Shown here: positions 1 through 40,197 of the stretch, piece by piece
Position numbering within the stretch: the first letter of the stretch is position 1
Layout of the letters: every line of letters starts with the position of its first letter
Source: a virus
DNA: 40,197 nt
IMG/VR virus record: IMGVR_UViG_3300025853_000226
Coordinates: 1-40,197 of that record
Strand: one strand, 5' to 3'
Made by a program: the position numbers and the translations under genes
The notes under the pieces: generated by a model
Seen by the model: only the letters and a program-made list of their open reading frames with translations
Databases searched by the model: none
Told to the model about the DNA's origin: nothing

Positions 1-166
1 TATACTTAACTTGAGAAGGGCAAACTATTAAAACCCGAGCATGGTCAACTTCTCTCGCTGCAAAAATTGCCTGTAGAGTTTTACCGAGCCCGGGGTCATC
101 TGCTAATAGGGCGTATTTTCTTTTGGCTAAAAACTCAATGCCCTCTGTCTGGTAGTCTCTTATCAT
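1..166 (-). CDS. SNF2-type DEAD/DEAH helicase, N-terminal fragment (cut by left window edge)
   Basis: Leftward reading frame starting with ATG at 166-164 and still open at position 1, giving 55 codons. The translation begins MIRDYQTEGIEFLAKRKYAL and continues with DDPGLGKT, which is the Q-motif region plus Walker A (motif I) of SNF2/superfamily 2 helicases. This family acts in phage replication or recombination as an ATP-driven DNA translocase. The start overlaps the primase-helicase stop as ATGA, so the two are translationally coupled. VapE-type primase followed by SNF2 helicase is a common order in phage and prophage replication modules. The rest of the gene lies outside the window. Family call is confident; exact role is inferred. 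Confidence 0.85.
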   Translation of the reverse strand, partial: MIRDYQTEGIEFLAKRKYALLADDPGLGKTLQAIFAAREVDHARVLIVCPSQVKY

Positions 167-2262
167 AAAAGGTCAGAAACTTTCTTAGTGTATTTACTTG
201 TTCTGTTATTGTTATTGTCTGTTTTACGTGTGAAATTTAATCGATGTAAAATGTTAGCGATGCGACTAGCATCATATAAAGTGAATTTAGACGCGTTTCC
301 TCCTAAAGCGTTTACATACAAATCAGAAGGAAGGACAGTGCATATGTCTTCGCCCTCTTGGACAAAGTCGCTAAAATTCTGATTAATGTAGGCATCAACA
401 ACTTCAAACCAAGGGTCCTCTTGCTGTCTTTTAATAGTCTCTCTTTGGATAAGCTTCTCTAACTCTCTATCGTCAATGTGAATAGGCTCATTTCTGTGAT
501 AATAAGCCAATGCCTCTGCCCATAGTTGATCTCGATCTTCCCGAAGCTTTACTAAATCCACACGGTCAATCAAGATAGGCCAGAACCTTCTGTTCCCTGT
601 TGGGTCCCGTAAGTAGCCTTCGTTCTCTGGGTTGATTGTCCCCATCATAATCCCTTGGCGAGGAAATTCTTGAATCGACCGGGCGTAGGGAGGTCTCATT
701 TTATCGACTTGCCTTGTTATAAAACCTTTAAGGGCGCGGATACCACTTTTGTTTAAAACGTCCATTTCTGAGAGTTCAAAAATCCAATGCCCTTGGATCA
801 GAGAAACTGCATCTTTATCTGTTAGATCAATACTCGCATCAGAACACCAAGGCGTTGCAAGTGTCGCGATAGTTAGAGATTTACCTACTCCCTGATCCCC
901 CTCTAAAACAAGAACATGGTCAAACTTAATACCCGGTTGGTATATTCTTGATACCGCAGCAAGTAGCGTCTTCCTGCCTATAAACTGTGAGTACCTGCCC
1001 TTACTAGCTCCACAATAGGTGTGTAGCCAAGTATCTAACCTAGGTACACCATCCCATTTTAAGCCAGATAAGTAGTCTTTAACGGGGTGATACCGCCGCT
1101 CTGAGGCGATAACCTCTACCGCTTCGTGAACATCTTTCGGGCTAACTTCATATTGATGATGCTTTGATAGATAAAAAGCTGTTTGAATAGCGTCATGGTC
1201 TTCCCAATGCGCCCCATTCTTAGTCCACGGGGGTCTTGTTCGGAACTCAATGTTGTGGGAGAAATCATTTAACTGTACCATATCTTTGAATAAAGCGTTG
1301 GGGATTTTTTTCAGTAGCTGATAGAGGTTATGTTTTGACTTACGTAGACGCCCATCTTTGTACTGGTCCCAGGTCAATTTGACAGGTTTCTCAATTTTAG
1401 GAAGTTCGTCAAACTCATTCTCTACGGATTGTGCTCCAACTGGCAAATAACCATAAGCATAAGCATTTTCAACTTTAATGAGCAATTCATTATGAGTCCA
1501 TTGGGGGTTACAACGTGGGTTAAAGTGGGTTGCTAATAGATCAAGTACTGTATCTTTAGACAGCCCCCAATTCTTACCAATACACGCCACTTGAAATGTC
1601 CTAGGGTCTCCGTTTTCCCCTGATACCGCAGGTTCTGTTGTTTGCAGGAACTGAATGTACTTCCTAATCATTGTTGGGTGGTTACTGACTAACCCTTCGC
1701 CGGTTATGTCCACCTTATCTTCGCGTGTAAGCAGAGCTAAGAGAGCCTCTGGACAGTTAATCAAAGAGTCTGGGCCTTTGCTTTGGATTGTATAGCGTCC
1801 TTTGACGCCTTTCTTAGGGTCATCCACGTATGAACCCGCGGCCATAATGAACTTATCCTTAAACTCCAACCCCGGATAATCTTTCAAAGAAGCCTTAATA
1901 TTTAAAGACTCCATCTTAGACAGATAAATATGGACGCCCCCAGAGGGAGTGTTTACAACAAAAGTCTTGTTAAATAGGTCTTTAGGTATCTGTAAATCTT
2001 TACAAAGACGAGATAACGGTTTATCCCCTTTTTTAAAGGACCTTTTGTCCACATCAATAACCACAATACGGTGGGATAAGAGTGCTTGGTAGTTCCTGAC
2101 ACTCAAATTAATTGTTGGATCAAAAGGGGTGTTCAAGAAACCTTTACGTGCGGGGATTTTGGTATTCCCAACACAAGGGATTAACATAATACCCGCATCT
2201 AGGTATTTTCTAAACAAATCTAAATTCTGGGTGTTTTTAGAGGTCGGCTGCTGCATTTTCAT
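163..2262 (-). CDS. Prim-Pol primase fused to VapE-type superfamily 3 helicase
   Basis: 699-residue replication protein. The N-terminal part (about residues 20-180) is a bifunctional primase-polymerase (AEP) domain: acidic pair D70/D72 in VVIDVD and the SGGVHIYL motif with H111. Residues ~390-620 are a virulence-associated-protein-E-like helicase with Walker A GDQGVGKS (455-462), Walker B around HWIFELSEMD (492-501) and the hallmark TGNRRFWPI (555-563). It probably synthesises primers and opens the origin for the phage polymerase. The start at 2262 lies inside the end of the HTH gene (26-base overlap), and the stop overlaps the SNF2 helicase start as ATGA. The domain pair is typical of complete enzymes and no truncation is seen. 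Confidence 0.93.
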   Translation of the reverse strand: MKMQQPTSKNTQNLDLFRKYLDAGIMLIPCVGNTKIPARKGFLNTPFDPTINLSVRNYQALLSHRIVVIDVDKRSFKKGDKPLSRLCKDLQIPKDLFNKTFVVNTPSGGVHIYLSKMESLNIKASLKDYPGLEFKDKFIMAAGSYVDDPKKGVKGRYTIQSKGPDSLINCPEALLALLTREDKVDITGEGLVSNHPTMIRKYIQFLQTTEPAVSGENGDPRTFQVACIGKNWGLSKDTVLDLLATHFNPRCNPQWTHNELLIKVENAYAYGYLPVGAQSVENEFDELPKIEKPVKLTWDQYKDGRLRKSKHNLYQLLKKIPNALFKDMVQLNDFSHNIEFRTRPPWTKNGAHWEDHDAIQTAFYLSKHHQYEVSPKDVHEAVEVIASERRYHPVKDYLSGLKWDGVPRLDTWLHTYCGASKGRYSQFIGRKTLLAAVSRIYQPGIKFDHVLVLEGDQGVGKSLTIATLATPWCSDASIDLTDKDAVSLIQGHWIFELSEMDVLNKSGIRALKGFITRQVDKMRPPYARSIQEFPRQGIMMGTINPENEGYLRDPTGNRRFWPILIDRVDLVKLREDRDQLWAEALAYYHRNEPIHIDDRELEKLIQRETIKRQQEDPWFEVVDAYINQNFSDFVQEGEDICTVLPSDLYVNALGGNASKFTLYDASRIANILHRLNFTRKTDNNNNRTSKYTKKVSDLL

Positions 2263-2632
2263 TAGCTCCTAGGAATTTTTCAATTGAACGTTTGGTGCAT
2301 AAAATAACTCCTTCTCGTGTTATATAACGTTCTAAAACCCCCTTCCGTGCTAATGCGTATAAATGTTGTTTTGACACTGGCAGTATTCTATGTAATTCCG
2401 GCCAAGAAACCATCTCCCCTGTATCATAGTCGGTGTCTTCAAAAGACTCTATCCCTTTAGTTTTAGTGTAGTATGTGTTCAAATAAGACACATCAAAATA
2501 CAATCTGCCCCCAAGTTTACGGCGCTCAAGCTTGTTTCGGACCATAAACTGGCGGAAAGCTGTCATTGTTTTCCCAAGTATGCTGGCCGCTTCACGCGAC
2601 GTAGCTAATGTTTGCCCTTCATATTCTATCAT
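2237..2632 (-). CDS. Two-domain helix-turn-helix DNA-binding protein (excisionase/MerR-like fold)
   Basis: 131 residues. Two similar winged-HTH-like halves are visible: residues ~8-55 (SREAASILGKTMTAFRQFM, then FDVSYLNTYY) and ~75-122 (SWPELHRILPVSKQHLYALA, then CTKRSIEKFL). Both look like small HTH_17/excisionase-type DNA-binding domains. It sits directly upstream of, and overlaps, the primase-helicase gene, so it could be an origin-binding or regulatory partner. RBS on the minus strand is AGGAGGAATAAATG. A TTGACA promoter candidate lies just upstream (2667-2695). No catalytic domain is present, so a recombinase is ruled out. The specific role (regulator, excisionase or replication initiator) cannot be decided from sequence. 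Confidence 0.75.
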   Translation of the reverse strand: MIEYEGQTLATSREAASILGKTMTAFRQFMVRNKLERRKLGGRLYFDVSYLNTYYTKTKGIESFEDTDYDTGEMVSWPELHRILPVSKQHLYALARKGVLERYITREGVILCTKRSIEKFLGANENAAADL

Positions 2633-2666
2633 TTATTCCTCCTAATTTGGTTATTAAGTGCTAATT

Positions 2667-2695
2667 ATATTACACTCATAAATATTATATGTCAA
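2667..2695 (-). promoter_or_regulatory. Possible sigma70 promoter ahead of the HTH/primase genes
   Basis: On the minus strand a perfect -35 TTGACA (2695-2690) is followed after 17 bases by TAATAT (2672-2667), a 4 of 6 match to TATAAT. It lies in the short gap between the small membrane protein gene and the HTH gene at 2632. The weak -10 makes this less certain than the three perfect promoters elsewhere in the leftward unit. Confidence 0.45.
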
Positions 2696-2703
2696 CTAAA
2701 TAA

Positions 2704-2871
2704 TCATCGCCCTTTGTTTTTTCTGTATTCTTTGTAGGTTTCAAGGTCCATCCATTCTTTCCCGAGTAATTCATCGTCGTTTTTGTGTTTTTGGTAGTAT
2801 TTTTCAGAGAAATACACAATTAGCCCTATGGTCATTATCACTGAGAAAAATCCTAAAATAAACATATTCAT
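2704..2871 (-). CDS. Small single-pass membrane protein, 55 aa
   Basis: A short leftward gene: MNMFILGFFSVIMTIGLIVY forms one N-terminal transmembrane helix, followed by a charged cytoplasmic or periplasmic tail (EKYYQKHKNDDELLGKEWMD and so on). A strong AGGAGG ribosome site (GGTGAAAAAGGAGGGTAATTAATG) lies within the last codons of the upstream 78-aa gene, whose TAA directly abuts this ATG. Nothing identifies a function. It is the last member of a chain of tightly coupled small genes from 3833 down. It could be a signal peptide protein, but no clear cleavage site is visible after the helix. Confidence 0.65.
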   Translation of the reverse strand: MNMFILGFFSVIMTIGLIVYFSEKYYQKHKNDDELLGKEWMDLETYKEYRKNKGR

Positions 2872-3108
2872 TTAATTACCCTCCTTTTTCACCTCTTCAA
2901 ACTCAATTGGTTTAAAAGTATTGTCGTCTGTTAAAACAAATATTACATACTCAGTAGCCAAATAAATATTTCCCTTGAATTCAATCATCGAGACGCACCT
3001 ACCACATTCATTAGGTACGGATGTTTTAAATTCGAAACTTTTTCTTTTTATTTTAGATTCATCGGTACAGGCGTCTTCCATAATGAATATATCTTCATTC
3101 TCGCTCAT
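2872..3108 (-). CDS. Hypothetical acidic small protein, 78 aa
   Basis: 78 residues, acidic at both ends (MSENEDIFIMEDACTDESK at the start, FEEVKKEGN at the end), with a central beta-rich stretch (MIEFKGNIYLATEYVIFVLT). No family is recognised. Its ATG overlaps the stop of the 41-aa lipoprotein gene as ATGA, and its own 3' end contains the RBS of the next gene, so it belongs to a translationally coupled cassette. It has no signal peptide or membrane segment. Confidence 0.7.
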   Translation of the reverse strand: MSENEDIFIMEDACTDESKIKRKSFEFKTSVPNECGRCVSMIEFKGNIYLATEYVIFVLTDDNTFKPIEFEEVKKEGN

Positions 3109-3230
3109 AACTCAAACCCCGCTATTGTTGGTCTATGACACGCTGACTCTGGAGCTGATCCGCATTTAACAATGCCGACTATTCCACAGCCTGTTAGGCA
3201 TAGGCATAATGTTATTAGTAGTAGTTTCAT
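3105..3230 (-). CDS. Predicted small lipoprotein, 41 aa
   Basis: Leftward gene encoding 41 residues. MKLLLITLCLCLTGCGIVGI shows a charged start, a hydrophobic core and the lipobox LTG|C with the acceptor at C15; the mature part has two further cysteines (VKCGSAPESACH). This is the form of a small outer- or inner-membrane lipoprotein. The start overlaps the DUF551 stop (ATGA) and the stop overlaps the next gene's start (ATGA), which strongly supports it being a real gene despite its size. An o-spanin role is conceivable from size alone, but the mature part is not proline-rich and it is far from the other lysis candidates. Confidence 0.72.
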   Translation of the reverse strand: MKLLLITLCLCLTGCGIVGIVKCGSAPESACHRPTIAGFEL

Positions 3231-3418
3231 TGGTTTTCCTTTGGTGGTTCGGGTAATGGCCTCCAATGGGTTACTTTCCAATTAATTATTCGAGTAAATA
3301 GCGGCTCTTCCATTCCTGTGTACCAATTGCCATTTCCTCGTAACAAGGCTACACCGCCCTGTACTAAAACAACCTCACCAAATGCAGGCAACCTATCTTC
3401 TACACTTATCCATTTCAT
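3227..3418 (-). CDS. DUF551 domain protein, 63 aa
   Basis: Short protein beginning MKWISVEDRLPAFGEVVLV and ending VTHWRPLPEPPKENQ. The opening W-I-S-V-E-D-R-L-P and the closing T-H-W-x-P-L-P-E-P-P are the signature of the DUF551 family, common in phages of Gram-negative bacteria and of unknown function. Full length for the family. Both ends overlap neighbouring genes as ATGA (52-aa gene upstream, lipoprotein downstream). Confidence 0.85.
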   Translation of the reverse strand: MKWISVEDRLPAFGEVVLVQGGVALLRGNGNWYTGMEEPLFTRIINWKVTHWRPLPEPPKENQ

Positions 3419-3573
3419 TGTTTAGCCCTCTCCAACTCCTGTGCTAGGAATTGTTTTATTTTACGTTTAAAAGCTGTAACACCCAAACCCTGTTTTCGCG
3501 CAATAGCGATTATAAGACTATCTCTCATTATTTTATCAAACCGCTCTTCAACGTCTTTAGGGAGTTTTGTCAT
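3415..3573 (-). CDS. Hypothetical basic small protein, 52 aa
   Basis: 52 residues: MTKLPKDVEERFDKIMRDSL, then IIAIARKQGLG and a basic helix FKRKIKQFLAQELERAKQ. Likely all-helical. No family recognised. Its ATG overlaps the stop of the 87-aa gene (ATGA at 3570-3573) and its TGA overlaps the DUF551 start (ATGA at 3415-3418), which is strong evidence for a true coupled gene. Confidence 0.68.
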   Translation of the reverse strand: MTKLPKDVEERFDKIMRDSLIIAIARKQGLGVTAFKRKIKQFLAQELERAKQ

Positions 3574-3833
3574 TGAGTATTCCTCTCATCATTCTCCTTA
3601 ACCCACTTCTTAACCAAGTCAGGATCTTGTTCGATTAGTGCTCTAAGTCCAATCTCTTTAAATTTCTTCTCATAACTTTTATCCACTGTTCTCAGTGCAA
3701 TATCACACAATTTCACAAACATCGCTAAGGAATCAATACTCATAGGGCAAGATGCTTTCCCAGATTGGTTTTCTCCTAGGCTATACTTAAATTCAAATTG
3801 ATTATCTTTTAGTTTTATATTTATTTCCATCAT
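3570..3833 (-). CDS. Hypothetical protein, 87 aa
   Basis: 87 residues; a beta-rich start (INIKLKDNQFEFKYSLGE) followed by helices (SLAMFVKLCDIALRTVDKSY) and a charged C-terminus. Family unknown. Two adjacent ATGs occur at 3833 and 3830; the second has the better spacing from GGAGGGG on the minus strand (ACTGGAGGGGATGATG), so the true product may be 86 aa. It is the first gene of the coupled cassette 3833-2704 and follows a 170-base gap that holds a perfect inverted repeat and a possible structured element. Confidence 0.72.
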   Translation of the reverse strand: MMEINIKLKDNQFEFKYSLGENQSGKASCPMSIDSLAMFVKLCDIALRTVDKSYEKKFKEIGLRALIEQDPDLVKKWVKENDERNTQ

Positions 3834-3864
3834 CCCCTCCAGTGTTAAAGTTTATTTAATTCAA

Positions 3865-3891
3865 TAAAAGTAAATTAACAGTTTACTTTTA
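3865..3891. repeat. Perfect 10-bp inverted repeat, operator or hairpin
   Basis: TAAAAGTAAA (3865-3874) and TTTACTTTTA (3882-3891) are exact reverse complements separated by 7 bases. It sits about 30 bases ahead of the 87-aa gene in the leftward unit. The arms are very AT-rich and not followed by a U-run of terminator type on the minus strand, so a dimeric repressor site is as likely as an RNA hairpin. Confidence 0.6.
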
Positions 3892-3900
3892 ATTCCCCAG

Positions 3901-3963
3901 TATGGTGGATGTGAATAGAATAACCGTGTCGTATATGGCGACGATTCGGCTACGCCCACCATA
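3901..3963. other. Possible structured RNA element in the gap between DUF4406 and the 87-aa gene
   Basis: TATGGTGG (3901-3908) pairs exactly with CCACCATA (3956-3963). Inside, GTCG (3928-3931) pairs with CGAC (3939-3942) around a 7-base loop, and CCG (3924-3926) with CGG (3947-3949). The outer 8-bp stem plus nested inner stem would fold on either strand; leftward transcription is expected. It does not fit a tRNA. No protein frame with an RBS covers it in the transcribed direction. Function unknown. Confidence 0.4.
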
Positions 3964-4003
3964 TGTCTATCTATTCCTATCACAGAGCCACCAGAAAACT
4001 GGG

Positions 4004-4330
4004 TTAGATTACTTTCTCAAACAACTGTTTAACACCATAAACACGAGATACAAACTCCTCAGCTTGGCACCCCCTCGCATTATCCCACCCATTAAGAAAA
4101 TAAACAACGTCACACTTACTCATATTCTCCAAAGATTTTGCCAGAAAGCAGATAGGTATATGCACAACACCACGTTCCTTCATATTATTATCGCTGTACC
4201 ATTCATTTGTAAAAAGTGTATTTACGACTTCATACCCTTGAGATTCAAGATATGCAATAGCCCGATCCCGATCTTCATTTATTTTTTCGTTGGTCATTCC
4301 TCTCATTGGTTGACTAATCATTGCTTTCAT
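4004..4330 (-). CDS. DUF4406 (nucleoside deoxyribosyltransferase-like fold) protein, 108 aa
   Basis: Start set at ATG 4330 because AAGGAGAAAGAA lies just upstream; an open frame runs further up to 4456 but would overlap the Acb2/Tad1-like gene. The product begins MKAMISQPMRGMTNEKINED and has CDVVYFLNGWDNARGCQAEE near the C-terminus, the typical signature of DUF4406, a family with a nucleoside 2-deoxyribosyltransferase-like Rossmann fold. Full length for the family. It may act on nucleotides during phage growth, but biochemical function is not established. Followed by the structured gap at 3834-4003. Confidence 0.82.
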   Translation of the reverse strand: MKAMISQPMRGMTNEKINEDRDRAIAYLESQGYEVVNTLFTNEWYSDNNMKERGVVHIPICFLAKSLENMSKCDVVYFLNGWDNARGCQAEEFVSRVYGVKQLFEKVI

Positions 4331-4361
4331 TTCTTTCTCCTTTTTTTGGTTTGTTAAATAC

Positions 4362-4601
4362 TTACTGATCCGATCTTTCGGCACAATCAGGAGTATTGTC
4401 ACGTTCAATCTGTTCATCACGAATAGCTTTTCCTGTCCACATATATGCTTCTTCAAGGTGCGTCATTACTAAAGACTTAGCTCTGCCATTTTTTAAATTA
4501 CTGTCAACCGCATTTTCTAAACGCTTAAATAATGACTTAATTCCATCTTGTTTTTCTACTGATTTCTCGTCGTACTTTACATAATCGAATCTTCTACTCA
4601 T
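4362..4601 (-). CDS. Acb2/Tad1-like cyclic-nucleotide sponge candidate (anti-CBASS/anti-Thoeris), 79 aa
   Basis: 79 residues. MSRRFDYVKYDE leads into two helices; the second carries GRAKSLVMTHLEEAYMWTGK (R40, K42, S43, T47, L49-E50-E51-A52, W55, K58). This R-x-K-S-x-x-x-T-x-L-E-E-A-x-M-W pattern is what I recognise from small phage proteins annotated as the Acb2/Tad1 hairpin domain. Characterised members bind cyclic oligonucleotide signals and so blunt CBASS or Thoeris immunity. Good RBS (AAAGGAGAAGGAAATG) preceded by a leader element that is duplicated upstream. Position among early leftward genes suits an anti-defence protein. Family call rests on pattern memory; ligand and activity are inferred. 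Confidence 0.68.
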   Translation of the reverse strand: MSRRFDYVKYDEKSVEKQDGIKSLFKRLENAVDSNLKNGRAKSLVMTHLEEAYMWTGKAIRDEQIERDNTPDCAERSDQ

Positions 4602-4605
4602 TTCC

Positions 4606-4638
4606 TTCTCCTTTGTTAATCTTTAGGCTGGGTTAGAT
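4606..4638 (-). repeat. Intergenic leader element, copy A
   Basis: 33-base element reading, on the minus strand, ATCTAACC through AACAAAGGAGAA. It matches the copy at 4730-4762 at 28 of 33 positions. It supplies the ribosome binding site of the Acb2/Tad1-like gene. Confidence 0.6.
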
Positions 4639-4724
4639 TTTAAAATTGCTTTCAAATTCTTTAATAATTTCAAGAGCTTTTTCAGAATCTCCAAAAACGG
4701 TTTTAATTTTACTTTATGGTACAT
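4623..4724 (-). pseudogene. Small ORF, possibly frameshifted (33 aa as read)
   Basis: ATG at 4724 with a strong RBS (AAAGGAGAAAGAAG) opens a 33-codon frame MYHKVKLKPFLEILKKLLKL ending at 4623. From codon 7 the -1 frame reads more like a natural protein: KTVFGDSEKALEIIKEFESN, ending at TAA 4635-4633. One extra A in the run GTAAAATTAAAACC would join the ATG to this frame as a ~30-aa product. So this is either a real tiny basic amphipathic peptide, a decayed gene with a one-base deletion, a sequencing error, or a slippage site. Nothing in the sequence decides between these. Confidence 0.4.
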
Positions 4725-4729
4725 CTTCT

Positions 4730-4762
4730 TTCTCCTTTGTTATCCGTTAGGATTGGTTAGAT
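4730..4762 (-). repeat. Intergenic leader element, copy B
   Basis: Second copy (28 of 33 identical) of the leader at 4606-4638, lying upstream of the small ORF at 4724 and ending in AACAAAGGAGAA on the minus strand. Duplicated leaders of this kind carry the RBS to each successive small gene. Confidence 0.6.
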
Positions 4763-4782
4763 TAAATACCCCATATATTTAT

Positions 4783-4950
4783 CTAATGAACCTGAACGGT
4801 CATTTGTTTTGAATAATGCCATTCACAACCACAATCGTCGCACTTGTATTCTGTTCGTGGCTTGGACAATAATTTGTTAAATATAAACATTGAATTATTA
4901 GACTCACACTGTGGACATTCTGTTCTATGTTTATCTTTGCGCCATTTCAT
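4783..4950 (-). CDS. Zinc-ribbon small protein, 55 aa
   Basis: Start placed at ATG 4950, with AGAGGTG upstream and no overlap with the preceding gene; the frame is open to 5001 but that would overlap the upstream gene. The protein starts MKWRKDKHRTECPQCESNNS and later has KCDDCGCEWHYSKQ: two CxxC knuckles (C-P-Q-C and C-D-D-C) separated by about 27 residues, the form of a single zinc ribbon. Such phage proteins usually bind nucleic acid or RNA polymerase, but no specific family is recognised. Confidence 0.72.
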   Translation of the reverse strand: MKWRKDKHRTECPQCESNNSMFIFNKLLSKPRTEYKCDDCGCEWHYSKQMTVQVH

Positions 4951-4960
4951 AACTGCACCT

Positions 4961-5338
4961 CTATTCACGACCCACCTCCAACATCCTCTTAGCATGAGCA
5001 ATACAAGCTTCTTTGTCGTCTGGGCGGTAAACTAGGTTGTGTTCTAGTCGGAATTTATCTTCAGCATAGTAGCCACCCCAATTTGAAGAATAAAGCAGAA
5101 ATAGCTTCGATGGGACAGGATAAATATATTCTTCTCCATATTCAGGAACCCATTTCTCTTCTTTCCGTTCTACTTTCCAGCCTTCTGATGCAAGTTCTTC
5201 AAAAGTGAATATATCACGTGCTACACCATACTCTTCCCATTTAGATCTAATAAAAGAGTTCTCAAACACTTCTAAAACCTTTGCCTTGTCCCCGTATTTG
5301 TCAACAATAATATCCCCTACTTTTACTGGTTTAGTCAT
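4961..5338 (-). CDS. Hypothetical phage protein, 125 aa
   Basis: Start chosen at ATG 5338 (MTKPVKVGDIIVDKYGDKAK) because GAGGGGAAGATA precedes it; the frame is open to 5383, which would intrude on the upstream gene. Residues ~5-20 resemble a small beta-barrel entry (VGDIIVDKYGDKAKVLEVF). The C-terminal half contains WVPEYGEEYIYPVP and RPDDKEACIAHAKRML, a pattern frequent in unnamed phage proteins. No signal peptide or catalytic motif. Ends 10 bases before the zinc-ribbon gene start. Confidence 0.72.
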   Translation of the reverse strand: MTKPVKVGDIIVDKYGDKAKVLEVFENSFIRSKWEEYGVARDIFTFEELASEGWKVERKEEKWVPEYGEEYIYPVPSKLFLLYSSNWGGYYAEDKFRLEHNLVYRPDDKEACIAHAKRMLEVGRE

Positions 5339-5357
5339 TATCTTCCCCTCTGTTTGA

Positions 5358-5618
5358 TTATTGTTTAGCCTCTTTTCTAACAATCATTCTTCCATTAACA
5401 ACAAAAGCATTGAAAGGTTTTTTACCTAGATGTGATTTCACAATAGGAGTGTATGGAAGCAGAGACTTAACAACCTCCTCAAACTGCTCTAAATCAATGT
5501 CGAATTTGTTATACACAGCAGCTTCAACTCGATCTATGTCTTCAACAAAACCATCCATCTCTTCTTCTTTGATTCCTGACATTATTCCTATTAACTCGTA
5601 TATATCATATTCCATCAT
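5358..5618 (-). CDS. Hypothetical acidic protein, 86 aa
   Basis: 86 residues, predicted helical and acidic in the first half (IKEEEMDGFVEDIDRVEAAV), more basic at the end. Two adjacent ATGs (5618, 5615); the second is better spaced from GGAGGG in ACTGGAGGGAATGATGG. The same ACTGGAGGG-ATGATGGAA initiation block occurs in front of the 87-aa gene at 3833. Family unknown. Confidence 0.7.
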   Translation of the reverse strand: MMEYDIYELIGIMSGIKEEEMDGFVEDIDRVEAAVYNKFDIDLEQFEEVVKSLLPYTPIVKSHLGKKPFNAFVVNGRMIVRKEAKQ

Positions 5619-5636
5619 TCCCTCCAGTGTTTGTGT

Positions 5637-5885
5637 TTAGTCATTATCTTCCCCCAGTTTTTTAAAAAACTCTCCGTTTTTAAACTCAAAAGGGCAACTA
5701 GGATCTGTGACCACTTTCCACTTAGGTTTACGGATTTTATCGTCCTCTTGGTACCAGATAGGGGCAAACTGCGGATTTGCTGCGATCATATTATTTTCGT
5801 CAACAGTCGCAAATTCCGTCGCCTCGTCCACAAAATACTTAGGTAAAGCCTTAATTGCCCTGATATACACTTCTTTCTTAGTCAT
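5637..5885 (-). CDS. Hypothetical protein, 82 aa
   Basis: Start at ATG 5885 (MTKKEVYIRAIKALPKYFVD), preceded by AAAGGGGTTAAAA; the upstream part of the open frame lies inside the zinc-finger gene and is rejected. The sequence has a helical N-terminus, then NPQFAPIWYQEDDKIRKPKW, and ends with GEFFKKLGEDND. No family recognised. It overlaps the zinc-finger gene by 8 bases (ATGACTAA). Confidence 0.7.
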   Translation of the reverse strand: MTKKEVYIRAIKALPKYFVDEATEFATVDENNMIAANPQFAPIWYQEDDKIRKPKWKVVTDPSCPFEFKNGEFFKKLGEDND

Positions 5886-6048
5886 TTTTAACCCCTTTCT
5901 TGTTTTGTCTGTACTTTTCCCTCGTCCGGCGTCTCGTGTCCTCGCGGGCGCACTCGTCGCATTTCTTTTTGTTGTTTTGAATCTGTTTTGTAGTGTAGTG
6001 TTCAAACTTCTGGCTACAAAATTGACAAATTAAAACTATTTTTGGCAT
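5878..6048 (-). CDS. Small zinc-finger protein, 56 aa
   Basis: Start at ATG 6048, with GAGGGGG upstream and overlapping the endolysin stop by one base (TAATG); a longer frame to 6072 is less likely. MPKIVLICQFCSQKFEHYTT is followed by KKCDECAREDTRRRTREKYR: two CxxC pairs ~22 residues apart, then a strongly basic arginine/lysine-rich tail. This suggests a zinc-bound nucleic-acid-binding protein. Same general form as the protein at 4950 but not obviously homologous. Confidence 0.7.
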   Translation of the reverse strand: MPKIVLICQFCSQKFEHYTTKQIQNNKKKCDECAREDTRRRTREKYRQNKKGVKND

Positions 6049-6629
6049 TAATCCCCCTCTTTTAGTCGCCAATAAAAGCGATGGTCAAATACAGTTTGCA
6101 TATAAAAAACAGGATGGTCCCAGTTTGGGTTTCCAAACTCTTTCACATTTTCCCACGAATCGCCAAACCAGAAGCAATCACCTGTTGCATCTAGGCTTTT
6201 TGCGCTCCTGTAGGCTTCTCTAGCAGTTTCCCACGTTGAAGGTGGCTCCTTGGCTATGTGGCTTGAATTAAGCCCGTAAATACCGTCAAAATTACCCTGT
6301 ATCTTGAATCTGTTAATTATAGCACAACCGATTGCGACCTGCCCTTCAAATGGTTGATTGGAAGCCTCGCCAATGATAGCCATGACGAACATCTCATCCC
6401 GCTGAGTGGTACTTAAAGGCATACTAGAGCTAATTGTTGAGGCTCCAGCTTGCCATTCTTTAGCGTCTACGTTTCCAGAAAGTAGAACAAGGAAAAACAC
6501 CAACACCAACAGGAAATAAAATATCCCCAATTTTTCCAAGATTATTTTTTCCTCTTCCTTCATAGACCTAAGCATGCCCCAATTCTTTGAGGCGCGCATC
6601 ATGCGCCTGTAGTCTTTATTTAGTTTCAT
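6048..6629 (-). CDS. SleB/CwlJ-type cell wall hydrolase with N-terminal membrane segment (endolysin)
   Basis: 193 residues. A charged 33-residue N-terminus precedes a very hydrophobic helix (LGIFYFLLVLVFFLVLL, residues 34-50) and then GNVDAKEWQ, which could be a cleavable signal or a signal-anchor-release segment. The C-terminal domain (residues ~75-190) has IGEASNQPFEGQVAIGCAII, the Hydrolase_2 (SleB) signature with the presumed catalytic glutamate at E88. It should cut peptidoglycan at lysis. RBS GGAAGG; start overlaps the HNH stop (ATGA). It lies in the leftward early unit, well away from the holin-like genes of the late operon. Confidence 0.85.
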   Translation of the reverse strand: MKLNKDYRRMMRASKNWGMLRSMKEEEKIILEKLGIFYFLLVLVFFLVLLSGNVDAKEWQAGASTISSSMPLSTTQRDEMFVMAIIGEASNQPFEGQVAIGCAIINRFKIQGNFDGIYGLNSSHIAKEPPSTWETAREAYRSAKSLDATGDCFWFGDSWENVKEFGNPNWDHPVFYMQTVFDHRFYWRLKEGD

Positions 6630-7060
6630 GATGTTTTATCCTTCCCTGTGTGGTTTGGAGCATTGCGGCGCATTATCTCCGCCCTTGTTACAAGCTCCAG
6701 ATTGTTTATATTATCATTCCACTTATTGCCGTCAATATGCCATATGCACATACCTTTAGGTATTTTACCGTGAACATCTTCCCACACCTTCCGAGGCCGG
6801 CGCTTGCGCTTGTTCGCACCATCCCAAAGATAAACACAATCGTTATTCATAACTTGGATACCACCAAGCCAAGACACATGCTTTTCGCCCGAATTATCAG
6901 ATGTAAATTGTGTCTTTTTACTCTTTGGGCTAGTCACTTTTTTTATACCCTTATTCCATGGGATATGGCCTTTCTTGAATCCGTCCTTGGTTCCTTGCGC
7001 CATGTATTGGAGCTTGGCTTTATAGCGTAAGAGTTCTTTAGTTTCTTCAGTGTGCTTCAT
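6626..7060 (-). CDS. HNH homing endonuclease with NUMOD3-like segment
   Basis: 144 residues. GHIPWNKGIK (31-40) is a NUMOD3-type DNA-binding repeat. The catalytic region KVWEDVHGKIPKGMCIWHID with GNKWNDNINNLELVT (residues 91-125) is the HNH_3 pattern (H97, H108, D110, N112, N119/N120). It is a free-standing selfish endonuclease gene inserted in the leftward operon. The adjacent 149-aa gene separates it from a second HNH-type gene at 7516-7914. Intact and full length. Confidence 0.85.
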   Translation of the reverse strand: MKHTEETKELLRYKAKLQYMAQGTKDGFKKGHIPWNKGIKKVTSPKSKKTQFTSDNSGEKHVSWLGGIQVMNNDCVYLWDGANKRKRRPRKVWEDVHGKIPKGMCIWHIDGNKWNDNINNLELVTRAEIMRRNAPNHTGKDKTS

Positions 7061-7064
7061 GTGA

Positions 7065-7514
7065 CTACTCTTGATTGTTTAGTGAGTTTATAACACTTTG
7101 CCCGACTTCCCTTTTCCAGAAATATTGCCCACAAGCAATAATTGAGATGAAATCCTTGTCAACACCTAATTCTTGCATAGCCTCGTCGCAATAACTATGA
7201 AAAATGTTGTTATCACTAACCCAATTAAGCAGATCATGGTTATAGCAATCAGCTTCAAAAGCTCCATAATCTTCAAGCTCTTCTAGTAAAGAGTCTTCTT
7301 GGGTGTCTTTATCAATGTTAACTATTGCCTCAAGTACGTTATAAATAGCATCATAGACAAGGTCATTAGGCATTAAATCACCGTGCGCTTCACGGCATAA
7401 ATCAACATGCCACTGGATATCGTGAGACTTTAAAGCAATGATATCTTTGCCGTTTTTTGTTACTGTTTCCATGTTATTGAGCACATCTTGTGCTAGTTTT
7501 TGAAGTGTTTTCAT
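7065..7514 (-). CDS. Conserved phage protein of unknown function, 149 aa
   Basis: 149 residues, acidic, mostly helical. Visible landmarks: SHDIQWHVDLCREAHGDLMP, a central acid patch (EDSLLEELEDYGAFEADCYN), and SDNNIFHSYCDEAMQELG. The general composition resembles a family seen in many phages and plasmids, but I know no function for it. It is bracketed on both sides by HNH endonuclease genes with 1-4 base gaps, which suggests it is the locus that homing endonucleases have targeted or protected. Confidence 0.72.
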   Translation of the reverse strand: MKTLQKLAQDVLNNMETVTKNGKDIIALKSHDIQWHVDLCREAHGDLMPNDLVYDAIYNVLEAIVNIDKDTQEDSLLEELEDYGAFEADCYNHDLLNWVSDNNIFHSYCDEAMQELGVDKDFISIIACGQYFWKREVGQSVINSLNNQE

Positions 7515-7515
7515 C

Positions 7516-7914
7516 TTATACCCCTTTTTGTTTTTTGTTTTTAATATAGTTCTTGTAATACTCTGGGTTGTTTTTTATCCATCTATTTTTTCTATCACGT
7601 CTGCATATTCTGCACTCTAAATAACCCCTCTTTTTATCTATAAAGGTATTATCAACAGATAAATGGTGTCCTCTTTTGCAAACATTAATAATTTCACCGT
7701 CTTGACGTAGTCTTATCCTCATGTCAAACTTTTTGTGGCAAGATGGGCAAAGCATTTTAAAATCATTAACATCTTTCTTATATAACCCGCTTATATTAGC
7801 CCAGTGGAATCTTGTTGATTTATGATCAGGGTTATTTTCACACATATTCGCTTTACCTTTTTTACATACAATCCAATGGTGTAAATTTCTGTATTCCGAA
7901 CTTTGTTTTTCCAT
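7516..7914 (-). CDS. HNH endonuclease-like zinc protein, 132 aa
   Basis: 132 residues. LHHWIVCKKGKANMCENN at residues 11-28 with FHWANISGLYKKDVNDFKML and CPSCHKKFD (56-64) matches an HNH nuclease with structural zinc (H12/H13, N40, H60; cysteines 17, 25, 56, 59). A second zinc site follows: C79, H83, C101, C104. The tail is basic (RRDRKNRWIKNN). This is the second endonuclease-type gene flanking the 149-aa gene. A perfect consensus promoter lies just upstream at 7956-7983. Confidence 0.8.
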   Translation of the reverse strand: MEKQSSEYRNLHHWIVCKKGKANMCENNPDHKSTRFHWANISGLYKKDVNDFKMLCPSCHKKFDMRIRLRQDGEIINVCKRGHHLSVDNTFIDKKRGYLECRICRRDRKNRWIKNNPEYYKNYIKNKKQKGV

Positions 7915-7955
7915 AACATCTCCTATTTAATTTTTTAAGTGTTAACCGTCCTTTT

Positions 7956-7983
7956 ATTATAATTAAATAGGATTGAATGTCAA
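7956..7983 (-). promoter_or_regulatory. Leftward sigma70 promoter, perfect hexamers
   Basis: On the minus strand TTGACA (7983-7978), a 16-base spacer, then TATAAT (7961-7956). Both hexamers are exact. It drives the HNH gene at 7914 and downstream genes. A short hairpin (ACGGC/GCCGT, about 7983-7997) directly upstream spans the stop of the preceding gene. Confidence 0.78.
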
Positions 7984-7988
7984 CGGCT

Positions 7989-8192
7989 TTATGCCGTCCT
8001 TTTGTTTAATGGTTTTAAACTTTGCGCATACTCAAGCGCATTGATTCTTTCTCGTAACATCCTAGCATCTTCCGCGAGTCGTACATAACGATAACGATCT
8101 GCACTGTGCACATATCCAGAATCAGCTACATATTGCGCTTGTTCTTGTAATACCGTCCTTAATTCATCTCTTAACTCTTCTAAATATTCCAT
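7989..8192 (-). CDS. Small helical protein, 67 aa
   Basis: Start placed at ATG 8192 (MEYLEELRDELRTVLQEQAQ), two codons inside an in-frame GTG at 8198, because the initiation block AAGGAAGGTGTGAAAATGGAATAT is shared with the two upstream genes. The protein is a predicted long helix with arginine-rich heptads (DRYRYVRLAEDARMLRERIN). No family recognised. It overlaps or abuts the preceding gene stop at 8195. Confidence 0.65.
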   Translation of the reverse strand: MEYLEELRDELRTVLQEQAQYVADSGYVHSADRYRYVRLAEDARMLRERINALEYAQSLKPLNKRTA

Positions 8193-8194
8193 TT

Positions 8195-8344
8195 TCACAC
8201 CTTCCTTTCATTCAAATCATTTTTGTGTTTATTTAGTATTTCTTTAGCCTTTGCTAGTTTTTCCTCTAGTGTCTCAACTAAATATTCGAATTCTTGAATT
8301 CTCGCTTCTATATCCTTTCTTTCAAATTCTTTTACATATTCCAT
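8195..8344 (-). CDS. Small coiled-coil protein, 49 aa
   Basis: Start at ATG 8344 (MEYVKEFERKDIEARIQEFE), preceded by AAGGAAGGTGAGAAA; the longer frame to 8380 overlaps the upstream gene. Almost the whole protein is a predicted coiled coil (EYLVETLEEKLAKAKEILNK). The first residues MEY-[VL]-[KE]-E resemble the next gene, so the pair may derive from a duplication. Function unknown. Confidence 0.65.
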   Translation of the reverse strand: MEYVKEFERKDIEARIQEFEYLVETLEEKLAKAKEILNKHKNDLNERKV

Positions 8345-8361
8345 TTTCTCACCTTCCTTGT

Positions 8362-8547
8362 TTAGTTGTGTAAAGTCCATTTCTTGCGCTTTAAGTCTAT
8401 TTTGTAAACGTGTCCGTAACGCTCTGCTCCTTCTTTACACTGTAATAATAACTCTTTACTTGCGCCTTCCCATATTACATAATCCTTACAAGTAAACTCT
8501 GGAAAAGTTCTATCAATCTCAATAACTGTTTTTTCTGTTATGTCCAT
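8362..8547 (-). CDS. Hypothetical small protein, 61 aa
   Basis: 61 residues: MDITEKTVIEIDRTFPEFTC, then DYVIWEGASKELLLQCKEGA and a beta-like C-terminus HVYKIDLKRKKWTLHN. The RBS block AAGGAAGGTATAAAATGGA is of the same type as in the two downstream genes. No family recognised. Confidence 0.65.
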   Translation of the reverse strand: MDITEKTVIEIDRTFPEFTCKDYVIWEGASKELLLQCKEGAERYGHVYKIDLKRKKWTLHN

Positions 8548-8569
8548 TTTATACCTTCCTTTCAGTTAG

Positions 8570-8779
8570 TTATTTAACGAAATTTTTTACTGTTTTATAA
8601 ATATTGTACCCTGAGTCAACAGCCTCGCCAGCAGTGGCTATAAAGTTATTAGGCTTCTTGCTCACGGTGATATTAAAACTCATCGTGTTGAACAACAACA
8701 CCAATAAAACAACAGCTGAAGCCTTAACTAATAACGTTCCAATCTGATCAATCAGTGTGTATTCTTTATTTCGTGCCAT
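8570..8779 (-). CDS. Small membrane protein, 69 aa; first gene of the leftward unit
   Basis: 69 residues with one transmembrane helix (LLVKASAVVLLVLLFNTMSF, about residues 16-36) flanked by a short charged N-terminus (MARNKEYTLIDQ) and a C-terminal part ending YKTVKNFVK. RBS AAAAGGGAGAAAAACAC. It is the promoter-proximal gene below two strong tandem promoters, so it should be expressed early and strongly. Candidates are superinfection exclusion or a membrane-acting host-takeover protein; nothing specific supports either. Confidence 0.65.
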   Translation of the reverse strand: MARNKEYTLIDQIGTLLVKASAVVLLVLLFNTMSFNITVSKKPNNFIATAGEAVDSGYNIYKTVKNFVK

Positions 8780-8818
8780 GTGTTTTTCTCCCTTTTTTGT
8801 TTCTTGTTGATATATTTA

Positions 8819-8846
8819 ATTATAAACTAACTGTGCCATTTGTCAA
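8819..8846 (-). promoter_or_regulatory. Leftward sigma70 promoter, proximal, perfect hexamers
   Basis: Minus strand TTGACA (8846-8841), 16-base spacer, TATAAT (8824-8819). Both hexamers are exact. Lies about 40 bases ahead of the first leftward gene. Its -35 is embedded in a variant (8833-8846) of the 15-bp motif. Confidence 0.85.
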
Positions 8847-8875
8847 GCGTTTTCTGTTTACCTTTGATATAATTA

Positions 8876-8903
8876 ATTATAACATTTATGTATCATTTGT
8901 CAA
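8876..8903 (-). promoter_or_regulatory. Leftward sigma70 promoter, distal, perfect hexamers
   Basis: Minus strand TTGACA (8903-8898), 16-base spacer, TATAAT (8881-8876), exactly 57 bases upstream of the proximal promoter and within an imperfect duplication. The -35 overlaps the first copy of the GTATCA-type repeat, suggesting a regulator that competes with or contacts RNA polymerase. Confidence 0.85.
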
Positions 8904-8953
8904 GTGCTCAATGTGTATCAGTTGTCAAATTTTTAATGTGTATCAGTTGTAAA
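8890..8953. repeat. Three direct repeats of a ~14-bp motif at exact 25-bp spacing
   Basis: GTATCATTTGTCAA starts at 8890, GTATCAGTTGTCAA at 8915 and GTATCAGTTGTAAA at 8940. Constant 25-bp spacing puts sites at ~2.4 helical turns. The first overlaps a -35 box. Suggests operator or iteron-type binding sites for one protein. Confidence 0.75.
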
Positions 8954-9274
8954 TAAAGTATGTTTAAAGTTGTCGACGTTAGACAAAAGGTTTTTTCTCA
9001 CGACAACATTAAGAAAACGTAATGAAAGTAAGATGTGGGGCAAAAATGGGTTTGTTTAAAAGTGTTGAATTAGTTTAAAGTTGTCGTAAGAAAAGGAAAA
9101 ATGTATAAAAAGCGTTGTTAAGTTGTTGTAAGTACACTGTTAAAGGATATGCGGATACTAGGATATTATTAAATAATAATGTAAAAGTTGAAAGTTGAAT
9201 GTCTAGTATATAGGTAGACTATAGGGAATATAATAAAATAAAAGTTTTCTTTTTTTTTTGAATGAATAGTACGA

Positions 9275-9301
9275 AAGTAAGATAATTACAAAATCTTACT
9301 T
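9275..9301. repeat. 9-bp inverted repeat
   Basis: AAGTAAGAT (9275-9283) and ATCTTACTT (9293-9301) are exact complements around a 9-base loop. The left arm also occurs, as GAAAGTAAGAT, at 9024-9034. Could be an operator or hairpin in the control region. Confidence 0.5.
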
Positions 9302-9340
9302 ATGATATACCTTGCCTCTTTTTGACTCAACTGTAAACAA

Positions 9341-9410
9341 GTATCACTTGTAAACTGTATACTTGTATCACTTGTAAACTGTATCATTAGTAAACTCTAT
9401 CATCGTATCG
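9341..9410. repeat. Second cluster of the GTATCA-type motif
   Basis: GTATCACTTGTAAAC at 9341-9355 and again at 9365-9379, GTATCATTAGTAAAC at 9381-9395 and a degraded copy CTATCATCGTATCG at 9397-9410. Same orientation and same core as the cluster at 8890-8953, but spacing here is 24, 16 and 16. Lies upstream of the rightward promoter. Confidence 0.7.
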
Positions 9411-9574
9411 CTAGCATTGATGCAATCTAAAAAACGACCCCCACCCCCCTTTCTGTTTCACCCCTATGGCATCTGGTCCACCACTACCTTGGTATATATA
9501 AAATATATTTTTTGTTTCTTTTGTTCAGCTCTGCGATTAACTATTACCTCGGCACCATATGTTGAAAATTTCTC

Positions 9575-9603
9575 TTGACTTACCCCCACCCATAGTGTAT
9601 CTT
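9575..9603 (+). promoter_or_regulatory. Rightward sigma70-like promoter for the late genes
   Basis: TTGACT (9575-9580), 17-base spacer, TATCTT (9598-9603), about 50 bases ahead of the first rightward gene. 5 of 6 at -35 and 4 of 6 at -10. Confidence 0.6.
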
Positions 9604-9652
9604 ATTATCGTTAGTATCGTGCATCAATAAAAACTTAAACGGAGAAAATAAA

Positions 9653-10336
9653 ATGGCAAAAGGTTATGAAGTGACAGTGGCAGGAGAATACATTGCCCGT
9701 TCTGGCGTAATGGATCGAGAAAGAATTAACAAAGAGTATAGGATCAAGTGTGTCATCCCTCAAATGAACAAAGCTCTATCAACGATCAAGAACAAGCTTC
9801 TTGGTCCACTATTGAAAAAAAATTATCCTGACTATGTAGCTTTTCGTACATATCATATTTTAAAGATCGAACCTTTGGGAAAAGCAGAGAAAGTTGCTAT
9901 GGACAGTTCTGATATCAGATACATGGACCGCGACACTTTGTTAGATCTTATCAAAGGCAAAGGTCTCCCTGTGCCAGCTAATCTCTATCCTAACCTGTTT
10001 AAGTTGCGTGAAGCTGTTAAACACGCTTTAGAAGACAGAGACGGATACGAAGCTTTCTTGGCTAAACATCGTGAAGATTTAGAATTGGACGTACAAGTAG
10101 CTGCACTAAACCCTGAGATTCAAAATGAAGAATCTGAAGTTGACGCACCGATTGCTTCAGGATCTGTGGGAGTTGACACTGCCCCAGCTAAACCAAAAGC
10201 AATTTCAGATGAGAAAGCTCGTGCAAAAAATACAGAAGACCGTATGAGCGGACTTGAAGCGGAGATGAAAAGAGATGGCGAACTCGCAGACCTCGACACC
10301 CAAGAAGACGCAGCAAGTGACCTCTCCGACCTCTAA
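9653..10336 (+). CDS. Hypothetical first gene of the rightward unit, 227 aa
   Basis: 227 residues, start supported by ACGGAGAAAATAAAATG. The N-terminal two thirds look folded (VIPQMNKALSTIKNKLLGPL, then a YHILKIEPLGK strand). There follows a helix-loop segment, DRDTLLDLIKGKGLPVPANL, with a P-x-N-L-Y pattern like small DNA- or peptide-binding helical motifs. Residues after ~150 are low-complexity and acidic (ending EDAASDLSDL). Its position, first after the late promoter and before the terminase genes, suggests a packaging-related or regulatory job. No family recognised. The last 62 bases overlap the next gene in another frame. Confidence 0.75.
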   Translation: MAKGYEVTVAGEYIARSGVMDRERINKEYRIKCVIPQMNKALSTIKNKLLGPLLKKNYPDYVAFRTYHILKIEPLGKAEKVAMDSSDIRYMDRDTLLDLIKGKGLPVPANLYPNLFKLREAVKHALEDRDGYEAFLAKHREDLELDVQVAALNPEIQNEESEVDAPIASGSVGVDTAPAKPKAISDEKARAKNTEDRMSGLEAEMKRDGELADLDTQEDAASDLSDL

Positions 10337-10679
10337 ACAAGAGATTGTTTGGGTTGATGGCGTCCCTAAAGCTGTCAGTGAAAGAGCAGTATTCACTAAA
10401 TCCAACGCCGCTAACCTCTTGTCTGAGATTAGCAAAGAGTGCCTAAATTTTCCTTATGACGGCCCTGACACTAAATACGCAGGAATGTCAAAGGGGGAGG
10501 CCATCATAGCTCAACTGGTTGACTCTGCCGCTTCTGGTAACGCAGATGCAAGGAAAGAACTTCTGGATAGAGTTATGGGCAAGCCACAGCAAAATATCAA
10601 GTCAGTATCACTACGTGGCTCACTTGGGGATTTCTTGGATGACCTGGACACCTCTGAAGCGGATGTGATTGACTTATGA
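10275..10679 (+). CDS. Probable terminase small subunit
   Basis: 134 residues. The start of about 20 residues is low-complexity (TSTPKKTQQVTSPTSKQ) and overlaps the upstream gene by 62 bases. The conserved part is GEAIIAQLVDSAASGNADAR followed by KELLDRVMGKPQQ, a helical pattern common in phage small terminase-like proteins. Position two genes before TerL supports this; it would recognise phage DNA for packaging. The DNA-binding N-terminal domain is not obvious, so the call is partly positional. The stop overlaps the next start as ATGA. Confidence 0.6.
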   Translation: MANSQTSTPKKTQQVTSPTSKQEIVWVDGVPKAVSERAVFTKSNAANLLSEISKECLNFPYDGPDTKYAGMSKGEAIIAQLVDSAASGNADARKELLDRVMGKPQQNIKSVSLRGSLGDFLDDLDTSEADVIDL

Positions 10680-10810
10680 AAACGAAACCTAAAAAACGCC
10701 AGAAATGGGCTTTTAAGACACGTTCTCTAAAAAACGTAAAGATACTCGACTCTTACCCCGATCGTCCAAATCGCCCCCTAAAAACCCAACAGGAAACAAC
10801 ATCTGAATGA
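10676..10810 (+). CDS. Small basic protein between the terminase genes, 44 aa
   Basis: ATG at 10676 overlaps the TerS-candidate stop (ATGA), and its TGA (10808-10810) overlaps the TerL start (ATGA at 10807). The peptide is strongly basic: MKTKPKKRQKWAFKTRSLKN, then VKILDSYPDRPNRPLK. Coupling at both ends argues for translation. No family is recognised; it may be a linker gene needed for coupling, or a small DNA-binding accessory of the terminase. Confidence 0.6.
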   Translation: MKTKPKKRQKWAFKTRSLKNVKILDSYPDRPNRPLKTQQETTSE

Positions 10811-12447
10811 GCACTGACCCCCAGAAAATACAAGACCGGCGTAAACAGAAGCTCAAACTCTTAAGAGACAATCTCCCTTTCTTTGCTAAGACAGCGCTTA
10901 AGATTCGTACAAAGCAAGGGTCTTTGGATCCATTTGTGTTAAATCGTGCGCAATTATATGTACATCAAAAATTAGAAGAACAAAAAAGAAAAACAGGTAA
11001 AGTAAGAGCAATTATTTTAAAAGGACGCCAACAGGGGATGAGCACATATGTGGCTGCGCGATTTTATCACCAAACTATATTCCACCCTGAGTCGACAACT
11101 TTTATCCTTTCGCATCAAGCAAAAACTACTGGCCCTTTATTTGATATGGTCAAAAGATATCACGAGCACATGCCAACTGGTCTGTCTCCGGATACTGATA
11201 CGGCTAATAAGAACCAGCTTAAATTTGCTTTCCCAAATCCGAGCAATGATGACAAGAAACTGATTTCTGAATACACAGTAGGGACAGCGGGGAATGAAGA
11301 TATTGGTCGTGGGTTCACCATCAAGCATTTACATTGTTCTGAAGCCGCTTTCTATGAAAAAACAGATGAACTAGAAACAGGGTTATTTCAAGCCATTGCT
11401 GATATGCCGGGCACAGAGATTATTTTAGAATCCACAGCTAATGGTATTGGGAATATGTTTTACCGGAAATCTATGGACGCTCTTTCTAAACGGGGGGACT
11501 TTCAACTTATCTTTATTCCTTGGTACTGGCAGTTGGAATACCGAACCCCAGCACCCCCAAATTTTGAAAGAACCTCTGAGGAAGAGCAGCTAGCCCACCT
11601 CTACAATTTAGATGACGATCAGCTTCTCTGGTGGCGAAATAAGAAGATCACTTTAGGGGATGAATGGAAAGCGCTCCAAGAGTATCCTTTCACCCCAGCA
11701 GAAGCTTTTGTAGTCTCTGGAGAATCTTTAATTGATAAACAAAAACTTTTAGAAGCACGTAAGTGTAACATCAAAGATCAAAATGCTCCTGTTGTTCTAG
11801 GGGTGGACTGTGCCCGCTCTAACGACCGTACTGTCATTGTAGCAAGGCGGGGAAGAGAGATCCTCTACCACAAGGTTTTAGAAAACACTCCGGGGGACAC
11901 TGGTCAAAAGTCTATTGAACTGGCGACGGAATTGGAAAAACATATTCGCAGATTGGACGCTCAAAAATGTTTTTTAGATTACGCCCAAGGGTATGGAACC
12001 ATCGACGTCCTTCATTCCTGGGGATATCAAGGCATTGTCCAGGGAGTGTACTTTAACCTGAAACCATCAGAACCTGAACTCTACTTGAACAAAAGAGCGG
12101 AAATGTATTTGAATTTTCGTGACTGGATCCACGAAGGAAATGTATCCATTCCCGACGAGGATGATTTTTTCACTGAGGCCGCTATTATCCCGATGTACAA
12201 AGAAACGCCCACGAAGAAAAAGTTCCTGGTCCCCAAAGCTGAGATTAAAGAAAAGTTAGGAATGTCCCCTGACATTATTGACGCAACTGTTTTAACATTT
12301 GCTTTTCATGTACGTAATGATATAATGCAAAAGAGGACTGCCCAGTCTCAAATAAAAAGAAAGCAAACACGAAGCCCATATATAACAGTCCAGCGAGTGA
12401 GAGGAGAGAAAACAGGCTCTTCACAAACCATACGAGTAAACCATTAA
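10807..12447 (+). CDS. Terminase large subunit (packaging ATPase and nuclease)
   Basis: 546 residues. ATPase domain: adenine/Walker A region ILKGRQQGMST (70-80), Walker B-like LHCSEA, and the coupling motif ESTANGIGN. C-terminal RNase H-like nuclease: VLGVDCARSNDRTVIVARR with the first acidic residue, FLDYAQGYGTIDVLHSWGY with the second, and PDIIDATVLTFAF with the third. It drives DNA into the procapsid and cuts the concatemer. Full length for TerL, with all catalytic positions visible. Followed after 14 bases by a small gene and then the portal. Confidence 0.95.
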   Translation: MSTDPQKIQDRRKQKLKLLRDNLPFFAKTALKIRTKQGSLDPFVLNRAQLYVHQKLEEQKRKTGKVRAIILKGRQQGMSTYVAARFYHQTIFHPESTTFILSHQAKTTGPLFDMVKRYHEHMPTGLSPDTDTANKNQLKFAFPNPSNDDKKLISEYTVGTAGNEDIGRGFTIKHLHCSEAAFYEKTDELETGLFQAIADMPGTEIILESTANGIGNMFYRKSMDALSKRGDFQLIFIPWYWQLEYRTPAPPNFERTSEEEQLAHLYNLDDDQLLWWRNKKITLGDEWKALQEYPFTPAEAFVVSGESLIDKQKLLEARKCNIKDQNAPVVLGVDCARSNDRTVIVARRGREILYHKVLENTPGDTGQKSIELATELEKHIRRLDAQKCFLDYAQGYGTIDVLHSWGYQGIVQGVYFNLKPSEPELYLNKRAEMYLNFRDWIHEGNVSIPDEDDFFTEAAIIPMYKETPTKKKFLVPKAEIKEKLGMSPDIIDATVLTFAFHVRNDIMQKRTAQSQIKRKQTRSPYITVQRVRGEKTGSSQTIRVNH

Positions 12448-12461
12448 CTAAGGCAACAGCT

Positions 12462-12737
12462 ATGTCTGAGAAAACATTTGTGGGAAAGTTATTTAGAAAC
12501 ACATCTCTTGTTGGATCAATGTTAGAGAAAAAAGAAGACGCTGCTAATAAACAGCGAAATGCAAACGAAGCAGGGGCAGGCAATGCCACGGCTGATGCTA
12601 AAGCTAAAGCAAAACTAGCTGCCGAGGAGACTAAAAATAATCAAACGGCAAAACAGGCGGCTTCTATGTCTACACCTTCCAAGGGCTTTGGCCAAAACAC
12701 TGAAAATTTATCAAGATCTTTCCTATTGAGGTTATAA
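12462..12737 (+). CDS. Hypothetical alanine-rich protein before the portal, 91 aa
   Basis: 91 residues, with a disordered Ala/Lys/Asn-rich middle (AGAGNATADAKAKAKLAAEE) and a more conserved-looking end FGQNTENLSRSFLLRL. Small proteins of this type often precede the portal gene in podoviruses. No function known; a minor virion component is possible. Ends 4 bases before the portal ATG. Confidence 0.7.
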   Translation: MSEKTFVGKLFRNTSLVGSMLEKKEDAANKQRNANEAGAGNATADAKAKAKLAAEETKNNQTAKQAASMSTPSKGFGQNTENLSRSFLLRL

Positions 12738-12741
12738 ACTT

Positions 12742-14472
12742 ATGGCACGACAACCTTCACGAGTAGAAGTCTTAAAGCAGCGCTACAAAGAAAATGCAAA
12801 TATTAAACAACATTGGCACAACATCTGGGAGTTTTGTGGGGAGTTCGTGCATACCCGGAAACAGCATTTTCAATCAACAGGCATCCCGGGGGAATTTTTA
12901 ACTGAAACACTTTTCTCGTCGGTGGCACCTCAAGCTAACAATATCATGGCGTCAGCTCTTCTGGGACAACTCTGGCCCAATGGCGCAAGGTCCGTTCGAT
13001 TAGCTCGCCCTAAGCACATCAAGAACACCCAAGAAGTTAAGACATATTACCGAAAAATTACAGAAGTCTTCACAGGCTTTCTGGACCAACCTAAAGCAAA
13101 CCTGATCCCTTCTATTGCGGAGTATCTTTTAGACCAAGGGGCTTTTGGGATCGCTGGGATTAAACGTCGGAAGACGGGGGATTTTACACAGCCTTTAAAA
13201 TTCTCCTCGGTGACTATTAAAAATTTTGTGGTAGAGGAAGATAAAGACGGTAATGTTGTCACAATTTATATTGACGATAAATACACGGTCCGACAAATGG
13301 TTGATTCTTTTGGAGAGGAGAACGTCTCTAAGAGTGTACGAGATAAATATAATGCCGGGAATTTCAATGAGAAGATTCGGGTGATTCAAGTTATTGAACC
13401 TCGTATGGACAATGCTTTTGGTTTTGGGAATAAGAGCTTTCCTATCGCATCTTTGTATTTTGAGTGGGACACCTCTAAGCAGTTGAAAGAATCTGGCTTT
13501 CTTCAAATGCCGATTATCATAGCCCGCTTTGCTAAAGCAATTAATGAAGTTTATGGGCGCTCCCCAGCTATGTTCGCTATGCCGGCTATTTTGCGTTTGA
13601 ATGTTATTATGAACATTTTACAAGTGGCGTCAGAGAAGACAGGGTCACCACCACTTTACTTACTGGACAACGGTGCACTGGGACCAACTATTGTAGACAC
13701 ATCAGCGGACGCCCTTAACGTATTTCAAACATCAGGATTGGGGGAGAAGTCTCCTATTGGTGTTATTTCTGATGTAGGGGATTTGCGACCTTTGATGGAG
13801 TTAGCAGATAAATTAAAAGAAGAGATCACTCAAGCTTTTATGATTGACAGGCTACTTGATTTGAATAACGAAACACGCATGACTTTAGGGGAAGCGCAGA
13901 TTCGGGACCGAATACGAGGAGACTCTAACACCGCCGTGTATAAACGCCAAATGAGTGAATTATTTACCCCGTTGTTAGAGGGGGCTTTCAATGACCTATT
14001 AGAGATGGGGCATATGGGGGTTATTCAAGGATCAGCAGAAGAACAAGAAGTCATAGACAGAGGGATGGAACCAATCATTATGCCGGAAGCTGTACAAATG
14101 GCGCTTGAGAAAAATCTTCCTGTTTATGAGTTAGAGTATATTTCCCCAGCAGCACGGGTTATGAAAACAGAACAATTACAAGGCCTAACAACCTTTTTGG
14201 ATCTAACAGGGGGCGCGGCTCAGATGTTCCCTGAGGCCCCAGACAATGTGGACATTGACACTATAATCCAAGAAATTGCCGACCTAACAAACATAGGTGA
14301 AGATAAATTAAACGCAGAAGAAGTTAAACAAAAAATCAGAGAAGGCCGTGCACAAGCTCAACAACAAAATGCCCAACTCCAGCAAGCTCAAGTGGCAGCG
14401 GACGTGGGAATGAAGCAAGCGCAAGGCCAGTCAATGATGATGGGAGCAATCAATGGCAGACCCAAAGGATAA
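12742..14472 (+). CDS. Portal protein (head-tail connector, T7 gp8-like family)
   Basis: 576 residues, as expected for podovirus head-tail connecting proteins. N-terminus KQHWHNIWEFCGEFVHTRKQ, then SSVAPQANNIMASALLGQLW, and the middle PIIIARFAKAINEVYGRSPA with the typical Y-G-R-S-P portal signature. The C-terminus is Gln/Ala-rich coiled (QAQQQNAQLQQAQVAADVGM). It forms the dodecameric ring through which DNA enters and to which the gp11-like adaptor binds. The last 20 bases overlap the next gene. Confidence 0.93.
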   Translation: MARQPSRVEVLKQRYKENANIKQHWHNIWEFCGEFVHTRKQHFQSTGIPGEFLTETLFSSVAPQANNIMASALLGQLWPNGARSVRLARPKHIKNTQEVKTYYRKITEVFTGFLDQPKANLIPSIAEYLLDQGAFGIAGIKRRKTGDFTQPLKFSSVTIKNFVVEEDKDGNVVTIYIDDKYTVRQMVDSFGEENVSKSVRDKYNAGNFNEKIRVIQVIEPRMDNAFGFGNKSFPIASLYFEWDTSKQLKESGFLQMPIIIARFAKAINEVYGRSPAMFAMPAILRLNVIMNILQVASEKTGSPPLYLLDNGALGPTIVDTSADALNVFQTSGLGEKSPIGVISDVGDLRPLMELADKLKEEITQAFMIDRLLDLNNETRMTLGEAQIRDRIRGDSNTAVYKRQMSELFTPLLEGAFNDLLEMGHMGVIQGSAEEQEVIDRGMEPIIMPEAVQMALEKNLPVYELEYISPAARVMKTEQLQGLTTFLDLTGGAAQMFPEAPDNVDIDTIIQEIADLTNIGEDKLNAEEVKQKIREGRAQAQQQNAQLQQAQVAADVGMKQAQGQSMMMGAINGRPKG

Positions 14473-14719
14473 TAAAAAAGAGGAAGATCTTCGTGTCCAG
14501 GACGCAATTAGGAAATTAGCCGAAACAGAAGAAGGGGCAGTTTTCTTTAACTGGTTAATGAAGACCTGTTATTTCCATAACTCAACAATCGTGGCAGACC
14601 CTCAAAGACATGAAGTAAATACACTAGGGACAATCTTCAATGAATCTCGTCGAAGAGTGTATTTAGATATCCGCCGAGCTATACCAAAAGCGATAAGAAG
14701 AAAAATCGAAAACACATAA
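14453..14719 (+). CDS. Bbp19-family small protein
   Basis: 88 residues. The core EEGAVFFNWLMKTCYFHNST and the C-terminal ESRRRVYLDIRRAI resemble the Bbp19-like family that follows the portal gene in many podoviruses. Function unknown, possibly a capsid-assembly or packaging accessory. It starts inside the portal 3' end (20-base overlap). Confidence 0.72.
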   Translation: MADPKDNKKEEDLRVQDAIRKLAETEEGAVFFNWLMKTCYFHNSTIVADPQRHEVNTLGTIFNESRRRVYLDIRRAIPKAIRRKIENT

Positions 14720-14729
14720 GGAGATAACT

Positions 14730-15587
14730 ATGCAAGATCCACAAGATCCACAAGATCCACAAGATCCACCTGCATCCGGGGCAACCGTTAAGGTAGACCA
14801 TCAAACAGGGCAGGAACCACCAGAGCCAAAATCAGAGGTTGATTTATCAACCATCATCCCCGAAGACTATAAGGGCAAGCCCTACATGGAGCAGATCAAA
14901 ACAGTTGACGATCTGTTTAAAACTTTCGACAATGCCCAATCTTTGATTGGACAAAGACAGACGGACATTCCTAAAGCTGACGCATCAGAAGAGGAGTGGA
15001 CGAGTTATTTTGAAAAGATCCGTCCAGAAAAGGCAGATGCTTACGAGTTCCCTGAAACGGAATATGCAACGAAGTTTGGGAGAAACGAAGAATTTACCGG
15101 GAAGATGCAAGGACTATTTCACAAAGCGGGGTTGACCCCTGTGCAAGCAAAGATCTTGATTGAAGGGTATGATTCAGAATTATTGGAAACTGCCAAACAG
15201 CAAGCAGAGAGTAAAGAGCAGACAACTGTTCAAACCCAAGAGATTGCTAAAAAAGTATTTAAAGAGGGCCAGGAACAAGCTGTTAAGAATGCCAATGTTT
15301 TGATCGAGAAATTTTCCCCACCAGAATTCGATGAGCAAATCAAAAATCTGGGGGACAATGAGCGTTTAGTCTTGGCAGGTGTTCTGAACAATGTCTATAA
15401 AAAATTCATGTCTGAAGATGAGGTCAATTTAAAAGACCCAAGTACAGGGATGGACCGGGTGGGTCTTCAAGAGGAAGCTAGACAACTTATGGCTTCTGAA
15501 GCCTACAAAGATTTTCGTCATCCACAGCATGACAGCACAGTTAAGAAAGTAGCAGAAATGTATGATCAACTTGGAAAAATGAAATAG
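14730..15587 (+). CDS. Probable capsid scaffolding protein
   Basis: 285 residues, acidic and helical, located between portal and major capsid. The N-terminus is a tandem QDP repeat (MQDPQDPQDPQDPPASG), encoded by a perfect 9-bp DNA repeat. Next comes a segment typical of podovirus scaffold proteins: VDLSTIIPEDYKGKPYMEQI, then TVDDLFKTFDNAQSLIGQR. The middle is coiled (QQAESKEQTTVQTQEIAKKV). It would guide capsid shell assembly and then leave. Good RBS (AAGGAGATAACTATG). The call comes from position plus the IPEDYKGKP/FDNAQSLIG pattern. Confidence 0.8.
   Translation: MQDPQDPQDPQDPPASGATVKVDHQTGQEPPEPKSEVDLSTIIPEDYKGKPYMEQIKTVDDLFKTFDNAQSLIGQRQTDIPKADASEEEWTSYFEKIRPEKADAYEFPETEYATKFGRNEEFTGKMQGLFHKAGLTPVQAKILIEGYDSELLETAKQQAESKEQTTVQTQEIAKKVFKEGQEQAVKNANVLIEKFSPPEFDEQIKNLGDNERLVLAGVLNNVYKKFMSEDEVNLKDPSTGMDRVGLQEEARQLMASEAYKDFRHPQHDSTVKKVAEMYDQLGKMK
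14733..14768 (+). repeat. Tandem 9-bp repeat CAAGATCCA x4
   Basis: Four perfect copies of CAAGATCCA at the start of the scaffold gene, encoding Gln-Asp-Pro repeats. Copy number could vary by slippage without a frameshift. Confidence 0.9.
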
Positions 15588-15590
15588 TTC

Positions 15591-15620
15591 TTGACAAGTG
15601 TTACACAAGAATGCTATTTT
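15591..15620 (+). promoter_or_regulatory. Candidate promoter ahead of the capsid gene
   Basis: TTGACA (15591-15596), 18-base spacer, TATTTT (15615-15620). It starts right after the scaffold stop and would begin a ~125-base leader that contains the structured element before the major capsid gene. Confidence 0.55.
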
Positions 15621-15628
15621 TGGTATAG

Positions 15629-15707
15629 CGGGGAGCGTCTTGAAAACACGTCCGCGGGCTGGAGCCGGCCCTAAAAGGCAACACGTCCGAATGCTTTCGG
15701 GGAGCGT
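15629..15707 (+). ncRNA. Structured GC-rich leader (possible cis-RNA) upstream of the capsid gene
   Basis: The gap 15588-15750 is far richer in G+C than the genes around it. It has two copies of CGGGGAGCGT (15629-15638, 15698-15707) and two of AACACGTCCG (15645-15654, 15680-15689). ACGTCC can pair with GGA(G)CGT on either side, leaving one bulged G. Two hairpins lie within: GGGCTG/CGGCCC-type stem with a GAGC loop (15656-15671) and CCGAA-TGCT-TTCGG (15687-15700). Together they make a multi-stem fold. Not followed by a U-run, so it is not a simple terminator. Could raise capsid mRNA stability or act as a processing site. Confidence 0.5.
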
Positions 15708-15750
15708 AGCAAACTTCTAGTGTTCAACTTTTATTTTAGGGAGGCTGATA

Positions 15751-16635
15751 ATGCCAGCTCAAATCACAGAAGGTCAAGTGATCCAGTTTTCTGACGGTGT
15801 GCACCAAAAAGCACAACAGACGAAAGCTCGTCTTAGCGGGATCTTTCAAGTCAAGCAGTTAAAAGGTAAGTCGTACGCATATGATGGCGTAGGTTCTGTA
15901 GAAGCACAAGAATTAAATGGTCGCTTTAACACAGTTAACTTTTCTGACTTACAAATCACTCGTCGTAAAATTGGTCGTAGACGTTTTTCTTTGACCCTAC
16001 CTATCGACGAAGATGATATCTCCAAAGTATTATTAAACCCAGAACAAGAATATCAAAAAGCATGTGCGATGGCTATGTCCCGTGTACATGACCGCATTGG
16101 TATTGAAGCTTCATTGGCGTCTGTTGTAACAGGTGAAGATTTTGACACAACTGTTACATTCACTAATGATGGTGGATCTACAATCGATGCAACAAGTGGT
16201 TTGACTTATGAGAAGTTACTTGAAATGGGTCGAACTTTTATTGACAACGATGTTGGAAACGACATGGTTGAAGATATCATTTTCTGTATTTCAGGGGATG
16301 AACATGAAGCATTGTTAAAAGAGACAGAACTTATCTCTGGAGACTACACTCGTAGTTTCAACGTAGAGAAAGGATCTATCCAAGAAGCTGTTGGTATGCG
16401 TCTGATTAAGTTCGCAGCTGGGGCGACTAATCCCGTTTTAAGTGTAACTGGCGGGACTCGTGATTGTGTTGCAATGAGCTCTCGAGCACTTTGCTATGCA
16501 ATGCCAAAACAATTTGAAATTAAAGTCCAAGAGCGTTCTGATCTTGTACAGACTAACCAGGTTCAGGTAAACTGGACACTAGGGGCAGTTCGTACTGAAG
16601 GTGTTCTTGTACAAAAAGTTCAGACTACTGACTAA
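15751..16635 (+). CDS. Major capsid protein
   Basis: 294 residues. Opening ITEGQVIQFSDGVHQKAQQT with GKSYAYDGVGSVEAQELNGR, and central LPIDEDDISKVLLNPEQEYQ, as in the Phage_capsid_2 type of HK97-fold major capsid protein found in podoviruses. The end, VNWTLGAVRTEGVLVQKVQ, matches the common T-x-G-A-x-R-x-x-x-x-x-V-x-x-I/V pattern near capsid C-termini. Strong RBS (TTTAGGGAGGCTGATAATG), its own candidate promoter and a structured leader all fit a very highly expressed gene. Confidence 0.88.
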   Translation: MPAQITEGQVIQFSDGVHQKAQQTKARLSGIFQVKQLKGKSYAYDGVGSVEAQELNGRFNTVNFSDLQITRRKIGRRRFSLTLPIDEDDISKVLLNPEQEYQKACAMAMSRVHDRIGIEASLASVVTGEDFDTTVTFTNDGGSTIDATSGLTYEKLLEMGRTFIDNDVGNDMVEDIIFCISGDEHEALLKETELISGDYTRSFNVEKGSIQEAVGMRLIKFAAGATNPVLSVTGGTRDCVAMSSRALCYAMPKQFEIKVQERSDLVQTNQVQVNWTLGAVRTEGVLVQKVQTTD

Positions 16636-16652
16636 TAAGAGGAGATGAGAAT

Positions 16653-17156
16653 ATGTCTTTTGATATTGTAGATTCTAATGTAGCAGCTGGTTTGGCGACA
16701 GACGCTCATAAGTCAAGTGGGGTTAAACCGATTGTTCGGACGATCACTTTTGAAACTGAAGCGGCTGATGCAGCAGGTGACATCAAAGCTCTTTTTAGAG
16801 TCGGTGCTCACGAAATTCCAGTTGAAGGTTGGTTGATTTCTGACGCAATTGCTGGCGCTTCTGATTTAGACGTAGGTCTTTATCGTGATAGTGAAGTAGT
16901 TGTAGATGCTGACGCTTTAGCAGACGGGCTTGACCCGAATGCAGGAATTGCATATGCGTCTCGGTTGGATATTCTTTCAGCTTTAGGTGTGGAAGAACGA
17001 GGTGTTAAACCTTTTTATGATATTGCAAACGACGTAGCAACAGGGGACGTTGTGGGCAGTTTACCTAACGATTCATATTGGGTATGTATCACATTAAATT
17101 CTGAAGTTTCAGCAGCTGGAACTATCACCGTACAGTTAACAACTCTCGGTCGATAA
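16653..17156 (+). CDS. Probable capsid decoration or stabilising protein
   Basis: 167 residues, beta-rich (VRTITFETEAADAAGDIKAL, YWVCITLNSEVSAAGTITVQ), without signal peptide or catalytic motifs. It lies between the capsid gene and a strong terminator and so shares the capsid transcript, the usual place for head decoration proteins. Function is inferred from position and composition only. Confidence 0.65.
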   Translation: MSFDIVDSNVAAGLATDAHKSSGVKPIVRTITFETEAADAAGDIKALFRVGAHEIPVEGWLISDAIAGASDLDVGLYRDSEVVVDADALADGLDPNAGIAYASRLDILSALGVEERGVKPFYDIANDVATGDVVGSLPNDSYWVCITLNSEVSAAGTITVQLTTLGR

Positions 17157-17179
17157 TCCTAATAAAGCTGAAGAAATCT

Positions 17180-17221
17180 AAAGGCGCACGCTAGTTATCG
17201 CTTGCGTGTGCCTTTTCTTTT
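17180..17221 (+). terminator. Rho-independent terminator after the capsid genes
   Basis: AAAGGCGCACGC (17180-17191) pairs with GCGTGTGCCTTT across an 8-11 base loop (12-bp stem with one G-U), followed by TCTTTTA. It would limit read-through from the capsid transcript into tail genes. Confidence 0.8.
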
Positions 17222-17234
17222 AGGGAGTGATTGT

Positions 17235-17885
17235 ATGTCAAAGCCTACCAGTAATGTTGCTGTTTGCAACCTCGCATTAGACTTATTAAATGAGAAAACC
17301 ATTTCAGATATCGACTCTCCTTCTTCCCCTATTGAGCAACTTTGTGCGAGGTGGTACGACATGACAAGAAGAGAACTCTTGGAGACGTCTAATTTTGCTT
17401 TCTCACAGACAAGTGAGGCTATCCCACGCGGGGGGACACCAACAATCAATCGGTATGCAGACTATTATGTTTTCCCTAATAACTACCTTAAATTGACGGC
17501 CCTTGTTGATTGGGATTACCCTTTACAAAGATTTGATTACCGAATTGAAGGTAAAAGACTACTTATTAATAGGGGAGGTGCCGCTTCTATTGATACGTGG
17601 TTTATTCAAGATATTGAAGATGTGACACTGTTCCCCGGGTATTTTACTGAACTATTGGCGGGCACATTAGCGGTGAGCATTGGTCCTAAGATAACAGCAA
17701 AACCTTCTGCTTTAAAATTCGCTAGTGAGTATGTGGCAGAAGCGCGACGAAAAGCAAGCGGTGCAAACGGGCAGATCCAACCTCCACGAAGATATCAGCG
17801 CAGTAAAATTGTTAATGCGGGACGCCACCCTTCAATGAATAATGAGGTAGCAGGACCGTATAATTTCTTATTTGAGGCAAATTAA
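17235..17885 (+). CDS. T7 gp11-like tail tube/head-tail adaptor protein
   Basis: 216 residues; start set at ATG 17235 (TTTAGGGAGTGATTGTATG), since the frame upstream lies in the terminator. The pattern VAVCNLALDLLNEKTISDID, then ARWYDMTRRELLETSNFAFS, is typical of tail tubular protein A. PNNYLKLTALVDWD follows in the middle and residues PPRRYQRSKI near the end. It forms the ring that joins the portal to the nozzle. Direct neighbour of the gp12-like gene. Confidence 0.85.
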   Translation: MSKPTSNVAVCNLALDLLNEKTISDIDSPSSPIEQLCARWYDMTRRELLETSNFAFSQTSEAIPRGGTPTINRYADYYVFPNNYLKLTALVDWDYPLQRFDYRIEGKRLLINRGGAASIDTWFIQDIEDVTLFPGYFTELLAGTLAVSIGPKITAKPSALKFASEYVAEARRKASGANGQIQPPRRYQRSKIVNAGRHPSMNNEVAGPYNFLFEAN

Positions 17886-17887
17886 TC

Positions 17888-20218
17888 ATGCCAGAGCAGA
17901 TCCTTTCTAACTTTGCGGGTGCTGAAGTATCCTCTGACCTATACGGCCGTAGTGAATCTGAACTTTATACTGCCAGTGCAAGACGCTGTCTTAACTGGTT
18001 CCCGCGAGCGCAAGGGCCCCTTGAATACAGAGGGGGTTTGACGTACTCCCATCCTACGCGTCAAAATAATACTTGTCGGCTCGAGACGTTTAAATACTCC
18101 GATAGTGAAACATATATTCTCGAATTTACAAATGGGAAACTCCGCATCCATGAAAGCGCCTCTGTTACTTTAAGCACAACATCCAAGAATATTTCCGGGG
18201 CAACTGCGGCGGATCCAGTTGTTATCACAGCCACTTCTCATGGATATTCTGACGGGGACGAAGTTTATATTGCTAGTGTGGCGGGAATGACGGAGCTTAA
18301 TGGGCGGTATTTCCGGGTGGCTAATAAGACCACTCATACTTTTGAATTACAAGATTTGTTTGGCAACGATGTAGACGGCTCAAATTTTACAGCTTATACG
18401 TCTGGGGGCACTTGTACCATAGTTTACGAATTAACCTCACCATACACAACAGCCCAACTTTTCGAGTTTCAATGGGCGGGTGAAGGAAATGTGGGGTACT
18501 TCGCGCATCGGTCGGTGGCTCCTTATAAATTGACAAGGGTAAGCGCTACGAGCTGGACTTTTGCCACGTATACACGAACGAATGACCCTTTTACAGGCTC
18601 AAACGTTTATCCAGGTTGTGTGGCTTTTTATGAAGGACGTCTTTGGTGGGCCAGTACAAATAATAACCCTGATAATGTGTATGCCTCAAAAGGGCCAAAC
18701 GCATCTGGGGTGGCTCAGTATGATGATTATACTTTAGGATCGGCGGCTGCGGACGATGCCATCATTAACCCTATCTCTTCTTCCCAAGGCGATATTGCTT
18801 ACATCAATTGGATTGCAGGGACAGAGCCTTTTATCGCAGTGGGCACTACAGGCGGGATTAGCGCTATTGATGGAGGGGGCCCTAACGAAGCTATCACGCC
18901 CGCTACTTTTAGAGCGCGCCCTATTGATCCATATGGAGCGCAGCAACTTTCTCCTGTGGCAAACGGGTCCACGCTATTCTATATGCAAAAAGGGTCACGT
19001 AAATTACGTAGTTTTGAGTATGAGCTCTTGGCGGATTCTTATAAGTCTAATGACCGACAGTTTTTATCCAACCATTTGACAGAAGGGGGGATTAAGCAAT
19101 TAGCTTTTCAGCGAGGGCGGGATGACACCGCATTGGCAGTTACAGTAGATGGGGGTTTAATTGGAGCGGTTGTTAAGGCAAAGGAAGACCCTTCTGGGTG
19201 GTTTCGCATATTGCCTGGAGGAACAACGGGGGTGAAAGTTGTAAGTGTGGCTGTTCAGACTAAGGTTTCAGGATATGATGAAATCTGTGTGGCGGTTGAG
19301 AGAACCATAAACAGCACCACTGTTCGGTACCTTGAATATTTGACCGATCCTTGGGAGGGTCTGATTGAGGAAGATTATTTTACAGGGGAAGATAACGAAA
19401 CAACTGACATAACAGATTTTAAAAATGAACTTTTTGAACAACAAAGGGTGTTCACATATTTAGATAGCCATTTAAGTAGTAACGGGAAAGATGTAGCGGG
19501 CGGCACAATTACTATGACACCGGGGGCGACTACAGGAGAAAGTGTTAACTTCACAGCATCCTCGGCGGTCTTTACTGACACAGCTACGGATGCAGGTAAA
19601 GAGATCTGGAAGAAGTACGAGAATCGAGAAGGGGGAGGACGAGCGGTCATTGTGAGTGTAACCTCTACGACTGTTGCGGTATGTGATATAATTGAAGATT
19701 TTGACGATACAGACGCAATCCCTGCCAATAGTTGGTTTTTAACAACAACAACTTTTGAAGGGCTTCATCATTTAGAAGGTGAGACAATTCAAGTTTTAGC
19801 TGACGGGAGGTCACACCCAGACGTCACAGTAGCTAACGGGGCAGTGACATTAAACAGGCAAGTAGCCGTCGCTGTTTTTGGGTACAAATATAGAGGCATT
19901 CATATCTCTCTCCCTTTGGTGTTATCAGGGGGCGGGGAGACAACGGCCGGAAGAAAGCAGAATGTAACAAAAGCTAATATCCTATTTTATAAGTCGTTTT
20001 ATACTAAGTATGGAACTTCACTATATACATTAGAGCAGATACCTACAGCTCAAATGGGGCAGTTGACTGACAGGCCTTCTTTACCTTTAACAGGGTACCA
20101 AGAATTAACTCTTGAAGATAAGTGGGATATTTTTAAACAATTTGTCATTGTGCAAGACACACCAATGCCAGCTAAAGTCAACGCTGTGGTTTTGGATATC
20201 GACGTGGGGGTTGAATGA
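17888..20218 (+). CDS. T7 gp12-like tail nozzle (tail tubular protein B)
   Basis: 776 residues. Opening FAGAEVSSDLYGRSESELYT with CLNWFPRAQGPLEYRGGLTY is the characteristic N-terminus of podovirus nozzle/stabiliser proteins; RLETFKYSDSETYILEFTNG follows. An inserted domain at ~95-180 (VITATSHGYSDGDEVYIASV ... MTELNGRYFRVANKTTHTFE) is like the E1 FCCH-type beta barrel often found in such proteins. The large middle is a propeller-like region (CVAFYEGRLWWASTNNNPDN). It forms the distal tail tube that contacts the host surface and carries fibres. Confidence 0.88.
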   Translation: MPEQILSNFAGAEVSSDLYGRSESELYTASARRCLNWFPRAQGPLEYRGGLTYSHPTRQNNTCRLETFKYSDSETYILEFTNGKLRIHESASVTLSTTSKNISGATAADPVVITATSHGYSDGDEVYIASVAGMTELNGRYFRVANKTTHTFELQDLFGNDVDGSNFTAYTSGGTCTIVYELTSPYTTAQLFEFQWAGEGNVGYFAHRSVAPYKLTRVSATSWTFATYTRTNDPFTGSNVYPGCVAFYEGRLWWASTNNNPDNVYASKGPNASGVAQYDDYTLGSAAADDAIINPISSSQGDIAYINWIAGTEPFIAVGTTGGISAIDGGGPNEAITPATFRARPIDPYGAQQLSPVANGSTLFYMQKGSRKLRSFEYELLADSYKSNDRQFLSNHLTEGGIKQLAFQRGRDDTALAVTVDGGLIGAVVKAKEDPSGWFRILPGGTTGVKVVSVAVQTKVSGYDEICVAVERTINSTTVRYLEYLTDPWEGLIEEDYFTGEDNETTDITDFKNELFEQQRVFTYLDSHLSSNGKDVAGGTITMTPGATTGESVNFTASSAVFTDTATDAGKEIWKKYENREGGGRAVIVSVTSTTVAVCDIIEDFDDTDAIPANSWFLTTTTFEGLHHLEGETIQVLADGRSHPDVTVANGAVTLNRQVAVAVFGYKYRGIHISLPLVLSGGGETTAGRKQNVTKANILFYKSFYTKYGTSLYTLEQIPTAQMGQLTDRPSLPLTGYQELTLEDKWDIFKQFVIVQDTPMPAKVNAVVLDIDVGVE

Positions 20219-20658
20219 TACGTACCCGAGCGTTTCACGTGAAACATTATTTAAACATGGATTTTGGGGAGTTCCCTTTTAAGAACTGGGCCAGCAGTCT
20301 GACGGAAGAGCAGCTGTATCAGGTTGCGGAACAGGATTATTTCTTAACGTTAGAAACAACTGAAGGGGCCCCAATTATGGTTATAGGAGCTGTCCCTTTG
20401 AGCATAAACGTAAGCGAGGTTTTTATCTTGCCTGGCAAAGGCTGGACACATTATACAATTGAAGTTTGCCGGATACTTAAAGGGCATTTAAAGAACCTAA
20501 CCATATTTAACCATCGTATCCAAGCGCTTTGTCGAGGAGATGATGAAAAGTATGCAAAGTTTTTAGAGATGTTTGGTTTTGAATTAGAGGGGACGCTTCG
20601 ACGTTATAATGCGGCCGGAGATGACTACCACATGTACGCAATAATTTCAGAGGGTTGA
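20215..20658 (+). CDS. T7 gp13-like protein with acyltransferase (GNAT/DUF2833) fold
   Basis: 147 residues; starts MIRTRAFHVKHYLNMDFGEF and contains PGKGWTHYTIEVCRILKGHL with FEMFGFELEGTLRRY-like C-terminal features seen in GNAT-fold gp13 homologues, which assist virion assembly. The start ATG overlaps the nozzle stop as ATGA. The first codons contain a perfect 14-bp palindrome matching bacterial parS (see separate entry). Function in the virion is inferred from family and position. Confidence 0.72.
   Translation: MIRTRAFHVKHYLNMDFGEFPFKNWASSLTEEQLYQVAEQDYFLTLETTEGAPIMVIGAVPLSINVSEVFILPGKGWTHYTIEVCRILKGHLKNLTIFNHRIQALCRGDDEKYAKFLEMFGFELEGTLRRYNAAGDDYHMYAIISEG
20232..20245. promoter_or_regulatory. 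parS-like palindrome
   Basis: GTTTCACGTGAAAC, a perfect 14-bp palindrome. With flanks it matches the bacterial parS consensus TGTTNCACGTGAAACA at 15 of 16 positions; the only difference is C for the first T. It lies in codons 6-10 of the gp13-like gene. No ParB gene is in the window. Confidence 0.6.
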
Positions 20659-20659
20659 T

Positions 20660-21151
20660 ATGATAAAATTTGATCCACAACAGCGGATATGCCGAGACCC
20701 AGCGACTGCTTTATTTTTGACGTTAGGGGCGGTGTCTGCTTTTAGCAGTATTCAGGAGGGCAAGGAGCAGAAAAAAGCTCTTAATATGCAAGCAGACCAG
20801 CAAAGAGAGCAAGCCCGGCTGGCAGCGGTAGAAGCAGAAGAAGAGGCGACACGGCGCGAAGAAGAGAGGGATCGCACGCTGGCCACCCAACGCATGGCAT
20901 TTACGGCAAACGGGGTTAAGTTAACCCCAGCAGCAGGCTCCAGCATAGCTTTGATGGATGAGACGGCACGGCAGTTCAATTTAGAGATTCAAGCCGTTAG
21001 GCGTCGAGGGGCAGCTGAAACTAAATTTGGCTTTAGAGAAGCACAGATCAGTGAGAATAAAGGACGCGCAGCGTTGCTACAAGGATTCTCACAAGCGGCA
21101 GGGACGGCGTCTTCCACATTTGTGACAGGTAAAAAAGAGGGGATATTTTAA
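20660..21151 (+). CDS. Internal virion protein (T7 gp14-like)
   Basis: 163 residues. A hydrophobic ALFLTLGAVSAFSS near the N-terminus, then a long Gln/Glu/Arg-rich coil (ADQQREQARLAAVEAEEEAT) and the conserved RMAFTANGVKLTPAAGSSIA motif typical of gp14-type internal core proteins. The C-terminus FGFREAQISENKGRAALLQG is a helix. These proteins are ejected first and form the outer-membrane part of the DNA conduit. Stop and next start overlap at 21151 (TAATG). Confidence 0.82.
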   Translation: MIKFDPQQRICRDPATALFLTLGAVSAFSSIQEGKEQKKALNMQADQQREQARLAAVEAEEEATRREEERDRTLATQRMAFTANGVKLTPAAGSSIALMDETARQFNLEIQAVRRRGAAETKFGFREAQISENKGRAALLQGFSQAAGTASSTFVTGKKEGIF

Positions 21152-22716
21152 TGGCTAGGGTACCTCAACATTTTAGAGATAAATTAATTTCTTCCCGAAC
21201 TGGGGTGAATACTTTAGATACGTCAGCGGCGGATTCTGCTCGTGCTATTGGTCAAATGGCAAGTACCTTTCAGAAAGGGGTAGTTGAGTTTGAGGTAGCG
21301 AAACGCCAAGAGCTTATGAAGTCACAAGGGGCGAAGAAGAAAGCAGAGTTTCTGAACCAGTATGCAGAAGTCTCAAAAGAAATAAAGTCTCAGTATGCCG
21401 GAAATCCAGAAGAAGGGTTTAAAGTTTTAGAGCAGAAGACACAGGAGATCAAAGATAATATTTTATCCGGGGTGGAGAATTCCAGGTTTCAAGCGGACCT
21501 AGCCCCTGTGTTGGAGGGGTATGCGGCGGAGCACTCTGTGCGCAATAAAATGTGGCAATTAAATCAAATGGATTTAGCTGCAAAACAATTAAAGGTAGAC
21601 ACCTTATCAGATAATATTAGTGCCATCACTAAAGGTGCTACTGCCCAAGAATATAATGACATAGTCGGGGACCCCTCTTTTACAGAGCAAAGTTATATTG
21701 AAAGTTTTGGGCCTGAAGAAGGGGCTAAGGCATTTCAAGGGGCTAAAAATGCTTTGTTTCGTGCGAGAGCAGATTCCTTATTAGATCAAGGGCGTATTTT
21801 TGAAGCACAAGATTTCATTGAAAAGTCGCAAGAGCCTGACGGCAAGATCCGGGCAGAGGTAAAAGAAAATTTTGTAAAAGCTCAAAAAGGTTACAAGGCG
21901 AAACAATTTTTCCAAACGGTTAGTGCAGCTAGTATAGACGCAGTTGAAGTAGGGGAACAGATTGCGGCGGATGACATGACTATTGGAGCTATTGACGACC
22001 GTGTGCTGGAAATTTCAATGAAAGCTGAATTAGCAGAGACGCCTGAAGAGAAGGAAGTGTATCAGAAGTATGTAGGCATCTTAGCAGGGTTAAGAGACCT
22101 TAAACTTGAGCAAACCTTGTTGTCCGCAAAAGGTGATTTAGACGCAGAGACTAACCTACAGGCACAGTACCAAGAACTTTTCATTAAAAGTGAGGGCGGC
22201 GGTGTGGACCTTAGCTCAGAATTTTCTTTGAATGACTTCTTAGGGTTTCAGCGACAGCTTGTGGAGCAAGCCCAGGCGGGCAAAGTGTCAGCGAAGAATT
22301 TTAATAAATGGATGTTCTGGTCAAAAGTTGCTTTAACAGGGCAAGTGGAGAACCTCGAGGAAGAAGGGGGTTGGTTTTCAAAAGGGCAACGTCTTGAGTC
22401 TGACCCAAAAATACGAGGCAGGGTTAAAGATTTCTTAAGAGAATCACGAGCTTTAGGGTCTTCTTGGAAGACTTCTGTGCTTGAATATGTCTATGATAAC
22501 ATCCCTTCAAAAGAGCCTGATCAAATTAATGCTGACGTTCTGGGGGCGCTGTTTCAAAAAGGGAAGCTGTTTGCCACCTTAAAAGATAGAGGATACCCAG
22601 TTGAGATTATGGATACAAAAGTGGTCACAACACCGGCAGGGTCTTTTAATATCATAGGGCAGGACCAAGATGGTATGCCTATTGTTAACGTTGATTCATC
22701 GAGATTTGAGAACTAA
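21151..22716 (+). CDS. Internal virion / DNA ejection protein (gp15-like)
   Basis: 521 residues, mostly helical and hydrophilic (ADSARAIGQMASTFQKGVVE near the start; long charged helices after). No enzymatic motif. The position between gp14-like and the very large gp16-like gene, together with size and composition, fits the second internal core protein of the ejection conduit. Ends one base before the next start (TAATATG). Confidence 0.75.
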   Translation: MARVPQHFRDKLISSRTGVNTLDTSAADSARAIGQMASTFQKGVVEFEVAKRQELMKSQGAKKKAEFLNQYAEVSKEIKSQYAGNPEEGFKVLEQKTQEIKDNILSGVENSRFQADLAPVLEGYAAEHSVRNKMWQLNQMDLAAKQLKVDTLSDNISAITKGATAQEYNDIVGDPSFTEQSYIESFGPEEGAKAFQGAKNALFRARADSLLDQGRIFEAQDFIEKSQEPDGKIRAEVKENFVKAQKGYKAKQFFQTVSAASIDAVEVGEQIAADDMTIGAIDDRVLEISMKAELAETPEEKEVYQKYVGILAGLRDLKLEQTLLSAKGDLDAETNLQAQYQELFIKSEGGGVDLSSEFSLNDFLGFQRQLVEQAQAGKVSAKNFNKWMFWSKVALTGQVENLEEEGGWFSKGQRLESDPKIRGRVKDFLRESRALGSSWKTSVLEYVYDNIPSKEPDQINADVLGALFQKGKLFATLKDRGYPVEIMDTKVVTTPAGSFNIIGQDQDGMPIVNVDSSRFEN

Positions 22717-22717
22717 T

Positions 22718-25700
22718 ATGGCAGAACTACGACTAGACGAGGTGCAGAAAGCTTTAGATAAAATGGGGCAAGGAGGCCAGTCCCCCATTAAACCTGTGTC
22801 TCTAGATCAAATGAGTATGGAGAAGTTAGATATCTATAATGAGGAGCCAGAGATCGACAGAGCATCTTACGATCATTGGTATGAAAAAGTTATTGAAGGG
22901 ATGACAATTTCTGAAAATGCTTTTCTGGATACAGTAGGGGAACCAACCGCACAAGCGTTAAATTTTATACCTGATCTAACAAATAAAGTGGTTCTAGGGG
23001 CTACCAGTTTTATGGGGAATTTTGTAGAGGCTTTCTCCAGTAAAGAGAAATTCGCGCAAGAATTAAAAGAGTTGCCCATTATCAGTGATGCAATTGGGTT
23101 AGGAGGCTCCTTAGCTAATATACATGACCGAATGTTTGGGCCAGGCACAAAGGAAGAGAGAAAAACTAGGACTTCCGAGTATGCGCGGGGAGAGTTAGAA
23201 AAAATTAAGAAGGGGGCTTTTAAAGACCCTACTGCGGTAGATCCTGATAAAGAGTTTATGCCAGGTGCTAATGCCAATGTAGCAGAAAGATGGGGGAAAA
23301 GATTAAGAGCTTTAAGTTTTTATGGGTACGCAAATACTAAAGAGTTCCAACAAAGATTAGCTCAAGATGCGGATCACCCCATTCTATCTCAAGTAGGAGG
23401 GGCTTTTGGGAGCATCACTACTTCAGCATTGTTAGGTTCAGTCAACCCAAAATTAGCAATGTTAGCTATGGGCGGACACGTGGGGGCTAATCAGTATTTA
23501 GAGCAAGTTGCTAAGGGCGTTGACTGGAAACCTGCAGCAGGCTTTGGTGCCGCAGTAGGTGTAGGTGTGGGGGCTTTAGAGAATCTTTCACTAGGCATAT
23601 TGTTTAAAAGATACTCTTCTCGTCTAGCTTTAGCAGGGGATTCGGCGATTGTAAATGGTATAGAGGAGTTTTTGCAGAGTACTTTTGAATCGGGGGCGGA
23701 AGTTTTTGTCGGTGCGGAGGAGAGGACTCTTGGCAGTATTCTTAAGCAAGCCGCTTTTGAGGGGGCACTCGGTCTTGTTGGAGGAGGAGTAGCTGGCGCT
23801 ACTACCGTGCAAATAGCATATAGTCGGATGGACAGCTCTTTACGGAAATTGGACATCCCTAAAAAGCAGAGACATAAGATTATTATGAGGGCTGTTGCAG
23901 AAGGGTCAGATATAGTTGGGGATGTTCTTATGGAGGGGCTGGGCGTCGACAATGCTGATATTGATATTGTCAACAGCATTGCAGAAGGGAAGACGGATTC
24001 CAAAGAAGCTATACTTGAACTTCATCGTCGAATTAGAAGAAGGCAGAAAGAGAAAGGTATTGATACTTACTTAGAAGAAGATCCAGACGTTATAATTGCT
24101 GAACAACAGCAAGCAGACGCCTTAGAAGAGGCGCAGACGCGAGAAACCCCAATGAGCCCAGAAGAAGAGGTTCAGGTTGAGCAGAGGAAAAAGAGCAAGC
24201 CTTTTGGAGTTACGGAAGACATAAAGGAAGATGTAATTAAAGGGCGAGTACATCAACTGGACAGTGAAGTCACAAACATTGATCGAGAGCTTGACGGTCT
24301 TCAGAAAGAGCTAAAATTAAGAGAAGAAGCGGGGAAACCTGTCAAAGCTGTTCAAAATAAGTTAGAAAAACTCAGTAAGAAGAAAGACGCGCTAGACGAG
24401 GAAAGAGCAGGTCTTCTTACCGCAGAAGAGGTAGAGGTAGCTTCTTCTGAAGGCCAAACTGTGACAGAGAGAGATTTAGAAGCTCAAGCAGCCACGAAGA
24501 AGGATGTTAAAGTTAAGGGGAGTAAGCTTCAAGCTATTCGTAACCGAGCGGAAGCAGCCGCAGCTAAACGTACACGGCAAGAACTTACAGAAAAATTTAA
24601 GCAAGAGAAGGCAGATTTAACAGAAGCTCGTCAATCTTTGTTAGAGTATGTGCGAGCAGCCTTTAAAGGGCAAGACGTCCCTAAGAAATTTTTAACACGT
24701 ATAGCAAAAGTTACGCCGAGGAAACTGGAGACCTTTTTGAAAGAGGTTGATCAGGCGCGTTTAGATATTGTTAGACCTGCGTTAGTTAACCAAGCTCAGA
24801 CGATCTTAGATAAGGTTGCGCCAAAAGTTAAAGGCGGGAAATCGGTCGGGGTTCTTAAATCTGCGGCTCTCCAAGATGTAGCAAACGAATTGATTCGGGT
24901 CAGTAAGCTTGATAGCCAAACCGCCCAGCAACTCATCAAAAATAAACAAGAGCTTCTGGATAACTATCTTAATGAGGTAAAGGCTGAGGGGGGATCCGAG
25001 CAAGAGATTGACGTCGATAGATTAGCTTTTGAATTAGAAGTTCTTCAGAATGTAGCAGGACTAGAAGCTAAAAGTGAAGACGCTTTAATGGATTCTATAA
25101 AATATATTCAAGAGAAGGTAAAACTTCTAAAAGAAGGGCAGAAAGTAACTTATCAAATTCTACAAGAGAAAAGGGAGGCGGAACGAGCGCAAGCTATTAA
25201 AGAGATGGCACCTCGTAAAGGGTTTGACCCCGCTAAGTTTTTCCCTAAATGGGTTAAGAATTTCCACGGGTTCTCTGTCAATAATTTATCTTCAATGTTA
25301 CGTGCTTTAAGTAAAGTCAAAGATATTGATAACTCAGTTTTAGGAAAGAAAATTGCTGCTGTTGATGGGGCCCCTCGACGAGACGCAGCCTTTAATTTCA
25401 AATATATGGACGCGTTAGATAAAATAACTAAGAGAGTTTTTGACCTAAAGACTGACGCAGAACACCATCAATGGAAAATCGACCACTTTAAAGAGGGCGG
25501 GGGGTTTCTTAGTGAAGGTGAAGTAACTTTAAATAATGGAGAAGAAGGTGTCATTTCATTGACCAAAGCTGACGTGGGGTACTGGTGGCTTGTTACGCAT
25601 GACAGAGATGGTAATATCCTCCCTGAAGTTATGGAGGTGATTACTAATGAAAATCGGCGGAACGGTATTTTCGAGCAGGCGCAAGAAGAGCAATGGTCAG

Positions 25701-27415
25701 GGGAGAAAATTCAAGCAGAGCTTAAGAAGATAAAAGGCAACGCTATCCCACAAAGATATTTTGATGAGATGATGGCTAAGTTTGAGGCGGACCCTAGGAA
25801 CATAGAATTTGTTCAATCACAACGAGTCCTATACAACACTGTCTACTCCATAATTAACCCTGTTTATAGAATGTACAATGGGACAGATTTACCTCGTGTG
25901 GAAGACTATGTCCCTTGGCATAGAGATGTTGGTGGGGAATCTGAAGTTTTCTCGGCTTTAGATGATTTTAAGGAGATGATTCAAACTATACCGGTATCTG
26001 CAAAGCTTAGAACACCAGGAGCGAAAGCAGCTTTTAAACAGACGGGGGATATTGAAGTTTTTCAATATTTTATCCAAGAAATGGCACATTTTAATGCCTA
26101 TGCTCTCCCTATGAAAGATGTCATTAGTCTTCTGAGAAACAAAGATATTCGGCGAGCCATCAATGAGAATACCGACGGGAAAGAGCTTCAACGTGGGCAG
26201 TACCGAGATGGGGATACGTATAAGATGATAAGAGGGATGGCAGATTTAATTATGTCAAAAGGGCGGTCTAATAATGAAATGACCTTATCCCTATTTAACA
26301 CCTTACGTACAAATCTCTCCGTGGCATACCTAGGGGAACCTAGTAAAGGGGTGCTCCAGACTTCTTCTATGTGGATGGCTTTATCTGAACCAGATATTTC
26401 GTGGAGGGATTGGGCTGCGGGGGCGTGGGAATTTTTCAATGACCCAAAAGGGGCTTTGGAGATTTTAGATAAAGCACCAATGATGAAATTTAGATATAAA
26501 GATTTAATGATTGAAATGAAAAACGTAATTGACTCCATCAAAACGCGGAAGAAAAATGCTTTCACAGAAACACGTAAGAAAGCAGTGGACGCAGCTTTTT
26601 ATTTTGTTCGTAAAGGGAACCGTTTTGGGGCGGGACTTTCAGGGTATGTTGTTATGCGGAAAGTCTATAAAGAAACAGGGGATATAAATGAAGCGTATCG
26701 TCGTTTTGACCAGCACATTACCAATACTCAGCAATCAGCGGTTAACACACAGCTCGCACCTTTTCAAGTAGGACAATGGACAAAGATTGTATCTCAATTT
26801 CAGAGTGCCGTTATCCAGTATTCTAGGATATATGTTAGGTCATACGCTGACGTAGCGGCGGGCAGGATCTCTCTTCAAAAATTTGCCGATATCTTTTTGA
26901 TATTCCATGTTGTGATGCCAACAATGCGTTGGTTGTTAAAAGGATTGATTCGTGGTGGGGATTTTGATGAAGGCCAGTTAAAAAGAGATGTGATAATGGG
27001 GCCTCTTTCTGCGGGGTTTTTTATAACAGACTTACTCGAAATGGGAGTATCTATGTATCTAGGAGTCCACTCTTTTGCAGCAGGATCACCTCTAGCAGGC
27101 GCCGCAAATAAGATTAAAAACTCCGTGGCAAGGCTTAAAAAAATGATAGAGAAAAAGGTCGGGGGCAGACAAGTAGATGCGGCGGATTTAGCTTTTGCGT
27201 GGATTGAAGTGCTAGAAGAAGTCTCCGCGGTGACTTTACCTGTCCCCGGAGTTGCATATGATACCTTACAAGCATCAATTAAGGCGTCTCAAGGGGAGAT
27301 GTCTCCTACGGAAATCATGTCAGTTATCATGGGAGAATCGGTAGAATCTCTTGAGTTTTCAAAGAAAAAAGGTAATAATAAGAAGAGCCGTTTAAAGCGT
27401 CTTCAAGGGAGATAG
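22718..27415 (+). CDS. Very large internal virion / DNA ejection protein (gp16-like)
   Basis: 1565 residues; start at ATG 22718 just after the previous stop, in preference to an earlier in-frame start inside that gene. Residues ~75-230 carry hydrophobic helices (FIPDLTNKVVLGATSFMGNF), then a Gly/Ala-rich stretch (FGAAVGVGVGALENLSLGIL) that could span membranes. Residues ~450-800 are coiled coil. A conserved module VEDYVPWHRDVGGE follows around residue 1065. No lysozyme or transglycosylase motif of T7 gp16 type is seen. Likely forms the cytoplasmic-membrane part of the DNA conduit. Confidence 0.8.
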   Translation: MAELRLDEVQKALDKMGQGGQSPIKPVSLDQMSMEKLDIYNEEPEIDRASYDHWYEKVIEGMTISENAFLDTVGEPTAQALNFIPDLTNKVVLGATSFMGNFVEAFSSKEKFAQELKELPIISDAIGLGGSLANIHDRMFGPGTKEERKTRTSEYARGELEKIKKGAFKDPTAVDPDKEFMPGANANVAERWGKRLRALSFYGYANTKEFQQRLAQDADHPILSQVGGAFGSITTSALLGSVNPKLAMLAMGGHVGANQYLEQVAKGVDWKPAAGFGAAVGVGVGALENLSLGILFKRYSSRLALAGDSAIVNGIEEFLQSTFESGAEVFVGAEERTLGSILKQAAFEGALGLVGGGVAGATTVQIAYSRMDSSLRKLDIPKKQRHKIIMRAVAEGSDIVGDVLMEGLGVDNADIDIVNSIAEGKTDSKEAILELHRRIRRRQKEKGIDTYLEEDPDVIIAEQQQADALEEAQTRETPMSPEEEVQVEQRKKSKPFGVTEDIKEDVIKGRVHQLDSEVTNIDRELDGLQKELKLREEAGKPVKAVQNKLEKLSKKKDALDEERAGLLTAEEVEVASSEGQTVTERDLEAQAATKKDVKVKGSKLQAIRNRAEAAAAKRTRQELTEKFKQEKADLTEARQSLLEYVRAAFKGQDVPKKFLTRIAKVTPRKLETFLKEVDQARLDIVRPALVNQAQTILDKVAPKVKGGKSVGVLKSAALQDVANELIRVSKLDSQTAQQLIKNKQELLDNYLNEVKAEGGSEQEIDVDRLAFELEVLQNVAGLEAKSEDALMDSIKYIQEKVKLLKEGQKVTYQILQEKREAERAQAIKEMAPRKGFDPAKFFPKWVKNFHGFSVNNLSSMLRALSKVKDIDNSVLGKKIAAVDGAPRRDAAFNFKYMDALDKITKRVFDLKTDAEHHQWKIDHFKEGGGFLSEGEVTLNNGEEGVISLTKADVGYWWLVTHDRDGNILPEVMEVITNENRRNGIFEQAQEEQWSGEKIQAELKKIKGNAIPQRYFDEMMAKFEADPRNIEFVQSQRVLYNTVYSIINPVYRMYNGTDLPRVEDYVPWHRDVGGESEVFSALDDFKEMIQTIPVSAKLRTPGAKAAFKQTGDIEVFQYFIQEMAHFNAYALPMKDVISLLRNKDIRRAINENTDGKELQRGQYRDGDTYKMIRGMADLIMSKGRSNNEMTLSLFNTLRTNLSVAYLGEPSKGVLQTSSMWMALSEPDISWRDWAAGAWEFFNDPKGALEILDKAPMMKFRYKDLMIEMKNVIDSIKTRKKNAFTETRKKAVDAAFYFVRKGNRFGAGLSGYVVMRKVYKETGDINEAYRRFDQHITNTQQSAVNTQLAPFQVGQWTKIVSQFQSAVIQYSRIYVRSYADVAAGRISLQKFADIFLIFHVVMPTMRWLLKGLIRGGDFDEGQLKRDVIMGPLSAGFFITDLLEMGVSMYLGVHSFAAGSPLAGAANKIKNSVARLKKMIEKKVGGRQVDAADLAFAWIEVLEEVSAVTLPVPGVAYDTLQASIKASQGEMSPTEIMSVIMGESVESLEFSKKKGNNKKSRLKRLQGR

Positions 27416-27418
27416 ATT

Positions 27419-28546
27419 ATGACAGTTACAACACTTGCAACAAAACCAAGAAGGGTCCAACTCACCGGCAACGGGGTTCTGACAGATTTTGATTTTGATT
27501 TTAAAATTTATGAGAACACAGAAGTATTGGTCTATCAGATTGACACCGATAGTGTGGCGACTCTTCAAACAATAACAACAGATTATACAGTAACTTTTGA
27601 TACCGCAGCGGAGACGGGAACAATTTCATTTGTCACGCCGCCTACAAATCTTTACAAAGTGTTGATGATCGGAAACTCTGCTTACAAACAAGCCGCAGAT
27701 ATCCCTATTGGCGGAGGCTTTTCAGAGACGGTTATTGAGAAAGGGTTAGACCGTTTAGCCATTCAGATTCAACAGCTAAAAGAATTAGTTGACCGGGCTG
27801 TTTCTTTGCCAGACACGTCATCTCTTTCTTCTGTAGAACTTCCAGACGCAAGTGCCAGTAAGTTAATCGGTTGGAACGCGGGGGCTGATGCTTTAGAGAA
27901 TAAGGCAGTTACTAGTATTTCAAGTGAGATTGATATCACATTAGGGGGGTCTGACGCAGGTAAGCTCGTCGCTGTTAACGCAGCCAGTAACGGCTATGAA
28001 GTTAGAACTCCAAATGACTATACAGATACAGTTATTGTGGCAGCAGATGAAATTTTATTTGGAGACGCATCTGCCGGTAATGCAATTAAAAAAGACACTG
28101 TTCAAGGTATTTTAGACCTTGTCCCTGACTTAGATATTAACGGTAAAACATCTGCCACTATCACAGCTAGTGATGAAATTATTTTAGCAGATGCGGACGA
28201 CTCCAACGCTCTTAAAAAAGATACAGTTCAAGGTATCCTTGACCTTGTGTCCACAACGGGGGCTATTAAAGGATGGGTTTCTTTTGACGCATCGAGTGGA
28301 ACTCCGACAATAAAAGATCACTATAATGTCGCAAGCATTACAGATAATGGGGCAGGTGACTTCACTATTGTATGGGACACAGATTTTGCTAATGCCAACT
28401 ATGCCGTTGTAGGTACGACAGATGATAATTGTGTTATGGGATTCCCAGCGGCGTTTGCGACAACAGGAACTCAGGTCAGAACCCGAAGTGGCGGAACCTT
28501 AACTGATTTAAATCGCAACTGTGTTATCGCAATAGGAGATCAATAA
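27419..28546 (+). CDS. Tail fibre protein with T7 gp17-type N-terminus
   Basis: 375 residues. MTVTTLATKPRRVQLTGNGV with LTDFDFDFKIYENTEVLVY is the Phage_T7_tail N-terminal domain that anchors fibres to the nozzle. IEKGLDRLAIQIQQLKELVD begins a trimeric coiled-coil. A repeated unit follows: DEILFGDASAGNAIKKDTV and DEIILADADDSNALKKDTV, each with QGILDL. The C-terminal ~100 residues are a compact beta domain (VSFDASSGTPTIKDHYNVAS). No chaperone domain is evident, so distal receptor-binding parts may be encoded in following genes. Confidence 0.85.
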   Translation: MTVTTLATKPRRVQLTGNGVLTDFDFDFKIYENTEVLVYQIDTDSVATLQTITTDYTVTFDTAAETGTISFVTPPTNLYKVLMIGNSAYKQAADIPIGGGFSETVIEKGLDRLAIQIQQLKELVDRAVSLPDTSSLSSVELPDASASKLIGWNAGADALENKAVTSISSEIDITLGGSDAGKLVAVNAASNGYEVRTPNDYTDTVIVAADEILFGDASAGNAIKKDTVQGILDLVPDLDINGKTSATITASDEIILADADDSNALKKDTVQGILDLVSTTGAIKGWVSFDASSGTPTIKDHYNVASITDNGAGDFTIVWDTDFANANYAVVGTTDDNCVMGFPAAFATTGTQVRTRSGGTLTDLNRNCVIAIGDQ

Positions 28547-28908
28547 TGAAGATAGCTTTGGTTAAAAAAGACAATACTATTTCAATCACTCAAGCTCTTA
28601 CTCCACGTATAGATGGTGAAAGTGATCAGGAGTATGCAGAGAGAGTGGCAAGTAAAGTCATGGCGACTGACCCAAGATTGCAAGGGGCGACAGTTATTCC
28701 ATGTCCAGACTTAGAGTATAAATATGTTTCTTCTTTAGAGGTTGTCGACGGGGAAGTTGTTGTCAACTCAGAAAAAGAAACGTTGCATGAAGCGAAGATT
28801 GCTGTGGAGAAGGAAGCCGCTAAGATAAGAAACACTTCTGATGTCACAACAGCGGTTACAAATCTTAAATCAAAAGGGGTGATCCCCCAAGATTACAAAT
28901 ATAAATAA
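28546..28908 (+). CDS. Hypothetical protein after the tail fibre, 120 aa
   Basis: 120 residues: a strand-rich start (MKIALVKKDNTISITQAL), then EYAERVASKVMATDPRLQGA and a lysine/alanine-rich C-terminal helix. Start overlaps the fibre stop by one base (TAATG). Position suggests a fibre partner or chaperone. Homology not recognised. Confidence 0.7.
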   Translation: MKIALVKKDNTISITQALTPRIDGESDQEYAERVASKVMATDPRLQGATVIPCPDLEYKYVSSLEVVDGEVVVNSEKETLHEAKIAVEKEAAKIRNTSDVTTAVTNLKSKGVIPQDYKYK

Positions 28909-28922
28909 AAAGGAGAGGCACA

Positions 28923-29270
28923 ATGAACTCATTAAAGGTTTTTCAAAACACTGAAGACAGCCAAGACTTATCTGCGGGAGCGTTGAGTCTTGCCCTCGCC
29001 CCTACTAAAAGAGATGTGGTTGTTCATATGGCCGCTATTCACACGGGGAGTGCTGTTTCTCAAACTGCAACAGTTAAACTTACCTCTCCAACAGGGGCAA
29101 ATTACACATTTCTTTTGGACACCAGTAGCTTAAGTTCGGCAACTGACTATGTGTATAACCCAGGCAAACCAATTCTCGTCCCAGTTGGATGGACGCTAAC
29201 ACTAGCTTTAACTAATTCAGGTACGCCTTCAATTACCGCGTATGCAGACATTCTTTATCAGGAGAGATAA
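28923..29270 (+). CDS. Hypothetical beta-rich protein, 115 aa (possible fibre tip or accessory)
   Basis: 115 residues, almost wholly beta (VVVHMAAIHTGSAVSQTATV, then TNSGTPSITAYADILYQ), ending in the A-D-I-L-Y-Q-E-R form often seen in small fibre-associated proteins. RBS AAAAAGGAGAGGCACAATG. No signal peptide. Function unknown. Confidence 0.68.
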   Translation: MNSLKVFQNTEDSQDLSAGALSLALAPTKRDVVVHMAAIHTGSAVSQTATVKLTSPTGANYTFLLDTSSLSSATDYVYNPGKPILVPVGWTLTLALTNSGTPSITAYADILYQER

Positions 29271-29271
29271 T

Positions 29272-30096
29272 ATGGCCGAAGATATCCTTGAGAAGTACAA
29301 TAAGTTAAAAGCGGAAACAGTTGCGATGAGTGACATTATTAATAAACACTCTGACCATATTAAGAAGCAAGTTACACAAATAAAGAGTCTAACCGACGAG
29401 ATAAAACTTTCTGAAGATAGGTTAGAGGATCTTAAAAAGCAGAAAGAGGTAATTGAGCAATCTAAGAATGAAGCTTTAGAAAAGAAACAAGAGCAACTTA
29501 CGCGAGACCAAGAGGCTTTGGATAAAGATAGACATTTCTGGAAGGACGAGGTCAACGCATTTATCTTAAAGAAAGAGGATCTTGAAAGGCGGCAGAAAGA
29601 CTTAGATGAGCGTGAGATTGTGTTGGGTAAAAAACAAGCGGAGCTTAATTCAAAAGAACAAGATTTGGCACGTTTGCAAGAAGAATTATCAGAGGTAAAA
29701 GAAGACTTAAGCTCCCAAAATAAGTATCTATCCGCTCGGGAGGAGAAGATAATTCAAGCAGAGAAAGAACTAGTAGAAAAGAAGAAGTCTTCAGCTGCTA
29801 TCCAAGCAGGGCTTTTAGCTAAAGAAGAGACACTTAAAACAAACCAAGAAGTTTTTCGGATTAGGGCTTCTGAAGTTGACCAACTTGCAACCAATTTAGA
29901 AGAACAAAAAACAGCGCTTTTAAATAGAGAAAAAGAGGTTGCAGAGAAAGAGGAATTTTTAGCGGATGAAATTAATAAACTTGAGGGGCGTCAGGCACAG
30001 ATTGAACTAGAAGAGCTCGAAGTCCAGGCTAAAAAAGCTAAAGTAGATGCAATAGTTCATCGGAAAAACCTTGAAGGGTTGGTAAACAATGATTAG
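29272..30096 (+). CDS. Long coiled-coil protein, 274 aa
   Basis: Start placed at ATG 29272 (MAEDILEKYNKLKAETVAMS) after CAGGAGAGATAAT; the longer frame overlaps the upstream gene. Almost the whole protein is charged heptad coil (KSLTDEIKLSEDRLEDLKKQ and similar), with no catalytic motif. Could be a structural spacer of a fibre or a cytoplasmic scaffold. The last 8 bases overlap the next gene (ATGATTAG). Confidence 0.72.
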   Translation: MAEDILEKYNKLKAETVAMSDIINKHSDHIKKQVTQIKSLTDEIKLSEDRLEDLKKQKEVIEQSKNEALEKKQEQLTRDQEALDKDRHFWKDEVNAFILKKEDLERRQKDLDEREIVLGKKQAELNSKEQDLARLQEELSEVKEDLSSQNKYLSAREEKIIQAEKELVEKKKSSAAIQAGLLAKEETLKTNQEVFRIRASEVDQLATNLEEQKTALLNREKEVAEKEEFLADEINKLEGRQAQIELEELEVQAKKAKVDAIVHRKNLEGLVNND

Positions 30097-32077
30097 ATTG
30101 TTCATGCTTCTGATTTGTCTTTTCGCGCCTGTGCTGGCTTACGCCTCTTGTGAGACAATTGTAGATGGCCTCTGCCAAGATGATGTGGACATTGTGGTAT
30201 ACCAAGGAACATCTTCTTCCCCTTCGACCTCTTTGACGGGGGAGGCTCGGATATACTTTGACTCTGGCACTGGGAAATTGCAATGCTCTGAGGATGGAAA
30301 TTCTTATGTTGATTGTGTTGATAATGGAAGCGGTTCTCTTACCCTTCAGAACGTAACAGACAACGGCGCAACCACAGACAATGATATCACGATTGATAAT
30401 GGCGGGTTATCTGATAATAACTTAAATCTAAATGGTTCAACGCATAGTCAATTAACATCAACCGCAACAGATTTATTTCAGATTGAGCACCCGACAGGAA
30501 CAAAGAGATTGACTATTAACTCTTCTGGAAACGCAGGTATTGGAATTACAGAACCAGATGGTAAATTGCATGTACATACGGGAAATGCCGGTTCAGTGAC
30601 AGCAGAAGGTGAAGCAGATGATCTTGTTGTTGAGAACAGCACTAGCGGAGGTATAAGTATTCTTGCACCCGATTCGTCAAATTCAAATATTCGTTTTGGC
30701 TCCCCAACTACTAATTCAGGTGCATTAGTGCGCTGGAATTATAATGCAGGACAAATGACTATAGGTACAAATAAAGCCGATGGAATAACTCGCTTCATGA
30801 GCGGAGCATTTAGTGAATCTATGCGTATTGATTCTAGCGGAAACGTCGGTATTGGCTCGACTTCGCCCATGGTAAAGCTTGATATTGCTGGAGGATCTAA
30901 CGTAAAGAGTCGTGCAAGAATTACGAACACGTCGAATAGTCAAATACTTCAGTTGAGTACAAATTCAGATTCAATTAGTAACCCATTTGTAGGTTCTGAA
31001 AGTGATCATAATTTCTCACTTATCTCAAATAACACAGAAGCATTAACAATTGACTCCTCCGGAAACGTAGGTATCGCAGACACAACACCAGACGCAACCT
31101 TAGAGATCGTTGAATCAGGCACAACTCCATTTATGATTAGTAATGGGGCTAGTGGTGATGGCGACTTCTTCACTGTTACCACTGCAGGCAACGTCGGTAT
31201 TGGCTCCACAGCACCATCATCTTTATTGGACGTAACAGGATCGTCCCCAAAGATCGTCGTTAATGCAACATCGGGTCTACCTGAAGTTCAGTTGACTGAC
31301 GGTGGAGTTGATGAGTTTGCTATGGGATACGATACAGGAAGCAACTTTCTTTATTTCAGTGAGGGTGGCGTCGGCAATCATATGACTATCCGTGACGGTG
31401 GGAATGTTGGTCTTGGAACAAACTTACCTTCAGCTGATCTTGAGTTGCGTAGTGACGCAGCGACATCTCACACAATATTTAAGATCACAAGTGCGACAAA
31501 CAACGCTTATGATCCAGCGATTCAGTTCTATAAAGGTGCAACGCCAGCAGCTCAATGGACAATTGGTAATGACGGGTCAACAAATGACTTCTCAATCGCT
31601 GAGGGGTCGGCGTTAGGTACAAATGACAGGCTTGTTATTAAGGATAGTTCAGGCAACGTAGGTATTGGTACTAATTCACCACAGCATGAACTTGATATTG
31701 CAGGTGATGTAATCATATCTGGTCAGCAACATGGATTCCTAGAGACGCTTGACAAAACACTTGAAGATCCAGCTGATGCAGACTCTTTTCTTATCTATAA
31801 AGCCCCAGCGGCTTTAACTATTACAGATATTGACTGTATCGTTGATCCAGCAGATACAGGGGAATCAGTTGTTATTGACATTCAAGAATGTGATGGAACA
31901 GGTGATTCATGCACAACAGTTGATGCCACAATTACGTGTGACAATGACGGTGCCGCAGATGATGGGTCTTTATCAAATGGAGCGATTGATTCAGGTGATT
32001 GGATCAATTGGGATATCGGAACGGTAACAGGAACAGTAACGCAAGTGAGTGTGACGGTTAAATATGAACTTGATTAA
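30089..32077 (+). CDS. Exported fibre-like repeat protein with Sec signal peptide
   Basis: 662 residues. MIRLFMLLICLFAPVLAYAS is a classical signal peptide with AYA|S cleavage after residue 19. The mature protein has at least six ~25-100-residue-spaced copies of S-S-G-N-V-G-I-G-x-T-x-P-x-x-x-L-D-[IV], a repeat typical of phage and bacterial fibre/spike shafts. The C-terminal domain (after GDVIISGQQHGFLETLDKT) is a beta domain with IDCIVDPADTGESVVIDIQ. Fibres normally assemble in the cytoplasm, so a signal peptide is odd: either an exported surface adhesin or a hydrophobic anchor. No intramolecular chaperone seen. Confidence 0.75.
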   Translation: MIRLFMLLICLFAPVLAYASCETIVDGLCQDDVDIVVYQGTSSSPSTSLTGEARIYFDSGTGKLQCSEDGNSYVDCVDNGSGSLTLQNVTDNGATTDNDITIDNGGLSDNNLNLNGSTHSQLTSTATDLFQIEHPTGTKRLTINSSGNAGIGITEPDGKLHVHTGNAGSVTAEGEADDLVVENSTSGGISILAPDSSNSNIRFGSPTTNSGALVRWNYNAGQMTIGTNKADGITRFMSGAFSESMRIDSSGNVGIGSTSPMVKLDIAGGSNVKSRARITNTSNSQILQLSTNSDSISNPFVGSESDHNFSLISNNTEALTIDSSGNVGIADTTPDATLEIVESGTTPFMISNGASGDGDFFTVTTAGNVGIGSTAPSSLLDVTGSSPKIVVNATSGLPEVQLTDGGVDEFAMGYDTGSNFLYFSEGGVGNHMTIRDGGNVGLGTNLPSADLELRSDAATSHTIFKITSATNNAYDPAIQFYKGATPAAQWTIGNDGSTNDFSIAEGSALGTNDRLVIKDSSGNVGIGTNSPQHELDIAGDVIISGQQHGFLETLDKTLEDPADADSFLIYKAPAALTITDIDCIVDPADTGESVVIDIQECDGTGDSCTTVDATITCDNDGAADDGSLSNGAIDSGDWINWDIGTVTGTVTQVSVTVKYELD

Positions 32078-32999
32078 ATCACTATTAACAGCGCTCTTTC
32101 TCATATCTTGTGGTTATGTATACGCAGCAGGTTGTGATGCTAACACGCATTTATTGATCCATTTTGATGAGGCTGACACATCAACCACGATTGCTGAAAC
32201 AGATTGTGATTCAAGTGGAGCTAAGACTATAACAGCTAATGGCGATGTTCAGACAGATAGTGGTGTCACGAAGTTTGGGAACACATCTCTATTTGATGGA
32301 ACGGGGGATTATTGGACACTTGCTGATTCAGCGGATTGGGATATGTTTGCTTCCTCAAGTGGAGATTGGACAGTTGATGTTTGGATTAAACATGCTAATA
32401 CATCGGTATCACAGGTGTTTATTGCTCATAGTGAAGGAAATGCCAAGCAATGGTTTATCCGTGATGAGTTCGGGTTTAGTGGCAAGCTGGAGCTTAGGGT
32501 TCTGGATAACTCTGATGCAGGTACAACAGAGCTTGCTATGGACTGCACAGGTTTAAGCGACACAGACTGGCATCATGTAGTCGTTGGGAAAGTTGGAAGT
32601 GAGTATGGTCTTTACACTGATGAAGCCCAGTGTGAATACGCTTCTACAACAAACACCTTAGATGCAACAGGTCTTTTGTATATCGGCAGACGTATTGATT
32701 CAGGCGATCCTATGCACATGAATGGAAGTATGGACGAGGTTCACATTCAGAACAGCAACCATTTAAGTTTATCTCCACAGTCTGATGACAGCGATACATA
32801 TACCGCCCCAACGGTTGCTTATTCAGCCGCTGCTGGGTCAACTAGAAATAGATTAATAACCTACCGAAGAGAGTTTAGAAAGCTGCCTACAGGCGGCTAT
32901 GAACGAATTGTGACGAAGTATAATTTTATTCCAAAGGGATGGATCGATGAAGAAACTAATGCTCTTAGGGCTGATGTTAAGCATCTCAACCGTAGTTAG
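32064..32999 (+). CDS. Exported LamG/concanavalin-like lectin-domain protein
   Basis: 311 residues. N-terminal MNLIKSLLTALFLISCGYVY is a signal peptide, with both a VYA|A site and a lipobox-like LISC. Residues ~45-235 are a laminin-G-like jelly roll: VQTDSGVTKFGNTSLFDGTG, DWTVDVWIKHANTS, LSDTDWHHVVVGKVGSEYGL and MNGSMDEVHI are the standard strand motifs. Likely binds sugars. The tail (RRFRKL-like basic strand, IPKGWIDEETNALRADV) is charged. It overlaps the fibre-like gene by 14 bases, so both are coupled. Confidence 0.78.
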   Translation: MNLIKSLLTALFLISCGYVYAAGCDANTHLLIHFDEADTSTTIAETDCDSSGAKTITANGDVQTDSGVTKFGNTSLFDGTGDYWTLADSADWDMFASSSGDWTVDVWIKHANTSVSQVFIAHSEGNAKQWFIRDEFGFSGKLELRVLDNSDAGTTELAMDCTGLSDTDWHHVVVGKVGSEYGLYTDEAQCEYASTTNTLDATGLLYIGRRIDSGDPMHMNGSMDEVHIQNSNHLSLSPQSDDSDTYTAPTVAYSAAAGSTRNRLITYRREFRKLPTGGYERIVTKYNFIPKGWIDEETNALRADVKHLNRS

Positions 33000-33270
33000 T
33001 GCGCAGGTCGTACTTATTGACAGAGAAGTTCGTGAGATTGAAAAGAAGAAAGCTATTCTTTCAAGATTAGCTGATAAAGATGTCGATGAAAAATTTGTAA
33101 CACAAAGACAAATTGACCAGCTTGAGGCTAGGGTTAAAGAATTGAGAAGTAAAGGGGCGATGACACTTAAAGAATTAACAGTTCAAGAGATAGCTAAGTC
33201 AGCCGCTTATGAGGAAAGAATTGCAGCACAGAAGTTTTTAAAGAGACAAACAAGCAATATCAACTGGTAA
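32947..33270 (+). CDS. Exported coiled-coil protein, 107 aa
   Basis: Signal peptide MKKLMLLGLMLSISTVVSAQ (SA|Q), then a charged helical mature part (REVREIEKKKAILSRLADKD, QIDQLEARVKELRSKG). Probably periplasmic and oligomeric. It overlaps the lectin gene by 53 bases in another frame. Third consecutive gene with a Sec signal. Function unknown; it might be a periplasmic coupling or i-spanin-like factor, but it lacks a stable anchor. Confidence 0.68.
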   Translation: MKKLMLLGLMLSISTVVSAQVVLIDREVREIEKKKAILSRLADKDVDEKFVTQRQIDQLEARVKELRSKGAMTLKELTVQEIAKSAAYEERIAAQKFLKRQTSNINW

Positions 33271-33280
33271 AGGAGAGAGC

Positions 33281-33580
33281 ATGAAACACCTAATATTAAC
33301 ACTAGCTTTATTAATTCCGAGTTCAGCAATGGCAGCAACATTGTCAATCACTATTCCAGATAATCAAGTAAACCGAGTGCAAGATGCTTTCGCTAATGAG
33401 TATGGTTATCAGGAACAGGTCTTAGATGAGAATGGCGATTTGGTTGACAATCCTGTTACTAAGGCGCAGTTCACTAAATCCAAAGTAGTTAGCTACATTA
33501 AGAATACTGTGCGATCAAGTGAGAAATCAGAGGCAGCAAAAACAGCGGAAAGCAATCTAACAAGCGTTACTTTAAACTAG
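33281..33580 (+). CDS. Exported small protein, 99 aa
   Basis: MKHLILTLALLIPSSAMAAT is a clear signal peptide (AMA|A). The mature part, LSITIPDNQVNRVQDAFANE, continues with YGYQEQVLDENGDLV and a helical, Lys/Ser/Ala-rich end. I-P-D-x-x-x-x-R-V-x-x-A-F is a motif seen in small phage proteins near fibre and lysis genes; no function assigned. RBS AAAGGAGAGAGC. Confidence 0.7.
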   Translation: MKHLILTLALLIPSSAMAATLSITIPDNQVNRVQDAFANEYGYQEQVLDENGDLVDNPVTKAQFTKSKVVSYIKNTVRSSEKSEAAKTAESNLTSVTLN

Positions 33581-33588
33581 GGATAAAA

Positions 33589-33927
33589 ATGGTGACTAAA
33601 CAGAAAGAAGAATATGGGCTTTTCAACGGTAGGCGAGATGCAGACCAGTATGTTAAGGGCTATTTAAAAGGAATAGCTTTGATATCTGGAGTTGGTTTAA
33701 CTGTTCTCTTAGGCTTTTCAAGTTGGGTCGCTGTTAATATTAATGCCCATGACACACGTTTAACTATCATCGAATCAAGCCGATTTACGACTGCTCATGG
33801 AGTAGAGATCAAAGAAAGAGTTGTTGTTAATGAAAAAAACTTTGCTGTTATTCAGGAACAGTTAAAAAGTATGAACGAAGATATAAGAGACATGAAAAGG
33901 ATTTTGGAGAAATATGTTACTAGGTAA
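33589..33927 (+). CDS. Membrane protein with one TM and coiled-coil tail (holin/spanin-like candidate)
   Basis: 112 residues. A charged N-terminus of ~26 residues (MVTKQKEEYGLFNGRRDADQ), one TM (IALISGVGLTVLLGFSSWVAV), then a hydrophilic coiled tail (VIQEQLKSMNEDIRDMKRIL). This single-TM-plus-coil design resembles i-spanins or the XhlA-type lysis accessories. Located at the end of the virion genes, the usual spot for lysis genes, although the endolysin itself is far away at 6048-6629. Confidence 0.65.
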   Translation: MVTKQKEEYGLFNGRRDADQYVKGYLKGIALISGVGLTVLLGFSSWVAVNINAHDTRLTIIESSRFTTAHGVEIKERVVVNEKNFAVIQEQLKSMNEDIRDMKRILEKYVTR

Positions 33928-34351
33928 ATTAATCATGGTTCTTTTATCTGGGTTGTTCTGGCGCATGGGCGGCTCAGATAAATACAGCAAGCTCTTCAGG
34001 CGAATAGGCTCTGCTGCTTGCATGTCATATATCGTAGGATCGTTATGGGCGGTGCCTTTTATATTCTGGGGATGCACATCTTACTTTGGTTGGATTAACA
34101 GATTCTTACCAGTTAAGGACAAAGAGCGTGAATATTGGTGGAACTTTCTGGCAGAGAATCTTGTCATACAGATGACAGTTTTGTTTGTTAATCCATCTGT
34201 TAAGAGCGCAATCTTAGCTGTTATATTTGCAAGCATCGTTACCTTTGGTAAAGTCTGGATGGATGAAAATTTAACCAAAGCTGACATTAAAAGTGAAATA
34301 TGGCACGGGAGTGGTAACGCTCTTGGCTTATTAATAAACATACTAAACTAG
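33914..34351 (+). CDS. Hypothetical membrane protein, 145 aa
   Basis: 145 residues with several hydrophobic stretches: MLLGKLIMVLLSGLFWRMGG, ACMSYIVGSLWAVPFIFWGC, and a second half with NLVIQMTVLFVNPSVKSAIL and AVIFASIVTFGKVW. The F-W-R-M-G-G motif near the start is notable. Start overlaps the previous gene by 14 bases. Multi-pass membrane protein of unknown function; a holin role is possible. Confidence 0.65.
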   Translation: MLLGKLIMVLLSGLFWRMGGSDKYSKLFRRIGSAACMSYIVGSLWAVPFIFWGCTSYFGWINRFLPVKDKEREYWWNFLAENLVIQMTVLFVNPSVKSAILAVIFASIVTFGKVWMDENLTKADIKSEIWHGSGNALGLLINILN

Positions 34352-34360
34352 GAGAATATT

Positions 34361-34537
34361 ATGGAATGGTTACAAACAAATTGGGTGCAAGTAGGGGTTA
34401 TTGCTTTTGCAATTCACACAGCTTTAAAAGCAATTGCAGAGGCCATAGACAAAGATCCAAAAACTGATAATAAGTTTGAAAGAGCAATTAAATTCTTTGG
34501 GAACTTGATTGGGTATCTGTTCGGGAAAAGAAAGTAA
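34361..34537 (+). CDS. Small membrane-associated protein, 58 aa
   Basis: ATG at 34361 with AGGAGAATATT upstream; 58 residues MEWLQTNWVQVGVIAFAIHT then ALKAIAEAIDKDP and a basic end IKFFGNLIGYLFGKRK. The first helix is amphipathic/hydrophobic and could insert in membranes. The stop and next start overlap (TAATG). A small holin-like protein is a candidate. Confidence 0.65.
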   Translation: MEWLQTNWVQVGVIAFAIHTALKAIAEAIDKDPKTDNKFERAIKFFGNLIGYLFGKRK

Positions 34538-34764
34538 TGGCGTGGTCTGATTATTTCAAGGTCTTTGGTTTTGGGGAGGCTGTTGTTGAGTGGTTTGAAA
34601 ACAGACCTTTTCGTCTCAAAGAAAAAGCCTTGGAGGCGGCCACCTATTATATGGAGATTGATACCCATAAAACTTATAAAGGCAGGCCTGTCGGGATAGT
34701 TGAAGCTTCAGATCTTAAAAAACATCTTAAAAAACGCTTTGACGCTTGGAAAGACGGGGTATGA
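34537..34764 (+). CDS. Hypothetical protein, 75 aa
   Basis: 75 residues: MAWSDYFKVFGFGEAVVEWF, then a positively charged helix region and a final KKHLKKRFDAWKDGV. No signal peptide or TM. Linked by TAATG to the upstream gene and by ATGA to the O-antigen ligase-like gene. Function unknown. Confidence 0.65.
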   Translation: MAWSDYFKVFGFGEAVVEWFENRPFRLKEKALEAATYYMEIDTHKTYKGRPVGIVEASDLKKHLKKRFDAWKDGV

Positions 34765-35915
34765 AGCGTTTAGTTATTGCCTCGTTCATTCTCATAGTCT
34801 CCTGTACTGGGCTTGAAGGGTTCGCTAATGCTTGGGACGCTAAAGAAGCATTGGCTTTATTCTGCGCATTGATGACCTTCGCTCTGCATATTAGACATAC
34901 CCCAATAAAACCTCTTAATTTTGGGGTATGTTTGGTAGTGGGCTACCTGCTTCTACACCCTTTGATAACCCCTCCTTTAATCTCAAGCAACCCTGCCTAC
35001 ACTGCGATCTTTGATTTAGCTTTATATAAACCTTTGGCGCAGCTTCTGATTTACTTTTTATTCTTTCTAGCTGTTTCAAGCGCAGACTTCTCAAAGAGGG
35101 ACATCAAAAATATCATAAACACTTTCTGTCTAACAGCCATTATCCTTTCTTTGTATTGCTTCCTTCAGTTCTTTCAGTTAGACCAGTTTCATACTTTGAT
35201 CACAACGGGGAACGCTCCAAAGACAGACGGAAAGTTGATAACAGCTACCTTAGGGCATCCAAATCAATGTGGCATATTTATCGCCTCTTTGCTACCTTTT
35301 GTGTTGCTTCGGTCAAAGAAGGCAACCATTATCCCGACCATTGCTATTTTACTTTCCCAGAGCATGTTAGCATATGGGGGTGCAGTAATTGCGTTTGCTG
35401 GGTACCTTTTCTTCCGGGGCACCAGAGCCCACAGAGTTCTTTTAATCGCCTTAGGGTTGCTTGGTTCGTTTGTCGCGGTTATTGCTATTAGTAAATATCC
35501 GTTTCTTTCTAGCGGGCGTTTGACAATCTGGTCCAGCGCGTGGGATCTGCTAATCCACAACCCACACGGGCAGCCACGGCTCATAACTGGGTATGGCATG
35601 GGCACTTTTGTTTTTCTCGTCGGGGGAACTTTAGAACATCCCTCCCGATATATGCAAAATGATGCTCTGCAATTTCTTTTTGCTAATGGGCTGATAGGTT
35701 TAGGAGGGTTAATTTTTTTGTTTATTTGTTTGCTTAAGAAAGCAATCCCCTTTATAATGGGACATAAAGAGGCTATGGTCTTCATGCTCTCTTTTTTAAT
35801 TTTGTTAGCGTGTTCTTTTGGATCTTTTGTATTTCAAGTTGAGCCGCATAGATTCTTTTCAGTTTTTTTACTTGGCTATTTATTTAACCTTACTAGGGGG
35901 AAACAAAATGCGTAA
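34761..35915 (+). CDS. O-antigen ligase/polymerase-like (Wzy_C) membrane protein
   Basis: 384 residues; start at ATG 34761 overlapping the previous TGA (ATGA), preferred over an earlier in-frame start. About ten hydrophobic segments. The family's landmarks are present: GHPNQCGIFIASLLPFVLL in the middle, the large periplasmic loop beginning GRLTIWSSAWDLLIHNPH and ITGYGMGTFVF, and SRYMQNDALQFLFANGLIGL, which is the usual H/N-rich Wzy_C box followed by a GL-x-G-L helix. Such enzymes join or polymerise O-antigen on lipid carriers. In a phage this points to host-surface glycan change (superinfection exclusion) rather than a virion role. Confidence 0.78.
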   Translation: MKRLVIASFILIVSCTGLEGFANAWDAKEALALFCALMTFALHIRHTPIKPLNFGVCLVVGYLLLHPLITPPLISSNPAYTAIFDLALYKPLAQLLIYFLFFLAVSSADFSKRDIKNIINTFCLTAIILSLYCFLQFFQLDQFHTLITTGNAPKTDGKLITATLGHPNQCGIFIASLLPFVLLRSKKATIIPTIAILLSQSMLAYGGAVIAFAGYLFFRGTRAHRVLLIALGLLGSFVAVIAISKYPFLSSGRLTIWSSAWDLLIHNPHGQPRLITGYGMGTFVFLVGGTLEHPSRYMQNDALQFLFANGLIGLGGLIFLFICLLKKAIPFIMGHKEAMVFMLSFLILLACSFGSFVFQVEPHRFFSVFLLGYLFNLTRGKQNA

Positions 35916-36291
35916 ACTTTTCACTGTATTAGCTATTCTTACAATGTTAGCTACACCTGCTTTTGCAGGGAAACTTACTGTAAACTCAACCAGCCACGGG
36001 CAGTTCGACGACCTTAAAATTTTAGGAGCTGAGAGTTCGGCAGTATCTGGAAACGAAGCTACTATTGACCTTCGTGAGTTAATGCAAAGCTCAACAACTG
36101 GCGCAGCGGTTGTGTTAACTTTAGACCAAGATGATGTTGATGAAAGTCTGATCGACTTCCAGTGCCAAGCTACTGACGCAACTGATAGTTGCTCCCACCA
36201 TATTACAACAGGTGCAGCTAAGGCAGGAGCAATTAAAGTTGATTTGAATGGTTCTGAAAAATGGATCTGGATCTACGAAGATTCTGATTAA
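35908..36291 (+). CDS. Exported small protein, 127 aa
   Basis: Start placed at ATG 35908 (AGGGGGAAACAAAATG); a longer frame overlaps the ligase-like gene. MRKLFTVLAILTMLATPAFA is a clear signal peptide (AFA|G). The mature part, GKLTVNSTSHGQFDDLKILG, is beta-rich and ends GSEKWIWIYEDSD; it has two cysteines in VDFQCQATDATDSCSHHI-like context that could form a disulfide. Last rightward gene; its stop overlaps the opposing RuvC stop. Function unknown. Confidence 0.72.
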   Translation: MRKLFTVLAILTMLATPAFAGKLTVNSTSHGQFDDLKILGAESSAVSGNEATIDLRELMQSSTTGAAVVLTLDQDDVDESLIDFQCQATDATDSCSHHITTGAAKAGAIKVDLNGSEKWIWIYEDSD

Positions 36292-36740
36292 TTAAGTTTT
36301 AATCTTGCATATTCAGCAAGCAGTAAGCAGTCGCATAGTTCTTTATCAGTTTTTGTTATAGGAGACCAGTCGGGGAACAGTCTGCGAGCCTCAATAAAAG
36401 CAACTTCTTTGGCCGCTAACCCCTTCCTTTTGCCGCCGTACATAAACTTCGTCCAGACTGTTGACCTGACCTCGATATGCTTCAATTTACTTAAATTAAG
36501 AAAGGCTTTCCATACTTCAAAAGCTCTGCCAAATGTAAAGGCGGAGCTTCTGGAGCCAACAGGGAAAGCGTTAACAAGTTCTAAAGCCACACCCCTTACA
36601 TCGTGCATGTTAAGCAACCTATAGATCTCCTGGTAGTCAAATTCATTGGCCACCAGGGGGAATCTATAGACTTCATAAGAACCTGAACCGTCAACAAAAG
36701 CTATCCCACCTTTCTTACCTGGATCTATCCCACACCACAT
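36288..36740 (-). CDS. RuvC-like Holliday junction resolvase
   Basis: 150 residues. GIDPGKKGGIAFVDGSG gives the first catalytic Asp (D6), ALELVNAFP the glutamate (E54), and KTDKELCDCLLLAEYA the C-terminal aspartates (D132, D137), the RuvC-type RNase H fold. It would cut branched DNA before packaging. It is the last gene of the leftward replication block and meets the late operon tail-to-tail with a 4-base overlap. Its start abuts DUF3310. Confidence 0.85.
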   Translation of the reverse strand: MWCGIDPGKKGGIAFVDGSGSYEVYRFPLVANEFDYQEIYRLLNMHDVRGVALELVNAFPVGSRSSAFTFGRAFEVWKAFLNLSKLKHIEVRSTVWTKFMYGGKRKGLAAKEVAFIEARRLFPDWSPITKTDKELCDCLLLAEYARLKLN

Positions 36741-37006
36741 TAAGGCCTCCTGAAGTTACGTTTAACACGAATTTTAACATCAATTTTATCTGGGGCTAGG
36801 AACTTTCCTGTTTCCAGTTCTTTAATCTTGCACGCCAAATAAGTGAGGGCTTTGTAATAGTCCTCAACTCCGTTTTTATAAGAGGCGCGGGTCACATACT
36901 TAACTATGTTTCCTTGACACCAGTCTAGGTTATTCTCTTGGATGTATTTAATTGGCTGGATTTTAAACGCGGTATAATGCTTTTGGTTTGCAACATCTTT
37001 AACCAT
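36740..37006 (-). CDS. DUF3310 protein (nucleotide kinase-like annotation)
   Basis: 88 residues. HYTAFKIQPIKYIQENNLDW, then CQGNIVKYVTRASYKNGVED and YYKALTYLACKIKE, is the DUF3310 signature (H-Y-x-x-x-x-I-Q-P-I-x-Y-I, G-N-x-x-K-Y-x-x-R). Common in phage replication modules; biochemical role unsettled. Full length for the family. Start overlaps the zinc-ribbon stop by 8 bases. Confidence 0.88.
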   Translation of the reverse strand: MVKDVANQKHYTAFKIQPIKYIQENNLDWCQGNIVKYVTRASYKNGVEDYYKALTYLACKIKELETGKFLAPDKIDVKIRVKRNFRRP

Positions 37007-37460
37007 TCCCTTGCTCCTTTGCTTTCTGTTCTCTTATTTTCTTTTTTAATCCTGCTTTTTTCTCTTCACTTAGGGCCATTTTATCAATAGGTATTTCAAT
37101 ACGCCCAACTTCTTCTCCTTGGTCAGAGTCCATTAAATCTGTTTCAACAGCACCACTAGAAGTGATAAAAGAGTTGCAGTCCCCTTCACCAATAACTTTG
37201 CATTTAGGGCAGACAAATTTTAAATAGCTATCCATCTGCCGAAGAAACCATTTAACCTCGGGGAAGTCACAACGAGGGCAGGGGATTTTCTTGTCTGTAT
37301 CTCTCCACTTATCAAACGCGGGGTCAAATGGGTAGGTGAAGATGTTACATGGTTTACACATGTATAGGTCAAAAACCTTTAACCCATTAGACATACGACG
37401 TTTAGACATTTTTTCCTCACAGAGAGGACAGTATACATAAGGTTTAAGTATGTTTATCAT
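36999..37460 (-). CDS. Double zinc-ribbon protein
   Basis: 153 residues with four C-x-x-C pairs in two ribbons: YCPLCEEKMS with MCKPCNIF, and PCPRCDFPEV with VCPKCKVIG. The second half is acidic, then ends in a Lys/Glu helix. Probably a DNA- or RNA-polymerase-binding accessory protein of the replication block. Start overlaps the polymerase stop by 4 bases. No named family recognised. Confidence 0.72.
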   Translation of the reverse strand: MINILKPYVYCPLCEEKMSKRRMSNGLKVFDLYMCKPCNIFTYPFDPAFDKWRDTDKKIPCPRCDFPEVKWFLRQMDSYLKFVCPKCKVIGEGDCNSFITSSGAVETDLMDSDQGEEVGRIEIPIDKMALSEEKKAGLKKKIREQKAKEQGNG

Positions 37461-39331
37461 TTTTTATACCTCTTTGTTTCAAACCCTTCAGCGTCAATGG
37501 GGCAACCTTGCGCCCACTCGGGTAGGGTTTTCATTAAGTCAATGACCTGCTCGAGCCTTCCTGCTTTTTGTTTTGCCTCAACCACAATTTCGTCATGTAC
37601 TGACAAAACAATGGGCAGGTTAAAAGTCTCTAAGCGGACCATAGCGTCTGCCATAATATCTCTGGCTACCGCTTGACACACATTTTCACACAACTTCCCA
37701 CCATAAGTATTTGTTTTCTTAAAGTTATGTGTTTGGCTATCTTGAGTGAAATAAACTAACTTACCCTCCTCAAGTAAAGGTTTATAGTATGCCAACTTGC
37801 GCTTAGAAGGGAGCTGGCAATAGAGAAACTCCCCTTCTCTAGTAAAGCGGACAGGTCCGCATCGGTGTGCTTTGCCTGTTCTCATTGTCTGAACAGCGGC
37901 GCTCTCAAGGTCATACCAAAAAGACACAACTTTTTTGTGCATTTTACGATAAGCTTTAACAGCCTTCTCGGCGAGCGTCTCGTCAACATCCATCCCATAG
38001 GAGAGACATGTGGCCATGAACTTCTTGTGACCCATCCCATATCCGCAGCCCAAGATAGCCTGTTTCCCTAACTGTCTTTCCTTTTTGTTTTCCTTGGTCA
38101 ACTTTTGATTATTATGAATAACCTTGGCCATTTCAACGTAGAGATCCGCGCCTTGTTTAAAAAGGCTCACAGCTTTCTTCTCTCCGGCAAGCCACATCAG
38201 AACGCGTGCTTCGATAGACGCGTAGTCAACTACGTAAAAGGTTTTACCTTCTTCTGCTACAAAAAGCCCCCTAATGCAGCTTGATATTGCCCCCATAGGA
38301 TCCGGATAAAACATATTAAACACCTCCGGGTCTGCATTTTTAATCAAAGAAATGCACGTGTCAGCATCAATATCAATTCCCCGAGGGAGGTTTTGAAGCT
38401 GAATAGTGTGGGAGGTCCAGCGCCCTGTTGAGGCCCCGTGGTAAATAAGGTAGTTACGAACTCTACCGTCGTCACACACAGCTCCAGAAGCTTTATCAAA
38501 CTTAGCAGAAGATGATCTACCAAATCCTATCCGTAGAGTTATAATCTCTTTGGCTACAGGGTCCGAGACAAATGGAAGGACCTCCTCTAGTTCTTGTGAC
38601 CCTACTGTTTCAAGAGAAAGACCATACTGATCATTAAGATAGTTTCGAAGCCTGACTGTTTGAGACAGGGAGTAAAACTTATTATCAGTCAGCTCTTTTA
38701 ATCGTTCATTGGCGGCCCCAATTAAGTCTTTAGCAAAAAGAGAAGCCTTAGAAGCCAGCTCTGTGTCAATTTTAATACCTCGGTTATTAATTTTTTGGGT
38801 CAACTGAAAGATCCCTTGTTCCCAAGCATTAAGTTTAGGGAGCCTTTTAAAGATCTCCCTTTCCACCTCCACATCCATTGCACAGTAATACATCATGTCT
38901 TGCAGATCTTCCCCCTCTAAAACACGAAACTCGCCGTCTTTAGCGGGCTTACAATACATATTAATTAGACGGGTGCCAGAGACTTCCTTCTGAAAGGATA
39001 GCTGGAGAGATTTAGCTGCTCTCCCCAAGCCCCCTGGCAGTCCGTGTGATTGAGCTAAAGCCATTGTACAGATGAACTCTGGTGGAGGGTAGCCGGTGTT
39101 TTCCCAGATAGCCTGTTCAAAAGCAGCGTTGTGAGCCACAAACACTGCCCCTCGCATCTGGAGTTCCCTCATTGAAGATAGGTCATCTCCTTGAACATTA
39201 ACCACTTCTCCATCATCTATTGCGTAACTATAACAAAGAATTTCAGTAGAGGGGTCGCTACAATAACGACCCGCCCCACATTTTTTTATGTCTATTTTTG
39301 ATCTAGTCTCAAAGTCAATGAAGACGTACAT
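37457..39331 (-). CDS. DNA polymerase family A with 3'-5' exonuclease domain
   Basis: 624 residues. Exonuclease: D6/E8 in FIDFET, HN at 67-68 with E72 (VAHNAAFE), and Y149-x3-D153 (YCAMD). Polymerase: motif A VVDYASIEAR (D369), O-helix R419-x3-K423-x3-L427-x3-Y431 (RQLGKQAILGCGYG), and motif C VHDE (578-581). It replicates the phage genome. The residue equal to E. coli Pol I F762 is leucine (L427), a variant linked in viral ecology work to less aggressive, often temperate, life strategies. No 5' nuclease domain. Start overlaps the DUF2815 stop by one base. Confidence 0.95.
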   Translation of the reverse strand: MYVFIDFETRSKIDIKKCGAGRYCSDPSTEILCYSYAIDDGEVVNVQGDDLSSMRELQMRGAVFVAHNAAFEQAIWENTGYPPPEFICTMALAQSHGLPGGLGRAAKSLQLSFQKEVSGTRLINMYCKPAKDGEFRVLEGEDLQDMMYYCAMDVEVEREIFKRLPKLNAWEQGIFQLTQKINNRGIKIDTELASKASLFAKDLIGAANERLKELTDNKFYSLSQTVRLRNYLNDQYGLSLETVGSQELEEVLPFVSDPVAKEIITLRIGFGRSSSAKFDKASGAVCDDGRVRNYLIYHGASTGRWTSHTIQLQNLPRGIDIDADTCISLIKNADPEVFNMFYPDPMGAISSCIRGLFVAEEGKTFYVVDYASIEARVLMWLAGEKKAVSLFKQGADLYVEMAKVIHNNQKLTKENKKERQLGKQAILGCGYGMGHKKFMATCLSYGMDVDETLAEKAVKAYRKMHKKVVSFWYDLESAAVQTMRTGKAHRCGPVRFTREGEFLYCQLPSKRKLAYYKPLLEEGKLVYFTQDSQTHNFKKTNTYGGKLCENVCQAVARDIMADAMVRLETFNLPIVLSVHDEIVVEAKQKAGRLEQVIDLMKTLPEWAQGCPIDAEGFETKRYKK

Positions 39332-39873
39332 TATAGATCGTCCTCAACACTAGGTAGATCCTCAAAGTCATCTTCTGCTTTAACACGTGAAACCAAAGGC
39401 TCACCATCTTTTAACTTTTGAATTGACCGAACCCCTACAGAGACGCCTTTATTACCCGTTTCTTTATGTGTATACGCAAATAAAGTAATCCGTGCACGGG
39501 CAAAGCACCCAGGATAAAAATCTTCTGGGTCGCTAATGTCGTCTTTGTCTCGATCAATTAAAGCCGGCGCGAACTTTCCCCCATTTGGGCCCTTTGCATT
39601 TATATACCACATCCCCGCGCGTTCTTCTCTGTCACTATCATCTCCATCTAAGATAGGCGTTGACAGTTTTTTAGGCATATTTGTGCCCCAGTTCTCTTTA
39701 GCTGCGGTTTCAATAGCCTTCTCAAGAATTTTCATGTCTGTTGTTTCTTTTGGGAACATAAGACCGCACCCAAATTTCCCATTTATACGACTTGGCTCAA
39801 ATACAGCGGGAAAAGACACGATAAATTCGGGGGTTAATAACGATCCATCTTCTTTAAGTTTGAATTGATTCAT
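39331..39873 (-). CDS. DUF2815 single-stranded DNA-binding protein
   Basis: 180 residues. FIVSFPAVFEPSRINGKFGC, then KGPNGGKFAPALIDRDKDDI, PGCFARARITLFAYT and NKGVSVGVRSIQKLKDGEPL are the DUF2815 pattern of an OB-fold ssDNA-binding protein. The acidic C-terminal tail DDFEDLPSVEDDL is as in SSBs that contact polymerase. RBS AAAAGGAGAATCAAAATG. It sits directly before polA. Confidence 0.88.
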   Translation of the reverse strand: MNQFKLKEDGSLLTPEFIVSFPAVFEPSRINGKFGCGLMFPKETTDMKILEKAIETAAKENWGTNMPKKLSTPILDGDDSDREERAGMWYINAKGPNGGKFAPALIDRDKDDISDPEDFYPGCFARARITLFAYTHKETGNKGVSVGVRSIQKLKDGEPLVSRVKAEDDFEDLPSVEDDL

Positions 39874-39891
39874 TTTGATTCTCCTTTTGTT

Positions 39892-40197
39892 TTAGTCTTC
39901 AAAATCATCTTTAGGTTTACCAATTTGCACAGGCTCACCTTTGGCTGATTCTGACACGAGTTTAAAACCGATCTCCGGTTTAAAAGCATAGTCTTTAACT
40001 ACCTCTTTCCCGACAATTTTATCTAACTTTGCGGGGGTTTTTAGTTTTGGTTTTTCATACAGCTTATCACCATATTCTGGCTCAAGATCAGCAATCACAC
40101 TTTCTTCTGATTGCCACGTGCGATGACCGTACGCCTGAACCAATTTGTACCCAGGTATATTTTCCCCGTGTATCATAAGCCCCTTAGCGTGGTCTTT
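39892..40197 (-). CDS. DUF2800 protein (PD-(D/E)XK nuclease-like), C-terminal fragment (cut by right window edge)
   Basis: 102 codons to the right edge, frame still open. The visible end reads KDHAKGLMIHGENIPGYKLV, then RTWQSEESVIADLEPEYGDK and KTPAKLDKIVGKEVV, which matches the C-terminus of DUF2800 (IPGYKLV-x-x-x-x-x-R-x-W). These proteins are assigned to the PD-(D/E)XK nuclease superfamily and normally precede DUF2815 and polA. The catalytic N-terminus lies outside the window. Confidence 0.8.
   Translation of the reverse strand, partial: KDHAKGLMIHGENIPGYKLVQAYGHRTWQSEESVIADLEPEYGDKLYEKPKLKTPAKLDKIVGKEVVKDYAFKPEIGFKLVSESAKGEPVQIGKPKDDFED

Follow-up and report, generated by a model that had tools for sequence, protein, structure and literature searches.

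The end of the late operon of an uncultivated podovirus encodes two proteins, one fibre-like and one of lectin type, that are both predicted to be exported through the Sec pathway, together with three small proteins that carry signal peptides of their own. The usual assumption is that the tail fibres and receptor-binding domains of phages do their work on the virion, and a search of the literature found no report of Sec-exported phage fibres. We regard the observation as real and unusual, see in it phage proteins of receptor-binding type that would have been converted into Sec-exported ones, and hold the function that we infer for them to be plausible. The reading that we tentatively prefer, and that we judge to fall only a little short of probable, is that these late proteins would work at the infected cell's envelope, or on what remains of the cell, by occupying glycan receptors.

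Genome context

The DNA analysed here (the window) is a virus record of 40,197 bases from water samples, assigned to the T7-like podoviruses; end repeats were searched for in it and none was found. On the plus strand, from 10807 to 28546, PHROG matches identify in order a terminase, a T7-type portal, the major head protein, tail tube proteins, internal virion proteins and the N-terminus of a T7-type tail fibre. The assignment rests on the portal, the tail tube proteins, the internal virion proteins and the fibre N-terminus, and the same genes bear out the podovirus late operon proposed in a preliminary description of this DNA. Replication genes lie on the minus strand, with a primase/helicase recognised by a family match and a DNA polymerase judged from sequence. 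Searches of the window for tRNA and Rfam families found none, so no clue to the host comes from there.

By portal sequence the nearest contigs are fragments and one contig of 43.9 kb, G001, whose portal is 71% identical. Known phages are distant by the same measure (MW202485 at 34%, HTVC010P-type pelagiphages at about 27%). Misassembly of the cassette was ruled out by two separate metagenome assemblies that cover it, one (L015) with one mismatch in 11.8 kb and the other (L002) identical across 4.5 kb; a further contig (L003) spans the portal region.

Gene content of the cassette

The genes at the end of the late operon are the following, where SP denotes the signal peptide, SP score the value described in the next section and TM a transmembrane segment.

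27419..28546 (+): T7-type tail fibre, 375 aa; PHROG tail protein/fibre N-terminus, E 7e-19; SP score -0.52
29272..30096 (+): coiled-coil protein, the last non-exported gene before the cassette; AGGAG 7 nt before ATG 29272; no signal peptide
30089..32077 (+): fibre-like protein, 662 aa, predicted exported; SP score 5.71; PHROG tail fibre, E 8e-22; PDB Bd2133 MAT fibre, E 4.4e-7
32064..32999 (+): LamG (concanavalin A-like) protein, 311 aa, predicted exported; Pfam PF13385, 48.9 bits; SP score 4.32
32947..33270 (+): small helical/coiled-coil protein, 107 aa, SP 1-19, predicted exported; SP score 4.34
33281..33580 (+): small protein, 99 aa, SP 1-18, predicted exported; SP score 5.47; AAGGAG ribosome site
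33589..33927 (+): protein with one TM (29-47) and a coiled coil, XhlA- or inner-spanin-like; PHROG holin, E 0.0025
33914..34351 (+): four-TM membrane protein, holin candidate from its TM profile
34361..34537 (+): one-TM protein, 58 aa, TM 11-29 from its TM profile
34537..34764 (+): soluble protein, 75 aa; no convincing family in searches
34761..35915 (+): membrane protein resembling the Wzy_C superfamily, 384 aa, with about 10 TM; Pfam Wzy_C below cut-off (E 1.4e-4); overlaps the gene before it by ATGA
35908..36291 (+): small beta-rich protein, 127 aa, SP 1-20, predicted exported; SP score 5.27

The coupled gene order that had been described was confirmed, with overlaps at 30089/30096, 32064/32077, 32947/32999, 33914/33927, 34537/34537, 34761/34764 and 35908/35915. 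Through the 53-nt overlap at 32947-32999, the signal peptide of the 32947 protein is for the most part read, in another frame, from the 3'-terminal part of the LamG gene. The 27419 product, in which no signal peptide, LamG or Pfam domain was found, is presumed to be the real virion fibre. Family searches returned nothing for the 29272 protein, no convincing family for the 32947 protein and no significant relative for the 33281 protein. The 35908 protein has two mature cysteines (86 and 95) and a low-confidence beta model (pLDDT 60), with which a fold search gave no match with E below 0.001. Beyond the cassette, the minus-strand gene at 36288-36740 has no Pfam or NCBIfam match; its product begins MWCGIDPGKKGGIAFVDG, which we take to resemble RuvC-like resolvases.

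Signal peptides and cysteines

Signal peptides were scored with a crude measure calibrated on 123 proteins of E. coli K-12, with a cut-off of at least 4. At this cut-off 14 of 17 SPase I proteins were recovered, while among 101 others only actP, a 12-TM protein, was flagged and none without later TM segments. The five genes named in the preliminary description (30089, 32064, 32947, 33281 and 35908) all pass as having Sec signal peptides, and among the remaining genes without later TM segments, in a window of about 52 genes, none reaches 4. To put this in context, seven of 666 genes (1%) pass in 79 viral loci, at most two in any one locus, and against this background five signal peptides in a block of 10 genes have a P of about 3e-8; chance clustering was thus ruled out.

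That the signal-like N-termini are uncleaved anchors or go unused, the proteins staying in the cytoplasm or the virion, gains some ground from the predictor being a crude one and not SignalP. We nevertheless give this explanation very little credence, because all five N-termini are good in the n-, h- and c-regions and are clustered, and because of the pattern of cysteines. The mature proteins contain 8, 4, 0, 0 and 2 cysteines (30089, 32064, 32947, 33281 and 35908, respectively), always an even number, and their cysteine content is 1.16% against 0.42% in 17 other late proteins, a difference of 2.7 times (p 0.004). Moreover, none of the four cysteines of the LamG protein is matched in an alignment with eleven LamG domains from non-exported proteins, that is, from proteins of G001, L016, L017, L018 and Acidovorax phage ACPWH that lack a signal peptide. 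The pattern in the LamG protein suggests real export into an oxidising compartment and would suit disulfide formation in the periplasm. Concerning lipoproteins, no lipobox was found in 32947, 33281 or 35908. In the LamG protein the sequence LISC is a possible lipobox at Cys16, with an alternative SPase I site after residue 21, and the protein may be a lipoprotein instead.

The fibre-like protein and its relatives

The 30089 protein consists of a signal peptide (residues 1-19, at 30089-30145) with a cleavage site between AYA and SCE, an N-terminal domain (20-135), six NVGIG repeats of beta-prism type (136-545) and a C-terminal domain (546-662). The six-copy repeat noted earlier is thus present at the protein level, five copies being seen at the DNA level. 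Four cysteines lie in the N-terminal domain and four in the C-terminal one, with none in the repeats, and there is no S74 domain. Searches gave no recognised family for the C-terminal 117 aa, and neither end domain has a relative in 50,697 phages.

The solved structures nearest to the repeats are Bdellovibrio Bd2133 (phmmer E 4.4e-7) and two other fibre proteins. All of these are mosaic adhesive trimer (MAT) fibres of Bdellovibrio bacteriovorus, a family with Bd2133 and Bd3182 among its members, and MAT fibres possess a signal peptide, a conserved N-terminal domain, a trimeric beta-prism and a variable tip; members of the family are displayed on the surface of the predator and one of them binds prey glycans (PMC10769870). 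The 30089 protein has in common with them the signal peptide, the NVGIG beta-prism repeats, a C-terminal tip past the repeats and, as in the NS74 subfamily, the lack of S74; it differs in being encoded by a lytic phage and in the eight cysteines of its end domains. In MAT fibres a conserved beta-rich domain of about 130 aa follows the signal peptide. The 30089 protein has a region of that length, but no similarity to the cellular YQG-type N-terminal domains was detected, the alignment of Bdellovibrionota N-termini being very shallow. We describe the architecture as MAT-like but do not file the protein as a MAT.

This likeness allows another function to be considered, in which the exported fibres are adhesive and, in the way that MATs attach to prey, fasten the infected cell or what remains of it to nearby cells or to particles, so that progeny would be released near new hosts. 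The domain order of a non-S74 MAT, the homology of the repeats to Bd2133 and the lectin-type fold of LamG all speak for it. However, the N-terminal domain that defines MATs was not detected, no route outward is known and the interval between late expression and lysis is short, and we consider this function unlikely.

Signal peptides in the repeat family were counted among ORFs with a complete 5' end, the virus of the window being excluded; the ORFs are the best-scoring matches of two scans, and the counts are not population rates. A signal peptide is found in 1 of 66 viral and 19 of 57 cellular ORFs, and a hydrophobic N-terminus in 1 of 66 and 29 of 57, respectively. The single viral case with a signal peptide (5764-8247 of L065, IMGVR_UViG_3300046786_000638) belongs to an unrelated phage contig; its fibre has an S74-type tail-fibre end, as judged from PHROG matches, and two nearby proteins have hydrophobic N-termini. 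This case suggests that the arrangement with an exported fibre arose more than once.

Seven cellular loci (L135, L147, L153, L169, L180, L185 and L209, from Patescibacteria, Ignavibacteriae, Bdellovibrionota and others) encode NVGIG-repeat proteins, mostly with a hydrophobic or signal-peptide N-terminus and with a common YQG-type N-terminal domain. MAT-like exported fibres may thus be distributed much more widely than Bdellovibrio.

Because signal peptides, paired cysteines and an architecture of cellular rather than viral type coincide, Sec export of the fibre-like and lectin-type proteins, as predicted from sequence, is well supported, and this part of the preliminary description holds. A classical role in the virion becomes less likely in consequence.

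The LamG protein and the question of a virion role

The LamG assignment was confirmed by a PF13385 match above the cut-off of 27.6 bits, although the AF2 model of the protein is poor (pLDDT 43). Its closest relatives by sequence are domains of G001 (whole-protein E about 1e-50, identity about 34%), where LamG occurs as four stretches (Pfam 170 bits) in a protein of 1432 aa with a T7-type fibre adaptor start and no signal peptide. With an identity of only about 34%, a receptor specificity common to both would be a guess. The LamG relatives in Rhizobium and Acidovorax phages are also tail-region proteins without an export signal. The fold is therefore homologous, but in the tail fibres of G001 and Rhizobium phage RHph_Y60 it is part of non-exported virion proteins, while the 32064 protein stands alone, is predicted to be exported and has four extra cysteines. 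We take the case of G001 to show that the LamG domain belongs, elsewhere in the lineage, to receptor-binding parts of the virion. Homologous clusters lacking signal peptides had been named as a finding that would speak against a role at the host surface; they were found in part, in the LamG of the G001 tail fibre, but the signal peptides of the present virus remain.

The repeat family of the 30089 protein occurs just past the T7-type tail fibre in HTVC168P (gp41), Ran (gp1) and S-CBP3 (S-CBP3_0055), that is, in pelagiphages, a marine podovirus and cyanopodoviruses; in the pelagiphage and the marine podovirus one small gene lies between. In the examples examined no signal peptide is present, whereas the 30089 protein is predicted to be exported. 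This gene position, and LamG being a tail-fibre domain in G001, could mean that the fibre and the lectin are virion parts made by an unusual route, maturing in the periplasm for the sake of their disulfides and attaching to virions after lysis. Such a route seems to us distinctly unlikely, since a T7-type fibre is already present and the three small exported proteins would go unexplained; moreover, we know of no phage that builds its tail by periplasmic maturation and attachment after lysis.

The cassette is also not an ordinary feature of relatives: G001, MW202485 and HTVC010P are without exported fibre or LamG and have at most lysis-type lipoproteins or small membrane-anchored proteins. In G001 this place (5759-11633, minus strand) is occupied by other small genes, with fibre-like and beta-rich products that lack signal peptides; the late operon thus ends in a variable cassette. 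Transfer from a known phage was rejected as well. Among 50,697 phages no source was found, with no relative of the Wzy_C-type protein or of the 33281 protein, and in viral contigs these two, the 33914 protein and the fibre-like protein match the same virus only.

Lysis-type genes and the Wzy_C-type protein

The exported genes are interleaved with membrane genes of lysis type. The 33589 protein looks like a lysis-type protein, and the 33914 protein has marginal similarity to a membrane protein at the same place in G001; both look like lysis genes, similar types of which occupy that place in G001. It could be argued that the small exported proteins and the neighbouring membrane proteins are spanin-like or lysis-timing factors, with the fibre and the lectin as passengers: 32947 and 33281 directly precede the XhlA-like and four-TM genes, and in G001 lipoproteins of o-spanin type are found in the same place. 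We hold this to be quite improbable, as the small proteins 32947, 33281 and 35908 are without a lipobox and the LamG protein and the 662-aa fibre would remain unexplained. No endolysin was recognised in the late operon. Outside it, on the minus strand at 6048-6629, a protein of 193 aa with a hydrophobic N-terminal segment weakly matches SleB/Hydrolase_2 (E 0.0015 in Pfam and 2e-5 for NCBIfam SleB, neither reaching the cut-off) and is a candidate SAR or exported endolysin.

The Wzy_C-type gene most likely starts at ATG 34761 and not at TTG 34746. Its Pfam match covers the full domain with 22.1 bits, below the curated cut-off of 31.7, a large loop carries the motifs GRLTIW and QND, and the general motifs of the family are present. 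In E. coli WaaL the residues R215, R288 and H338 are reported to be important and to be common to PglL (PMC3643930). In a pairwise MAFFT alignment with WaaL, R288 is kept while R215 is replaced by Gly and H338 by Gln, at low identity and with an uncertain alignment around R215. The gene had been described as O-antigen ligase-like; the resemblance to the superfamily stands, but with two of the three residues missing, O-antigen ligation is doubtful. Within the superfamily the protein may be of polymerase type, or an altered or inhibitory form. A search for a bacterial source, run without a positive control, gave nothing in 7 plus 299 genomes.

An alternative is that the protein is an O-glycosyltransferase of PglL type acting on its exported neighbours. 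Its GHPN motif, which we take to resemble motifs of the Wzy_C superfamily, would agree with this, as would the overlap of 8 nt with the exported gene 35908. Most candidate PglL genes are reported to adjoin possible target proteins (PMC3643930). The His and one Arg common to WaaL and PglL are, however, Gln and Gly here, and we consider this activity very improbable.

Proposed role at the envelope of the infected cell

According to the reading that we prefer, in which glycan receptors are occupied by exported proteins, the end of the late operon would supply the MAT-like fibre together with the lectin-type LamG protein and three small companion proteins, which the host Sec machinery would export to the periplasm before lysis and which would fold there with disulfide bonds. 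Their targets would then be glycan receptors, either on the infected cell's envelope or, after this has opened, on the debris; with these receptors masked, progeny and rival phages would be kept off a cell that is already spent. As for the Wzy_C-type membrane protein, it may change the assembly of surface polysaccharide or compete in it. In another phage, free receptor-binding protein blocks adsorption (PMC12946066). Against masking it should be noted that, as the cassette is interleaved with lysis-type genes, its expression is presumably late, which would be less useful for classical superinfection exclusion.

The cassette encodes no outer-membrane secretion route that we could find. Without an outer-membrane transport system or a certain lipobox, surface exposure before lysis is only a proposal. 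Read directly from the sequence are the signal peptides, the operon structure, the homologies of LamG and of the fibre repeats, the cysteine pattern and the relation to the tail-fibre LamG domains of G001; that the proteins are in fact secreted and displayed outside the cell, bind glycans and mask receptors is what we infer. The preliminary description had proposed a host-surface cassette rather than a part of the virion: export is well supported and a virion role less likely, while its enzymatic component is weakened by the missing WaaL residues, and surface display, coating, a block to superinfection and binding of neighbours may or may not follow from export. As to origin, a lytic phage may have taken receptor-binding modules of virions (the fibre repeat and LamG), added Sec signal peptides and disulfides, and come to secrete the products late, either as decoys or as fibres for adhesion, in what would be the phage equivalent of the Bdellovibrio MATs; this we put forward tentatively, as an origin that is credible without being probable.

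Known systems offer partial parallels. Llp and Cor of T5 are superinfection-exclusion proteins, and PblA and PblB of the Streptococcus mitis phage SM1 are, we assume, tail proteins. PblA and PblB are likewise encoded by a phage, serve as adhesins and act on the surface of the infected bacterium, but, unlike the cassette, they belong to a prophage of a Gram-positive and their transport to the surface needs holin and lysin (PMC2920869). The phages D3 and P22 convert the O antigen (PMC11436027). Such converters and exclusion proteins such as Llp and Cor are also phage products that change or mask envelope receptors, yet they are sugar-modifying enzymes or small lipoproteins, whereas the cassette consists of fibre and lectin proteins related to receptor-binding domains.

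If the proposal is correct, phages would put fibres and receptor-binding domains to a second use, secreting them to work at the infected cell's envelope, which would explain some of the odd fibre genes of metagenomic viruses and would connect phage fibres to the fibrous adhesins that predatory and other bacteria export. The proposal also offers a simple screen, in which late operons are searched for genes of fibres or lectins that carry signal peptides.
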